NCBI GenBank assembly: GCA_014804795.1
Contig: JAAUZC010000010.1
Span: 83,755-147,754 of the forward strand
Origin: Lachnospiraceae bacterium
GTDB taxonomy: Bacteria; Bacillota; Clostridia; Lachnospirales; Lachnospiraceae
Direction: 5' to 3'
DNA: 64,000 nt
Shown: piece after piece, positions 1 through 64,000 of the stretch
Layout: each line of letters begins with the position of its first letter
Position numbering within the stretch: position 1 is the first letter of the stretch
Translations under genes and position numbers: made by a program
Notes under the pieces: generated by a model
Seen by the model: the letters and a program-made list of their open reading frames with translations, nothing else
The model's database searches: none
What the model was told of the DNA's origin: nothing

Positions 1-234
1 CTGGGGAGTGCGGTCCGTAAAGCCCGGTTCAAGAATTTCGTCGATTGTTACATTGCAGAGCTTGGAATAATAGAGAAGAACCCGAAGATTCAGTTTGGCG
101 CGATTGTTTTCCAGATTGCTGACAAAAGCAACTGTACAATCCAAATCTTCTGCTACCATTTCTTGTGTATATCCCTGCTCTACACGGAGCTGTTTCATTT
201 TTAAACCCACCTTTGAAAAGTCCAGTTCACTCAT
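1..234 (-). CDS. XRE-family helix-turn-helix regulator, N-terminal part (truncated by window edge)
   Basis: Reverse strand reads MSELDFSKVGLKMKQLRVEQGYTQEMVAEDLDCTVAFVSNLENNRAKLNLRVLLYYSKLCNVTIDEILEPGF..., HTH_XRE pattern; open to the left edge. Confidence 0.8.
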   Translation of the reverse strand, partial: MSELDFSKVGLKMKQLRVEQGYTQEMVAEDLDCTVAFVSNLENNRAKLNLRVLLYYSKLCNVTIDEILEPGFTDRTPQ

Positions 235-385
235 ATGCAAAACTCCTTTTGTTTTTTTATTAAATATATTTTATTATATTTTTGAAAAACAGGCAAGATA
301 TAACTTCTGAAATGCAATAAAAAAATATAGCTTTTGGCACGGAAAAGTGTAATTATAAAAAGAATACAAAAAAGAGGGTCTTAAA

Positions 386-1492
386 ATGCATTATGATTAT
401 CTGATCGTAGGAGCAGGATTATTTGGCAGCGTATTTGCCCGTGAAATGAAAAAGCGGGGAAAGAGATGTTATGTGATTGATAAGCGGGAGCATATTGCGG
501 GAAATATATATACAGAAAAACGGCTTGATATTTCTGTGCATTGTTATGGCGCGCATATTTTCCACACTTCAAATAAGGCGGTCTGGGATTATATAGGACA
601 GTTTGCGGAATTCAACCAGTATATCAATTCTCCGGTGGCAGTATATAAGGATGAACTGTATAACCTGCCCTTTAATATGAATACATTCAGCAGGCTGTGG
701 AATATCAAAACTCCTGCAGAGGCAAAAGAAAAGATCAGGGAACAGATTGCGGAGCTTTCGATCAGTGAACCGCGGAATCTGGAAGAACAGGCATTATCTT
801 TGGCGGGCCGGGACGTCTATGAAAAACTTGTCAAAGGATATACGGAAAAGCAGTGGGGAAGGCAGTGCAGTGAACTTCCGGCGTTTGTAATAAAGAGACT
901 GCCGCTGCGTTTTACGTACGATAATAATTATTTTAACGATCGTTATCAGGGGATTCCGGTTGGAGGATATACCGGTATTGTGGAAAAACTGTTGGACGGA
1001 ATTGATGTGCAGACGGGTATTTCATGGCAGACATTCCGGGAAACAAGGAAGGATATCACCTATGATAAACTGCTTTATACAGGTATGATAGATGAGTATT
1101 TTGACTATAGGCTTGGTGCGCTGGAGTATCGTTCCCTGCGCTTTGAGACGGAAGAGTTGCCTGAGGAAGAAAATTACCAGGGCAATGCGGTGGTGAATTA
1201 TACGGAGCGGGAGATTCCTTATACGCGTATTATAGAGCATAAGCATTTTGAATTTGGCACACAGCCCGGAACGGTGATCACAAGGGAATATCCGACGGAG
1301 TGGAAAAAGGGGGATGAGCCCTACTATCCGATCAATGATGAGAAAAATGACCGATTGTATGAAGCATACCGGAAATTGGCAGAGAATGAAAAAAATGTGC
1401 TGTTTGGGGGCAGGCTGGGACAGTATCGATATTACGATATGGATAAGACAATTGCGGCGGCGCTTCAAATGGCGGAGGAAGAGACAAACTGA
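386..1492 (+). CDS. glf: UDP-galactopyranose mutase
   Basis: 368 aa; N-terminal FAD motif (YLIVGAGLFGSVFAREMKKRGKRCYVIDKREHIAGNIY), GYTEKQWG and related GLF motifs. Confidence 0.95.
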   Translation: MHYDYLIVGAGLFGSVFAREMKKRGKRCYVIDKREHIAGNIYTEKRLDISVHCYGAHIFHTSNKAVWDYIGQFAEFNQYINSPVAVYKDELYNLPFNMNTFSRLWNIKTPAEAKEKIREQIAELSISEPRNLEEQALSLAGRDVYEKLVKGYTEKQWGRQCSELPAFVIKRLPLRFTYDNNYFNDRYQGIPVGGYTGIVEKLLDGIDVQTGISWQTFRETRKDITYDKLLYTGMIDEYFDYRLGALEYRSLRFETEELPEEENYQGNAVVNYTEREIPYTRIIEHKHFEFGTQPGTVITREYPTEWKKGDEPYYPINDEKNDRLYEAYRKLAENEKNVLFGGRLGQYRYYDMDKTIAAALQMAEEETN

Positions 1493-1527
1493 TAGTGTAT
1501 CGTATATGACTCATATAAACAGAAATA

Positions 1528-1565
1528 AAAAACAGCCGGGAGCAGATTTGCTTTCGGCTGTTTTC
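1528..1565. terminator. bidirectional hairpin terminator between convergent glf and fliD-like gene
   Basis: AAAACAGCCG...CGGCTGTTTT inverted repeat between convergent genes. Confidence 0.7.
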
Positions 1566-2874
1566 AGCAGTAGTAATTGAATAACATTCCGGTATAATTG
1601 CTGGAGACGTAAGGCGCCGGGAAATTGTGTCCGGGATTTTTGTAGGCAACCACCGTTTTATCGACATATTTCATAGGATTTAAGGAAATCTGGTTGGTCT
1701 TGCGGAAAATCTGCTGGGTGAAATTTTTCACGACCTGAAACCTGTTTTCCGCATCGCCCGAGTGGATAGCGCCTGAAAGCGCATCCCGATCCACATCGAT
1801 GCGTCCGTCGTCCTGAACATTGAGGCCGATGTCTAAGAGATTTTCTTTATACAGGGAAGCGATTCCCGCCATTTCTCCTTTCAGCTTTGCGGAACTGTTT
1901 TGGGCAGTTTTAAACTGATCCATGGCACTCAAAAAGCTGTTGTAGCTTCCGGCAAGCAGTGTTACATTATCTGCGAGGGCCTCATAGTCTACCCTTAATC
2001 CGATTTCAGCGCTGCCGCTTTCCTCGGAGCTGATGCCGTGAAGTTCCACCTCATAAGATTTATCCAGTGTGAATTTATTGGAGTGAGCCTCGGATGTTTT
2101 CCCGTTTATCGTGAATCTGGCGTTGGAGCCCTCTCTGGCAACATAGTCCAGACCCAGATAGGAAACAATGCCGGAAGCTTTGCTTGTATTATCATCGGAA
2201 ACAGAAAAGATACGGTTTCTGCCGGATTTTAATCCCGTTGCATCCGATTCTATGCGGAGTGAAGAGGTATTTTCTTCGCCCTCTATGACTTCCGCGCCCA
2301 GACCGATGCCCGCGCCGTCGATCAGCCGTGCAAGCCGGTTTAAAATATTGCGGTTGGTCTCTCCCTCGTGAATGCTGAACTGAAATTCATAGTTCATGTC
2401 GTTGATACCGATATCAAAAGAGTAGGTATCGGGAGGCAGTGCAACAAGGGAATCGTCTTCCAGAAAATTCCCGAGGTTTACCTGGTTGGAGGCCAAAGAC
2501 TGCACTTCAATATTGATCGGCTTGATAAAATCGCTATTGGAAGAATCGCCGATAAATTTAGCTGTCACAAGATCTTCATTACTGGAATAAGCAGCTTTGC
2601 GCTCGAGCAGTTCCTGGCTGTTCAGATTACCGCCGAGGGAGGCGATCTCCATGTTGAGTTCTCTTGCGTTTTCTTTTAATCCCATCGCAAACTGCCCTGC
2701 TTCACGTCTGTTGGAGAGCAGATACAGAGGGGATTCTTTATTCAGTTTTATAATGGAATTATATATGCCGCGGAGCTCACTGCGCTTATGAGCGTCATAT
2801 TTACCGGCATTCTTTGGAGTATAAGCGGTAAGATAATAATTATAGATATTATCCTGAATAGCATTATAAGCCAT
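1564..2874 (-). CDS. flagellar capping protein FliD-like (orphan)
   Basis: Product starting MAYNAIQDNIYNYYLTAY...; RBS GGAGGGG upstream of 2874; FliD-like C-terminal region (LLAGSYNSFLSAMDQF...LDIGLNVQDDGRIDVDRDAL). Confidence 0.6.
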   Translation of the reverse strand: MAYNAIQDNIYNYYLTAYTPKNAGKYDAHKRSELRGIYNSIIKLNKESPLYLLSNRREAGQFAMGLKENARELNMEIASLGGNLNSQELLERKAAYSSNEDLVTAKFIGDSSNSDFIKPINIEVQSLASNQVNLGNFLEDDSLVALPPDTYSFDIGINDMNYEFQFSIHEGETNRNILNRLARLIDGAGIGLGAEVIEGEENTSSLRIESDATGLKSGRNRIFSVSDDNTSKASGIVSYLGLDYVAREGSNARFTINGKTSEAHSNKFTLDKSYEVELHGISSEESGSAEIGLRVDYEALADNVTLLAGSYNSFLSAMDQFKTAQNSSAKLKGEMAGIASLYKENLLDIGLNVQDDGRIDVDRDALSGAIHSGDAENRFQVVKNFTQQIFRKTNQISLNPMKYVDKTVVAYKNPGHNFPAPYVSSNYTGMLFNYYC

Positions 2875-3089
2875 ATCATCCCCTCCTTTCTTCCTTGAAA
2901 TCATCCCGGGCGCATACGCCGCATATCCGTTGCGGCACCGAAAATACTTTACATTGCGTCGGGATCAGGGTATAATCAATAGGCAGAAAAACCCATTTAC
3001 AATTAAATAAAGCATAGCACTTTTTAAAGTCTATTACAAGAGATTTTACTTATTTTTGCGGGATTTTTTTGCTTTTTTTATAAAAAGGA

Positions 3090-3118
3090 TTGACGGAAAA
3101 GCTTTCTTATGTTATATT
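3090..3118 (+). promoter_or_regulatory. sigma-A type promoter for rpmG-secE-nusG
   Basis: TTGACG (3090-3095), 17-nt spacer, TATATT (3113-3118). Confidence 0.6.
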
Positions 3119-3181
3119 GACAAGACGAGATGAGATTCAGGTCTTTTTTTTATGCTCGAAATGACGCTTGGAGGTGGAAAA

Positions 3182-3331
3182 ATGCGTACGAGAATAACAC
3201 TGGCATGTACGGAATGTAAGCAGCGTAACTACAATACGACAAAGGATAAGAAAACGCATCCTGACAGAATGGAGCTGAAGAAATATTGTAGATTTTGCAG
3301 AAAGCATACGTTGCACAAAGAGACAAAGTAA
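3182..3331 (+). CDS. rpmG: 50S ribosomal protein L33
   Basis: Translation [60 protein letters not shown]; too short for the ORF track. Confidence 0.95.
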
Positions 3332-3419
3332 TAAGGCTTTGTAAAAGTGTAGAATGCATCCTGCCGGATGCATATGTGAACTGACCGCGGACGGATATTT
3401 GTCCGGGAAGGAGTAAAAG

Positions 3420-3620
3420 ATGGGAGATTCCTCTAAGAAAGGAAACAAAAAAGGATTCTTTGACGGTGTAAAAGCTGAATTTAAGAAAATTTCATGGCCC
3501 GATAAGACATCTATCATCAGGCAGACAGTTGCCGTTGTTGCCATTTCTCTTGTGTTGGGAGTCATTATTACCATATTAGATTTTATCGTACAGTATGGTG
3601 TTAGTTTCCTGACGATGTAA
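3420..3620 (+). CDS. secE: preprotein translocase subunit SecE
   Basis: 66 aa, FFDGVKAEFKKISWPDKTSIIRQTVAVVAISLVLGVIITILD; upstream of nusG. Confidence 0.95.
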   Translation: MGDSSKKGNKKGFFDGVKAEFKKISWPDKTSIIRQTVAVVAISLVLGVIITILDFIVQYGVSFLTM

Positions 3621-3624
3621 TATA

Positions 3625-3670
3625 ACTTACAAGAAGTTCACTTGCTTGCAAGGGTGAACTTCGTAAGTTA
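3625..3670 (+). other. long hairpin between secE and nusG
   Basis: AACTTAC-aa-GAAGTTCAC...GTGAACTTC-GTAAGTT inverted repeat. Confidence 0.75.
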
Positions 3671-3724
3671 ACGAGCAGCTATGCTGCGAGCGATCATACA
3701 CAAAACAGTGGGAGTGGAGAGTAT

Positions 3725-4243
3725 ATGGCAGAAGCAAACTGGTATGTAGTGCATACCTATTCCGGGTATGAGAACAAGGTAAAAGCCAATATTGAGAAAA
3801 CCATTGAAAACAGAAATCTTCAGGAAGAGATTCTGGAAGTGCGTGTACCGATGCAGGACGTGATGGAAATGAAAAACGGCGCCCGCAAGACGGTGCAGAA
3901 AAAAATGTTTCCGGGATATGTTCTGATCAATATGGTGATGAATGATGATACATGGTATGTCGTGCGTAATACAAGAGGTGTCACCGGCTTTGTGGGACCG
4001 GGCAGCAAGCCCGTACCTCTTACGGAAGCAGAGATGAAGCCGCTTGGCATTAAGGTAGATAATATTACGATAGATTTCGGCGAAGGTGATACGATCGTAG
4101 TAGTGGCAGGCGCATGGAAAAATACAGTGGGTATCGTGCAGAAAATAGACTTCAACAAGCAGACGGCCACGATCAATGTGGATATGTTTGGCAGAGATAC
4201 ACCTGTTGAGATCAGCTTTGCAGAAGTTCGGAAGTTTAACTGA
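3725..4243 (+). CDS. nusG: transcription termination/antitermination protein NusG
   Basis: WYVVHTYSGYENKVKANIE...FPGYVLINMVMNDDTWYVVRNTRGVTGFVGPGSKPVPL. Confidence 0.98.
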   Translation: MAEANWYVVHTYSGYENKVKANIEKTIENRNLQEEILEVRVPMQDVMEMKNGARKTVQKKMFPGYVLINMVMNDDTWYVVRNTRGVTGFVGPGSKPVPLTEAEMKPLGIKVDNITIDFGEGDTIVVVAGAWKNTVGIVQKIDFNKQTATINVDMFGRDTPVEISFAEVRKFN

Positions 4244-4323
4244 GGCCGAAAGGCTTAACTAAGGATGGGACAGTGGGAGTCATAAAACGACGCTGACCAC
4301 AATTTATTATAGGAGGTGCCATT

Positions 4324-4749
4324 ATGGCAAAAAAAGTAGTAGGATATATTAAATTACAAATCCCTGCTGGTAAAGCTACACCAGCACCGCCGGTTGGTCC
4401 TGCACTGGGACAGCATGGCGTGAACATCGTTGAATTCACAAAACAGTTCAACGCAAGAACAGCGGATAAGGGCGACCTGATCATCCCTGTTGTCATTACA
4501 GTTTATGCAGACAGATCATTCAGTTTCATTACAAAGACTCCGCCTGCAGCTGTACTGTTAAAGAAAGCATGCAATATCAAGTCCGGTTCCGCAGTGCCGA
4601 ACAAGACGAAAGTTGCAACGATCTCCAAAGCAAAATTACAGGAAATAGCAGAAACCAAAATGCCTGACCTGAATGCAGCGAGCTTAGAAGCAGCTATGAG
4701 CATGATTGCCGGAACAGCCAGAAGCATGGGCATCACAGTAGAAGATTAA
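4324..4749 (+). CDS. rplK: 50S ribosomal protein L11
   Basis: [43 protein letters not shown]. Confidence 0.99.
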
Positions 4750-4764
4750 CGGGGAGGAACGACA

Positions 4765-5457
4765 ATGAAACATGGTAAGAAATACAGAGAAGCAGCAAAA
4801 CTTGTTGACCGCACCGTTCAGTATGATCCCACTGATGCAGTGGCTCTGGTAAAGAAAGCGGCAACAGCAAAATTTGACGAGACAGTAGAAGTACACATCA
4901 GAACAGGCTGTGACGGACGTCACGCAGAGCAGCAGGTTCGTGGCGCAGTTGTATTACCGAATGGAACAGGTAAGACTGTGAGAGTGCTTGTATTTGCAAA
5001 AGGCGATAAAGTAAATGAAGCGGAAGCGGCAGGCGCTGATTATGTAGGCGGTGATGAGCTGATTCCGAGAATCCAGAATGACGGATGGCTGGACTTTGAC
5101 GTAGTAGTTGCAACTCCCGATATGATGGGTGTTGTAGGTCGTCTCGGTAAAGTACTTGGTCCGAAAGGCCTTATGCCGAACCCGAAAGCCGGTACGGTAA
5201 CGATGGATGTGACGAAGGCTATTAAGGATATTAAAGCCGGTAAGATCGAATACAGACTGGATAAATCAAACATTATCCACTGCCCTGTAGGTAAGGTTTC
5301 CTTTACGGAAGAGCAGCTTGCAGAAAACTTTGACGCACTGATGGGTGCGATCATAAAAGCGAGACCGAGCGCATTAAAAGGTCAGTATATCAGAAGCGTA
5401 ACACTGACATCTACAATGGGACCTGGTATTAAAGTTTCAACAGCAAAATTAGTATAA
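4765..5457 (+). CDS. rplA: 50S ribosomal protein L1
   Basis: [31 protein letters not shown]...; adjacent to rplK. Confidence 0.99.
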
Positions 5458-5464
5458 AAACAAA

Positions 5465-5505
5465 ACGGGCAGGACGCTTTGCGTATTGCCCGTTGTTTTT
5501 ATTTG
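5465..5505 (+). terminator. intrinsic terminator after rplA
   Basis: AACGGGCA...TGCCCGTT hairpin followed by GTTTTTATTTG. Confidence 0.75.
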
Positions 5506-5519
5506 TTTGTGAGCAGACT

Positions 5520-6824
5520 ATGGACAAAAAGAGAAAAAAGAAAGAAAAACAGAATGAGCGAAGAAGCCTGTGGCGGGCTTTCTGGATGACACTGATCATT
5601 ACTTTGCTTGCTGGGGCGTCTGCAATGCTTGTTTTTCTGCTTCTTAAAACAGAGGATGGTCTGGCCTATGGGGAAGAGATATCGAGAATATCCCGGATCG
5701 AAGAGGAGGATATTCCGGTAAAGGCCGAAAATAAGCAGCCGGAAGAAGAAATGGCGGAAAAAGAGGATCCGGATGAGCAGGAAGAATTAAGCGGACAGGA
5801 TGATGGCTTTGATGAAAGCGGCTGCATCCGGAATGAAAACGGCAGGATCCTTGAAAAAAAGCAGCAGACAAAAGGGGATGAAGTGACGCTTCTATTTGCG
5901 GGCGATATTCTGTTTGATGACAACTATACAGTGATGATCACAATGCGTAAACGGGGAGATATTAAAGCCTGTTTCTCTGAAGAAGCGCTGAGAGAGATGG
6001 AAGAAGCGGATATCTTTATGTTGAACAATGAGTTTACCTATACAGACCGCGGAGAACCGACACCGGAGAAGCAGTTTACCTTTCGGGCGAAGCCGGAAAA
6101 CGCGGCTTTGCTCCATGAACTTGGCGTGGATATCGTTTCACTCGCCAACAACCATGCCTACGATTACGGCGAAATTTCTCTGCTTGATTCTCTCGATACG
6201 CTTGAGAAAATCGATATGCCCTACGTGGGGGCGGGACGGAATCTGTCGGAAGCTTCCGAAACCGTATACTTTCAGGCGGGGGATCAGAGAATAGCCTATC
6301 TGTCAGCCACCCAGATCGAACGTCAGTCATCTCCTGACACAAAAGGAGCCACAGAGACTGCGCCCGGCGTGTTCCGCTGCCTGACGGAAACGAAAATATT
6401 GGACAAAACGGCGGAAGCAAAAGAAAACAGTGATTTTGTCGTAGTCTACATCCACTGGGGGACCGAAAAGACAGATGAGCTCGACTGGGCACAGCCGGAT
6501 ATGGCGAAGTCCCTGGCCGAGGCCGGCGCGGATCTGATCATCGGCGACCATCCCCATGTTTTGCAGCCGCTTGCAAATGTGAATGGCGCTCCGACTATCT
6601 ACTCTGTGGGCAATTACTGGTTTAATTCAAGCCCTCTGGACACCTGTCTTGTCAAAGTGAAGATAAAGGATGGTGAAATGCAGAGCTTTCAGTTTTTACC
6701 GGCTCTTCAGTCCAACTGCTACACTGAACTTTTGTCCGGTGCCGAGAAGGAGAGGGTGCTTGCCTATATGCGCAGCATCTCCGGGAGTGTGACCATTGAT
6801 GCGGAAGGGTATGTGACGTTTTGA
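5520..6824 (+). CDS. CapA/PgsA-family metallophosphoesterase-like protein with N-terminal TM segment
   Basis: VTLLFAGDILFDDNYT..., LANNHAYDYG, VVVYIHWGTE, ADLIIGDHPHVLQP motifs; ATG at 5520 preferred over the TTG at 5493. Confidence 0.9.
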   Translation: MDKKRKKKEKQNERRSLWRAFWMTLIITLLAGASAMLVFLLLKTEDGLAYGEEISRISRIEEEDIPVKAENKQPEEEMAEKEDPDEQEELSGQDDGFDESGCIRNENGRILEKKQQTKGDEVTLLFAGDILFDDNYTVMITMRKRGDIKACFSEEALREMEEADIFMLNNEFTYTDRGEPTPEKQFTFRAKPENAALLHELGVDIVSLANNHAYDYGEISLLDSLDTLEKIDMPYVGAGRNLSEASETVYFQAGDQRIAYLSATQIERQSSPDTKGATETAPGVFRCLTETKILDKTAEAKENSDFVVVYIHWGTEKTDELDWAQPDMAKSLAEAGADLIIGDHPHVLQPLANVNGAPTIYSVGNYWFNSSPLDTCLVKVKIKDGEMQSFQFLPALQSNCYTELLSGAEKERVLAYMRSISGSVTIDAEGYVTF

Positions 6825-6827
6825 TCC

Positions 6828-7000
6828 GTAACAGTTCAGCCATGAAATGATCTGAGAGCTGTGCTTGGGTGCTTGCACACAGAGCACTGATGGCAGATTA
6901 TTTCATGAGCGGAGCGCCCTCATATGAAATAAAAGATGAGCCGCAAAGCGGCGCCGGATGCGAAGCAGACGCTTTTATGAATGTGAGGATTGAACTGTTA
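6828..7000. repeat. nested inverted-repeat element between capA-like gene and L10 leader
   Basis: GTAACAGTTCA...TGAACTGTTAC outer arms; CATGAAATGATCTG...CAGATTATTTCATG inner arms. Confidence 0.55.
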
Positions 7001-7030
7001 CCGATTTATAAGAAAAATATAGTTTGCGTA

Positions 7031-7059
7031 TTGACATCCCTCTCCGCATATGCTATCGT
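7031..7059 (+). promoter_or_regulatory. promoter for rplJL
   Basis: TTGACA followed ~17 nt later by TATCGT. Confidence 0.5.
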
Positions 7060-7064
7060 AAAAA

Positions 7065-7215
7065 AGGTCGCAAGACCATGCCGAAGACAGCAGGTGCCGG
7101 AAAACCGGCATAAGTACAACCGCCTGCCGAGGAAAAGTGATGATGAAGAAACTTTTGCCTTCCTGTCTTTGGAAGGTTTTTTTATCCCTGCATCAGGGAT
7201 CTTCGGTATAAAATC
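7065..7215 (+). ncRNA. L10 leader (ribosomal protein autoregulatory mRNA leader)
   Basis: CCGAAGACAGCAGGTGC...CCTGCCGAGG signature, then GGAAGG...TTTTTTT hairpin upstream of rplJ. Confidence 0.85.
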
Positions 7216-7232
7216 TAAAAGGAGGTAAAGAA

Positions 7233-7763
7233 ATGGCAAAGGTTGAACAGAAAAAGCCTATTGTAGACGAAATTGCTGCTACAATTAAAAATGCGCAGAC
7301 TGTTGTGTTGGTTGATTACCGCGGACTTACGGTAGAACAGGATACAGCACTGAGAAAACAGCTTCGTGAAGCAGGAATTACTTACAAGGTTTATAAGAAC
7401 ACATTCATGAACTTTGCATTTAAAGGAACGGATTGCGAAGGCCTGACAGATTTACTGGAAGGTCCTAACGCTATGGCAGCCTGTGATACAGATGCTACAG
7501 CGGCAGCAAGGATTCTTTGTAAATTTGCAAAGACAGCGCCCGCACTGGAAGTAAAGGGCGGTGTGGTAGAAGGCACTGTATACGATGCAAAGGGCATTGA
7601 ACAGATCTCCAACATTCCTTCCAGAGAGGAACTGTTGTCGAGATTGCTTGGCAGCATGCAGTCACCTGTTACGAATCTTGCACGTGTTCTGAAACAGATC
7701 GCGGAGAAAGACGGCGAAGGAACACCTGCTCCTGCGGCAGAAGAAGCACCTGCAGAAGCATAA
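7233..7763 (+). CDS. rplJ: 50S ribosomal protein L10
   Basis: MAKVEQKKPIVDEIAATIKNAQTVVLVDYRGLTVEQDTALRKQLREAG. Confidence 0.98.
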   Translation: MAKVEQKKPIVDEIAATIKNAQTVVLVDYRGLTVEQDTALRKQLREAGITYKVYKNTFMNFAFKGTDCEGLTDLLEGPNAMAACDTDATAAARILCKFAKTAPALEVKGGVVEGTVYDAKGIEQISNIPSREELLSRLLGSMQSPVTNLARVLKQIAEKDGEGTPAPAAEEAPAEA

Positions 7764-7818
7764 TAAGAAACTGAAACAAAGTACAAACAACTATAAATAA
7801 AAATGGAGGAAATAAATC

Positions 7819-8193
7819 ATGGCAAAATTATCCACACAGGAATTTATTGATGCTATCAAAGAGTTATCCGTAATGGAATTAAATGATCTTGTAAAAGCAT
7901 GTGAAGAGGAGTTCGGCGTATCCGCGGCAGCTGGCGTAGTTGTTGCAGCAGCAGCCGGCCCTGCAGAAGCAGCAGAAGAGAAGACTGAGTTTGATGTTGA
8001 GCTGACAGAGATCGGCGCAGAGAAGATCAAAGTTATCAAGGTTGTTCGTGAAGCAACAGGTCTTGGTCTGAAAGAAGCAAAAGAAGCAGTTGAATCCGCT
8101 CCGAAGGTACTGAAAGAAGCAGTTTCCAAGGAAGAAGCTGAAGAGCTGAAGAAGAAACTGGAAGAAGTAGGAGCAAAGGTTACTCTGAAATAA
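7819..8193 (+). CDS. rplL: 50S ribosomal protein L7/L12
   Basis: [46 protein letters not shown]... Confidence 0.99.
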
Positions 8194-8209
8194 TTTCTGC
8201 AAAAGATGA

Positions 8210-8246
8210 CGCCATCCGCCTGAAATCCGGGCGGGTGGCTTTCCTT
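8210..8246 (+). terminator. intrinsic terminator after rplL
   Basis: GCCATCCGCC...GGCGGGTGGC hairpin (one G.U) followed by TTTCCTTA. Confidence 0.65.
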
Positions 8247-8303
8247 ATCTGCAAAAGCGACGCTTTTTCGAATTCACTTTATGAAAATTTCTCAAATTTT
8301 TTC

Positions 8304-8333
8304 TTGACGGGCAAAATTGATTTGTAGTATACT
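8304..8333 (+). promoter_or_regulatory. promoter for rpoB
   Basis: TTGACG, 18-nt spacer, TATACT. Confidence 0.65.
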
Positions 8334-8414
8334 GGATAATGCACTATTGTGGTGAGGTATGCTTTTTCGTGCCCAAAATACCGAAAATAGGCAATAAAAT
8401 AGAGAACGGGGTGA

Positions 8415-11400
8415 ATGTTGATGGAAAAAAACAGAATACGTCCTATGGCTTCCGGGAAGCAGATACGTATGAGCTATCAAAGGCACAAAGAGGTTCTGGA
8501 AATGCCGGATCTGATCGAAGTCCAGAAAGATTCCTACGGATGGTTCCTGAAAGAGGGGCTCAAAGAGGTCTTTGATGATATTTCTCCGATTACGGATTAC
8601 AGCGGACAGCTCAGCCTGGAGTTTGTCGACTTTGAGTTATGCAAAGACGACGTAAAGTATTCTATCGAGAAATGTAAAGAGAGAGATGCGACTTATGCGG
8701 CACCCTTGAAAGTAAGAGTGCGTCTTTACAATAAGGAAAAAGAAGAGATCAGCGAACATGAAATTTTCATGGGCGATCTTCCGCTGATGACAGAAACCGG
8801 TACTTTTGTGATCAATGGTGCTGAACGTGTTATTGTCAGCCAGCTTGTTCGTTCCCCCGGTATTTATTATGATATCACGAAAGCGAAATTCGGTAAGGAA
8901 TTGTATGCCTGCACGGTAATCCCGAACCGCGGTGCATGGCTGGAATATGAGACAGACGCGAACGATGTGTTTTATGTGCGTGTGGACAGGACAAGGAAAG
9001 TGCCGATCACAGCACTGATCAGGGCACTCGGTGTGGGCACAAATGAGGAGATCGTTGAACTTTTCGGTGATGAGCCGAAGATTCAGGCGAGTATCGCGAA
9101 AGACCCTTCTACGAATTATCAGGAAGGCTTATTAGAGTTATATAAGAAAATACGTCCCGGTGAGCCGCTCAGTGTGGACAGTGCATCCAGTTTGATAGGC
9201 GGCATGTTCTTTGACCCGAGGCGTTATGATCTGGCGAAAGTGGGCAGATATAAATTTAACAAGAAACTGATGCTGAAAAACAGGATCCGCGGCAGAGTTC
9301 TGGCGGAGGATGCTGTTGATCTGCAGACCGGTGAGATCATAGCGTCGGCCGGTGATACATTGACGGCGGATATTGCCGATGCGATCCAGAATGCGGCGAT
9401 TCCGGCAGTGTGGGTGGAGACACCGGAAAAGAAAGTAAAGATTTTATCCAATTTGATGGTGGATTTGAAGAATTATGTAAACTGCGACCCAAGGGAACTG
9501 GGCATCAAGGAACTGGTATACTATCCTGTTCTGGCACAGATTCTGGAAGAGTATGCGGGGGATGAGGACGCCATTAAGGAAGCGATCCGAAAAAATGTGC
9601 ATGAACTTGTGCCCAAGCATATTACAAAAGAGGATATTCTGGCATCCATCAACTATAATATTCATCTGGAATACGGCATCGGTAATTCCGATGATATCGA
9701 TCATCTGGGCAACAGACGTATCAGAGCCGTAGGCGAACTGCTGCAGAACCAGTATCGTATCGGTCTTTCAAGGCTGGAGAGAGTTGTCAGGGAGAGAATG
9801 ACGACCCATGATGCGGAAAATCTTTCTCCGCAGGCGCTGATCAACATCAAACCGGTACAGGCGGCAGTGAAGGAGTTCTTTGGTTCTTCCCAGCTGTCCC
9901 AGTTTATGGATCAGACAAACCCGCTTGGTGAGCTGACACATAAGAGACGTTTATCCGCACTGGGACCCGGCGGTCTTTCCAGAGATCGTGCCGGATTCGA
10001 GGTTCGAGATGTGCACTATACGCATTACGGCCGTATGTGTCCGATTGAGACGCCGGAAGGTCCTAACATTGGTCTGATCAATTCGCTTGCGTGCTACGCA
10101 AGGATCAATGAATACGGTTTTGTGGAGGCGCCTTACCGCAAGATTGATAAGAGCAATCCGGAAAATCCGAGAGTTACAGACGAAATTGTTTATATGACGG
10201 CTGACGAGGAGGATAACTACTATGTAGCACAGGCTTCCGCAGCCCTGGACGATGACGGTTACTTTATCGGAAAGAGCGTATCCGGCCGTTATAAAGAGGA
10301 GACAAAGGACTATCCGATCAAACGGATGGACTATATGGATGTATCGCCGAAGATGGTATTCTCTGTGGCGACTGCGCTCATTCCGTTTTTGCAGAATGAT
10401 GATGCGCACCGTGCACTGATGGGTTCCAACATGCAGCGTCAGGCTGTACCGCTCCTGTTTCCGGAAGCACCGGCTGTCGGCACAGGTATGGAACAGAAGG
10501 CGGCGGTGGACTCCGGCGTCTGTGTAGTGGCGAGAAAGGACGGTACGATCACATACGTATCATCCCGCATTATTAAAATGGCGTGCGATGACGGTGAGCA
10601 GGATGAATATCATCTGACAAAGTTTGTCAGAAGCAACCAGTCCAACTGTTATAACCAGAAGCCGATCGTGAAGAGAGGCGACCATGTGAAAGCGGGCGAA
10701 GTGATCGCGGACGGTCCGTCCACAGCACAGGGCGAACTGGCGCTTGGCGAGAATCCGTTGATCGGCTTTATGACATGGGAGGGCTACAACTATGAGGATG
10801 CCGTTCTGATCAGCGAGAGACTTGTGAAAGAAGATGTTTATACTTCCATTCATATTGAAGAGTATGAGGCGGAAGCGCGTGATACAAAACTGGGTGCGGA
10901 ATGCATTACAAAGGATGTTCCGGGCGTAGGCGACGACGCTCTGAAAGATCTGGACAGCAACGGTATCATCAGAATCGGTGCGGAAGTGCGCGCCGGTGAT
11001 ATTCTTGTCGGCAAGGTGACGCCGAAAGGGGAAACGGAGCTGACAGCAGAAGAAAGACTGCTTCGGGCAATCTTTGGTGAAAAGGCGCGTGAAGTGCGTG
11101 ATACTTCTCTGAAGGTACCTCACGGCGAATATGGTATTGTCATTGACGCAAAGGTATTTACGAGAGAAAACGGCGATGAGCTGTCTCCCGGCGTCAATAT
11201 GGCTGTCCGCATTTATATTGCACAGAAGAGAAAGATCTCCGTCGGTGACAAGATGGCCGGACGTCACGGCAACAAGGGTGTAGTTTCCCGCGTGCTGCCG
11301 GTGGAGGATATGCCTTATCTGCCCAACGGACGCCCGCTTGATATTGTATTGAATCCGCTCGGTGTTCCGTCCCGTATGAATGTGGGACAGGTACTGGAAA

Positions 11401-12287
11401 TCCATTTGTCACTGGCGGCAAAAGTGCTGGGCTTTAATGTGGCGACGCCGGTGTTTGACGGAGCGAAAGAGATTGATATAGAAGATACGCTGGAGATGGC
11501 AAATGATTATGCCAACACAGAGTGGGAAGACTTTGAAGCAAAGTATAAAGATATCGTGCTGCCGGAAGTGATGCAGTATCTCTATGACCACAGGGATCAC
11601 CGCGAGGTATGGAAAGGGGTTCCGATCAGCAAGGATGGTAAGGTGAGACTGCGTGACGGCAGAAGTGGGGAATATTTTGACGCGCCTGTTACGATCGGCC
11701 ATATGCACTATCTGAAACTGCACCATCTGGTAGACGATAAGATTCATGCCCGTTCCACCGGCCCGTACTCCCTTGTGACACAGCAGCCGTTAGGCGGTAA
11801 GGCACAATTCGGCGGACAGCGTTTCGGTGAGATGGAAGTCTGGGCGTTAGAGGCTTACGGTGCATCCTATACACTGCAGGAGATCCTGACAGTGAAATCC
11901 GATGATGTAGTAGGACGTGTGAAGACCTACGAAGCGATCATCAAAGGTGAAAATATACCGGAGCCGGGTATTCCCGAATCATTCAAGGTGTTGCTTAAGG
12001 AGTTGCAGTCTCTCGGACTGGATATCCGTGTGCTGCGTGAGGATAACACGGAAGTGGAAGTGATGGAATCCGTTGATTACAGCGATACGGACTATCGCTA
12101 TGAAATGGATGACAACAAAAACTACAACAGGGAAGAGGAATCCTTTGACGGCTATCAGACGCAGGAATTTTCACAGGACGGTGAACTTGAGAGTATAGAA
12201 GAGGAATCTGTTATGGATGAAGAAGATGACTACTATGGCGGCGAAGAATATGTTGACGAACCGGAGTATGAAGATTCTACAAACTGA
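8415..12287 (+). CDS. rpoB: DNA-directed RNA polymerase subunit beta
   Basis: 1290 aa; canonical RpoB motifs ([46 protein letters not shown]). Confidence 0.99.
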
Positions 12288-12424
12288 TGGATCCGGTCAG
12301 TGAAAGCAGCGAAGAACTGCTGCAAAAAGAAGACAGTAACTACCCGGACAGTGCCCCGGAGGAAATATTGGCAGCGAAGCAGACAAGATTTCCTCTGCCG
12401 GTAAAGGGTACTGGCATAGGGCAA

Positions 12425-12447
12425 ATGCATCGCATAATGCGATGCAT
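12425..12447. other. perfect palindrome in rpoB-rpoC spacer
   Basis: ATGCATCGCAT-A-ATGCGATGCAT. Confidence 0.85.
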
Positions 12448-12472
12448 AACGGAACTGGAATAGGAGGGAATC

Positions 12473-15400
12473 ATGGCAGAAGTAAAGAATGAGAGTTATC
12501 AGCCTATGACATTTGACGCAATCAGAATTGGCCTTGCGTCACCTGAAAAGATCAGGGAATGGTCCCGCGGCGAAGTGTTAAAACCGGAGACGATCAACTA
12601 CAGAACTTTAAAGCCGGAACCCAATGGACTGTTCTGTGAAAGAATTTTCGGACCCAGCAAAGACTGGGAGTGCCATTGCGGAAAGTATAAGAAGATCCGA
12701 TATAAAGGCGTAGTCTGTGACAGATGCGGCGTAGAAGTGACGAAGTCCGCAGTTCGAAGAGAACGTATGGGTCATATTGAACTGGCGGCGCCGGTCTCCC
12801 ATATCTGGTATTTTAAGGGGATTCCCAGCAGAATGGGATTGATTCTGGATCTGTCCCCCAGAGTACTGGAAAAGGTACTGTATTTTGCATCTTATATTGT
12901 TCTGGATGCGGCGGAGACGGATTTAGAGTATAAACAGATTTTAACAGAAAAAGAATATCAGGATGCCAGAGAAAAATGGGGCAGCAGATTCCGTGCCGGT
13001 ATGGGTGCAGAGTCTGTCAAGGAACTGCTGCAGGCTATCGATCTGGATGCGGAGGCGGAAGAGCTGAAAGCAGGCCTCAAAGAGTCTACCGGACAGAAGC
13101 GCGCAAGAATCATCAAACGTCTCGAAGTGGTGGAATCTTTCAGAGAATCCGGAAATATGCCGGAGTGGATGATCATGGATGCCATTCCTGTCATTCCGCC
13201 CGATCTGCGTCCTATGGTACAGCTTGACGGCGGCCGTTTCGCAACGTCCGATCTGAATGATTTGTATAGAAGGATCATCAACAGAAACAACAGACTGAAA
13301 AGGCTGCTTGAACTGGGAGCACCTGACATTATTGTCAGAAACGAAAAGAGAATGCTGCAGGAAGCGGTGGATGCGCTGATCGATAACGGCAGACGCGGCC
13401 GTCCCGTAACGGGACCGGGCAACAGAGCGTTAAAGTCTCTTTCCGATATGTTAAAAGGTAAATCCGGACGTTTCCGTCAAAACCTTCTCGGAAAACGTGT
13501 GGACTATTCGGGACGTTCCGTTATCGTGATCGGACCGGAACTGAAGATCTATCAGTGCGGTCTGCCTAAAGAAATGGCGATCGAGCTGTTTAAGCCTTTC
13601 GTAATGAAAGAGCTTGTATCCAAGGCGATCGCGCAGAATATCAAGAGCGCAAAGAAGATGGTGGAGCGTCTTGATGTGCAGGTTTGGGATGTGCTGGAGG
13701 AAGTAATCAAAGATCATCCTGTTATGTTAAACCGTGCACCGACATTGCACAGGCTGGGTATCCAGGCATTCGAGCCGGTATTGGTCGAGGGTAAGGCGAT
13801 CAAGCTGCATCCCCTTGTTTGTACCGCGTTTAATGCGGACTTTGACGGCGACCAGATGGCAGTGCATCTGCCTCTGTCCCAGGAAGCACAGTCCGAATGC
13901 CGTTTCCTGTTGTTGTCACCCAACAATCTGCTTAAGCCTTCTGACGGCGGTCTTGTTGCCGTACCTTCTCAGGATATGGTACTCGGCATCTATTATCTGA
14001 CACAGGAGAGACCGGGTTCCGTGGGCGAGGGAAACGCATACAGGAATATTAACGAAGCGATTCTTGCTTATGAAAACGGCGAATGTACATTGCATTCCCG
14101 CATCAAAGTACGCGTGACAAAGGAAAATGCGGAAGGGGAAGAAGTGTCCGGTATCGTGGAATCCACACTGGGACGTTTCCTGTTCAACGAGATCATTCCG
14201 CAGGATTTGGGATTTGTGGACAGAAGCAAGCCGGAAAACCTGTTAAAGCTGGAAGTAGATAAACTGGTAGGCAAGAAGCAGTTAAAGCCGATCCTTGAAA
14301 AGGTTATCAATATACACGGCGCGTCAAAGACGGCCGAAGTGCTGGATGATGTAAAGAATCTGGGATACCATTATTCTACAAAAGCAGCGATCACCGTTTC
14401 TATTTCCGATATCATCGTGCCGAAAGAAAAACAGCAGCTGTTGGATGATGCACAGGCGAAAGTAGATAAGATCGCTATAGAGTATAACCGCGGTAAATAT
14501 ACGGAGGAAGAGCGTTACAGAAGAGTACTGGAGACATGGGATAAGACCGACGATATCCTGAAAGAGTTGTCTATGGACTGCATGGATGACTACAACAATA
14601 TTAAGATGATGGCGGATTCTGGCGCCCGTGGTTCCAAAGAACAGATCAAACAGCTCGCGGGTATGCGTGGACTGATGGCGGATACAACAAGTAGAACGAT
14701 CGAGCTGCCGGTCAAGTCAAACTTCCGGGAAGGCATGGACGTATTGGAGTACTTTATTTCCGCACACGGCGGCAGAAAAGGTCTGGCGGATACAGCGCTT
14801 CGTACTGCCGATTCCGGTTATCTGACCCGTCGAATGGTAGATGTATGCCAGGAGCTGATCATCCGTGAAGTGGACTGTGCAGAGGGAGCGGAAGTGCTGC
14901 CGGGCATGGTGGTGAAAGCATTCCAGGAGGAAGGCAAGAAAGACGGAGAAAAGAAAGAAGATGTGCTGGAAAGCCTGAGAGAGAGAATTACGGGTCGTGT
15001 ATCCTGTGATGAGATTCTCGACAGAGACGGCAATATCATTGTAAAGAGAAATCATATGATCACACCCAGCCGCGCAGAAAAGATCATGAGCGTCGGCGTG
15101 GATAAGGACGGCAAGCCGATCGAAGAGGTGCGGATCCGTACGATCCTGACCTGTAAATCCCATGTGGGTATCTGTGCAAAGTGCTACGGTGCGAACATGG
15201 CCACGGGTGAGACGGTTCAGGTCGGTGAGGCAGTCGGCATTATTGCAGCACAGTCCATCGGTGAGCCGGGTACACAGCTTACGATGAGAACATTCCATAC
15301 CGGCGGCGTGGCGGGTGAAGATATCACATCCGGTCTTCCCCGTGTAGAGGAGCTGTTCGAGGCGAGAAAGCCGAAGAGAACCGCAATCCTGACGGAGATC

Positions 15401-16234
15401 GCAGGCGTGGTAAGCATCAATGATAATAAGAAGAAACGGGAAGTTACCGTGACCAGCCAGGAGACCGGCGAAGCAAAGACTTACCCGATTCCTTATAAAT
15501 ATCAGATCAGAGTCGAGGACGGCGATGTTCTGGAAGCCGGCGATGAGCTGACAAAGGGCGGTTCCATTAACCCCCACGATCTGTTGAAGATCAAAGGTGT
15601 CCGTGCGGTACAGGATTATATGATCAGAGAAGTACAGAAAGTGTACCGCCAGCAGGGTGTTGATATCAGCGATAAGCATATCGAGATCATTGTGCACCAG
15701 ATGCTTAAGAAGATTCGGATCGAGAACAACGGTGATGCGCCGTTCTTGCCGGGGACGCTGGTAGACGTTCTGGACTACGAGGAGATGAATACAAAACTCA
15801 TCGAAGAAGGAAAAGAGCCGGCCGATGGAAAACAGGTGATGCTCGGTATCACAAAAGCAGCGCTGGCGACAGACTCCTTCCTGTCTGCAGCTTCTTTCCA
15901 GGAGACGACGAAAGTATTGACAGAAGCGGCTATCCGCGGAAAAGTAGATACGCTGATCGGTCTGAAGGAAAACGTGATCATCGGTAAACTGATTCCGGCA
16001 GGTACAGGTATGAAGAGATACCGCAATACAAACCTTGACACGGACAGAAATCTGATGATGAATCCGGTAGATGCAGAGGCGGAGATCAACTTTGGCGATG
16101 AACCGGAAGAGCAGTTCGAGGATGGGGAAGAAGTCCTGATGAACGTGGAAGAGCTCAAAGAGACGGCGGAGATGATGGAAGCGGAAGAAAATGCGCTGGA
16201 AGAGCTCGAAACAGTGGGAACTGCGGAAGAATAA
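12473..16234 (+). CDS. rpoC: DNA-directed RNA polymerase subunit beta'
   Basis: 1253 aa; [16 protein letters not shown] active-site motif. Confidence 0.99.
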
Positions 16235-16242
16235 AATTTTTC

Positions 16243-16271
16243 TTGACAGAAAATTATGAAGTTATTATACT
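16243..16271 (+). promoter_or_regulatory. promoter for rpsL operon
   Basis: TTGACA, 17-nt spacer, TATACT. Confidence 0.7.
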
Positions 16272-16339
16272 GTAAGTTGCTGTGTAAACAGCGGCTTACA
16301 GTTTAACTTATATTTTATTATTTAAGGAGGTGAAACAGA

Positions 16340-16759
16340 ATGCCAACATTTAACCAGTTAGTAAGAAAGGGTCGTCAGACAGTTTCCAAAAAGTCTACAG
16401 CACCTGCACTGCAGAAAGGGTATAACTCTCTGCACAAAAAAGTGACGGATGTATCCGCACCTCAGAAAAGAGGCGTGTGCACGGCTGTGAAAACTGCCAC
16501 CCCGAAGAAGCCTAACTCAGCTCTTAGAAAAATTGCCAGAGTGCGTCTTTCCAACGGTATGGAAGTTACATCCTACATTCCCGGTGAAGGCCATAATCTG
16601 CAGGAGCATAGTGTTGTACTGATCCGTGGCGGCAGGGTAAAAGATTTACCCGGTACAAGATACCACATCATCAGAGGAACACTGGATACGGCAGGCGTTG
16701 CCAACAGAAGGCAGGCACGTTCCAAGTATGGCGCTAAGAGACCGAAAGCTGCGAAGTAA
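16340..16759 (+). CDS. rpsL: 30S ribosomal protein S12
   Basis: [13 protein letters not shown]...[50 protein letters not shown]. Confidence 0.99.
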
Positions 16760-16975
16760 TTATGATTCGCGGGTGAATTTGTTCACAGATGAACCGGTTC
16801 ACCCTGGTATGGGACCACGAAGAAACTAAGTATAGTGTTGGAATTCTGTGTTAAAGTATTACGGAAAGCACCCTGATAGCGGGCGGCGGCCGGCAATACT
16901 AAGATAGATAGACCGCACAACACATTAGTCGGCAGTATGACTGCGTATTGTGAGTACCTGTGATTTAATCAGTGA

Positions 16976-17551
<576 letters not shown>

Positions 17552-17582
17552 GACTGTCATTTGGATTTAGGAGGAAGAAACT

Positions 17583-19700
17583 TTGGCTGGAAGAGAATAT
17601 CCGTTAGAGAGAACCAGGAATATAGGTATTATGGCTCATATCGACGCAGGTAAGACTACTTTGACAGAGCGTATCTTATATTATACTGGTGTAAACTATA
17701 AGATCGGTGATACTCATGAAGGTACTGCGACGATGGACTGGATGGAGCAGGAACAGGAGAGAGGTATCACAATCACATCAGCCGCTACAACATGTCACTG
17801 GACCTTGGAAGAGTTTACGAAAACCAAACCAGGTGCGTTAGAGCATCGTATCAATATCATTGATACGCCGGGCCACGTTGATTTTACGGTTGAAGTTGAA
17901 CGTTCTCTGCGTGTGCTGGATGGCGCTGTTGGCGTATTCTGTGCAAAGGGTGGCGTGGAACCTCAGTCTGAAAACGTTTGGCGCCAGGCTGATACCTACA
18001 ATGTACCCAGAATGGCATTTATCAACAAGATGGACATTTTGGGAGCTGACTTCTATGGCGCCGTGGAGCAGATCAGAACAAGACTTGGAAAAAATGCAAT
18101 CTGTCTGCAACTGCCGATCGGAAAAGAAGATGAATTTAAGGGCATTATCGATCTGTTTGAGATGAAAGCATATATCTACAATGATGATAAGGGCGATGAT
18201 ATCACTGTGACAGACGATCTCGGTGATATGGCAGACGATGCTGAACTGTATCGTTCCGAACTCATTGAAAAGATATCTGAGCTGGACGACGATCTGATGG
18301 AGATGTACCTGGAAGGGGAAGAGCCTTCCGTAGAACAGATGAAAGCGGCACTCAGAAAAGCTACCTGCGACTGCAGGGCGGTACCGGTGTGCTGCGGTTC
18401 CGCTTACAGAAACAAGGGCGTGCAGAAGTTAATTGATGCAGTGATCGAGTATATGCCTGCTCCCACAGATATCGCGGCTATCAAGGGCGTTGATATGGAC
18501 GGCAATGAGATCGAGAGACATGCATCCGATGAGGAACCTTTCGCAGCGCTTGCATTTAAGATCATGGCGGATCCTTATGTAGGAAAACTGGCATTCTTCA
18601 GAGTATACTCCGGTACACTGAACTCCGGTTCTTATGTACTGAATGCCACAAAAGATAAAAAAGAGCGTGTAGGACGTATCTTACAGATGCATGCAAACAA
18701 GAGGGCGGAACTGGATAAGGTATATTCCGGTGATATTGCTGCTGCAGTCGGGTTTAAACTGACGACAACCGGTGATACTATTTGTGATGAGCAGCATCCG
18801 GTTATTCTGGAATCCATGGAATTCCCCGAGCCCGTTATCGAGCTGGCTATCGAGCCTAAGACAAAGGCCGGTCAGGGCAAGATGGGCGAAGCGCTTGCAA
18901 AACTGGCGGAGGAAGATCCTACTTTCCGTGCACACACAGATGCTGAAACCGGACAGACGATCATTGCCGGTATGGGTGAGCTCCATCTGGAGATTATTGT
19001 TGACCGTCTGCTTCGTGAGTTCAAGGTGGAGGCTAACGTAGGCGCACCTCAGGTTGCTTATAAGGAAACATTCACAAAACCTGTGGATCAGGAATACAAG
19101 TATGCAAAACAGTCCGGCGGCCGTGGCCAGTATGGTCATTGTAAAGTTAAATTTGAGCCCATGGATCCGAACGGTGAAGAGACATTCAAGTTTGAATCCA
19201 GCGTTGTCGGCGGTGCGATCCCGAAAGAGTATATCCCTGCTGTCGGCGAAGGTATTGAAGAAGCTGCAAAAGCGGGTATTCTGGGAGGATTCCCTGTACT
19301 TGGCGTAAGCGCTAACGTATACGACGGTTCCTATCATGAGGTCGACTCTTCTGAAATGGCATTCCATATTGCCGGTTCCATGGCATTCAAGGAAGCTATG
19401 AAGAAAGGGAATCCTGTACTTCTCGAGCCTATCATGAAAGTGGAAGTAACGATGCCGGAAGAGTATATGGGCGATGTGATCGGCGATATCAACTCCCGCC
19501 GCGGACGTATCGAAGGTATGGACGATCTGGGAGGCGGCAAGATCGTACACGGTTATGTACCACTTGCAGAGATGTTCGGTTATTCTACCGATCTGCGAAG
19601 TAAGACACAGGGCCGGGGCAACTATTCCATGTTCTTTGAAAAATACGAACAGGTGCCTAAGAGCGTACAGGAAAAAGTGCTTACGGCAAAATCAAAATAA
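17583..19700 (+). CDS. fusA: elongation factor G (TTG start)
   Basis: 705 aa; [25 protein letters not shown]. Confidence 0.99.
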
Positions 19701-19713
19701 ATATGAAAAAGTC

Positions 19714-19741
19714 TTGAAAATATCAATAGTTTTGATATAAT
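19714..19741 (+). promoter_or_regulatory. promoter for tuf
   Basis: TTGAAA, 16-nt spacer, TATAAT. Confidence 0.6.
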
Positions 19742-19801
19742 CAAGAATAGCGGATTGTAAATTTTGGAATTAGGTAACAAAAATAAGGAGGACTTTAGAA
19801 A

Positions 19802-20989
19802 ATGGCTAAAGCTAAATTTGACAGAACCAAACCACATTGTAACATCGGTACCATCGGCCACGTTGACCATGGTAAAACAACTCTGACAGCTGCAATCACA
19901 AAAGTACTGGCTGAGAGAGTATCCGGTAATGAAAAGGTAGATTTCGAGAACATCGATAAGGCACCTGAAGAGAGAGAACGTGGTATCACTATCTCTACTG
20001 CACACGTAGAGTATCAGACTGAGAACAGACACTATGCACACGTTGACTGCCCGGGCCATGCTGACTATGTAAAGAACATGATCACCGGTGCTGCTCAGAT
20101 GGATGGCGCTGTCCTTGTAGTTGCAGCTACAGACGGTGTTATGGCTCAGACAAAAGAGCACATCCTTCTGTCCCGTCAGGTAGGCGTACCTTATATCGTA
20201 GTATTCCTGAACAAGTGCGATATGGTAGACGACGAAGAGCTGATCGAGCTGGTTGAAATGGAAGTAACCGAGCAGCTTGAAGAGTACGGCTTCAATGACT
20301 GCCCGATCATCAAGGGTTCCGCTCTGAAAGCTCTGGAAGATCCCAGCAGTGAATGGGGCGACAAGATCATGGAACTGATGGAAACAGTTGACTCCTATAT
20401 TCCTGATCCTCAGCGTGATACAGATAAGCCTTTCCTGATGCCTGTAGAGGACGTATTCACAATCACAGGCCGTGGTACAGTTGCAACAGGTAGAGTAGAA
20501 AGAGGTACTCTGCACCTGAACGAGGAAGTTGAAATTGTTGGTATCAAGGAAGAGACAAGAAAGACTGTTGTAACCGGTATCGAAATGTTCCGTAAGATGC
20601 TGGATGAGGCACAGGCTGGTGATAACATCGGCGCTCTGCTCCGTGGTGTTAACAGGACTGAAATCGAAAGAGGACAGGTTCTTGCTAAACCCGGTTCCGT
20701 AACATGCCACACAAAATTTACGGCACAGGTTTACGTTTTGACAAAAGATGAGGGTGGTCGTCACACTCCTTTCTTCAACAACTACAGACCTCAGTTCTAT
20801 TTCAGAACAACTGACGTAACAGGCGTTATCAATCTGCCTGCAGGCGTTGAGATGTGTATGCCCGGCGATAACATCGAGATGACAATCGAGCTGATTCATC
20901 CGATCGCTATGGAGCAGGGTCTTACATTCGCTATCCGTGAGGGTGGTAGAACTGTTGGTTCTGGTAGGGTTGCTACGATTATTGAATAA
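19802..20989 (+). CDS. tuf: elongation factor Tu
   Basis: 395 aa; [24 protein letters not shown]. Confidence 0.99.
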
Positions 20990-20991
20990 TC
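20933..20991 (+). repeat. tuf 3' tip = attL-like direct repeat (native copy)
   Basis: ATCCGTGAGGGTGGTAGAACTGTTGGTTCTGGTAGGGTTGCTACGATTATTGAATAATC; degenerate copies at 41780 and 46517. Confidence 0.8.
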
Positions 20992-21021
20992 TCTGATTTA
21001 GTATCATAGAAACTTAAATAT

Positions 21022-21062
21022 AAGCCGCAATTTCTCATATTATGAGGAGTTGCGGTTTTCTT
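21022..21062 (+). terminator. hairpin terminator after tuf
   Basis: GCCGCAATTTCTCAT-att-ATGAGGAGTTGCGGTTTTCTTT. Confidence 0.75.
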
Positions 21063-21067
21063 TGTAT

Positions 21068-21500
21068 GACGGGTATGCCCCGCCCCTTGGGAAAAAGACC
21101 CAAGGGGCGTAGTTGCTAGCGACCCCGATAGTGACTTGCAAGACTTGTATCGTGAGGTACAGGTGAGAAGAAGCAATAGCGAAACTGTAGCTTGACGGAC
21201 AGAAATTTGGTAATATGGCGTATTAAGCGGATAAGCTAGCAAAGAACAGTGAAGTCCAAAAGGCAACCGTAACCTTAAAGCGTAAATCAGGCAAGTAAAT
21301 AGGGAAAGGTTCGGGGTTTATCCCATGAGGTCGCAAAAACGGTTTCACTAACCGTAGTAACAACGAACCGTGTGAAGTCAGCAAAAGCTATAGTAGGAGA
21401 AATTCGAAAGGCTGAACAATGTAACGGTACAGACGAATGTATGTACCTGTGAATATCTGACAGCGGATGTAGGCGAAACGTATAGGAACTGTAAACGTAC
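21068..21500 (+). ncRNA. group II intron-like 5' (domain I) RNA remnant without intron-encoded protein
   Basis: Non-coding, higher-GC block with CCCCTTGGG...CCCAAGGGG stem and AGTAACAACGAACCGTGTGAAGTCAGC..GAAAGGCTGAACAAT motifs resembling clostridial group II intron domain I; no RT ORF or clear domain V found. Confidence 0.5.
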
Positions 21501-21881
21501 AACATAGCGACTGCATCTAAACTTTGTATATGGGAAGGGGTACGAAAGTGTTCCTTCTTCTATTGTGGTTTTGTGGGGTGATTGTGAAAAGGTTGAAATA
21601 AACTGTTTGGATAAGTGTGTCGGAAATGAGAGGGTGTGTTGGAAAGTAAGAAATGTATTTATAATGTGATGGAGAGGATAATAAGTACATAAATAATATA
21701 AGCGTGGAAAAACAACATAAAACATTATAAATCATACTAAAACAAAATGAATCAATACAAAACTGTTAATTTATAAGGAAAACAGTATAAATTTGTATAA
21801 ATCTAATAAATGTGATATTATAAATGTGTATGGTTAGTAACAAGAAATTAAACGTATGTAGAGTTACATATGAGTTCTTAG

Positions 21882-22091
21882 ATGAATCAAAAGAGAGGTT
21901 TAAGAATGAAAGAAAACAAGTGGTTATCAATGAAAGAGATCTGTGTTTATTTGGGAATAAGTAGAGACACTGTAATGAATTGGATGAAAAAAGAAGGTAT
22001 GCCAGCGCATCAAAAAGGGCGTTTGTGGCGTTTTGATATTAATGAGATAGATGAGTGGATGAAAAACAATGAATCACAGCATCAAGAGTAG
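21882..22091 (+). CDS. excisionase-family / MerR-like HTH DNA-binding protein
   Basis: KWLSMKEICVYLGISRDTVMNWMKKEGMPAHQKGRLWRFDINEIDEWMK. Confidence 0.8.
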   Translation: MNQKRGLRMKENKWLSMKEICVYLGISRDTVMNWMKKEGMPAHQKGRLWRFDINEIDEWMKNNESQHQE

Positions 22092-22105
22092 GAGCTGGAA
22101 TAAAT

Positions 22106-24508
22106 ATGTTTAAAATCAAGTGGGACCCTGACAATAATGGAGTCATTTTGTCAGAGTATATAGAAGAGAATGAAGCATTGAATGCGCCGAGACCAGTGTA
22201 TGTTGAAGAATTGAAAATGCTGGAATTAGATAAGGTATTTGTTCTGCCGGATGAAAATGTAGCAGTGTGCTGGGAGATAGACAGAAAGTATTATTATTGC
22301 GGAGAAGTTATTGCAGAGACACGAAGAGGTAATATTTACGAAGAACCCACTGTAATTGTTTATGAGGAATATAGAGGGGCGTGTCTAAATGCAATTGATA
22401 TAGAAACGCTTGTTGAAGCGAATAAAAAGATGTTAGAAGTCGCTGAAAATGAAGCTATGGATTTCATAAAGGCAAGATATGAAGAGTATCAGAAAAAAGG
22501 GAAAGTCGCTGGTTTTGTAGTAGCTTTTAGTGGTGGTAAAGATTCACAGGTTATTTTGGATTTAGTTAGTAGGGTTATACCGCATGAAAAATTCACTCCT
22601 GTTTTTACAAATACAGGGATGGAGTTGCCGTGTACATTACAGCTAATGGAAATTGCAGAAGCACATTATCAAAAAAAATATCCAGGTTTTAAATTAGAGC
22701 AAGCTAAAAGTGATAAACCAGCATTAGATATGTGGAGGAACTATGGTCCGCCAAGTAGAATGAATCGCTGGTGTTGTTCTGTTTTAAAAACAGCTTTGTT
22801 TGGTAGAAAAATGAAAGAATTACTGAAAACTACGAAGCAACCAAAGCTTGTTGTTTTTGAAGGAGTTCGTAATGATGAAAGTGCAAAACGAAGTGCTTAT
22901 AATAGAGTTGGTGAGGGTGTTAAACATGTCAATTTAATTAATTGCAGACCAATTATTAAATGGAATGCAACAGAAACTTATCTCTATCTGTATAAAAGCG
23001 GAGTTGAAATTAATCCAGCATATACATTGGGATTAACAAGAGTTGGATGTGGAGTGTGTCCATTTGCATCGGATTGGTCAGAATATGTTATTCGTAAAAG
23101 GTACCCACAGATTGCAACGGATTATATCAGTGTTGTAGAAGACATGGCCCGAAATATTGGGATAACGTCTAAAAGTAAGATCAATGAATATGTTTCATCT
23201 GGAAATTGGAAAAAGAATGCAGGCGGAAAGGGACTTTTGCGAGATGCTTCTAGAATGGATATTATTTCGAAAGAACCCAATTTTGAATGTATAGTGCAGA
23301 GTCCAAAGGTGGATTGGGAAAAATGGTTTTCAATAATTGGGGAATATTTCTTAGAAAAAATTGACTCTGATTATTATCGTGGAGAGTTGAAATTTGAAGG
23401 AGATGTTGTCAAGTTTGAGGTGAGATACGGAGAAAATTCTGTGCGTTTTAAGGCAATAGGTACTACAAATCGTGTTATGCTGATTAGCTATTTGACAAGA
23501 GCATTTACTAAAACCGCGTATTGTGAGTTGTGTGGAGTTTGTGAGATAGAGTGTCCAACAGGAGCGTTAACAGTTCGTGATTCAGTAGAAATAGATAAAG
23601 CGAAATGTATACATTGTCATAATTGTTTTGAAATCAATACTAAAGGTTGCATAATAGCAACTAGAAAAATGGTTTATGAAGGAGGAAAAGCAGTGGGAGG
23701 AACAGCAACAAAAACGTCAGGAATAGATAAATATTCTACATTTGGTATGAGAGATGAATGGGTGGCAGCATTTTTTGAACAGATGGATGAGTGGTTTGAT
23801 GGTTATGCAAATCTTGGCCCAAAACAAATTCCAGCAATGTTGAATTGGCTTAGAGAAGCTGAGTTGGTAGATGCTAAGGAAAAGAAAGTCACAGAACTGG
23901 CTAAAATGTTGAAACCGTTATATGAATCTAATCCTCTGGTGGTTTGGCAGATTATTTGGATAAATTTAGCATTCAATTCAGCTATTGTTAATTGGTATGT
24001 AAATAGAGTAAATAGTAAAGGGACGTTCACCAAGCAAGAATTGTTGGAATTGTTAAAGGAAGAATATCCAACTTTGAAAGGAGCTACTTTGAAAAACCCA
24101 ATTGATGCACTTGTCAATATGTTTTGTAATTCGCCTTTAGGCGCAGAAGAGGTATATGATGACAATAGTTTATGCGTTGGATTGCTTGAAAAGAAAGGTG
24201 TACAAGTGAAAAATGTGCGCAAATATGGAACTTCAAAAGTGTCATCTGTTGCAGTTGCATATCTTTTATACAAGAATGCGGAAGTAAATGATATGCATGA
24301 AATGACAGTGTCAGATATTTACGAGAGAGAGTGCATGGGTGTTAAAACGATTTTTAATATGAGTAGTGAAACATTTCTTAATGCATTGAGAGGTCTAACA
24401 AATAGTGAAATATTGTCAGCAGATTTACTTGGTGGCTTAGAAAATATTCATCTTGCAAGTGAATTTACGTCACATGAAGTTTTGAAAAAAATGCTTAAGA
24501 GGATTTAA
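22106..24508 (+). CDS. PAPS-reductase-family ATP pyrophosphatase fused to ferredoxin-type Fe-S region and DUF4007-like C-terminus (BrxP-like)
   Basis: VVAFSGGKDSQVILDLVSRV (PP-loop), RVGCGVCPFASDW, CELCGVCEIECPTGAL and CIHCHNCFEINTKGC clusters, C-terminal TFGMRDEWVAAFFEQMDEWFDGYANLGPKQIPAMLNWLREAELV. Confidence 0.8.
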   Translation: MFKIKWDPDNNGVILSEYIEENEALNAPRPVYVEELKMLELDKVFVLPDENVAVCWEIDRKYYYCGEVIAETRRGNIYEEPTVIVYEEYRGACLNAIDIETLVEANKKMLEVAENEAMDFIKARYEEYQKKGKVAGFVVAFSGGKDSQVILDLVSRVIPHEKFTPVFTNTGMELPCTLQLMEIAEAHYQKKYPGFKLEQAKSDKPALDMWRNYGPPSRMNRWCCSVLKTALFGRKMKELLKTTKQPKLVVFEGVRNDESAKRSAYNRVGEGVKHVNLINCRPIIKWNATETYLYLYKSGVEINPAYTLGLTRVGCGVCPFASDWSEYVIRKRYPQIATDYISVVEDMARNIGITSKSKINEYVSSGNWKKNAGGKGLLRDASRMDIISKEPNFECIVQSPKVDWEKWFSIIGEYFLEKIDSDYYRGELKFEGDVVKFEVRYGENSVRFKAIGTTNRVMLISYLTRAFTKTAYCELCGVCEIECPTGALTVRDSVEIDKAKCIHCHNCFEINTKGCIIATRKMVYEGGKAVGGTATKTSGIDKYSTFGMRDEWVAAFFEQMDEWFDGYANLGPKQIPAMLNWLREAELVDAKEKKVTELAKMLKPLYESNPLVVWQIIWINLAFNSAIVNWYVNRVNSKGTFTKQELLELLKEEYPTLKGATLKNPIDALVNMFCNSPLGAEEVYDDNSLCVGLLEKKGVQVKNVRKYGTSKVSSVAVAYLLYKNAEVNDMHEMTVSDIYERECMGVKTIFNMSSETFLNALRGLTNSEILSADLLGGLENIHLASEFTSHEVLKKMLKRI

Positions 24509-24514
24509 AGAATT

Positions 24515-24706
24515 ATGAAGATATGTACTAATTGTAACAAGAATTTGGCGAAAGATGAAATTGCGTTGAGTAAAAAAATGTTGGGAAAAAATACGAAACA
24601 ATATCTTTGTTTGGACTGTTTAAGCGATTATTTGAATGCAGATAAAGATATTCTTATAGAAAAGATAGAACAGTTTAAAGAAGAAGGATGTACATTGTTT
24701 GTTTAG
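24515..24706 (+). CDS. small Cys-rich (zinc-ribbon-like) protein
   Basis: 63 aa, CTNC...CLDC; embedded in operon. Confidence 0.5.
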   Translation: MKICTNCNKNLAKDEIALSKKMLGKNTKQYLCLDCLSDYLNADKDILIEKIEQFKEEGCTLFV

Positions 24707-24715
24707 GAGGCCGAA

Positions 24716-27700
24716 ATGAAATATTCAGAGATTATTGGTGTTGAGAGACATTTTAAATCAGCCTTTGATATTACATCGGATAAAGGCGAGGCATGGAAAA
24801 CGTTTATATCAAATGAGAAGTTTGAGGGGAATTTGTCTCAGATAATTAATTGTTTTACATCTCCAGTGTATAACAATAGAAAATCAATATGGATTCAGGG
24901 AACTTATGGTACAGGTAAGAGTCATTCACTATCTGTTATTAAGCATTTGTTATGTGATGATTATTCAGAAATAGAGGATTATTTACCCCGTATTAATAGG
25001 AGCCAACTTAGAAATAGTATATCGACATTTAGAAAGGAAAAGAAAGCTTTTCCAGTTGTTATGAAAGGAATATATGCAATTACTGATGTTGCCGATTTAA
25101 CTTATACAATTCAGCAACAGGTTGCTGCGGCTCTTGGAGATATTGAAATATCTACGAAAACGGATTTTCAATCAGTACTTCAAATATTAGAGAATGGATC
25201 ATTAGATTCATTTTTTGAAAACTTGTTAGAGAATAATATAGAATTGCACAGTTATGCTGCGAATAAAAAACAGCTTATAAATGTATTGGAAAATAATGAA
25301 ACGAAAGTTATTAGAATTATTGCAGATGAGTTAAAAAAAGCGGGATTGGGCGGTTTTAGAACTCATAATATAATAGAGTGGTTGGAAGAAATAAAAAAAG
25401 AATTAAAGCAAAGAGGTATAGCTGATTATTTGTTGCTAATTTGGGATGAATTTACCTCTTTGTTGGATATTCCTGCCCGTAGAAGTATATTAAATGTTAT
25501 GCAGGATATTGCAGAAATGAGCGCATCTGAAGTAGAAAATGGTACCGATATGCTGGGTGTGTATTTGTTGTTGGTTACGCATAAAAAACTCGAAGCAACT
25601 CGGACATATAAGGATTTAAAAGATGATGAACGTAATATGGCAAAAGCTAGATTTGTTGAGCTGGATTACGGAATGCAGCCAACGACTACATTTCATATTT
25701 TATCAGGGGCATTGGAAAGAAAACAACCAGATGTTTTAAATGAGCTGGTTCAAAAGAATTTTCTTGAAGTTCCAAGCGTGAAAACACTTGTAGATAGAGT
25801 TGTAGATAATGAGGCGCCTAATGCTTCTGAAATTAAAGATAAAATTATAAGTTTGTATCCGTTTCATCCATATACATCATATTTGGCTACATTTGTTTCA
25901 AGAGTTGTGGGTGAAGCAGAGCGAAGCATATTTGGATTCTTGAATGATGAGGAGAATGGATTTAAAAAGTTTATCATAAATGAAATTGAGGATGAAAAGT
26001 TTTTAACCGCAGATTATGTGTGGGATTTTTTTTATAATACTTTTGAGCAAAATGCAATAGGGCATTTTGATGTTATTACAAATAAATACAAACTTGCAGG
26101 TGAGACTGTACGTGAAAAAGGTAAGGATTATTATGCAATATTTAAGACCATTTTGTTGCTGAATATCTTATATCGTGTTACAACAACTGATGCCGATACA
26201 TCTGAAAAGAGTATGGTTAATCCTAGTACGAGTAACATATTGGCTGCATTTAGTGGTGTGCTAGAAGAAAGTGAAGTATTGGCTATCTTAGATTATATTG
26301 ATGAGAAACAGATTTTGCATCGAAATCCAGATGGTGTTTTTGAAGTGGCATCGTCAGCACTACCACAGAAAAAGATTTTGGAAGAAAAGAAAAAATTGTA
26401 TTCCAGCAGAGAAGATGTAAGTAAGATAGTGGAGGAATATTCCATAAAATGTCTTGGGAAACTTCGTACGAATGTTTCTAGAGATGTCTTACGTGAATTG
26501 GATGCACAAGTATTCTGGGGAGGTGAGAAGGAATATCTTCTTAGAGGAAAAATATCTGCGAAATTTAAAAATGAATACTCCCTAAAAGTTGCATTAGTTT
26601 TATATCGTGGGGAAACCAAAGAGTTGGATGATGTTCTGAATAGAACAGAAGTTGATCAAACGATTTCAAGAGATATAATGATAAAAATATCAAAAGAAGA
26701 CGAGTATAAGAATATAGTGTTCGTATTAGCTAATACAGAATTGGGAAATAGAAGGTTTGAGGCATATTTAGATAGCTTGGCCCAAGAGGCAGTAGCTCGA
26801 TCTCTTCAAATGGATGAAGAGAGAATTGAAGGTCAAAAGAATGCTGAAAAATGGATTTCCCAGTGGATAGATGAAATTATCGCATCAGGTATGGCAGATA
26901 TTGTTTTCCGTGGAGATGTCATACACGTGCCATTTAATCAGTGCAGTAAATATCTGAAGAATAACTATATAGGCACCATTTTTGAATATGGATTAGATAC
27001 ATTGCCTGCACCAAATACAGCATGGAAGCATCAGACAAGTAAAAGCGCTGTTGAACTTGTTTTATATACTCCAACAAAAAGTGAATTGGAGACAAAATCA
27101 GGTTCAGATAGTGTTGTACGCTATTTACTTGCAAGTGGGAATACTATGTTATTTGATGAAAAATTACAATTGGTTTCAGATGATTGCAGCATTCCAGTGG
27201 TTAAAGTATGTAAAGAGGTTGAAGCCGTATTTGAAAAGAATAAGAATGAACCATCAATTAACCTAGCGGATGAATTAAAGTTTTTGGTAAAGCCGGAATA
27301 TGGATATTACCAAAATAGATTGTTTATGGGAGCATTAGCACTTGCTTTACGTCCATATATAGATAGACTGTATACATCTGGAAATGGACAGCGAATTGAC
27401 AAAACCGTGATGAAGGATATTGTTGTTGCTATCTTTAATTATTGGGAAAATGATAAGTATAGCGACAAGTTTGTTGTTCGTATGAGTACAGAGGAAGAAA
27501 GAGCTCTTACAGATAAATTAAATATAATTTTTGGCATTACAGATCAGGATGGTCTTTTGGGTACGAAATGGGCGATTAGAACAAAATTCCGCAATCAAAG
27601 TAAGGCACCTTTGTGGGCATTGAAATATGTTGGTAATTGTACTCACAAATATAAAGAGTTTATCGATAAGATGTTTAGATTTTCAAAGAGTACAGATGAT

Positions 27701-28216
27701 AGTATTCAACAAAAATTTATTATTGAACTCTTAGAAGGAATTAAAACATTTGATTTAGAATTGTCTACAGCGATTGCTAGTGTTGATAATGCACAATGTC
27801 TTGATAACTATTTATTGAAAGAACTTTCTAATATTGGTGAAAGTGAAGAATCGCTACAAAGTGCCAAGAAATACTTAGCTGACAAAATGCCGGGAGAGAT
27901 TGTTTTCTGGGAAGAACAGGATGTTCGTGAGCAGATTCTATTATGGAAGATAAATGCCAATGTTCCAGCAGAAAATGTATCATCAGCAAATCCGGGCACT
28001 AATGTGAACAATGATTTGAGCGCAGGTAATAAACAAAGTAGTGGACAAGATAGCTCAAATAATGCTGTTTTAGCGGATAAAGTAGATGAATTGAAGGTAA
28101 GTGTAAAGTTAAAGGTTGAAAATAACAAAACGAATAGCGAAAAATTATATAAAGTTCTTGTTACACTTATTGAGAAGTATCCTAGTATTTTGAAAGATAT
28201 AGATGAACTTTTGTAA
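24716..28216 (+). CDS. BrxC-like large P-loop ATPase
   Basis: 1166 aa; SIWIQGTYGTGKSHSLSVIKHLL Walker A; immediately upstream of PglZ. Confidence 0.75.
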   Translation: MKYSEIIGVERHFKSAFDITSDKGEAWKTFISNEKFEGNLSQIINCFTSPVYNNRKSIWIQGTYGTGKSHSLSVIKHLLCDDYSEIEDYLPRINRSQLRNSISTFRKEKKAFPVVMKGIYAITDVADLTYTIQQQVAAALGDIEISTKTDFQSVLQILENGSLDSFFENLLENNIELHSYAANKKQLINVLENNETKVIRIIADELKKAGLGGFRTHNIIEWLEEIKKELKQRGIADYLLLIWDEFTSLLDIPARRSILNVMQDIAEMSASEVENGTDMLGVYLLLVTHKKLEATRTYKDLKDDERNMAKARFVELDYGMQPTTTFHILSGALERKQPDVLNELVQKNFLEVPSVKTLVDRVVDNEAPNASEIKDKIISLYPFHPYTSYLATFVSRVVGEAERSIFGFLNDEENGFKKFIINEIEDEKFLTADYVWDFFYNTFEQNAIGHFDVITNKYKLAGETVREKGKDYYAIFKTILLLNILYRVTTTDADTSEKSMVNPSTSNILAAFSGVLEESEVLAILDYIDEKQILHRNPDGVFEVASSALPQKKILEEKKKLYSSREDVSKIVEEYSIKCLGKLRTNVSRDVLRELDAQVFWGGEKEYLLRGKISAKFKNEYSLKVALVLYRGETKELDDVLNRTEVDQTISRDIMIKISKEDEYKNIVFVLANTELGNRRFEAYLDSLAQEAVARSLQMDEERIEGQKNAEKWISQWIDEIIASGMADIVFRGDVIHVPFNQCSKYLKNNYIGTIFEYGLDTLPAPNTAWKHQTSKSAVELVLYTPTKSELETKSGSDSVVRYLLASGNTMLFDEKLQLVSDDCSIPVVKVCKEVEAVFEKNKNEPSINLADELKFLVKPEYGYYQNRLFMGALALALRPYIDRLYTSGNGQRIDKTVMKDIVVAIFNYWENDKYSDKFVVRMSTEEERALTDKLNIIFGITDQDGLLGTKWAIRTKFRNQSKAPLWALKYVGNCTHKYKEFIDKMFRFSKSTDDSIQQKFIIELLEGIKTFDLELSTAIASVDNAQCLDNYLLKELSNIGESEESLQSAKKYLADKMPGEIVFWEEQDVREQILLWKINANVPAENVSSANPGTNVNNDLSAGNKQSSGQDSSNNAVLADKVDELKVSVKLKVENNKTNSEKLYKVLVTLIEKYPSILKDIDELL

Positions 28217-28232
28217 GATAGGAGGCTGTCTT

Positions 28233-30677
28233 ATGGATATCAGTAGCTTAGTTGAATTGTTAAAAAATGATAGTATACGGGATGGAGCATATGGCAGATA
28301 TCCGGTACGTTTTCTCAGTATGAAATATGAAGAAGGAGCATCGGATGATATTATTCAGTTGCAAATTCAAATGGGGGGACTGGAGGTTTTTGATGTTAAA
28401 GACATTCTAGTTCACGATGATGCATGGGTTACAGTAGAAAATTTTATTAATTCTATAAAGCAATTGAATCAATACAAGAACTATATTGTTATAGGTTTTT
28501 CTGAGTATGCACGATTTTTGGGACAAGAAGAGTTTGTATCATTATTGATTAGTTTACTAGAAGTTGAGAATGCTGCTGATAATCCAAAACGTAGAATATA
28601 TATACCTTGTTTTGCGCTTTATAGCCAGATTAAGAAAATTATCAGACAATACCATCGTAGAATGGATGCATATAATCCCTTGCTAAATGAGACGGATGTT
28701 GAAGATTTGCCACGTATTTTTTTCATGGAAGATAGTTTGAGTTTAGAAGAACAGAAAAATGAAATTGCAAATTCTTCGGAATGGTTTGGTATGTGGAGAA
28801 ATCAGAATATTGATACTAAGCAACCAATTATTTGTTCTTCAAAAACATTGGCTCACTTCTATGATAAGGCGAGTCCTGATAATGTTTATAACATTCAGAG
28901 AATAAAGTCTTATCAAGATGTACTTAGATATATGTATTCTGTAAATGACCTTCGAGAATATAAAAAAGAACCTGAAGAATTTTATAGAAAGCTAGTATTA
29001 TTAATCAAAAAAACGCCTGGAAAGGATATCGAAGATATTATTTTGGCAGAGATAAATGCACAAAATATAGATGCAAATAACATATATTCTTTATGGAAGT
29101 CATGTGATATATTTAAGCGTTGGTTAATGCAAGTGTATATTCTTCATCAATCCAATGAGGAAGCATACTTATATAAAGTTATGGATGCGTTAGATGAGCT
29201 GACTGATAGGGAGTTTTTAGAGAAAATTTATAAATGCATTTTTAAATATCAGGACACGTTGCTGTGTAAGGAAAGAAAACTTGTTTTACAAAGCATATGT
29301 AGAATTGATAAAGATATTATATTTACGAATGCAATGATAATATTTTACAAGAAAATGTTATCAGATATTATTCGGAGAAAAACAACGATTGTGTTAAATG
29401 AAATTGACTTGACGGAAGACAATGAATTTCTGATAGAAAAAAGAGATGTATTAGTTGAAGCAATTAATGAGGAATTTATGCCATATTTGACTTGCTTTAG
29501 CGCATTTGAGAGACAAATAATAATTTGGTTATATAGAATGAAGTTCATTGATGAAAAATGCATTGAGAAGGTTTATACAAATCTGTGGAATTACATTAAG
29601 TGCTCGGAAAATAATTTATATCCAGTTAGCTATGTAGAGCGATTTGAAGCATATTTTGATAAGTATAGAAAAAATAGGCTTGCACAAGTTGATGCAGATA
29701 CATACGATGCTTCTATTAGTGAATGGAATAAAGATGAAAATAGTTTCTTTGCATGGTATTTAGATGGAGAAATAGAGTATCCTGAGACTTATTTGAAAAA
29801 AAGTGGATTTAAAGGAAATGTTTATGTTATTGATGCTATGGGAGCAGAATATATGGGGTATATACAAGCATTATTAAGCAGAAACGGATATTCTGTAAAA
29901 GATGCACGCTATGCAAAATGCCATATTCCGTCTATTACATCAATGGCGAAAGCCTTTTATCCTGAGGACTATAAATGGATACTAGACTATGATAAGAAAG
30001 TTGTTCACGGTGATACATATTATCATGTTGACAATATGGAAAAAGCGCTTTCTACGATAGAAAGTATAATTAATAATATTATTTTTGATGAGAGTGGAAA
30101 CTCATTCGCAATAATAGCGGATCATGGTGCAACAGTTGGTCATAAAATAAAAAAGAAAGATAAAAAGTATAGTTTTGAGAAGGCGGAACATGGTGGAAGG
30201 TGCTATAAAAATAAAGAACGAGCTTATGTTACGCCGACATTGGATTATGTTGTGTATGATGACGAAAGTGGATGTCAATGGGTTATAGCATTAAATCAGC
30301 AGTCGTTATGGGATAATTCAAAGTATGCTGCTCATGGAGGCGCTACTTTGGAAGAGGTTTTAGTTCCTGTAATTATTGCCGAAAAAGGAACGCATACAAC
30401 AGTCTCATATAGAGTTAAAGCTGAAAATCTTAATGTGTCAGGTATGCAAAAAACAATAGAAGTAAAAATTACTCCTATGCCAAAAGATATAAGCGTTAAG
30501 CTCAAAGCAAAGGATGGTACAGATGTTGTGATGTTTTATAACGATCAGAAAAAAACGTGGATAGGTGAATTAAAACGTGGTATGGAGCAGGATATACAGA
30601 TTATCATAGCCCAGCAGACGTTTGGATTTAGAACTATTCCGCTAACAAAGATGGGAGATGATTTATTCGATGAATAA
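28233..30677 (+). CDS. pglZ: PglZ-domain (alkaline phosphatase superfamily) protein, BREX-type
   Basis: GNVYVIDAMGAEYMGYIQALLSRNGYSV...SITSMAKAFYPEDY...FAIIADHGATVGHK; RBS AGGAGGC before ATG 28233. Confidence 0.85.
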   Translation: MDISSLVELLKNDSIRDGAYGRYPVRFLSMKYEEGASDDIIQLQIQMGGLEVFDVKDILVHDDAWVTVENFINSIKQLNQYKNYIVIGFSEYARFLGQEEFVSLLISLLEVENAADNPKRRIYIPCFALYSQIKKIIRQYHRRMDAYNPLLNETDVEDLPRIFFMEDSLSLEEQKNEIANSSEWFGMWRNQNIDTKQPIICSSKTLAHFYDKASPDNVYNIQRIKSYQDVLRYMYSVNDLREYKKEPEEFYRKLVLLIKKTPGKDIEDIILAEINAQNIDANNIYSLWKSCDIFKRWLMQVYILHQSNEEAYLYKVMDALDELTDREFLEKIYKCIFKYQDTLLCKERKLVLQSICRIDKDIIFTNAMIIFYKKMLSDIIRRKTTIVLNEIDLTEDNEFLIEKRDVLVEAINEEFMPYLTCFSAFERQIIIWLYRMKFIDEKCIEKVYTNLWNYIKCSENNLYPVSYVERFEAYFDKYRKNRLAQVDADTYDASISEWNKDENSFFAWYLDGEIEYPETYLKKSGFKGNVYVIDAMGAEYMGYIQALLSRNGYSVKDARYAKCHIPSITSMAKAFYPEDYKWILDYDKKVVHGDTYYHVDNMEKALSTIESIINNIIFDESGNSFAIIADHGATVGHKIKKKDKKYSFEKAEHGGRCYKNKERAYVTPTLDYVVYDDESGCQWVIALNQQSLWDNSKYAAHGGATLEEVLVPVIIAEKGTHTTVSYRVKAENLNVSGMQKTIEVKITPMPKDISVKLKAKDGTDVVMFYNDQKKTWIGELKRGMEQDIQIIIAQQTFGFRTIPLTKMGDDLFDE

Positions 30678-32103
30678 TTTAGATCAAAAAATTAGTGATA
30701 TATTTCCCGAAGAATCTATTTATAAGACACCTACTAGATATAATATGTTCGCAGGCGTTAATATACCTTCGTTTATAAAAGATTGGCTTATCAAAAGATA
30801 TTCGGATGAACAGGATAATGTAGATAAAGAGGCTCTGTTTGCCTTTTTGGAAAAACATATTCCGGGGAAAGATAGCGATATAAAGAGTAGGCTTATTAAA
30901 GGGGAGACAATTCAAATACTTGTGCGTGTAATTGTCGAATCTGATTTAAAGACCGGAATTTTTAAATTCTCGATTCCGGATATTGGAATAAAAAGCAATG
31001 AAGGGCGCGTGAGCGAATATGTTATGCGTTCTCAGAAAGAGGGGATGAAAGAAGGAGAAAACTGGGGAATTGTAACATTGGATTATGTTCACCCAGAAGA
31101 TGGAGATAAAGGATATGCTGAGTTAGTTAAATTTAAGCCTTTTAAGCCATATACTCCGGATTTCGATTATTATTGTGAAGCTAGGAAACAGTTTTCAACA
31201 ACGGAATGGATTGACTTCATCATTAGATGTATGGAGTATAATCCAGAATCTACGCAGTTTGATTCATATACGCAGAAACTATTGTTCCTTTCCCGTTTGT
31301 TGATTTTCTGTGAACCAAATTTAAATATAATTGAGCTCGCACCTAAGGGAACTGGAAAGTCGTATATTTTTAATAATCTTTCAAAGTATGGTTGGATGAT
31401 TAGCGGCGGAAAGGTGACAAGGGCTAAATTGTTTTATGATATGGCATCAAATAAGTCAGGTATAATTCCAAACTATGAATTTGTTTCGATGGACGAGATA
31501 AAAACGATAGTATTTGGTAATCAAGAGGAATTGCAAGGAGCACTTAAAGGTTATTTAGAGAATGGTTCATTTACAATGGGACAAGCGAAACAAACATCAA
31601 CAGCAGGATTAATTCTGCTTGGAAATATTGATTTAGATAATAATAGGATGCCAATTAATAAGAAATATTTCCAAGAGCTTCCGGATGTGTTTCATGATAC
31701 AGCGTTACTGGATCGATTCCATGGAATGATTGAGGGATGGTATTTGCCAAGAATAACAGAGGATCTGAAATTAGAGGGTTATTCTTTGAATGTGGAATAT
31801 TTTTCTGAAATTCTGTCTATGCAGAGAAAAATGTCTAAGTATGCGGCAGTAGTTACAGAAATGCTTGAGATTCCAAAGAATGCAGATACGCGAGATACAA
31901 CAGCGATAATTCGATTGGCGACAGCATATATGAAAATACTGTTTCCGCATGTAAGAACGATTAATGATATTACGCGAGAAGAGTTTGAGACATTCTGTTT
32001 TAAGCCGGCTTATGAGAAACGAAAAATTGTTCGTACACAGTTATCTATTGCAGATATGGAGTATAGTCCTAAAATGCCAGATATAAGGGTGAGGGAATTC
32101 TAA
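30670..32103 (+). CDS. BrxL-like AAA protein, apparently without C-terminal Lon peptidase domain
   Basis: IIELAPKGTGKSYIFNNLSKYGWMISGGKVTRAKLFYD...VSMDEIKTIVFGNQEELQGALKGYLENGSFTMGQAKQTSTAGLILLGNI; ends at ~478 aa. Confidence 0.75.
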   Translation: MNNLDQKISDIFPEESIYKTPTRYNMFAGVNIPSFIKDWLIKRYSDEQDNVDKEALFAFLEKHIPGKDSDIKSRLIKGETIQILVRVIVESDLKTGIFKFSIPDIGIKSNEGRVSEYVMRSQKEGMKEGENWGIVTLDYVHPEDGDKGYAELVKFKPFKPYTPDFDYYCEARKQFSTTEWIDFIIRCMEYNPESTQFDSYTQKLLFLSRLLIFCEPNLNIIELAPKGTGKSYIFNNLSKYGWMISGGKVTRAKLFYDMASNKSGIIPNYEFVSMDEIKTIVFGNQEELQGALKGYLENGSFTMGQAKQTSTAGLILLGNIDLDNNRMPINKKYFQELPDVFHDTALLDRFHGMIEGWYLPRITEDLKLEGYSLNVEYFSEILSMQRKMSKYAAVVTEMLEIPKNADTRDTTAIIRLATAYMKILFPHVRTINDITREEFETFCFKPAYEKRKIVRTQLSIADMEYSPKMPDIRVREF

Positions 32104-32696
32104 TGATTGACTTTGATAAAGAACTGAATGAAATGATTGCAAACAAGAATTTGATGAATAGTTATAAGCTATATTTTCTTAAAGCATTGATAGTAAATAC
32201 TTCAAACAATGAAAAAGAGTTTGATTTTTATGAAATGGCTTGTTGGATGTGTGCTTATTCGTTTTCTGATGTATGTGCATTAGGAAAACGAATTCGACCT
32301 TTAGACAAATTATACGATGCAGCAGTTCTTATCATAGAGAAGGAAGATTTATTGGAAGCATCTAAAATTTCTGAAGTGTATGATGCAGTAGCTAATACAA
32401 AAGATAAAGAACTTAAACAGTTAATTAACTCTCTTTGTGATTATGTACCATACCGCTTGTTGGCATATTTGTGGCAGCAGGAATTGAAGGGGAAAACGGA
32501 TAGACAGAAGAACCAAATAATTGAGGAATTGTCTAGAAGTGAAGGGAAAAGCGTATATTCTATTTTCTCAATATCATTGCGTAAAAAGAGAATAGAGGTA
32601 AATCCAGAGTGGGCGACATTCATTACTAATAGTAGAAAACGATTGATTCCTTGGATTGATGAAAAGATAGATTTATTTGTTCGGAAAGGGTGCTAA
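32103..32696 (+). CDS. conserved hypothetical protein (defence operon)
   Basis: 197 aa ORF abutting BrxL-like stop and overlapping the desulfurase region; no motif recognised. Confidence 0.6.
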   Translation: MIDFDKELNEMIANKNLMNSYKLYFLKALIVNTSNNEKEFDFYEMACWMCAYSFSDVCALGKRIRPLDKLYDAAVLIIEKEDLLEASKISEVYDAVANTKDKELKQLINSLCDYVPYRLLAYLWQQELKGKTDRQKNQIIEELSRSEGKSVYSIFSISLRKKRIEVNPEWATFITNSRKRLIPWIDEKIDLFVRKGC

Positions 32697-32698
32697 AT

Positions 32699-33817
32699 AT
32701 GATATATGCGGATAACGCTGCAACAACAAAACTCGATATAGATGCATTTGAAGCAATGAAAATGTTTTTATTAGAAGAGTACGGGAATGCTTCTCAACCA
32801 TACTCATTTGCGAGTTCAGCAAAGCGCGCATTAAAAAAGGCTAGAGAAACAATTGCAAATTGTATTGGTGCTTTTCCAGATGAGATTTATTTTACGTCGG
32901 GGGGAACAGAGAGCGATAATTGGGCGATAAAAATAGCATCAGGTGATGGCGATATAATAACATCGTCTATAGAACATCATGCTATTTTAAATGCATGTAG
33001 CGTAATGGAAAAGAAAGGGAAATTTGTTGATTATATTCCAGTTTCAAAAGAAGGTATCGTTGAACTTGAAAATTTGGAAAATAGTATAACACAAAAAACG
33101 AAATTAATTTCTATTATGTATGCAAATAATGAAATAGGAACAATCCAACCAATAAAGAAGATTGCGGAGATTGCACATAAGAATAATTGTTTCTTTCATA
33201 CAGATGCAGTGCAAGCAGTGGGACATGTACAAATAAATGTTCATGATTTAGATATAGATTTATTATCTGCATCAGCGCATAAATTTAATGGCCCCAAAGG
33301 AGTTGGATTTTTATATGTAAAGAGGGGCGCACAGATAAGTGCTTATCTTAATGGAGGTGGTCAAGAGAATGGTTTAAGAGCAGGAACCGAAAATGTTGCA
33401 GGTATTGTGGCAATGGCTGTTGCATTAGAAAAAAATTGTAATTGTATAAATGAAAATAGGAAAAAAATAAAAAAATTAGAGGAACTTTTTATCAATGAAT
33501 TAAACAATTCCGGAGTAAGATACATTAGGAATGGAAGTGAAGATCATATTCCTGGAAATATAAGTCTTTCGTTTTCAGGGATAGAAGGAGAGATGATACT
33601 TCATAGGATGGATATTAGAAAAATATGTATTGCTACAGGAGCAGCATGTGATAGTGTAAATACGAATATCTCGCATGTGTTGAAAGCTATTTGTGTTCCG
33701 GAAGAATATATAAAAGGTACGATTAGAATATCTCTTGGAAAGGACAATACGGAGCAGGAGATTGGGGTGTTAACAGATGAATTGATTAAAATTGTATCGA
33801 ATAGAGATTTTGTGTGA
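32699..33817 (+). CDS. cysteine desulfurase (IscS/NifS/DndA-like)
   Basis: YADNAATTKLD...TSGGTESDNWAIK...HTDAVQAVGHVQINV...SASAHKFNGPKGVGFLYVKRG...ATGAACDS. Confidence 0.92.
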   Translation: MIYADNAATTKLDIDAFEAMKMFLLEEYGNASQPYSFASSAKRALKKARETIANCIGAFPDEIYFTSGGTESDNWAIKIASGDGDIITSSIEHHAILNACSVMEKKGKFVDYIPVSKEGIVELENLENSITQKTKLISIMYANNEIGTIQPIKKIAEIAHKNNCFFHTDAVQAVGHVQINVHDLDIDLLSASAHKFNGPKGVGFLYVKRGAQISAYLNGGGQENGLRAGTENVAGIVAMAVALEKNCNCINENRKKIKKLEELFINELNNSGVRYIRNGSEDHIPGNISLSFSGIEGEMILHRMDIRKICIATGAACDSVNTNISHVLKAICVPEEYIKGTIRISLGKDNTEQEIGVLTDELIKIVSNRDFV

Positions 33818-33892
33818 TAAGATATGTGACAATAGTGCTGAATGGGGCATTATATTTACGGTAAGTTTTATTGTATTATGAAAGGCGCAAAA

Positions 33893-35182
33893 ATGAATAA
33901 TATACTAAATGAATTACAGAATAAGATGGAAAATGGATATTTTGGAGATGATATTGATGATGTGGCAAAGGCTGAGGCTGCAGAGTATGGTGAATTAATT
34001 GAAAACGATGTAGATATAAATGATTTACTTCAATCTAACATTGTTTGTTCAAATAGTGGCTCAAATATCAAAACGATAATTAATAGTTTAGAAGACGGTT
34101 ATTATGTTATTCCGCCATTTCAAAGAAGATTTGTATGGAAGAAAAGTAAGATAGCATATTTGGCACTATCTATCATTCAGAGTGTCCCTATACCGCCGAT
34201 ATATGTATATACGAATGAAGAACGTAAGCAAGTTGTGTTAGATGGACAACAGCGGATGATTGCAATCTTTTTGTATTTTAATGATTTAGAATATACAAAA
34301 TCTGATAATCATATTGACTTTAAAAAAGTATCTGAATTAAACGTAGAGCTAAGAGGTTTAGAAGCCCAAGAACGAAAAATGGTGGAAGAACAAAGCCCTA
34401 AGAAAGAACTCAATAATGTACGAAGAAATATAGCAACAATGAAGAAAAAACTTCTTGTTGAATGTGGAATGAAACGGTGCTCGTATTGTGTAGATGAGGA
34501 TAAAGATATCTCGTTTAGTCTATTTGCAGAAAAAAATCGGGACTACTTATTACAAAAGAGATTAGATATAACTCTTGTGGAATCAAGAGACATGAAATGT
34601 ATTCCGCATAAAACATTTTCTAATATTTTCAAACTGTTAAATAGTGGCGGAAAGCCTTTAGGACCTCAAGAGGTAAGAAATGGAGTGTTTTGGGATACAA
34701 CATTATACGAAAATATCTATGAGATAAATGAAAGTCATAAAACCTGGAGAGAAATTTATGGTAATATTAGTGATTTCTCAAAGGATATGGAAATTCTGCT
34801 AAAAATGGTAGCGTTATGTTTTTATTCTTGTAAAAATGAAGACGGATATTTTGAAATTGATATTCAAAGGTTTTCATGGGCTAATATTATGGATAGTTAT
34901 TCGGAGATGGCATCAGAAAAGAAGGGGGAGAGGACTAAGGAAGTTTTGCTGTTAAAAAAGTATTTGGATGCTATAGAAATTGACACAAATATAAAATGTC
35001 AAAGAGCTGTGTTTGAAGCTATGTTTGTGGCATATAGTAAAGCGTGTTTGCCGGATGATGTTAAAATATCTTATAAGTGGTTATCCAGTAAAAAATTTGA
35101 AAAAGTATCTTCAAATAAGTCTAGTGTAGAAGATAGGATTAATAAGGCAGTGGTTTGGTTAAAGGAGATATGCTGTGTATAA
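33893..35182 (+). CDS. DUF262-domain (ParB/Srx-like) protein
   Basis: YYVIPPFQRRFVWKKSKIAYLALSIIQSVPIPPIYVY...VVLDGQQRMIAIFLYFND. Confidence 0.85.
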   Translation: MNNILNELQNKMENGYFGDDIDDVAKAEAAEYGELIENDVDINDLLQSNIVCSNSGSNIKTIINSLEDGYYVIPPFQRRFVWKKSKIAYLALSIIQSVPIPPIYVYTNEERKQVVLDGQQRMIAIFLYFNDLEYTKSDNHIDFKKVSELNVELRGLEAQERKMVEEQSPKKELNNVRRNIATMKKKLLVECGMKRCSYCVDEDKDISFSLFAEKNRDYLLQKRLDITLVESRDMKCIPHKTFSNIFKLLNSGGKPLGPQEVRNGVFWDTTLYENIYEINESHKTWREIYGNISDFSKDMEILLKMVALCFYSCKNEDGYFEIDIQRFSWANIMDSYSEMASEKKGERTKEVLLLKKYLDAIEIDTNIKCQRAVFEAMFVAYSKACLPDDVKISYKWLSSKKFEKVSSNKSSVEDRINKAVVWLKEICCV

Positions 35183-36191
35183 TATAGAAAAGTTGTCTCG
35201 CGATATATATGAAGCGATATCTGGAGATATACAGAAGAAGTTTAGAGAGCATTACAATATGGTAATTGTGGGCAATAATTCTACAGGAAAAACAAGCCTT
35301 ATCGGATGTTTGTTAAATACTGTAAGAAAACAAAAGAGAAAAGATTTTTATTATATAGACCCTAAGAATCGAACTGTATTTGAACCCGAAGAAGAGGGGG
35401 GATATAGTCTTGATTTAGATTCAATATCAGCTTACGATATTATATCGAGTAGAATACGTAAGGAAGTAATGGCTAAAAAAGATGTATTTGTTGATAACTT
35501 ATCGGGTGGAGGTTTCTTTTTCACGGAGCTTGTTACAAAATTTGCTATATACAAAAATGTCCTTGAGCAGTTTATGGGATGGGAGATTAGTATAGAAAGT
35601 CCAGAAGAAACGTCGACAAGTATATTTGAAAGAGCATTAGAAAGGAATCAGAGAAAAAAAGTCATTATTAATAATAGTTATGAAATTGCATCCATATCGA
35701 GTAGTGAGCAAGCGAAAATGCGAATAGTCATGGAAGTAATGATTGCAAGAAATAAGAATTGCAAAGTAGTAATTATTGATGAGTTCGATTCGCATTTCGA
35801 TTCCGAGGGAATGGTTAGTTTTTTAAATCAACTTGTCGAAAAGTTTAATGAGATGCGATTTATAGTTATCATTCATAATTTTGAGGTTCTTGTAAATATT
35901 AATGATTTTGATGCTTTGATTTTTAATATATTAGATACGTCTGAGACGCCATATAATTATGTTGATACAAATAATATTAGTCAAATAGGTGATGCATATA
36001 AAGCATTTAATAGATTTGCAGATAAAAAGGGTAAACAAGAGCGGCTGTTGGGAGAATGTATAACTTATGTAGTAAAAGGCGAAAAAATTCCAACAGAGAT
36101 ACATAATAAAATAGCAAAGATAGACAGGAAATTGTTGACTAATAAAGAAAAAATTTTGTTTGATTATATAAAGGAGAGGAATGGAGAATAG
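35175..36191 (+). CDS. ABC-type ATPase (Septu PtuA-like / defence ATPase)
   Basis: Walker A VGNNSTGKTSLIG, signature-like SISSSEQAKMRIVMEV, Walker B KVVIIDEFDSHFD; overlaps neighbours on both sides. Confidence 0.75.
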   Translation: MYNIEKLSRDIYEAISGDIQKKFREHYNMVIVGNNSTGKTSLIGCLLNTVRKQKRKDFYYIDPKNRTVFEPEEEGGYSLDLDSISAYDIISSRIRKEVMAKKDVFVDNLSGGGFFFTELVTKFAIYKNVLEQFMGWEISIESPEETSTSIFERALERNQRKKVIINNSYEIASISSSEQAKMRIVMEVMIARNKNCKVVIIDEFDSHFDSEGMVSFLNQLVEKFNEMRFIVIIHNFEVLVNINDFDALIFNILDTSETPYNYVDTNNISQIGDAYKAFNRFADKKGKQERLLGECITYVVKGEKIPTEIHNKIAKIDRKLLTNKEKILFDYIKERNGE

Positions 36192-37002
36192 GCTATTTAT
36201 ACCAACGAATTATGCTGTCGAGCTGCCACAAGGGAATAAACCATATTATAATTCGGCTAACAAGAAAGAGATTATAGCACCATTGTTGAATGCTTCACGT
36301 GGCTATTGTATGTATTGTGGCAAATCATTATATAACGAGACGGATTTTATTATTAATATGGAACATTCAGTTGATAAAGAAGGATATGAAGATCAGAAGG
36401 AAGGAGATTATAAATACTTAAAGCATTGCAAATATAATTTTTCTATCTCATGTCCTATATGTAATATGGTGTGTAAAAAGAGTATTGAAAAGGTAAGCAT
36501 GCAAAATGTGCCAAAAACAATAGAGTGTTCAAAGCAGAAATGTGATGAGAAGAGTTGTGAGACATATTCCAATATTCGTGAGAATTATATGAAAAGGAAT
36601 GCTATTATTTTGCAACCGGAAGGTGTGAGAAATTCTGATGTTTATTATCGAATAGGATATGATTTGTTAAAGAATATTTACATACCAGAAATTCAAGGGA
36701 CGGACGAAGAAATAAATAATCAATATCATCTCTTTTTTATTCAAAATCATATTAATAGATTTCAACTAAATGGTAGCAGATTTTCGGATTGTGTTATAGA
36801 GCTTTGTGCTGATATAGTTTTTCTTTACGAAAACGGTGTTGAAACTGTTGATGATATTTTTTCTTTTTTTATTGGCAGACATTTTTCTAATATTCTTGGT
36901 GAATTATTTATTGAATACCTGAAAATGAATTTTGCGGAAAAGTCAGCAAAGCAAATGTGCGAATATTGTAGATTATTAGTTTTATTGGATTCAGTAAATT
37001 AG
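36181..37002 (+). CDS. HNH-type nuclease with Cys pairs (PtuB-like)
   Basis: CMYCGKSLY...IINMEHSVDKEGYED...CPICNMVCKK. Confidence 0.65.
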   Translation: MENRLFIPTNYAVELPQGNKPYYNSANKKEIIAPLLNASRGYCMYCGKSLYNETDFIINMEHSVDKEGYEDQKEGDYKYLKHCKYNFSISCPICNMVCKKSIEKVSMQNVPKTIECSKQKCDEKSCETYSNIRENYMKRNAIILQPEGVRNSDVYYRIGYDLLKNIYIPEIQGTDEEINNQYHLFFIQNHINRFQLNGSRFSDCVIELCADIVFLYENGVETVDDIFSFFIGRHFSNILGELFIEYLKMNFAEKSAKQMCEYCRLLVLLDSVN

Positions 37003-37153
37003 CTTTCATGCAATACAGTATTTTTGATGACGTATATAGTAGAAAATGAGAAGTGTTAGAGTCTATTTTTCAGCGAGAAATGAATGCAAGTAGAAAATAA
37101 TTTAGCTTTTTGGAAAAGGAGCAAGGATTCCGTAGATTAATAAGGAGTACCTG

Positions 37154-40123
37154 ATGAAAAGTATAGCGGATCTAGAAAAAAGAATACACTGTCTGGAAAA
37201 GGAAAATCAATACTTGAAATATCTGTTGGCAGATGCAGGGATTTCTTATTCTGAAAAAGAGATAGATGACGGAGATGATGATGAATATGATCCAGATCAA
37301 GGATCAAGAATTATATCAAAAGATATTACTGAAACAGATGCAAAAGTGTTCTTCAGTATGTTTTGGGGACGTACAGATGTATACAGTAAGCGCACCATAA
37401 AGAAATCTACCGGGGAAGTAAATTATTATACACAGTGTCATAATTTTTGGAAAAACGGCTGCCCGAGAATTACTGGAAGTAAGATAAAATGTCAGGATTG
37501 CCAGAAACAGGCATATAAAGAGTTAAAAAAGGAACAAATTATTGAGCATTTAAGGGGAAATTCAAAAGATGCTACTGATGTTATAGGTATTTACCCGCTT
37601 TTAGCCGATGATACCTGCCGATTCATCGTCTTTGATTTTGATAATCATGAAAAAGATGCAGAAAAAAATGATTTTGCAAATGTTGATGATATGTGGAGAG
37701 AGGAAGTAGACTCTCTGAGAAAAATATGTGATATGAACGGAATTGATGCATTGGTAGAGCGTTCACGTTCGGGGAAAGGCGCACATCTTTGGATATTTTT
37801 TCAAAAACCAATAGAAGCCAGTCTTGCAAGAAAATTTGGAAATGCGCTGTTAAATAAAGGAGCGGAGTCTGTAAATTTAAGGTCATTTCGTTTTTATGAC
37901 CGTATGTTGCCGATGCAGGATCATCTTCCGGAAGGCGGAGTGGGTAATCTGATTGCACTGCCATTACAGGGGCAGGCATTAAAAGAGGGAAACAGTGCAT
38001 TTATAGATGAACACTGGAATGCATATCCCGACCAGTGGAGAGTGCTGCTAAATAAGAAAAAACTTTCAAAGGAGTTTGTCGAGGATAAGATAAGTGAATG
38101 GACAGAGGGAGATTCCTATACTGCCTCTGATGGCAAAGATATTTTTGAGAGTGATCATGAAAAGCCATGGGACAAAACAAAGCATTTTCAGAAGGGGGAT
38201 GTTGAAGGAATATTACATATTACGCTGTCGAACGGTGTATATGTGAATACGGTGAATTTACAGCCAAGAATACAAAATCAGTTCAGAAGAATGGCTGCAT
38301 TTTCCAATCCTGTTTTTTATAAAAATCAGGCTATGGGATTGTCTAATTTTGAAAATTACAGATATGTTTATCTTGGAAGCGACGAAGGTGAGTACATAAA
38401 AGTTCCAAGGGGTATTTTGGAAAATATAACCGAGGAGTGTGAAAAAGCCGGTATTGAATATGAAATAGAAGATAAGCGGAGCAAAGGGCTTCCGATTCAT
38501 GTGGAATTTATTGGGGAACTGAGAGAATCACAGATACCTGCTGTAGAAAAGCTTCTTCAAAATGACAATGGAATTCTTAATGCAGCCACAGCATTTGGAA
38601 AGACGGTTGTGTGTTGCAATGTTATTGCAAAAAAACAGGTAAGTACGCTTATTCTTCTTCAGTCGTCAGCCCTGATGGAACAATGGCGGGAAGCACTGGA
38701 AAAGTTTTTATATATTGATGAGGAACTTCCTGAGTATGAAACGCCGACAGGCCGCAAGAAAAGACGAAAAAGTGTCATTGGGAAATTGCAAGGAGCTCAT
38801 GATTCCACCACAGGTATTATTGATATTGCGATGGTTGGTTCAATTTGTAAGAATGGTGAATACCACAAGCGGTTAAAAGAGTATGGACTCATATTGGTGG
38901 ACGAGTGTCACCATGCCGCTTCAGATACAATCGTGGATATATTACAGGAAGTAAATGCAAAATATGTATATGGAGTAACAGCTACCCCATTCAGGGGCGA
39001 TAGTTTGGAGAAAATAAATTATATGCTCCTTGGTCCAATTCGTTATAAGTACACTTCAAAGGATAGGGCGAAAGAGCAGGGGATAGAGCATCTTGTTTAT
39101 CCACGATTTACAAGAGCGGTTGCTCCAAGATTTTCACAGGATAAAATGCATCCAAATGAGGCATATGAAATTATCCGCAATAATGAAGACAGAGACGAAT
39201 TAATCATAAGGGATGTGAAACAATGTGTAGATGAGGGAAGAACGCCGGTGGTTCTTTCCAAATACGTGGAACATTCACAGCGGTTATATCAGCGCTTGAT
39301 AAATTATGCAGACAAAGTCTTTTTACTGTCCGGCAGGAATTCAATGAAAGATCATAAAGAAATTTTAAAACAGATGAATCAGGTTACGCCCAAAGAAAGT
39401 ATGATCCTTGTTGCGACTGGTAAACTGATAGGAGAAGGATTTGATTATCCGAGGCTGGATACACTGATTATGGCAACTCCGGTGGCATGGAAGGGAGTAG
39501 TAGAGCAGTATGCCGGACGTTTAAACAGGGATTATGCTGGAAAGAAAAGCGTGATTATTTATGATTATGTGGATAGTCATATATCCATGTTTGACCGGAT
39601 GTATCATAAAAGGCTTAAAGCATATAAACAGATTGGATATGATATTTTTTCCGGGACTGGTACACATATGCAAACGACCAATGCAATTTTTGACATAGAT
39701 AATTACGCAGATATCTACCAGAATGATTTGCTTGCCGCAGAGAAAGAAATCATAATTTCAAGTCCGGCTATTAGTGGCAAAAAAGTATATGATATGATTC
39801 ATTTACTTAGAGAAAAGCAGGAGGCAGGAATTAAAATAGTCATTGTCACATGGAAACCGGACTGCTATGGCTATGGGGACAGTGCGTACTGGCAGGAACT
39901 TCAGGAGCAGATGAGAAAGGCAGGATTCGAAATGAATCTTGTGGAGGATTACTGCGAACATTATTGTATTATAGACCACGAAGTGGTCTGGTACGGAAGT
40001 ATGAATTTTCTGGGAAAAGAAGATGCAGAAGATAACCTGATGCGTATTGGAGATGCAAAGATTGCGAACGAATTACTTGAAATGACATTTGGAAATGAAA
40101 AATATCAGGGCGAGACGATGTAA
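37154..40123 (+). CDS. archaeo-eukaryotic-primase-like domain + SF2 helicase + C-terminal PLD-like domain (TOTE-type conflict protein)
   Basis: FIVFDFDNHEKD, ALVERSRSGKGAHLWIFF (AEP-like); AATAFGKTVVCCNVIAKK, LILVDECHHAASDT, QYAGRLNRDYAGKK (SF2); EHYCIIDHEVVWYGSMNFLG (PLD-like). Confidence 0.8.
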   Translation: MKSIADLEKRIHCLEKENQYLKYLLADAGISYSEKEIDDGDDDEYDPDQGSRIISKDITETDAKVFFSMFWGRTDVYSKRTIKKSTGEVNYYTQCHNFWKNGCPRITGSKIKCQDCQKQAYKELKKEQIIEHLRGNSKDATDVIGIYPLLADDTCRFIVFDFDNHEKDAEKNDFANVDDMWREEVDSLRKICDMNGIDALVERSRSGKGAHLWIFFQKPIEASLARKFGNALLNKGAESVNLRSFRFYDRMLPMQDHLPEGGVGNLIALPLQGQALKEGNSAFIDEHWNAYPDQWRVLLNKKKLSKEFVEDKISEWTEGDSYTASDGKDIFESDHEKPWDKTKHFQKGDVEGILHITLSNGVYVNTVNLQPRIQNQFRRMAAFSNPVFYKNQAMGLSNFENYRYVYLGSDEGEYIKVPRGILENITEECEKAGIEYEIEDKRSKGLPIHVEFIGELRESQIPAVEKLLQNDNGILNAATAFGKTVVCCNVIAKKQVSTLILLQSSALMEQWREALEKFLYIDEELPEYETPTGRKKRRKSVIGKLQGAHDSTTGIIDIAMVGSICKNGEYHKRLKEYGLILVDECHHAASDTIVDILQEVNAKYVYGVTATPFRGDSLEKINYMLLGPIRYKYTSKDRAKEQGIEHLVYPRFTRAVAPRFSQDKMHPNEAYEIIRNNEDRDELIIRDVKQCVDEGRTPVVLSKYVEHSQRLYQRLINYADKVFLLSGRNSMKDHKEILKQMNQVTPKESMILVATGKLIGEGFDYPRLDTLIMATPVAWKGVVEQYAGRLNRDYAGKKSVIIYDYVDSHISMFDRMYHKRLKAYKQIGYDIFSGTGTHMQTTNAIFDIDNYADIYQNDLLAAEKEIIISSPAISGKKVYDMIHLLREKQEAGIKIVIVTWKPDCYGYGDSAYWQELQEQMRKAGFEMNLVEDYCEHYCIIDHEVVWYGSMNFLGKEDAEDNLMRIGDAKIANELLEMTFGNEKYQGETM

Positions 40124-40167
40124 AGGAATAGCGATAAATACGATAAAGCAAGCTTCGGAGGTATCAG

Positions 40168-41637
40168 ATGTTCGATTTATCTCAATTTAACGAATACAAA
40201 GAAGACAATAGAAGGGAAGTCAAGAAAGCTAAAAGCGGCTTGCCGGATTCTTTATGGAGCACTTATTCTGCATTTGCCAATTGTTATGGTGGGGTGATTA
40301 TTCTCGGCGTTGTAGAAAATGAAGACGGTAGCTGGTATACAACGGGATTACAGAATGAGGATAAGCTGCGCAGAGATTTTTGGAATACTATCAATAACAG
40401 ACAAAAAGTGAATATTAATATTTTGGCAGATAAGGATGTACAGACATACCAAATTAATCAGGATACGATCATGGTTATTTATGTTCCGGCAGCAAAGCGT
40501 GAGCAAAAACCTGTATATATCAATGATGACCTGTTTGGGGGAACTTTCCGAAGAAACTGGGAGGGAGATTATCATTGTACGCCAAGTGAAGTGAAAGCCA
40601 TGCTCCGTGATCAGACGGAAGATACCATGGACATGAAAATTCTCGAAAATATGCAGATGGATGTTCTTAATATGGAAACGGTACATGCATATCGAAACCG
40701 TCATATGGCGTACCGGAGAGAGCATGTATGGGAACAGCTGAAAGATGGGGACTATTTAGAGCGAATCGGAGCAGCGAGAATGCTTAATACAGACAATAAG
40801 CTGCATCCAACAGCAGCAGGACTTTTGATGTTTGGAGATGAGTATAAAATTTTATATGAATATCCGGAGTATTTTCTTGATTTCAGGGAATTATTGGATC
40901 CGGCAATCCGATGGACAGACAGACTGCAATCCAGTTCCGGAGATTGGACAGGCAATCTGTTTGATTTCTTTTTCAGGGTATATGGAAAGTTGGTAAAGGA
41001 TGTCAAAATACCTTTTAAACTGGAGGGAGCAGTAAGGATTGATGATACGCCCGTACATAAGGCGATCAGGGAAGCACTTGCAAATTGTCTTGTGAACACG
41101 GATTTTTATCTGCCGCGCGGTATTGTCATTAAGAAGGATGCTGACAGCATCGTTATGGAAAATCCCGGAAGCATACGAACGGGAAAGAAACAAATGTTGA
41201 AAGGCGGTATATCTGATCCAAGAAATAAAGCACTTATGAAGATGCTGAATATGATTGGCATTGGGGAACGCGCAGGAAGCGGTGTACCGGATATTTATTC
41301 TGTTTGGGAGAATCAAGGATGGGAAGAACCAACGATAGAAGAAAGGTTTGGTCCAGATAGGACTTTACTGACGTTAAAATTCATACAAAAACAATTGGTA
41401 AAAACAAGCGGTTCAAAACAAGCGATTCAAAGCAAGCGAATAAAACAAGCGAATAAAACAAGCGTAAATATGAAAAAAATCCGGTTATATTTGCAAGAAC
41501 ATGAAACTGCAAAAACAGGTGATATTGCCGAATTGCTTGCTTTAAGCGCAGCAAGGACAAGAGCACTGCTCTCGGAGATGGAGGATGTTGAGGCATTTGG
41601 AACAAATCGAACAAGAACATACCGACTTCGGAGATAA
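40168..41637 (+). CDS. AlbA_2/Schlafen-type putative DNA-binding / HATPase_c_4 protein
   Basis: ANCYGGVIILGVVENEDGSWYTTGL...AIREALANCLVNTDFYLPRGIVIKKDADSIVMENPG...GIGERAGSGVPDIYSVW; C-terminal wHTH. Confidence 0.85.
   Translation: MFDLSQFNEYKEDNRREVKKAKSGLPDSLWSTYSAFANCYGGVIILGVVENEDGSWYTTGLQNEDKLRRDFWNTINNRQKVNINILADKDVQTYQINQDTIMVIYVPAAKREQKPVYINDDLFGGTFRRNWEGDYHCTPSEVKAMLRDQTEDTMDMKILENMQMDVLNMETVHAYRNRHMAYRREHVWEQLKDGDYLERIGAARMLNTDNKLHPTAAGLLMFGDEYKILYEYPEYFLDFRELLDPAIRWTDRLQSSSGDWTGNLFDFFFRVYGKLVKDVKIPFKLEGAVRIDDTPVHKAIREALANCLVNTDFYLPRGIVIKKDADSIVMENPGSIRTGKKQMLKGGISDPRNKALMKMLNMIGIGERAGSGVPDIYSVWENQGWEEPTIEERFGPDRTLLTLKFIQKQLVKTSGSKQAIQSKRIKQANKTSVNMKKIRLYLQEHETAKTGDIAELLALSAARTRALLSEMEDVEAFGTNRTRTYRLRR
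41402..41463 (+). repeat. short tandem repeat inside AlbA-type gene
   Basis: ACAAGCGGTTCAAA/ACAAGCGATTCAAA/GCAAGCGAATAAA/ACAAGCGAATAAA/ACAAGCG units of 14,14,13,13 nt. Confidence 0.8.
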
Positions 41638-41674
41638 TAGGAAGGTTTCGGAGATAATAGGAAGGTGTGTGCGT

Positions 41675-41838
41675 GGCTACAAAAATTTTAAAACCATAAA
41701 GAAAATCCATATTTTCAAAAAATATGCCAACGAAAACCCCCAAAACACGCCATTTATCACACGAGATTTTCCTGCCCTAATCCGTGAAGGTGGCAGAAAA
41801 GTTGGATCCAGTAGGGGTGCTACGGTTGTTGAATAATC
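41675..41838 (+). repeat. right end of element 1 including degenerate tuf-tip (attR-like) at 41780-41838
   Basis: GGCTACAAAAATTTT...AAAGAAAATCCATATTTTCAAAAAATATGCCAA... shared with 46411-46560; tuf-like frame reads IREGGRKVGSSRGATVVE-stop; 49/59 nt match to native tuf end by eye. Confidence 0.8.
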
Positions 41839-42000
41839 AAAAGAATTACAGTAAATTCAAGGGTTTATAGTGATAAGGAAATATTCACAATAACTTATTA
41901 TTAACGCTAACAGACAGGGTGCATGCAGGTAGGTATGACGAATTGAGTTGTACCTGCTTACCTGTTGTTGCAAGATTGTTAATGAAATAGGTATGAAACA

Positions 42001-43191
42001 ATGCAAGAAAAGATGAATAATAAAAATAATGCACAAATGACAATAAATGATTATTTGTCATTACTTCAAATAAAATATGATTGTGAAACCGTATATAGTT
42101 TAGGAAAGTCTTTACAACAAGATGGAGTAACTGGTTTTGGAATTATCCCTTATTTTACGTTAACAGCAGCTACCATATTAGAAATGCTTTCATTAAATGA
42201 AATAAAAATTGAAATACCGTACTCCACGCGAATAAAAGATATTCGTATGAAACTGAAAATTTTTGAAGATGGGTATAGCAAATCTAAAAGAATGTTATTG
42301 GCGATTGATTATCTCCAAAATGAGATTTTTAAGAACCAACTTACCTTCTCGTTTATGAAAAACTGGGATATACATTATAATTTGGGAATATATACAAACA
42401 AGGATAAGATAGTAATTGGAAATACACAGTATAATTACTATTTGTTACAAGACAATCGTTTCTTAAAAAAGAACCTTAATGAAATTGCTACTGCTTATGA
42501 GAGTTCTCCTAATAACTTTAACTTAAATGAACATGTGAGAAGAGAATGTTACCAATATGCGTATACATGTGCGCAATTTATAAATTCTATTCGCTTAGGA
42601 CTGGAAAAATTTGATACACCCGTAACTATAAATTCAAACAAAAATATTGTCAATTTTTACTATGCAGATTATAATACAAACCGAAAGTCTGTTCTTTTAC
42701 CGCAAGGAGAAAATGGAAAAGCCACTTTTCTTTACTTACTTCATACTTTATCCACAATGAATTTTCTTCTATATGTTTTGAATGATTATGAGAAAGATGA
42801 TTTTGGTTGGTGGCTCAAAATAAATTATATTGTATATTATTACAGTATACATAAATTAACTGATTTACATGAGCATTTTGTGCAAAACAAATTGATGACA
42901 CAAAACATTTCTGACTATTTAGATGAAATCGACATTAAGAACGCTAAATTTATGAATAGTACTTTTAGAAATTGTATGATGCACTCAAGTTTGGCAGATA
43001 AAAATGGAAATAGTATTATTTCTTCATCTAATTTAGATAGAGAGAAGCCTCTTTTTGGATTAGTAGAAACTTGTTTTGATGGAATGAGTTATAAAGAACT
43101 TAAAGATTCTGTAATATCAGAAATGAAACGAATATCAAACATATTATCGCAATGGCTTGAAACACAATCTCTGTGTATAAAGCCACTTTAA
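42001..43191 (+). CDS. hypothetical protein with HEPN-like RNxxxH motif
   Basis: 396 aa; C-terminal NSTFRNCMMHSSL. Confidence 0.5.
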   Translation: MQEKMNNKNNAQMTINDYLSLLQIKYDCETVYSLGKSLQQDGVTGFGIIPYFTLTAATILEMLSLNEIKIEIPYSTRIKDIRMKLKIFEDGYSKSKRMLLAIDYLQNEIFKNQLTFSFMKNWDIHYNLGIYTNKDKIVIGNTQYNYYLLQDNRFLKKNLNEIATAYESSPNNFNLNEHVRRECYQYAYTCAQFINSIRLGLEKFDTPVTINSNKNIVNFYYADYNTNRKSVLLPQGENGKATFLYLLHTLSTMNFLLYVLNDYEKDDFGWWLKINYIVYYYSIHKLTDLHEHFVQNKLMTQNISDYLDEIDIKNAKFMNSTFRNCMMHSSLADKNGNSIISSSNLDREKPLFGLVETCFDGMSYKELKDSVISEMKRISNILSQWLETQSLCIKPL

Positions 43192-43252
43192 TGCTAGTTA
43201 CGCAATAGAATACCATTTTTGAGAGTAGACGCACAAAACCTTTACTCTGTCC

Positions 43253-43495
43253 CTAATGATATATTTCATTGCTATAATCCCACAAATATATTATACTTAA
43301 AAGAAGCAAATCTTAGTCCTTTTTGCAAACGCAAAAAGATGATTGGCAAATCCTTTGTCAAGCTGTTATAAGGATTACCCCTTGAGGTTTCAGCAGTAGG
43401 TTGCCCTATATGCCAATCAGAGTATTTGCCAGATTCTATGAGGAGGTCAAATACAAATTATACTTCTCGTCTTATGAGAAAGGGAAGTATGACGC
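43253..43495 (+). ncRNA. candidate structured RNA leader, copy A, upstream of HNH gene
   Basis: ~96% identical (by eye) to 48527-48768; contains CTTTTTGC-aaac-GCAAAAAG hairpin, GATTGGCA/TGCCAATC and GGCAAAT/ATTTGCC alternative pairings. Confidence 0.55.
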
Positions 43496-44440
43496 ATGAA
43501 AAAACTTATGGATTTAAACAAAGAAACAGCCAATAGGTTGTGGGTACAACAGTTTGGCAAAAAGCAGAAGGCGATGGACTTTTCCGGACGTGAGATTGCG
43601 AAAGCCGCCTACAATGATAGGAACAGCAATTATGGTTGGAATGTTGATCACATTTTACCGTTGTCAAGAGGAGGCAAAACAGCAGATCATAACTTGATTT
43701 GTTGTCATATTTTGACTAACGATGAGAAAGCGGACAAATTTCCATGTTTCAAAGCTAATGCAAAAGAATTTGAGATTCAAAAGCGGCAGAATCACTATGA
43801 GATTGTTGCAAGAACTGCTGACAAAAAGGAGGAAGAGGATAAAGTCGTAAATTTTTTGGATGTAGCACAGGGACTTGAATGTTGGAAACAATGCAAGTCT
43901 TATAGTGGGCAGGTTTTCGTTGGATATATCAAAATCAGGGTTGAGGTTTCCAATGAATTCAATCAACTTCTTGTAAGATATGAGAAATTTTTGTTTGAGC
44001 TATTTGGGACAGAAAGCATTTTTGTTGAAGACACGGGATATTCCAATAGTTATATGCATAGTCTACAGCATAATCGGGCCTATATTTTTACTGTTATAGC
44101 AGGTAATGTTTCAACGAAAGATAATACAGAAAATCTTCTTAGTGATTGTGTTGCATTAAATACTTATAGTGATTATTTTATAAGCAACACCGAGTTTGAA
44201 GGCATTCAGATTGTCTGTGGAATGAAGTGTTATGATAACTGTTTTGAAATGTCTTTGAACTGTAAAAAAGATATTTTGGAAAAACAGATACAGTTTAGTG
44301 CTCCATTGGCGATTGATGAACTTGTTAAAATTAATACGAGTGCTGAAAAGGAGTTGAAGGATATTTTTCCCCAAAGTGGATTTTATCCTTATAATTTTAA
44401 ATTTACAAAATTGAAAAAAAATCTTGACAAATTAATTTGA
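43496..44440 (+). CDS. HNH endonuclease
   Basis: GWNVDHILPLSRGGKTADHNLICCHILTNDEKADKFP. Confidence 0.85.
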   Translation: MKKLMDLNKETANRLWVQQFGKKQKAMDFSGREIAKAAYNDRNSNYGWNVDHILPLSRGGKTADHNLICCHILTNDEKADKFPCFKANAKEFEIQKRQNHYEIVARTADKKEEEDKVVNFLDVAQGLECWKQCKSYSGQVFVGYIKIRVEVSNEFNQLLVRYEKFLFELFGTESIFVEDTGYSNSYMHSLQHNRAYIFTVIAGNVSTKDNTENLLSDCVALNTYSDYFISNTEFEGIQIVCGMKCYDNCFEMSLNCKKDILEKQIQFSAPLAIDELVKINTSAEKELKDIFPQSGFYPYNFKFTKLKKNLDKLI

Positions 44441-44584
44441 GACATAACCAGAAGTATTATTTGTAAGCCTCTTGAAGAGATGCCGGGCAACAGGTATCTC
44501 TTTTGTGGTATAGCGTGCTTGGGGGGATAAGTTCTATCACTATTGACTGATTTTAGAGAGAATATATACTGGAAAATGTAAGGA

Positions 44585-45273
44585 TTGGAGAACAGAATGA
44601 GTGAAAACTATCAACCTCCTTTTATAATGAATGAGGAGATAACAAACTTAATAGTTGAGATTGGAGAATATGTTGGCACAATTACGACTTACGATGCTAT
44701 GCGTCCCAATCCAATTCTCCGCAGAGAAAATCGGATCAAGACGATACACTCATCTTTGGCGATAGAGCAGAATACGCTTACTCTGGAACAGGTTACGGAT
44801 GTGGTTATATGGGAAGCGGATATTAGGATCGCCACAGGATATTCGTGATGACAATGGTCGGACAGGGAGATTGTGGCAGTCATTGATTTTGCAGAAATTG
44901 AAAGAAGTTTTTGCCTGAATTCCGGTAGAAACACTTGTGTATGAAAATCAGGAGGAATATTATAAGGTACTGCAGAGGGCTGATAATGTCAGAGATTGTA
45001 CTAAATTTGTAGAATTTATGCTTATGATGATCCGCAATGCCTTAAGGGAGATCAGTGAAACACATAACAGAACAAATGTCGTAGCAAATGAGGAAAAAAT
45101 ATAGCCCTTTTACGGCATGATGGCAATATGTCAGCTAATATGTTGTCTGCATCTGTGAGAGTTACCGGAAGGCAGGCACAGCGTATTTTGGCTAAATTAA
45201 AGGTGGAGGGAAAAATAATACGGCATGGGGCAAATAAAAACGGTTACTGGGAAGTTATAGATAAAAAAATCTG
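44585..45273 (+). pseudogene. degraded Fic-family protein
   Basis: NRIKTIHSSLAIEQNTLTLEQVTDVV N-terminus; downstream frame reads DDNGRTGRLWQSLILQKLKEVFA*IPVETLVYENQEEYYKVLQRAD and wHTH VTGRQAQRILAKLKVEGKIIRHGANKNGYWEV; frameshift/deletion and stop. Confidence 0.75.
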
Positions 45274-45485
45274 AAGTAATAGTCCAAAAATAAAAAAGTG
45301 AAACAGCGTCTAGCTTTTTGATGGGGAGATAGCTAATATACTTGTGAGATATTCAATACTTTTGTGATAACACTATGATAACTTGAAATTGTATTGATGA
45401 CTCGTTTGAGCAATGTTATGATTTGAGTAAAAATACACACCGGAATAAATTAAGTGTGTAAATACTTAATTGGAATTGGTGTATT

Positions 45486-46028
45486 ATGGTAATAACATAT
45501 AAGCAGTGTATAGAAAAATATGGAAGCGATCATATGTTAAAAAAGGAAATAGCAGAAGGCAAAATCTTTCAAAAGGAAAAAGGGATTTATTCACTAAGCA
45601 ATGCCTGTTCTGAGCTTGAGATTATAAGTGTAAAATATCCGAAAGCTGTTTTTGCCGGTGAAAGTGCTTTTTATTATCATGCATTGACAGATGTTATTCC
45701 GGATTTTTATCATCTGGCTACGGTTAGAACTGATGGAAGAATAAAGGATGTACGGGTAAAACAGACATATTTGAAAGCGGATATTTTTGATATGGGAAAA
45801 ATGAAGATGATGTATCATAATACAGAGATATGCATCTATAGCTTGGAAAGAATGCTGATAGAGCTTGTAAGATTCAGAGGCAGAATGCCTTTTGACTATT
45901 ATAAGGAGATTATTTTGAATTATAGGAATCGTGCGGCGATGATGGATATAGCCAAAGTAGAAGAGTACGCAGACAAGTTTAAAAATGTCAGTAAGCTTAT
46001 GGAGATCATATCTTTGGAGGTACTTTGA
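45486..46028 (+). CDS. AbiEi-like antitoxin / transcriptional regulator (type IV TA), apparently orphan
   Basis: Short N-terminal wHTH-like region then EIISVKYPKAVFAGESAFYYHALTDVIPDFYHLATVR...; no nucleotidyltransferase partner follows. Confidence 0.65.
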   Translation: MVITYKQCIEKYGSDHMLKKEIAEGKIFQKEKGIYSLSNACSELEIISVKYPKAVFAGESAFYYHALTDVIPDFYHLATVRTDGRIKDVRVKQTYLKADIFDMGKMKMMYHNTEICIYSLERMLIELVRFRGRMPFDYYKEIILNYRNRAAMMDIAKVEEYADKFKNVSKLMEIISLEVL

Positions 46029-46066
46029 TGAACTTATTGAATGAGGTGGACAAAATCAGAGAAGGA

Positions 46067-46115
46067 GTCTCAATCAGTCTCATATAATTGCATAAAAATT
46101 GAGACTGATTGAGAC
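46067..46115. repeat. perfect 16-bp inverted repeat, GTCTCA-rich operator-like region
   Basis: GTCTCAATCAGTCTCA...TGAGACTGATTGAGAC; more GTCTCA/TGAGAC elements to ~46225. Confidence 0.9.
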
Positions 46116-46410
46116 TGGATGAGATTAAAGAATACCAGGAAATCAGCACTGCCTGAAATGTTAGGAGAAATAGTGTCAAGATAGTCTCATGTGGTGTCAT
46201 TTTGAAATGAGACTATGTGAGACTTAAAATTAGAGATAAGGTAATCAAAACAAGTTAGAGAAGATGGAAGTGAGACAGATGCAGATAGAACCTATATGAT
46301 CACAGCCGTAAAGATTCATAAAGGTTTCAGAATGGATAATGAGAACTTCACTCAAAAAAATGAGAGAAGTTTGGCCAAAGTTTTGACTAAAGTTGTCGTG
46401 GCTACAAATT

Positions 46411-46560
46411 GGCTACAAAAATTTAAAAATCACAAAGAAAATCCATATTTTCAAAAAATATGCCAACCAAAAACCCCGAAAATACGCCATTCATCATACA
46501 AGATTTTCCTGCCCTAATCCGTGAGGGTAGTAGAACAGTTGGTTCAGGCAGGGTAGCTAC
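46411..46560 (+). repeat. second right-end repeat with degenerate tuf tip (46517-46560)
   Basis: Shared with 41675-41838; tuf-like frame reads [16 protein letters not shown]-stop; 39/44 nt match to native tuf by eye. Confidence 0.8.
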
Positions 46561-46668
46561 AGAGTAGCTACGAAAGCAGGGGCTCCGCTTGTGAACACCA
46601 TCCCATGAAAGCCTTTCAGGACAGCTCTTGCTTCCTTTCTGATCCAGAAGCAGTATGGTTATATCGAT

Positions 46669-47712
46669 ATGGAAGGGGCAGAGATTGCAGCAATCACGCA
46701 TGGCCATTCGCTTGGATACATGCCGGCAGCAGTTTTAACCCATATTATCAACCGCATTGTATTCTCCGAAGAGAGAATTTCTTTAAAGAGCATAATCTTA
46801 GAAGCAAAGGATACGGTTGCAAAAGTTTCCCGTGGCGATAAGCACCTGAAGGAACTTACGGATATCATCGGTCTGGGAATTGCACATTACTGTTCGCTAA
46901 GACACCAGAACGATTTTTCGGATGGTGTGATTGCTGTGGTAAATCATAAAGGTGACAGTGATTCCACGGGAACAGTTACCGGAAATATTCTTGGTGCATT
47001 GCTTGAATTTGATGCGATCGAGGAAAGGTGGAAGACGAATCTGGAATTGATTGATGTGATGATAGAGATGGCCGATGATTTTTGCCACGGGTGTCAGATA
47101 CATGAATTTGGTCACTATGAAGATCCGGATTGGAGGCGGAAATATATTTATATGAGATGGAAAGATGAGAAACTCGATATAGCAGAGAAGACACAGTTTA
47201 TTGCAGTACGTGGGGATATTACAAAAGACCACGGCGTTCAGGCTATCGTTAATGCTGCCAATACCAGTCTGCTTGGTGGGGGCGGCGTGGACGGTGCAAT
47301 TCACCGTGCTGCCGGTTCGGAGCTTCTGGCGGAGTGCCGTCTCTTAAATGGATGCAAGACGGGACAGGCGAAGATCACAAAGGCGTACAAACTTCCATGT
47401 GAATATGTAATTCATACTCCGGGACCACACTGGAACGGTGGAAAGTCCAAAGAGGCTGAATTGCTCGCGTCCTGCTACAGATCCTGCCTGGAACTTGCTG
47501 TAGAGAATGGAATCAAAAAAATAGCATTTCCTTCTATCGCCACAGGCATATATAGCTATCCGCTGGATCAGGCGGCGGAGATCGCAGTCAAAACTGTTAA
47601 GGAGTTCGTAGTCAATCACCCCGGAGAACTGAATGTGATTAAATGGGTACTGTTTGATGATACGACGCTGCGGGCATATGAAGCTCAGATAGAGCGCTGG
47701 ACGGTTTCGTAG
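46669..47712 (+). CDS. ADP-ribosylglycohydrolase (N-terminally truncated) fused to macrodomain
   Basis: [28 protein letters not shown] (DraG-type) then [39 protein letters not shown] (macrodomain). Confidence 0.85.
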
Positions 47713-47879
47713 AGGGTTCATATCATATATGTTTTCTATCAGATGTATAAGATAGTTAGTCAATGCATAATGGGTGGAAATGCATAATGAGGAGCTTGTG
47801 TGAAGAGTGTATAAAGTAATTTTTTAATATATCAAATGCTTCATAAAGGTAAAGTAAAATGACAGAAGACGATACATTT

Positions 47880-48060
47880 CACGATAGCCGAGTTTGAACA
47901 GGTAATTTCACATGGTGAGAACTTAACTGTTGAATTTAAAACATGGATATATGCGAGAGCGTATTTCTTTGGCAGTAGATGCACTTGCTGCTTTTGCCAA
48001 TACGAAAGGCGGCCATATCATTCTTGGTGTGAAAGAAGGCAAAAAGAAAACACTTCCCAG
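47880..48060 (+). pseudogene. AlbA_2-domain gene fragment
   Basis: ISHGENLTVEFK in one frame, RISLAVDALAAFANTKGGHIILGVKEGKK in another. Confidence 0.65.
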
Positions 48061-48089
48061 AAAAGACAGTATAATACCAGAGAAAAACC

Positions 48090-48360
48090 GATCGTTAAAC
48101 AGCGTGCTGAAGATGTGCTTTCACGTCTGGGAATACCGATGTCAATCGCTATTGATATGTATTTAAATCAAATTTCTCTGACTGGTGGAATACCTTTTGC
48201 TGTGACATTGCCGAAAGCTCCGCAGTCTGTCAATGCGGATTTGATGACAACGGAAGAAATACATGCACGGCTGCAGGAAGGTTATGATGATATGAAAGCC
48301 GGTAAGGTGCAGGATGCGGCAACAGCATTTGCAAAGTTCAGGGAGAATCACGGATCATGA
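48090..48360 (+). pseudogene. RelB/DinJ-family antitoxin, N-terminally truncated, no toxin
   Basis: KQRAEDVLSRLGIPMSIAIDMYLNQISLTGGIPFAVTLP... Confidence 0.75.
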
Positions 48361-48526
48361 AATCTGAACCGGAACATACAATGGGATTGAGACAGTTTCC
48401 CATTGACAATTTCTCGGTATTCTATGTTATGGAATGATTATAATTTATTCAGTAAATAAAAGGCTTTCAGAGTTTTCTTTGAAAGTCTTTTTCTATCTTA
48501 AAATATTCAAAATCATCAAAATCTTG

Positions 48527-48768
48527 CTAATGATATATTTCATTGCTATAATCCCACAAATATATTATACTTAAAAAAGCAAATCTTAGTCCTTTTTGCA
48601 AATGTAAAAAGATGATTGGCAAATCCTTAGTCAAGCTGTTATAAGGATTACCCTTTGAGGTTTCAGCAGTAGGTTGCCCTATATGCCAATCAGAGTATTT
48701 GCCGGATTCTATGAGGAGGTCAAATACAATTTATACTTCTCGTTTTATGAGTAAGGGAAGTATGACGC
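48527..48768 (+). ncRNA. candidate structured RNA leader, copy B
   Basis: Near-identical to 43253-43495 but followed by a different ORF. Confidence 0.55.
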
Positions 48769-48893
48769 ATGAAAAATATTATGGATTTAAACAAAGAAAT
48801 TTGTGTGGTAATGTTATTGAATCAGCATATAGACATGATTTTGTAAGTTGTAAATGTGGCTGCTGTTCGGGCAAAGATAGGAGAGACGCATGA
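48762..48893 (+). CDS. short chimeric ORF (HNH start codons joined to DUF7695-like tail)
   Basis: MTHEKYYGFKQRNLCGNVIESAYRHDFVSCKCGCCSGKDRRDA. Confidence 0.4.
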   Translation: MTHEKYYGFKQRNLCGNVIESAYRHDFVSCKCGCCSGKDRRDA

Positions 48894-49906
48894 GAAAAGA
48901 AGCATCATTAGAGCAGTGGAGAGTGCTGTATGAGGCGGCAACGCGAATGAAAGAGTTAAAGCCATGGGAAAAGTTTTGGGATATGGATTTAATAGGCATA
49001 AGATATGGTGAAAAAGAAGATACCGTATTTTTCAGTATACTGGGACGAGGGGGAGACTGCTATGGAATCGCGGTTTATGAAGGATACGAGGGTCTTAACA
49101 GTTTTTTGATGCTTGCTATGCAGAAACATATGAATCTGTCTGCAGAATATGCCATGTTCAATCAGAGAAACATAACGTGTTATTGGGGAAATCGTGATGA
49201 GTTGACAGATAAACAAAGAAAAATTATTAAGGATTTAGGGTATTCTTACAGGGGCAAAAATCAATGGCTTTACTTTTTGTCCTTTGTGCCGGGATATTAT
49301 CCATATAATTTGGATTCGGAAGAGGTAGTTCGGCTGAGTGAATATTTTCAGGATTTGGAACTGGCGTTGAAATATTATGATGATGTAAATGTGAAAGTAG
49401 ACTTTGAAAGTGGCAATATGTTCTTATTTTCATTTGGCAAGGATAAAAAGACATGAAATTTTGGAGAGTCCCCGTTACCGTTTACGGCTTTTCAATTTGG
49501 AAATCTGCTTATCACCGATGAAGAGTTGCTTGCCGATTTATCTAAAGAACCAAAGAATAATGCGGTTCTGGAAGCTGATATTTCAGTTATGGGAGCAAGA
49601 ATAGATGATAAAAAATACAGTCGTCCGGCAAATCCTGCCTTGGCGCTTCTGGGAGATGCGGAATCGGAAGTGATCATAAGTTTTGAAATGACAGAACCGG
49701 ATGATGATCCGGTGGTGATGCTTGCGGAATTAGTGATACGTTTTATTTTTCAGTATGGTGCGCCGAAAGAAATTCGTGTGACTAATGTGATTGTAGAGGC
49801 GGGGCTGGAGCAGATTTGTGATGTGTGTGGAATTAAATTGCGCAGAGTAAAAAGATTGTATGGCCTGGATTCGTTTATGCAGGGCATGGGGCGGTTCACT
49901 CTATAA
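48890..49906 (+). pseudogene. DUF7309/DUF6930-like gene interrupted by in-frame TGA at 49454
   Basis: 48890-49456 and 49526-49906 are in the same frame; readthrough gives FSFGKDKKT*NFGESPLPFTAFQFGNLLITDEELL. Confidence 0.6.
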
Positions 49907-49966
49907 AGAATGGCAACCGTTCAGGCGTTTGACATGACATAGGCATGCAGAGAAGGGAAAGAAAAA

Positions 49967-50392
49967 ATGGCAAAATACACTTTTAAGGTTTATCCTGTTG
50001 GTCAGGGCAGAACTACATATCGTACTATAGAAATATCTGGAAAAGAAACGCTCGACAGATTGTGTGAGTTTATTCTGGAATCGTTTGATTTTATCCATGA
50101 GCATTTATATGAATTCTGCATGGATAATAGAATGTATAGCGAAGACAATTATCAGTATAATCCCGAGGATGGTGGACCGTCAACAGATATAGTGATAGAC
50201 AAGATTGGCCTTGTAAAGGGGCAAAACTTTTCGCTTCATTATGATTATGGTGATGACTGGATGTTTATGATTCATGTGCAAAAGATAGAAGATGAAACGA
50301 AAAAGATATCGCCTAAACTGATTAAGTCAGTAGGACATGTAGAACAGTATTCGAATTGGGATGAGTGGGATGATGAAGAGGACGAATACTGA
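49967..50392 (+). CDS. plasmid pRiA4b ORF-3-like protein
   Basis: YTFKVYPVGQGRTTYRTIEISGKETLDRLCEFILESFDFIHEHLYEF...FSLHYDYGDDWMFMIHV. Confidence 0.8.
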   Translation: MAKYTFKVYPVGQGRTTYRTIEISGKETLDRLCEFILESFDFIHEHLYEFCMDNRMYSEDNYQYNPEDGGPSTDIVIDKIGLVKGQNFSLHYDYGDDWMFMIHVQKIEDETKKISPKLIKSVGHVEQYSNWDEWDDEEDEY

Positions 50393-50576
50393 CATTCGTA
50401 ATGCGTTTGCACTTGAAGAGAAGGATGGGATCATTTTAACGGATGTATTTTCGACTTACCGCGACGGGCGGCAAATCGGTGAATCTGCGATGATCGTAAT
50501 TGATTCGGATACAGGGAAATACGAAAAGATAGAAGTACCGGGAGAGTTGAAATATAAAGTTTTTTCTGAAAAATAA
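50361..50576 (+). CDS. hypothetical protein
   Basis: 71 aa ORF, overlaps preceding gene. Confidence 0.4.
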   Translation: MSGMMKRTNTDIRNAFALEEKDGIILTDVFSTYRDGRQIGESAMIVIDSDTGKYEKIEVPGELKYKVFSEK

Positions 50577-50709
50577 AAGTGTTATAATCAAAGAAACAAA
50601 CCACCATTTATTCAGTATAGAAAAAATATTCAAAATAGAATTCTGCGAAGCAGTAGAAAAAGGAAAAATCGTCCGGTGTCCTGTAAGCAGCTTTACGAAA
50701 GAAGGGTAG

Positions 50710-52038
50710 GTGCCGACCGTGAATTTACTGATGATACATGTATGGAATGAAAAAGAAATTTCTTATCGGGGAAGATTTTCCAATCTCCTTTCTTATCCGT
50801 CCCTGACCCTGGCAACCCTCTATTCCCTGATTCCGAAGGGAGTATTTTCCCGAATTGATATAGTGGATGAAAATTCGCAAAAGGTAAATTATGATAAAGA
50901 GCAGTACGATATGGTGATGCTTTCCTTTGAAACCTCGTCTGCTTATACAGCGTATAAGCATTGTGCAGAGTTTAAGAAAAGGGGAGCTTATATCGTTTGC
51001 GGCGGCTATCATGCTACTGCACTTCCGGAGGAGGTCGGCGGCCACTGTGATACTGTGATCGTGGGGCCTGCGGAAATTTCCATTCCGCAGTTTATAGAAG
51101 ATTTTATACATGGGACGCCTCAGAAAGTTTATAAGAATTTTGACGTATGTGCGGCACAATTTGTGATACCGGCGAGAGATAAGGTTACCGGACACAAAAA
51201 GCTCAGAATTCCTTCCGTAATTGCTGACCGGGGCTGCCGGAACAGTTGCAAATACTGTTCCATGCGGACAATGTGGAAAAGCGATCCCCGTCCGATAGAA
51301 AGTGTCATAGAAGAAATCCGATCATTAAAGACAAAAATGGTTATTTTTTATGATCCCAATTTTTTTGGTAAGCGGGAATATGCCATGGAGCTGATGCAGG
51401 CTCTAAAACCGTTAAAGATTCTTTGGGCGTCTAATGCAACGGCTGATTTCGGTTATGACCATGAACTGATGCAGACGGCTTATGAGAGCGGCTGCCGGGG
51501 TGTTTTGATCGGTCTTGAATCGCTCAATTCCCAGTCTTTGACCAACGCCGCAAAACGCTTTCATGAACCGGATAAATACAAAGAGATCATTGAAAACATA
51601 CATAGCCATGGCATAGCAGTGAACGGCTGTTTTGTTCTGGGGTTTGACAATGATACGGAGGAAGAACTGCTGGCGCTGCCGGAACGGGTAGACAGGCTTG
51701 GGCTGGATCTGTGCCGTTTTGCCGTACTCACACCATATCCGGGGACAAGGCAGTATGAGGAGTATGAACGCGGAGGTAGAATTCTGACAAAGGATTGGAG
51801 CCGGTACACTCAGCATAATGCGGTATTTTGTCCGGCCAATATGACTCCAAAGCGGTTGGATGAAATATACAGACAGGTCTGGAAGGAAGCCTATACATGG
51901 AAAAAGGTGTTAAAGCGTATGGCAGCCTCGCCATGGAGGAAACCCTCCTATCTTTTTATTCTGCTGGGCGCCAATATAGGATTCAAATTTCTAGGTATTG
52001 ACAAATACCATGGATTTGACAAAGGGATGAGGAAGTGA
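50710..52038 (+). CDS. B12-binding-domain radical SAM protein, paralogue 1
   Basis: IADRGCRNSCKYCSMRTMW (CxxxCxxC); N-terminal Rossmann-like cobalamin-type domain. Confidence 0.9.
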   Translation: MPTVNLLMIHVWNEKEISYRGRFSNLLSYPSLTLATLYSLIPKGVFSRIDIVDENSQKVNYDKEQYDMVMLSFETSSAYTAYKHCAEFKKRGAYIVCGGYHATALPEEVGGHCDTVIVGPAEISIPQFIEDFIHGTPQKVYKNFDVCAAQFVIPARDKVTGHKKLRIPSVIADRGCRNSCKYCSMRTMWKSDPRPIESVIEEIRSLKTKMVIFYDPNFFGKREYAMELMQALKPLKILWASNATADFGYDHELMQTAYESGCRGVLIGLESLNSQSLTNAAKRFHEPDKYKEIIENIHSHGIAVNGCFVLGFDNDTEEELLALPERVDRLGLDLCRFAVLTPYPGTRQYEEYERGGRILTKDWSRYTQHNAVFCPANMTPKRLDEIYRQVWKEAYTWKKVLKRMAASPWRKPSYLFILLGANIGFKFLGIDKYHGFDKGMRK

Positions 52039-53351
52039 AAATCACATTTATTCGTTTAAATATGTTTGAGCATATCAGTTCGGATGCCATGAAACCTGTG
52101 TTGTTTGCTGTCATTAAGGGCCTTACTCCGGCGGAACATGAAATATATTTTTTGGATGAGCGGGTGGAAAGGCTGCCGGAACAGATTGACTCGGATATCA
52201 TTGCCTTTTCGGTGGAAACCTACACTGCCAAGCGGGCTTATATACTTGCAAAAAAATATAAAACGAAAAATAATGTAATTGTGATGGGAGGTTTTCATGC
52301 CGGCGTGATGTCGGATGAAATGCTGCGTTATGCGGATACAGTGCTTGTGGGTGATGCGGAGGATACCTGGGGAGATTTCTTAGCGGATTGTGTTAAGGGG
52401 GCACCGGCGCATAAGTATATCTCCGAAGAAAAGCATCCCCTTACAGCCGTCCCTGATGTCCCGGGCATCTACAGGCATAACTACTACGGAATCGGTGTTT
52501 ACCAGCTCTCACGGGGATGTAAATTTAACTGTGAATTCTGCTCCATTAAGACGATGTACAGATGTGTACGGCGCAAACCCAGGGATGTGATCTATGAGGA
52601 GCTGAAAGCGGCAAGAGAAAAAATTATTTTTTTTGCGGATGACAATCTGTTTTATGATAAAAATTCTGCCCTGGAACTGTTTCAAAAAATTGCGCCATTG
52701 AAAAAGAAATGGGCTTGTCAGATCAGTCTGGACGCGGCCGGAGACGACGAGATTTTGAAAGCGATGAAGAAGGCGGGGTGCTTTCTCGTCCTGATCGGTT
52801 TTGAAAGCCTGAATGCCGGGAGCCTTGCAGAGATGAATAAGAGGGCTAATATTTGCGCGGATTATACGGAAATCATCAGGCGGATATACCGGCATCGGTT
52901 ACTGGTTTACGGCACGTTTGTGCTGGGATGTGACGGCGACAATGTGGATGTTTTTGATGCGACCTTTCAATTTGCGGTAAAAAATAAAATAGCGGTCACG
53001 AATTTTAATCCCCTGATCCCGATGCCGGGTACAGGGGTGTATAAGCGGATGGAAAAGGAGGGCAGGCTGCTTTATAAGAAATGGTGGCTTTCGGACAGGT
53101 ACCGTTACGGGGAGACGGCATTTATACCGAAAAATATGTCACCGGAGCAGCTCCGTGACGGATGTCTGAAAATGCGTACGGATTTTTATTCGGCGAGATG
53201 CATTTTAAAGCGTTTATTTTCCAATCCCATCAATTTTATACCACTTAATTTCTTTGTGTTTATTATGGCAAACATCATCTCACACAGGGAGATATTAAAG
53301 AAACAGGGACAGCTTTTGGGAGGAATATTAAATGAAGCTGACGTTGATTAA
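52035..53351 (+). CDS. B12-binding-domain radical SAM protein, paralogue 2
   Basis: LSRGCKFNCEFCSIKTMY; 4-bp overlap with upstream gene. Confidence 0.9.
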   Translation: MKITFIRLNMFEHISSDAMKPVLFAVIKGLTPAEHEIYFLDERVERLPEQIDSDIIAFSVETYTAKRAYILAKKYKTKNNVIVMGGFHAGVMSDEMLRYADTVLVGDAEDTWGDFLADCVKGAPAHKYISEEKHPLTAVPDVPGIYRHNYYGIGVYQLSRGCKFNCEFCSIKTMYRCVRRKPRDVIYEELKAAREKIIFFADDNLFYDKNSALELFQKIAPLKKKWACQISLDAAGDDEILKAMKKAGCFLVLIGFESLNAGSLAEMNKRANICADYTEIIRRIYRHRLLVYGTFVLGCDGDNVDVFDATFQFAVKNKIAVTNFNPLIPMPGTGVYKRMEKEGRLLYKKWWLSDRYRYGETAFIPKNMSPEQLRDGCLKMRTDFYSARCILKRLFSNPINFIPLNFFVFIMANIISHREILKKQGQLLGGILNEADVD

Positions 53352-54696
53352 ACCCAACATAGGGCGGCGGGAACACAGCCTTTATGTGGATGAGGGAAGA
53401 ATGGAGCCGTTACAGCTGGGTATCCTTGCGGCGCTTACCCCATCGGATATAGAGGTGGTTATGTATGACGACCGTATGGAGTCGATTCCCTATGAGGAAC
53501 CCACGGATCTGGTTGCCATTACCGTAGAAACCTTTACCGCAAGGCGCGCCTATGAGATCAGTGCGGAATTTCGCAAAAGAGGAGTAAAGACTGTCATGGG
53601 TGGGATGCATGCCATGCTGATTCCTGAAGAGGTTTCCGAGTATTGTGACTGCGTCATTGTGGGGGATGCCGAGCCTGTGTGGAAAACAATGTTGGAGGAT
53701 TTTCAGAAAGACAGGCTGCAAAGCCGCTATGATGTGATTCAGCCCGAATGTCCGCAGGCGGACGTGATACCCAGGCGCGATATTTTTGAGGGGAAGGGCT
53801 ATCTTCCGATAACGCTTTTGCAGTATTCCAGGGGATGCAGTCACAGATGCAGTTTCTGTGCATCTTCCGTATATTTTAAAGCCCATCATTACTGCCGTCC
53901 GGTGGAGGATGTGATTCAGGAAATAAAAATGCAAAAGAGAAAGCTGCTGTTTTTTGTGGATGACAATATTGTCTGTAACCATGAAAAGGCAAAGGAGCTT
54001 TTTCGTGCGCTGATCCCGCTGAAGATCCGTTGGGTGAGTCAGGGAAGTATGGACATGCTGCGTGACAGAGAGCTTATGGAGCTGATGGTAAAAAGCGGCT
54101 GTCTGGGGCTTGTTATCGGATTTGAATCTATTTCCCCGGACTGCATAGCGCAGATGAATAAGTATACGAACAGGCATGGTTCCAATGATATGTACCGGGA
54201 AGAGATTCGGCAGCTTAGAGAGTGGGGGCTGCAGACATGGGCGGCATTTACGGTGGGGCATGACGGTGATACCGTGGAATCGATACGGGCGACCTGTGAT
54301 TTTGCGATCAAAAATAAGTTTACATTTGCCGCGTTTAATATTCTGATGCCTTATCCGGGTACTCCGCTTTATGAAAAAATGGAACGGGAGGGACGGCTGC
54401 TGTATGACGGCAAATGGTGGCTTCATGAAGACTACCGCTTTAATTATGCCAGCATTGTGCCTAAAAATATGACGGCTGATGAATTAACAGAGGTTTCCTT
54501 TGAATGCAGAAGACGTTTTAACAGTGTGTCCTCTATCGTGAAAAGAGCATTGGAGCCGAGAACGAATATGCGGACACCTTACCGCTTTCTCACATACCTT
54601 ATCTATAACCCGTTGTTCCGCAAAGAGGTACATAAAAAGCAGGGGATGCGCTTCGGTTTAAAAACACAAGAGAATCAGGAGAAGATAATATGCTGA
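53332..54696 (+). CDS. B12-binding-domain radical SAM protein, paralogue 3
   Basis: YSRGCSHRCSFCASSVYF. Confidence 0.9.
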   Translation: MKLTLIKPNIGRREHSLYVDEGRMEPLQLGILAALTPSDIEVVMYDDRMESIPYEEPTDLVAITVETFTARRAYEISAEFRKRGVKTVMGGMHAMLIPEEVSEYCDCVIVGDAEPVWKTMLEDFQKDRLQSRYDVIQPECPQADVIPRRDIFEGKGYLPITLLQYSRGCSHRCSFCASSVYFKAHHYCRPVEDVIQEIKMQKRKLLFFVDDNIVCNHEKAKELFRALIPLKIRWVSQGSMDMLRDRELMELMVKSGCLGLVIGFESISPDCIAQMNKYTNRHGSNDMYREEIRQLREWGLQTWAAFTVGHDGDTVESIRATCDFAIKNKFTFAAFNILMPYPGTPLYEKMEREGRLLYDGKWWLHEDYRFNYASIVPKNMTADELTEVSFECRRRFNSVSSIVKRALEPRTNMRTPYRFLTYLIYNPLFRKEVHKKQGMRFGLKTQENQEKIIC

Positions 54697-56036
54697 AAAT
54701 TGCTTTGCTTGCTCCGGCGGGAGCGATGCATCGTTATTCGGGGAGTTTTGGGAAATCCCTTCACTATGCTCCGCTCACGCTCACTACTTTGGCGGCGCTG
54801 GTTCCGGAGGATGTGGAAGCTGATATTTCTATTTATGACGAGACCGCGGGGAAAATTCCTCTTAATCTGGATGCGGATCTGATAGGAATCACCTGCATCA
54901 CCGGGACGGCCCCCCGCTGTTATGCCTATGCGGATTATTTCCGCAAAAAGGGAAAAACGGTTTTTATGGGAGGCGTGCATCCCTCCATGCTTCCGGATGA
55001 GGCTGCTCAGCATGCGGATGTTGTTTTTACGGGTTTTTCCGAGCAGACATTTCCGCAGTTTATTTACGATTATATCAGAGGCAATCATAAAGCGCGTTAT
55101 TGTCAGAACGAAGACTTTACCATTGTCGGTAAACCCATACCGCGCAGGGAGCTGTTGAATAAAAAGCGCTACATTACAACCAAGACGGTAGAGGCAATTA
55201 GAGGATGCTGTCATACATGCAGCTTTTGCGCCTATCCCGCGGCATTTGGCAAGCCTGTTTATAAGCGGCCGGTAAAAGAGGTGGTAGCGGAGATTGAGGC
55301 GCTTCATACAAAACATGTTTTGTTTCCGGATGTGAATCTGATCACGGATTTACAATATGCCATGGAACTTTTTAACGCATTGATCCCATTAAAAATTATG
55401 TGGCTGGGGCTTGTGACGTCGGCCATTGGCATGAGTGACGAGTTAATTACATTATTCCGGAAGAGCGGGTGCAGGGGACTTTTAATCGGGTTTGAATCCA
55501 TAACGCAGGAATCCCAGCAGTATATACATAAAGGGGTAAATCAGGTAGACGGCTATGTTACATTGATGAAGAAACTGCATGACAACGGCATTCTGGTACA
55601 GGGCTGCTTTGCCTTTGGCGGCGATGAGGAGGATGAGAGTGTGTTTGACCGCACGGTGGAAATGGCCATTAAGGCGAAAATCGATCTGCCGAGATATTCT
55701 ATCCTCACACCCTTTCCAAAAACTCCGTATTATGCCCAGCTGGAAAAAGAGGGGCGCATCACGGAGCGGAATTGGGCGATGTATGATGTCCAGCACTGTG
55801 TGTTTCAACCGAAAAAGATGACCAAAGAGCAGTTGGAAGAAGGAACGGACAGGGCATGGCGGATGACGTATACCAATGGGAATATAGCCAAAAGACTTGC
55901 ACCGTTTCGGCACAGTCCATGGCTTTCCCTGTCTTTGAACTTAGGCTATAAAGGATATGCCGATAAATGGCATAAATTTACCCGTGAAGTGATGTGTGAC
56001 AACTCGGATATTCCGGTAATTGATAGTGTCAAGTAA
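54690..56036 (+). CDS. B12-binding-domain radical SAM protein, paralogue 4
   Basis: AIRGCCHTCSFCAYPAAF. Confidence 0.9.
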   Translation: MLKIALLAPAGAMHRYSGSFGKSLHYAPLTLTTLAALVPEDVEADISIYDETAGKIPLNLDADLIGITCITGTAPRCYAYADYFRKKGKTVFMGGVHPSMLPDEAAQHADVVFTGFSEQTFPQFIYDYIRGNHKARYCQNEDFTIVGKPIPRRELLNKKRYITTKTVEAIRGCCHTCSFCAYPAAFGKPVYKRPVKEVVAEIEALHTKHVLFPDVNLITDLQYAMELFNALIPLKIMWLGLVTSAIGMSDELITLFRKSGCRGLLIGFESITQESQQYIHKGVNQVDGYVTLMKKLHDNGILVQGCFAFGGDEEDESVFDRTVEMAIKAKIDLPRYSILTPFPKTPYYAQLEKEGRITERNWAMYDVQHCVFQPKKMTKEQLEEGTDRAWRMTYTNGNIAKRLAPFRHSPWLSLSLNLGYKGYADKWHKFTREVMCDNSDIPVIDSVK

Positions 56037-56069
56037 TATATGAAAAATGAAAAACAGCAACGAATCGGA

Positions 56070-56133
56070 CAAGCCCCGGGAGGATTTACAGACACTTTAG
56101 TGGCTGGAAATTCTCCCAGTTCAAAGGGGCTTG
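56070..56133 (+). other. long stable hairpin between radical SAM paralogues 4 and 5
   Basis: CAAGCCCC GGGAGGATTT a CAG a CACT tt AGTG g CTG g AAATTCTCCC agttcaaa GGGGCTTG. Confidence 0.85.
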
Positions 56134-56163
56134 GGAGAGGAGTTGCGGAACTGGAATGAAAGC

Positions 56164-57495
56164 ATGAAGATTACTTTTATTCTCCCGGCGATCGGGAAAA
56201 AGCAGGGACAAAAATATATCGGCACATGGAAGATGGAACCGCTTACCATTGCAGTACTGAAGGCACTGACGCCTCCAGATATTGAAACAGAGCTTTTTGA
56301 TGACCGTATAGAGCTGATTGATTACAATACCGCAACAGATCTTGTGTGTATTACGGTGGAGACATATACGGCGCGCCGAAGTTATCAGATTGCCGCAAAA
56401 TTCCGTGAGCGGGGCATTCCCGTGGTAATGGGCGGATATCATGTCACCCTTTGTCCGGAGGAGGCCGCCCTGTATTGCGACAGTGTCATCGCAGGAAATG
56501 CAGAAACAGTCTGGAGCCGTATGCTTTCGGACTTTCGGAATGATCATCTTGAAAAGATTTATCGCGGCGGGATCGGAGAATATGATATTCGTCCGGATAA
56601 AACCATTTTCAAAGGAAAAAAGTATCTTCCGATCTCTCTTGTGGAAACCGGACGGGGATGCTGTCACAGCTGTGATTTTTGTGCCATATCAAAATATTAT
56701 TGCGGAAGGTATTATAGCCGTAAGCACAGTCTGATACTGGATGATTTAGAATGTTCCGGGCATAAATACACTTTTCTGGTGGACGATAATCTTATGGCGG
56801 ACAAAAACAATGCAATGACTCTTTTTGATGAGATCGCACCACTGAAGAAGAAATGGGCAGGACAGGGAACTCTTTCCATGGCGAAAGATGAAAAGTTGCT
56901 TAAGGCGATGAAAAAAAGCGGGTGCGAAATCATTTTGATCGGTTTTGAGAGTCTGAGTAAAGAGAATCTGAACCAGATGAACAAGTCCTTTAACTATGCG
57001 TTGGGCGAGCGGGATGAGCTTGTGAAACGCATTCATGATGCAGGGATCGGCATCTACGCCACTTTTGTATTCGGCTATGACAACGATGATGAGAGGACCA
57101 TAGACCAAGCCATGGAGTTTGCAAAGAAGCACAATTTTTATACCGCAGCGTTCAACCATCTGCTGCCTTTTCCGAATACGCCGCTTTATGACCGCCTAAA
57201 GGCGGACGGACGGCTGATTTATGACAAATGGTGGATTGAAAAGGGATACAATTACGGAGAACTTGCTTTTTACCCGAAGAATATTTCTCCGGAGAAACTC
57301 AGCATGCTTTGCAGGGATGCGCGAAAGGAATTTTCCGCGCCGAAAACGGTGATAAACAGGGGGATGGCATCTTTAGGGCGGACCAGTCCGCTGCTTTGGT
57401 GGCTGTTCTGGGCCATGAATCTGCGTCTGGGGGAAGAAGTGGATCAAAAAATGAATGTCCCGATAGGAGAGAATCTTGATGAACTTCCAAAATGA
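56164..57495 (+). CDS. B12-binding-domain radical SAM protein, paralogue 5
   Basis: TGRGCCHSCDFCAISKYY; ATG at 56164 matches starts of paralogues (MKITFIL...). Confidence 0.9.
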   Translation: MKITFILPAIGKKQGQKYIGTWKMEPLTIAVLKALTPPDIETELFDDRIELIDYNTATDLVCITVETYTARRSYQIAAKFRERGIPVVMGGYHVTLCPEEAALYCDSVIAGNAETVWSRMLSDFRNDHLEKIYRGGIGEYDIRPDKTIFKGKKYLPISLVETGRGCCHSCDFCAISKYYCGRYYSRKHSLILDDLECSGHKYTFLVDDNLMADKNNAMTLFDEIAPLKKKWAGQGTLSMAKDEKLLKAMKKSGCEIILIGFESLSKENLNQMNKSFNYALGERDELVKRIHDAGIGIYATFVFGYDNDDERTIDQAMEFAKKHNFYTAAFNHLLPFPNTPLYDRLKADGRLIYDKWWIEKGYNYGELAFYPKNISPEKLSMLCRDARKEFSAPKTVINRGMASLGRTSPLLWWLFWAMNLRLGEEVDQKMNVPIGENLDELPK

Positions 57496-58510
57496 CCGAT
57501 ACACATTGAAACTTGCCGACAGTTCTGATAATGCCGGCATTCGTGAAATTTTTGAAAGCAGTGCCTTCAGCGGCGGAATCAGCGTACAGTATCTGAGGAA
57601 TCCCGAACCCTATGAATCTTTTCGTGCGGATGGAGATGATGCCAAGATTCTTGTTATCGTGGACAATGAAACGAAAAGAGCGGCGGCGGTGGGCGGAGCA
57701 GTGGTACGATGTGAATATATAAACGGAAAAGAGGAAAAATGTGCCTATCTTACCGGACTCAAGATCCATCCGGATTACCGGAAAACGCTTGCTTTTATGA
57801 CGAAGGCGTATGATTTTCTGCATAAGGAAATTTCTGACTGCAGATGCTGTTATACGACTATTCTTGATGATAACCTGCCGGCAATTTCCATGTTTGAAAA
57901 GAAACGCAAGAACATGCCGGAATACAGGTATCTGGGACATTATACCACCTACTGCTTTCACGGGGGCAAAAAGTTGCTCGACATAGAAAAAGATCATTTG
58001 GAAGGCTTTGATCAATTGATGAAAACACATTTTGCGGCTCAGAACCTTGTACCGGTTGATCATCATTACGAGGGTTTTGGGGAACAAACCTTTTACTGCG
58101 CAAGGGAAAGGGGAGAGATCATCGCCTGCTGTTTTGTGGGGAACCAACAGGGATATAAACAGTATAAAATGAATTCTTACGGCGGAATTTACAAGGCGTT
58201 GTCAAAGCTTCCCACAGAGCTTTTCGGCTATCCGCAATTTCCGAAGGCGGATACCATTGTAAACCATGGGGTGATTTCTTATCTCTATATCAGGGATTGT
58301 GATGAAAAACTCTGTAATCGGTTTCTGCGCACCGTTGCGGCACAGGCGGGGTTTTCGCTGTTGATATGGGGAGGGTTTGAAAATAACCCGCTTTGCGCCG
58401 CACTTGACAAAATGCGGACGGTTCATTATGGGAGCAGACTTTACTCTGTTCTTTGGGATGAGAGGCCTGCGCTTTCAGGAGTGATCGGTATGGAGGTAGC
58501 CCTGCTTTAG
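57476..58510 (+). CDS. GNAT-family acetyltransferase
   Basis: YTLKLADSSDNAGIREIFESSAF...AYLTGLKIHPDYRKTLAFMTKAYDFL. Confidence 0.75.
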   Translation: MMNFQNDRYTLKLADSSDNAGIREIFESSAFSGGISVQYLRNPEPYESFRADGDDAKILVIVDNETKRAAAVGGAVVRCEYINGKEEKCAYLTGLKIHPDYRKTLAFMTKAYDFLHKEISDCRCCYTTILDDNLPAISMFEKKRKNMPEYRYLGHYTTYCFHGGKKLLDIEKDHLEGFDQLMKTHFAAQNLVPVDHHYEGFGEQTFYCARERGEIIACCFVGNQQGYKQYKMNSYGGIYKALSKLPTELFGYPQFPKADTIVNHGVISYLYIRDCDEKLCNRFLRTVAAQAGFSLLIWGGFENNPLCAALDKMRTVHYGSRLYSVLWDERPALSGVIGMEVALL

Positions 58511-58576
58511 AGTCAGGCGGGGTAGCAAATTTTTAAAACACGCAGGTGCTCTATTTCAGAAATGAAACGGCAGCCG

Positions 58577-60397
58577 TCAGTTGCCCGGTATCCGCAGTAC
58601 CTGACCGATACTCAACATATCGCTGCTCAGGCCGTTCAAGCGTTTGATCGCGTCAACGGTCGTGCCGTATCTCTTCGCCAGGAGCCAGAGCGTATCGCCC
58701 GAACGGACAGTATATTCAAAATAGGATCCGCCTGAAGATTCCGCTGCCGGAATTTTCAGCACCTGACCGATATTCAGGATGTCGCTGTTTAAGCCGTTCA
58801 GCTTTTTGATCGCGTCAACGGTCGTGCCGTATCTTCCGGCTAAGAGCCAAAGCGTATCACCCGAGCGGACAACATATTCTATGCTCCCCGGAGCGTTGTC
58901 GGGAGGAATGATATTATCCGCGCCGAGATAAGTCTGATACAGCGCCTGCCATGTGAGCGGTCCCACCACGCCGTCCGGCGTAAGTCCCGCTGCGCGCTGG
59001 AAAGCCTCAACCGACTGTCTGGTTCCCGTTCCGAAATTTCCGTCCTGTGTGGGAGCCGGGATCGCAGCATTAAATTCGGCTGCCACATTCAAAAGATACT
59101 GCAGGGTAATGACGTCCTGCCCTGACGACCCGGGACGAAGGATTGAAGCCGGCGGAACGGTTCCGATGCCGAGGGACGTTCCCTCGCTGTCCAGTTCGGC
59201 AAGTCTGGTCACGGAGGTATACAGATAGGAAAGTTTATTCCAGGTGGATTTCCCGACTATGCCGTCGGAGGCAAGATTGAAAATACTCTGGAACTTGGCG
59301 ACCGCCGCTCTTGTGCTCTCTCCGAACACGCCCTCTTCATCCGTGATCGCGGGAATCGCGGGGTAATTGCGTCTGATCCTTTTCAAATAAGTCTGGATTG
59401 TCTGTACATCGAGCCCCGTGCTTCCGGTTCTGAGCGCAGTACCGGGATAGGAGGACAGAATTCCGGTGATAATATTTGTCTCCGCAATCTCCACATCCTT
59501 CGGGTAATAGGAACGCAGGATCTGCAGGGGAGTAAGCCCCTGATTTGCCAGCGTGACCGTCCCCCACTGGGATAAACCCGAGCAGGCCGCGGTGGTTCCG
59601 TTGCAGAAAGAGGTGAAATAAGGAGAAGTCTGTCCCTGTCTGCGTACAAATTCATTGAAAATTTCATCTACGATCAGACTGACGGATTCATAGATATTCC
59701 GACCGTATATAAAATACTGGTCATAGGCGGTATTATTTGTTATATCAAAGCTGTAGCCGCGGCTTCTGTACCACTCGGTATAAACCCGGTTCAGCGCAAA
59801 GGTGATGATCGCGTAAATATTTGCCCGCAGAGACGCATTCGGCCACGTGGGATAAATCTCACTGCTGGCAACATTTTTGACATAATCCGTAAAAGGCACC
59901 TGAACATTGGATGCGGATGCGCCGGGAGCGCCCAGATGCACCGTGATCGGATTGGGAATAACCGGCTGGCGGAGTACTCTGGAATCCGTATCGGAAGATA
60001 TCTGATAACGTTCGCCTGTCATGGAAACGGCGGGCGGGCCTATCTCAATCTCCGTCACAGTCGGGATACGCTGCGATCCCTGCATCGGAACAAATTCAAT
60101 CGGTTGAATGGATGTCTCTCCTTCCAGGATCGGAATGCCGGAAATATGAACCGTATTGAAACCGTCTGCAAACGCAAGCACATGGTAACTGATATAAGGT
60201 AATCCCTGATAATCCGGATCTAAAGACAGGGACCGGTCCAGAGTTTCCAAAGAAACCTTCTCCGTTTCTCCGCTGTCATCCGTTGTCAAATGATAAATAT
60301 GCTTCTCCTGACCGTCCATGATCCAGATTTGTGCCCCACTGAGCGGCAGTGCGTCGTGAGCCGTTCGTGCCTGTATGATCAAATAACCGATAGCCAT
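58577..60397 (-). CDS. spore cortex/peptidoglycan-binding protein with two PG_binding_1 and two LysM domains
   Basis: LRTGSTGLDVQTIQTYLKRI, LRPGSSGQDVITLQYLLN; YVVRSGDTLWLLAGRYGTTVDAIKKLNGL x2; RBS GGAGGAGG before ATG at 60397. Confidence 0.85.
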   Translation of the reverse strand: MAIGYLIIQARTAHDALPLSGAQIWIMDGQEKHIYHLTTDDSGETEKVSLETLDRSLSLDPDYQGLPYISYHVLAFADGFNTVHISGIPILEGETSIQPIEFVPMQGSQRIPTVTEIEIGPPAVSMTGERYQISSDTDSRVLRQPVIPNPITVHLGAPGASASNVQVPFTDYVKNVASSEIYPTWPNASLRANIYAIITFALNRVYTEWYRSRGYSFDITNNTAYDQYFIYGRNIYESVSLIVDEIFNEFVRRQGQTSPYFTSFCNGTTAACSGLSQWGTVTLANQGLTPLQILRSYYPKDVEIAETNIITGILSSYPGTALRTGSTGLDVQTIQTYLKRIRRNYPAIPAITDEEGVFGESTRAAVAKFQSIFNLASDGIVGKSTWNKLSYLYTSVTRLAELDSEGTSLGIGTVPPASILRPGSSGQDVITLQYLLNVAAEFNAAIPAPTQDGNFGTGTRQSVEAFQRAAGLTPDGVVGPLTWQALYQTYLGADNIIPPDNAPGSIEYVVRSGDTLWLLAGRYGTTVDAIKKLNGLNSDILNIGQVLKIPAAESSGGSYFEYTVRSGDTLWLLAKRYGTTVDAIKRLNGLSSDMLSIGQVLRIPGN

Positions 60398-60513
60398 AAA
60401 TAATAAATTCCTCCTCCAAGTCACATTGGGAAATCTCTATAAAATATAAATATGAGGAACAGGTGATGTTTAGAATTTTATAATTCCGGTTGATTTGGAA
60501 TTAGGAGTCTGTA

Positions 60514-60542
60514 TTGACTTTACATAACTCATGTGGTATGAT
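60514..60542 (+). promoter_or_regulatory. promoter upstream of abrB-like gene
   Basis: TTGACT, 17-nt spacer, TATGAT. Confidence 0.5.
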
Positions 60543-60720
60543 TGGTTATACAAATCATACTTACACCTGCATGTCTTTTCCGACACAAATTTACATAAAA
60601 ATACGGTGCAAGTATATGATGCACGCATGCAGGCAAGCTGCATGACGCGTGTACGCTCAGCGCAGCAGGTGCGCAGAGCTGTTGCGTAGACTTTTTTCAT
60701 ACTTATAAAGGAGGAAGAAA

Positions 60721-60939
60721 ATGACTGTACCAAAGGGTAAATATGCATGGACAGCTACTGTTGGAGAAAAAGGACAGATCGTTATTCCGAAACAGGCGCG
60801 CGATATATTTGAGATCAAACCGGGAGATACGTTGCTTATTCTGGGCGATGAGGAGCGTGGCATTGCCATCCCTCCGAAAGGAGCGTTTGCTGAATTGTTC
60901 GGCATGGCATTTCAGGAAAAGGATGGTGAGAGTAATTGA
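60721..60939 (+). CDS. AbrB/MazE-type (SpoVT-AbrB fold) DNA-binding protein
   Basis: ATVGEKGQIVIPKQARDIFEIKPGDTLLILGDEERGIAI. Confidence 0.92.
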   Translation: MTVPKGKYAWTATVGEKGQIVIPKQARDIFEIKPGDTLLILGDEERGIAIPPKGAFAELFGMAFQEKDGESN

Positions 60940-62114
60940 AGAAAATTGCCTTCTTTTGTATTCCCGCGCATGGCCACACAAATCCTATGCTTCCGGTTGC
61001 CGCCGAACTTGTCAGGCGCGGAAATGTAGTCCGGTTCTATTCGTTTGACGAATTTGAGAAGAAGATCAGGGCGACCGGAGCAGAGTTTATATCCTGTGAT
61101 TCCTTTCTGCCGAATCTGACGAAGCAGGAGGAAGCCGGTTTGAGAAACGTCTCTGCTACAGAAATGACGGTGCAGGATATTCGCATTACGCTCAGTATGA
61201 ATGAATTTCTGGATCAGGAGTTCAAATCTTTTCAGCCGGATGTGGTATATACGGATTCTGTCTGCTTTTGGGGAAAGCTCAACGCATGGAAGCACCATGT
61301 GCCGATGGTGGTATCTACGAGCACTTTTGCATTCAATCAAATGTCTTCCAGATACATGAAGAACAGTCCGAAAGAAATAGCAGATATGATTTTTGGACTT
61401 CCGAAAATTTCAAGGGAACTGAGAAAACTAAAGCTATACGGATTCCGTGTGAAAAGTGTTTTTTCTTTGATTCAGAGTGACAATAACACAGATTCCGTCG
61501 TGTATACTTCACAAATGTTTCAGCCCTGTGCGGAGAGTTTTTCAGATCATTATGCCTTTGTTGGACCATCCGTATTTTCAAATGTCCTGCCGGTCAAAGA
61601 GAAGGATCGTCCGCTCATCTATATCTCTATGGGAACGGTCATCAACGATCGGCCCGATTTCTACGGTAAATGTATTGACGCTCTGAAAAACCTGAATGTT
61701 GATGTCATTATATCCTGCGGAAATGCCATAAACCTCGAAAAGTTGGGAGTATTGCCGGACAATATCCGGGTGTATCCCTATGTTGACCAGCTTGATATTC
61801 TTGCCAAAGCAGATGCTTTTATTACACATTGCGGAATGAACAGTGTTTCCGAAAGCCTGTATATGGCGGCGCCGATGGTTCTTTATCCGCAGACGAACGA
61901 GCAGCATGCCGTGGCAAGAAGAGTTACCGAAATCGGTGCGGGAATTATGCTGAAGGAGGACTCTTCCGAAGGTATCCGGACAGCCGTACAGGAACTTCTG
62001 AATCATAGTGCATATGGAAGTGCCGCCGCCGAATGCAGTGTGGATTTTCGTGTCTGCCCCGGTGCTGCAGGCGCGGCGGAATTCATCGAAAATGCACCAC
62101 ATTCATATGCCTGA
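60936..62114 (+). CDS. MGT/UGT-type glycosyltransferase (GT1-like)
   Basis: IAFFCIPAHGHTNPMLPVAAELVRRGNVVRFYS...DAFITHCGMNSVSESLYMAAPMVLYPQTNEQHAVARRV. Confidence 0.9.
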   Translation: MKKIAFFCIPAHGHTNPMLPVAAELVRRGNVVRFYSFDEFEKKIRATGAEFISCDSFLPNLTKQEEAGLRNVSATEMTVQDIRITLSMNEFLDQEFKSFQPDVVYTDSVCFWGKLNAWKHHVPMVVSTSTFAFNQMSSRYMKNSPKEIADMIFGLPKISRELRKLKLYGFRVKSVFSLIQSDNNTDSVVYTSQMFQPCAESFSDHYAFVGPSVFSNVLPVKEKDRPLIYISMGTVINDRPDFYGKCIDALKNLNVDVIISCGNAINLEKLGVLPDNIRVYPYVDQLDILAKADAFITHCGMNSVSESLYMAAPMVLYPQTNEQHAVARRVTEIGAGIMLKEDSSEGIRTAVQELLNHSAYGSAAAECSVDFRVCPGAAGAAEFIENAPHSYA

Positions 62115-62193
62115 TATTTGACCGAAGTTTCATTGATCTCTATTTTTTATTATGCCGGTGATAATTTCCGGAGCGTTGTGGAAAGCAGATCTT

Positions 62194-63159
62194 TTATCTG
62201 CCGCACTTCACCTGCAGCTCTTCCCAACGTCTGTCCACTTCCTGTTGGAACGCTGCAATCAGCTCTTCATTTCCGGGCTTGAACAGGTGGCGGAAGCGGC
62301 GCTGGGAGCGCAGGAAGTCTTCAATGGGCAGCTTATTCTTGGGCTCATAGCTCAAAATCCACTTTCCGTCCACCACTTCATACAGCGGCCAGTAACAGGT
62401 ATCAATTGCCGCCTGGCAAATATCCATAAGGTCTGAAGGCTCATATCCCCAGCCTCTCGGGCAGGGAGAAAGAACATTCAGGAAAGCGGCGCCCGGTGTA
62501 TAAATTGCTTTTTCTGCCTTTGTGTGTAAATCTTTAAAATTATTTGTAAAAGTGGTTTGTCCGACATAAGGGATATGGTGTTCCGCCATAATTGCCGCCA
62601 GATCCTTTCTGATCTGCACTTTACCGTTGGACACTTTACCGGCCGGCGTGGTGGTGGTATCCGCAAACTGAGGGGTTGCGGAAGAGCGCTGGGTTCCGGT
62701 GTTCATATAAGCACCATTGTCATAACATACATATACCATATCATGTCCGCGCTCCATAGCGCCGGACAGGGACTGAAAGCCGATGTCATAAGTGCCGCCG
62801 TCGCCGCCGAAGGTGATAAATCTGTAGTTTTCGTTAATCTTTCCACGTTTTTTCAACACCCTGTACGCGGTCTCGACACCGGAAAGCGTTGCGCCTGCAT
62901 TCTCAAAGGCGTTATGAATATAGCTGTCCTCATATGCAGTGTACGGATACATGAAAGAAGAAACTTCCAGACATCCCGTTGCGTTGCCTACAACTGCCTT
63001 GTCCCCTTCATGCAGCGCACGCAATACTCCGCGAACTGCGACGGTGCCGCCGCAGCCGGCACACATTCTGTGTCCGGGAGCAAGCCGCTCCGGTTTATTC
63101 ATTATTTCTTTAAAATTATATGTTTCCATATTCAGCTCCTCATAGAATCCATTTTTCAA
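62194..63159 (-). CDS. porB: 2-oxoacid (pyruvate):ferredoxin oxidoreductase beta subunit
   Basis: APGHRMCAGCGGTVAVRGVLRAL...TFGGDGGTYDIGFQSLSGAMERGHDMVYVCYDNGAYMNTGTQRSS. Confidence 0.93.
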   Translation of the reverse strand: MKNGFYEELNMETYNFKEIMNKPERLAPGHRMCAGCGGTVAVRGVLRALHEGDKAVVGNATGCLEVSSFMYPYTAYEDSYIHNAFENAGATLSGVETAYRVLKKRGKINENYRFITFGGDGGTYDIGFQSLSGAMERGHDMVYVCYDNGAYMNTGTQRSSATPQFADTTTTPAGKVSNGKVQIRKDLAAIMAEHHIPYVGQTTFTNNFKDLHTKAEKAIYTPGAAFLNVLSPCPRGWGYEPSDLMDICQAAIDTCYWPLYEVVDGKWILSYEPKNKLPIEDFLRSQRRFRHLFKPGNEELIAAFQQEVDRRWEELQVKCGR

Positions 63160-63160
63160 T

Positions 63161-63185
63161 GAGTAAATCTCGAAGGGATTTACTC
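63161..63185 (-). other. hairpin between porA and porB
   Basis: GAGTAAATC...GATTTACTC 9-bp inverted repeat. Confidence 0.7.
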
Positions 63186-63208
63186 TTGTTAATTTCCGAA
63201 GGGATTTA

Positions 63209-64000
63209 TTACTCTCTACTACGCAGTCCTATATATTCGTACATATCTGTTATTTTATGTTCTGTCGCAATTTTTTCCAGATTTTCATAAATCTGACAGA
63301 AATCTTCCACAGTGATATCCCTGCCGCCAAGTCCGTAGAAATAATTCACTGTTTCCGCTGTTCCCTTTGCTTGATAGAGCGCGGCCCTTACCTCTGCGCC
63401 CAGAGGACCGCTCGTGGCGGAGAACATCTCTGACCGGTCCAGGATTGCGACTGATTTTACATGTGCCAGAGCCGCCGCGATTTCCTCCTCCGGGAAAGGG
63501 CGGAACACTCTGATCTTCAACAGACCTACCTTCTTACCCGTGGTATTTCGGATCTGATCAATGGCAGCCTTACATGTGCCTGCCGCAGAACCGATAATGA
63601 CAACGGCATATTCCGCATCCTCTAAACAGTATGATTCGAAGAAACCGTATTGCCGTCCTGTCATAGCATGAAACTGCCTGGCAACATCCAGAATTACTTT
63701 GCGGGCATTGATCATGGCTTCCCGCTGACCGCGTTTGGTTTCCATATAATAGCTGGATACGGCATAGGGGCCCACAGCCAGAGTTTCGTTCGGATTTAAA
63801 AGATAATGTTCCGGTTCCCGTTCACCGACGAATTCCTTGACCAGATCATCTTCCACCAGCATAATGTTTTCTACCCCATGACTGGTGATAAAGCCATCCT
63901 GACAGATCATGACCGGAAGCATCACGTCTTTATGCTCTGCGATCAGGAATGCCTGCAGAAAATTGTCATAGACTTCCTGATTGGACTCCGCATAGATCTG
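63209..64000 (-). CDS. porA: 2-oxoacid (pyruvate):ferredoxin oxidoreductase alpha subunit, partial at right edge
   Basis: QIYAESNQEVYDNFLQAFLIAEHKDVMLPVMICQDGFITSHGVENIMLVEDDLVKEFVG; frame open to window end. Confidence 0.92.
   Translation of the reverse strand, partial: QIYAESNQEVYDNFLQAFLIAEHKDVMLPVMICQDGFITSHGVENIMLVEDDLVKEFVGEREPEHYLLNPNETLAVGPYAVSSYYMETKRGQREAMINARKVILDVARQFHAMTGRQYGFFESYCLEDAEYAVVIIGSAAGTCKAAIDQIRNTTGKKVGLLKIRVFRPFPEEEIAAALAHVKSVAILDRSEMFSATSGPLGAEVRAALYQAKGTAETVNYFYGLGGRDITVEDFCQIYENLEKIATEHKITDMYEYIGLRSRE

Follow-up and report, generated by a model that had tools for sequence, protein, structure and literature searches.

A complete type 4 BREX operon linked to a Menshen module in a Lachnospiraceae bacterium

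When three restriction-like genes directly follow a BREX operon predicted to use sulfur chemistry, do the two sets of genes form one system or two? The question is raised by a locus of Lachnospiraceae bacterium (GCA_014804795.1, contig JAAUZC010000010.1), for which we analysed 64,000 nt of DNA (called here the window). Positions 21882-37002 of the window hold 11 densely packed ORFs, all on the + strand, with overlaps of 1-20 nt in six adjoining pairs. We find a complete type 4 BREX, ordinary in other respects, to which a Menshen module is linked. This is a new combination of known kinds, and an earlier report of Menshen beside type 4 BREX may exist. The core of the locus has already been described; its less ordinary part is the attached exchangeable nuclease module.

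Gene content of the locus

The 11 ORFs and their family matches are listed below in window coordinates; the family models were from PADLOC for BrxP, BrxC and BrxL and from NCBIfam for PglZ.

21882-22091, + strand: 69-aa excisionase/MAD1-type helix-turn-helix protein (HTH_17, E 9.9e-15; MAD1, 59.5 bits, cut-off 80)
22106-24508, + strand: BrxP (PAPS_reduct, E 1.8e-26; PDLC02510, 783 bits over 1-798; PDLC02511 over 541-761)
24515-24706, + strand: 63-aa CxxC...CxxC putative zinc-finger protein (motif at 4 and 32)
24716-28216, + strand: BrxC ATPase (PDLC02472, 639 bits, full length)
28203-30677, + strand: PglZ of BREX-4 type, phosphatase/nuclease-like (NF033445 BREX_PglZ_4, 541 bits, cut-off 140)
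30658-32103, + strand: BrxL (BrxL_ATPase, E 3e-110; BrxL_N, E 1.8e-23; PDLC02505, 675 bits)
32103-32696, + strand: 197-aa orphan, mainly helical, without family match
32690-33817, + strand: cysteine desulfurase, DndA/SspA-like (Aminotran_5, E 1.6e-77; DndA, 421 bits; SspA, 420 bits)
33842-35182 (likely start 33893), + strand: putative NsnA, DUF262/GmrSD_N (GmrSD_N, E 1.8e-24; NsnA, 123.7 bits)
35175-36191, + strand: putative NsnB, ABC/SMC-like (PtuA-like) ATPase (mad8, 41.9 bits; NsnB, 38.5 bits)
36181-37002, + strand: putative NsnC, HNH-like nuclease (PDLC03885, 182.8 bits over 4-270; PtuB, weak)

On the 5' side the operon is preceded by genes for EF-G and EF-Tu at 17583-20989 (recognized from their translations) and then by a long spacer. 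The 69-aa helix-turn-helix protein, which is also kept 5' of brxP in three related loci (L056, L058 and L059; for the set of relatives see below), is the probable regulator of the operon. A search for + strand terminator-like sites between the desulfurase and NsnA genes found none.

The type 4 BREX core and its sulfur supply

The core genes constitute a full type 4 BREX, and this identity is secure. BrxC, a BREX-4 PglZ and BrxL are encoded in a single operon with overlapping genes and match their family models with the scores given above. BrxP has a PP-loop PAPS-reductase domain with the motif SGGKDS and two ferredoxin-like Cys clusters; SGGKDS and the Cys residues are invariant across seven aligned sequences. 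DUF4007 had no Pfam match in BrxP at E<=0.01; the C-terminal part of the protein (541-761) is nevertheless matched by the second PADLOC model of BrxP, PDLC02511. The PADLOC model of DndC gave 28 bits with BrxP, and none of the locus proteins matched the PADLOC models of DndD and DndE. BrxC carries a Walker A motif (GTYGTGKS) and LIWDEF and has a weaker match to SspC (83 bits). The PglZ motif residues (VIDAMGAEY, ADHGAT and AHGG) are intact, BrxL is of the short type, in which no Lon domain was matched, and the expected motifs are intact in BrxC, PglZ, BrxL and the desulfurase alike. A class-wide tally of the BrxP family (352/392) was discarded as ferredoxin and generic PP-loop noise, and strong full-length matches were used instead.

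A preliminary description of this DNA had proposed 11 tightly packed, overlapping genes on one strand with the four core proteins among them. The ORF list agrees with the former, the single block common to the window and its nearest relative (21789-37000) bears out the boundary of the unit, and the family searches match all four proteins. The proposed PP-loop/Fe-S protein stands as BrxP with its SGGKDS motif, amended by the two ferredoxin-like Cys clusters; the named parts all have support from family searches, DUF4007 in Pfam excepted.

PglZ of the window is 51-57% identical to its counterparts in loci L057, L058, L059 and L096, for which BrxL identity is 86-92% and BrxP identity 79-82%. By these identities, PglZ changes fastest among the four core proteins, as would be expected for an antagonist-facing part.

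The desulfurase keeps both the PLP-binding Lys (in SAHK) and the loop Cys (in ATGAAC). Since the PADLOC scores for DndA and SspA are nearly equal, and the NCBIfam DndA model gives 331 bits, below its cut-off of 480, ‘DndA/SspA-like’ is the right level of naming. Three further desulfurase homologues, 35-44% identical to the operon copy, are present in the genome. There is one other PAPS_reduct match in this 95% complete genome, a 305-aa frame on contig C27; with this single match, no second DndC/SspD is evident besides the C27 frame.

Type 4 BREX genes brxPCZL are named as a third gene family making phosphorothioates (PT) in PMC11931770. PMC12839542 likewise credits type 4 BREX with making them, and both papers cite Yuan et al. 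for the experimental proof. The type 4 BREX desulfurase and a linked small zinc finger were reported in January 2026 (PMC12839542); the family of the 63-aa CxxC protein is usually found directly 5' of dndA in other type 4 loci. From this literature, sulfur chemistry is very likely to operate at the locus, and in the present copy the sulfur would be transferred by the desulfurase and BrxP. Sulfur transfer with a cysteine desulfurase had been supposed in the preliminary description, along with the suspicion that a link between BREX type 4 and phosphorothioation was already published. Both suppositions are borne out by the two papers, and the dedicated desulfurase does travel with the core in related loci.

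The 197-aa protein encoded between brxL and the desulfurase gene has no family match in Pfam, PADLOC, NCBIfam or PHROG. Homologues were found in L056, L057, L058, L059, L063, L065, L068 and L096, which confines its relatives to one subclade of the desulfurase-bearing type 4 loci; searches for viral or plasmid relatives found none. Its AlphaFold model is helical (pLDDT 88.7) and had no fold match in the PDB. Profile comparisons gave no match with BrxP, BrxL or the HNH protein of locus L061; likewise, a likeness of its ‘SYK’ motif to HNH N-termini received no support from profile comparison. From the position of the gene, a role as adaptor for BrxL or the desulfurase may be inferred.

The NsnABC module

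Judged by family models and gene order, the last three genes are the Menshen module NsnABC. The preliminary description had seen here a split DUF262/ATPase/HNH set; three such genes are indeed present, and we assign them to this known system. NsnA, NsnB and NsnC adjoin in this order, with PADLOC scores of 123.7, 38.5 (weak) and 182.8 bits, and the same trio occurs in L054, L058 and L171. The 17-20 kb of sequence covered at L054 and L171 contain no BREX gene; another Nsn locus, L053, ends at a contig edge.

The NsnB profile matches structures of retron PtuA-type ATPases (E 5.9e-13), and the protein has motifs GNNSTGKT, ISSSEQ and IIDEFD. NsnC, for which there was no Pfam match, carries the HNH-typical pattern CMYC...EH...CPIC-N, invariant in five sequences as CMYC...EH...CxxC-N. 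Its HNH assignment rests on this motif and on the family, as the structure model is too poor (pLDDT 57.9). No plasmid or viral relatives of NsnC were found.

One more DUF262-type ORF is present in the genome (G000, contig C31, L177:3564-4946); it encodes 460 aa without DGQQR and adjoins a sigma-factor-like ORF.

Relatives of the locus and the slot after the desulfurase

We annotated 80 loci from a BrxL profile search of GTDB species genomes and ∼20 from genome samples. Thirteen relatives have BrxL identity of at least 60%, and in 12 of them (all but L101) the desulfurase gene lies behind brxL. It is also present in most of the remaining type 4 loci sampled from Bacillota, where the CxxC protein is usually encoded shortly 5' of it.

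Between the window and its nearest relative, L056, homology takes the form of a single block (21789-37000; 87.9% over 15,219 columns), which ends at the NsnC stop; the sequences flanking the block in L056 are unrelated on both sides. A single block between different flanks indicates that all eleven genes were one transferred unit in the L056 lineage.

Among the annotated BREX relatives, NsnABC follows the desulfurase only in L056 and L058. The L058 core is close to that of the window (BrxL 89%, BrxP 79% identical); its Nsn proteins, in the equivalent slot, are 44, 34 and 40% identical. Loci L057, L059 and L096 have cores as close as that of L058, and their homology to the window stops at the desulfurase. 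NsnABC is absent from L057, L059, L060, L061, L063, L068 and L096; as most relatives are without it, the BREX core does not need NsnABC. The preliminary description had asked whether the last genes travel with pglZ/brxC: the desulfurase does, and the Nsn triad does so only in the L056 and L058 lineages.

The two BREX-linked triads group together, apart from three others. This fits either an old BREX-Nsn association that evolved fast and was lost repeatedly, or the acquisition of related triads on two occasions; the core tree, with supports of 46-81 near the key nodes, is compatible with both Nsn loss and independent gain. Strong non-self matches of NsnC numbered 2 in 392 class genomes, 1 in 392 order genomes and 0 in 399 phylum genomes (partly overlapping Bacillota samples). 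Given such rarity, a second triad in the identical slot is hard to put down to chance, with the proviso that clustering in defence islands makes a plain null too lenient.

Other relatives hold different genes or nothing in this position, which makes the slot behind the desulfurase an exchangeable one. In L059 and L063 it contains a gene for a ∼190-aa protein followed by DndB (PF14072, E 1.7e-33 and 3e-26); the two-gene cassettes have coordinates L059:13232-15090 and L063:13149-14916. Two loci of Bacteroidota, L119 and L125, likewise have both families behind brxL. The ∼190-aa protein has a weak GIY-YIG match in Pfam (E 0.02-0.04), and its alignment has the pattern G-x-Y-I-Y ... Y-V-G ... R ... 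E ... N; by inference it may be called GIY-YIG-like. DndB is not named as a part of type 4 BREX in the main text of PMC12839542. The slot holds an HNH protein in the more distant L061, with a relative in L062, and a DUF2971 protein in L096; in some close relatives it is empty.

Neighbouring sequence

A 989-aa protein with TOTE primase, helicase and PLD-like domains is encoded directly 3' of the operon (37154-40123). We rejected this gene as a part of the system, as it lies outside the block common to the window and L056. Farther on are genes for a Schlafen/AlbA_2 protein (40168-41637), a small HNH protein (43496-44440) and a fusion of ADP-ribosylglycohydrolase and macro domains (46669-47712); the genes 3' of the operon are a wider defence island. 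Two matches to Staphylococcus-1 RNA (RF03112), at 43303-43432 and 48576-48705, are just over the gathering score, in a genome with Lachnospiraceae as the nearest named relatives. Between tuf and the BREX operon, a match to group II intron D1-D4 (RF02001, 101.6 bits; 21146-21317) looks like an intron remnant, with no ORF for an intron-encoded protein alongside.

Proposed role of NsnABC

We lean towards a type 4 BREX with its own sulfur supply and an attached Menshen module; the latter would be a second nuclease effector that can be exchanged and works semi-autonomously. The desulfurase would take sulfur off cysteine, and BrxP, with BrxC, would attach it to the DNA backbone within short motifs as a phosphorothioate self mark. 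BrxC, PglZ and BrxL would recognize and block phage DNA without the mark. NsnA (a DUF262 NTPase) and NsnB (an ABC ATPase) would sense infection or the state of DNA and, on this presumed trigger, allow NsnC, the HNH nuclease, to act as a presumed backup. A functional link of the module to the core is possible, as NsnABC was transferred together with the core in the L056 lineage and the L058 lineage has a triad in the same slot.

A tighter link would make NsnABC a dedicated sulfur-dependent restriction arm, with NsnA reading PT like SspE, NsnB coupling ATP use and NsnC cutting. SspE, the known reader of this fold, is a DUF262 protein with an HNH nuclease; it reads PT and needs DGQQR and a Tyr (Y63 in EcSspE) in a P-x-Y-Q pocket (PMC13251355). 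NsnA keeps DGQQR (at 134) and, in P-P-F-Q at 91-94, the aromatic-Gln pair; in addition, the co-transfer of NsnABC with the core, the divergent triad in the same slot of L058, the separate clade of BREX-linked triads and the presence of DndB, a PT-linked protein, in the slot elsewhere would all suit such an arm. However, NsnA of the window has Phe in place of the PT-reading Tyr, as do its counterparts in L056 and L058, and the standalone NsnA of L054 has Tyr. As the aromatic ring is kept, sulfur reading by NsnA is still conceivable, yet the Phe site does not support it. Menshen, moreover, also occurs without BREX, and most relatives have no NsnABC; on these two grounds we do not uphold the sulfur reader or restriction arm of the preliminary description and consider it doubtful. 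We judge similarly improbable a broader version, in which the slot after desulfurase/brxL would be dedicated to ‘ParB-fold sensor + nuclease’ pairs reading the sulfur mark (NsnA/B/C here, the GIY-YIG-like protein and DndB elsewhere), making BREX-linked Menshen a new PT-dependent restriction module.

NsnABC might instead be an independent defence system of the same island, with no functional link to a BREX core that still makes phosphorothioates. Consistent with this are the standalone Nsn loci L054 and L171, the further defence-like genes downstream (TOTE, Schlafen) and a gap of ∼75 nt between the desulfurase stop and the likely nsnA start at 33893, which has its own ribosome site (RBS-like GAAAGG). 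This alternative seems unlikely to us, as the L056 block stops at the NsnC stop with the flanking TOTE gene outside, and a family with three strong non-self matches in three samples of ∼390-400 Bacillota genomes has nevertheless placed a second triad in the L058 slot. That the locus makes no phosphorothioates at all, with a desulfurase only building the Fe-S clusters of BrxP and a core using other chemistry, could appeal to the distance of BrxP from DndC (28 bits) and to a ferredoxin-like region without assigned role (PMC12839542), but is highly improbable given the PT synthesis ascribed to type 4 BREX in PMC11931770 and PMC12839542, which both cite Yuan et al., and the DndA/SspA-like desulfurase linked to the core.

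A Menshen module moving with a BREX-4 core, and the DndB pair in the same slot in other lineages, provide a gene set for testing whether add-on nucleases are licensed by sulfur marks. This set bears on how sulfur-based BREX recognizes and stops phage.

Comparison with known systems

With type 4 BREX as described (PMC12839542, PMC11931770), the locus shares the four core proteins, the desulfurase and the small CxxC protein; it differs in the place of the CxxC gene, which stands between brxP and brxC rather than 5' of dndA, in the 197-aa orphan between brxL and dndA and in the attached NsnABC. Auxiliary pairs of OLD-ABC and HNH proteins next to BREX have been described (PMC12839542). With Menshen it has in common a DUF262 protein, an ABC ATPase and an NsnC-type HNH protein in the same order and overlapping, whereas here they stand behind a type 4 BREX, form a sequence clade separate from the other three triads and include a weakly matched NsnB. 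The desulfurase and PP-loop protein recall SspABCD-SspE and Dnd, the DUF262 and HNH parts resemble SspE and BrxC weakly matches SspC; in contrast to those systems, DndD/DndE are absent and BrxP is far from DndC, and in contrast to SspE, DUF262 and HNH are on separate proteins, an ATPase is added and the PT-reading Tyr is Phe. Finally, NsnB and NsnC resemble PtuA and PtuB of Septu and retron systems, but here a DUF262 protein is added, and the layout is neither that of a retron nor limited to two genes.
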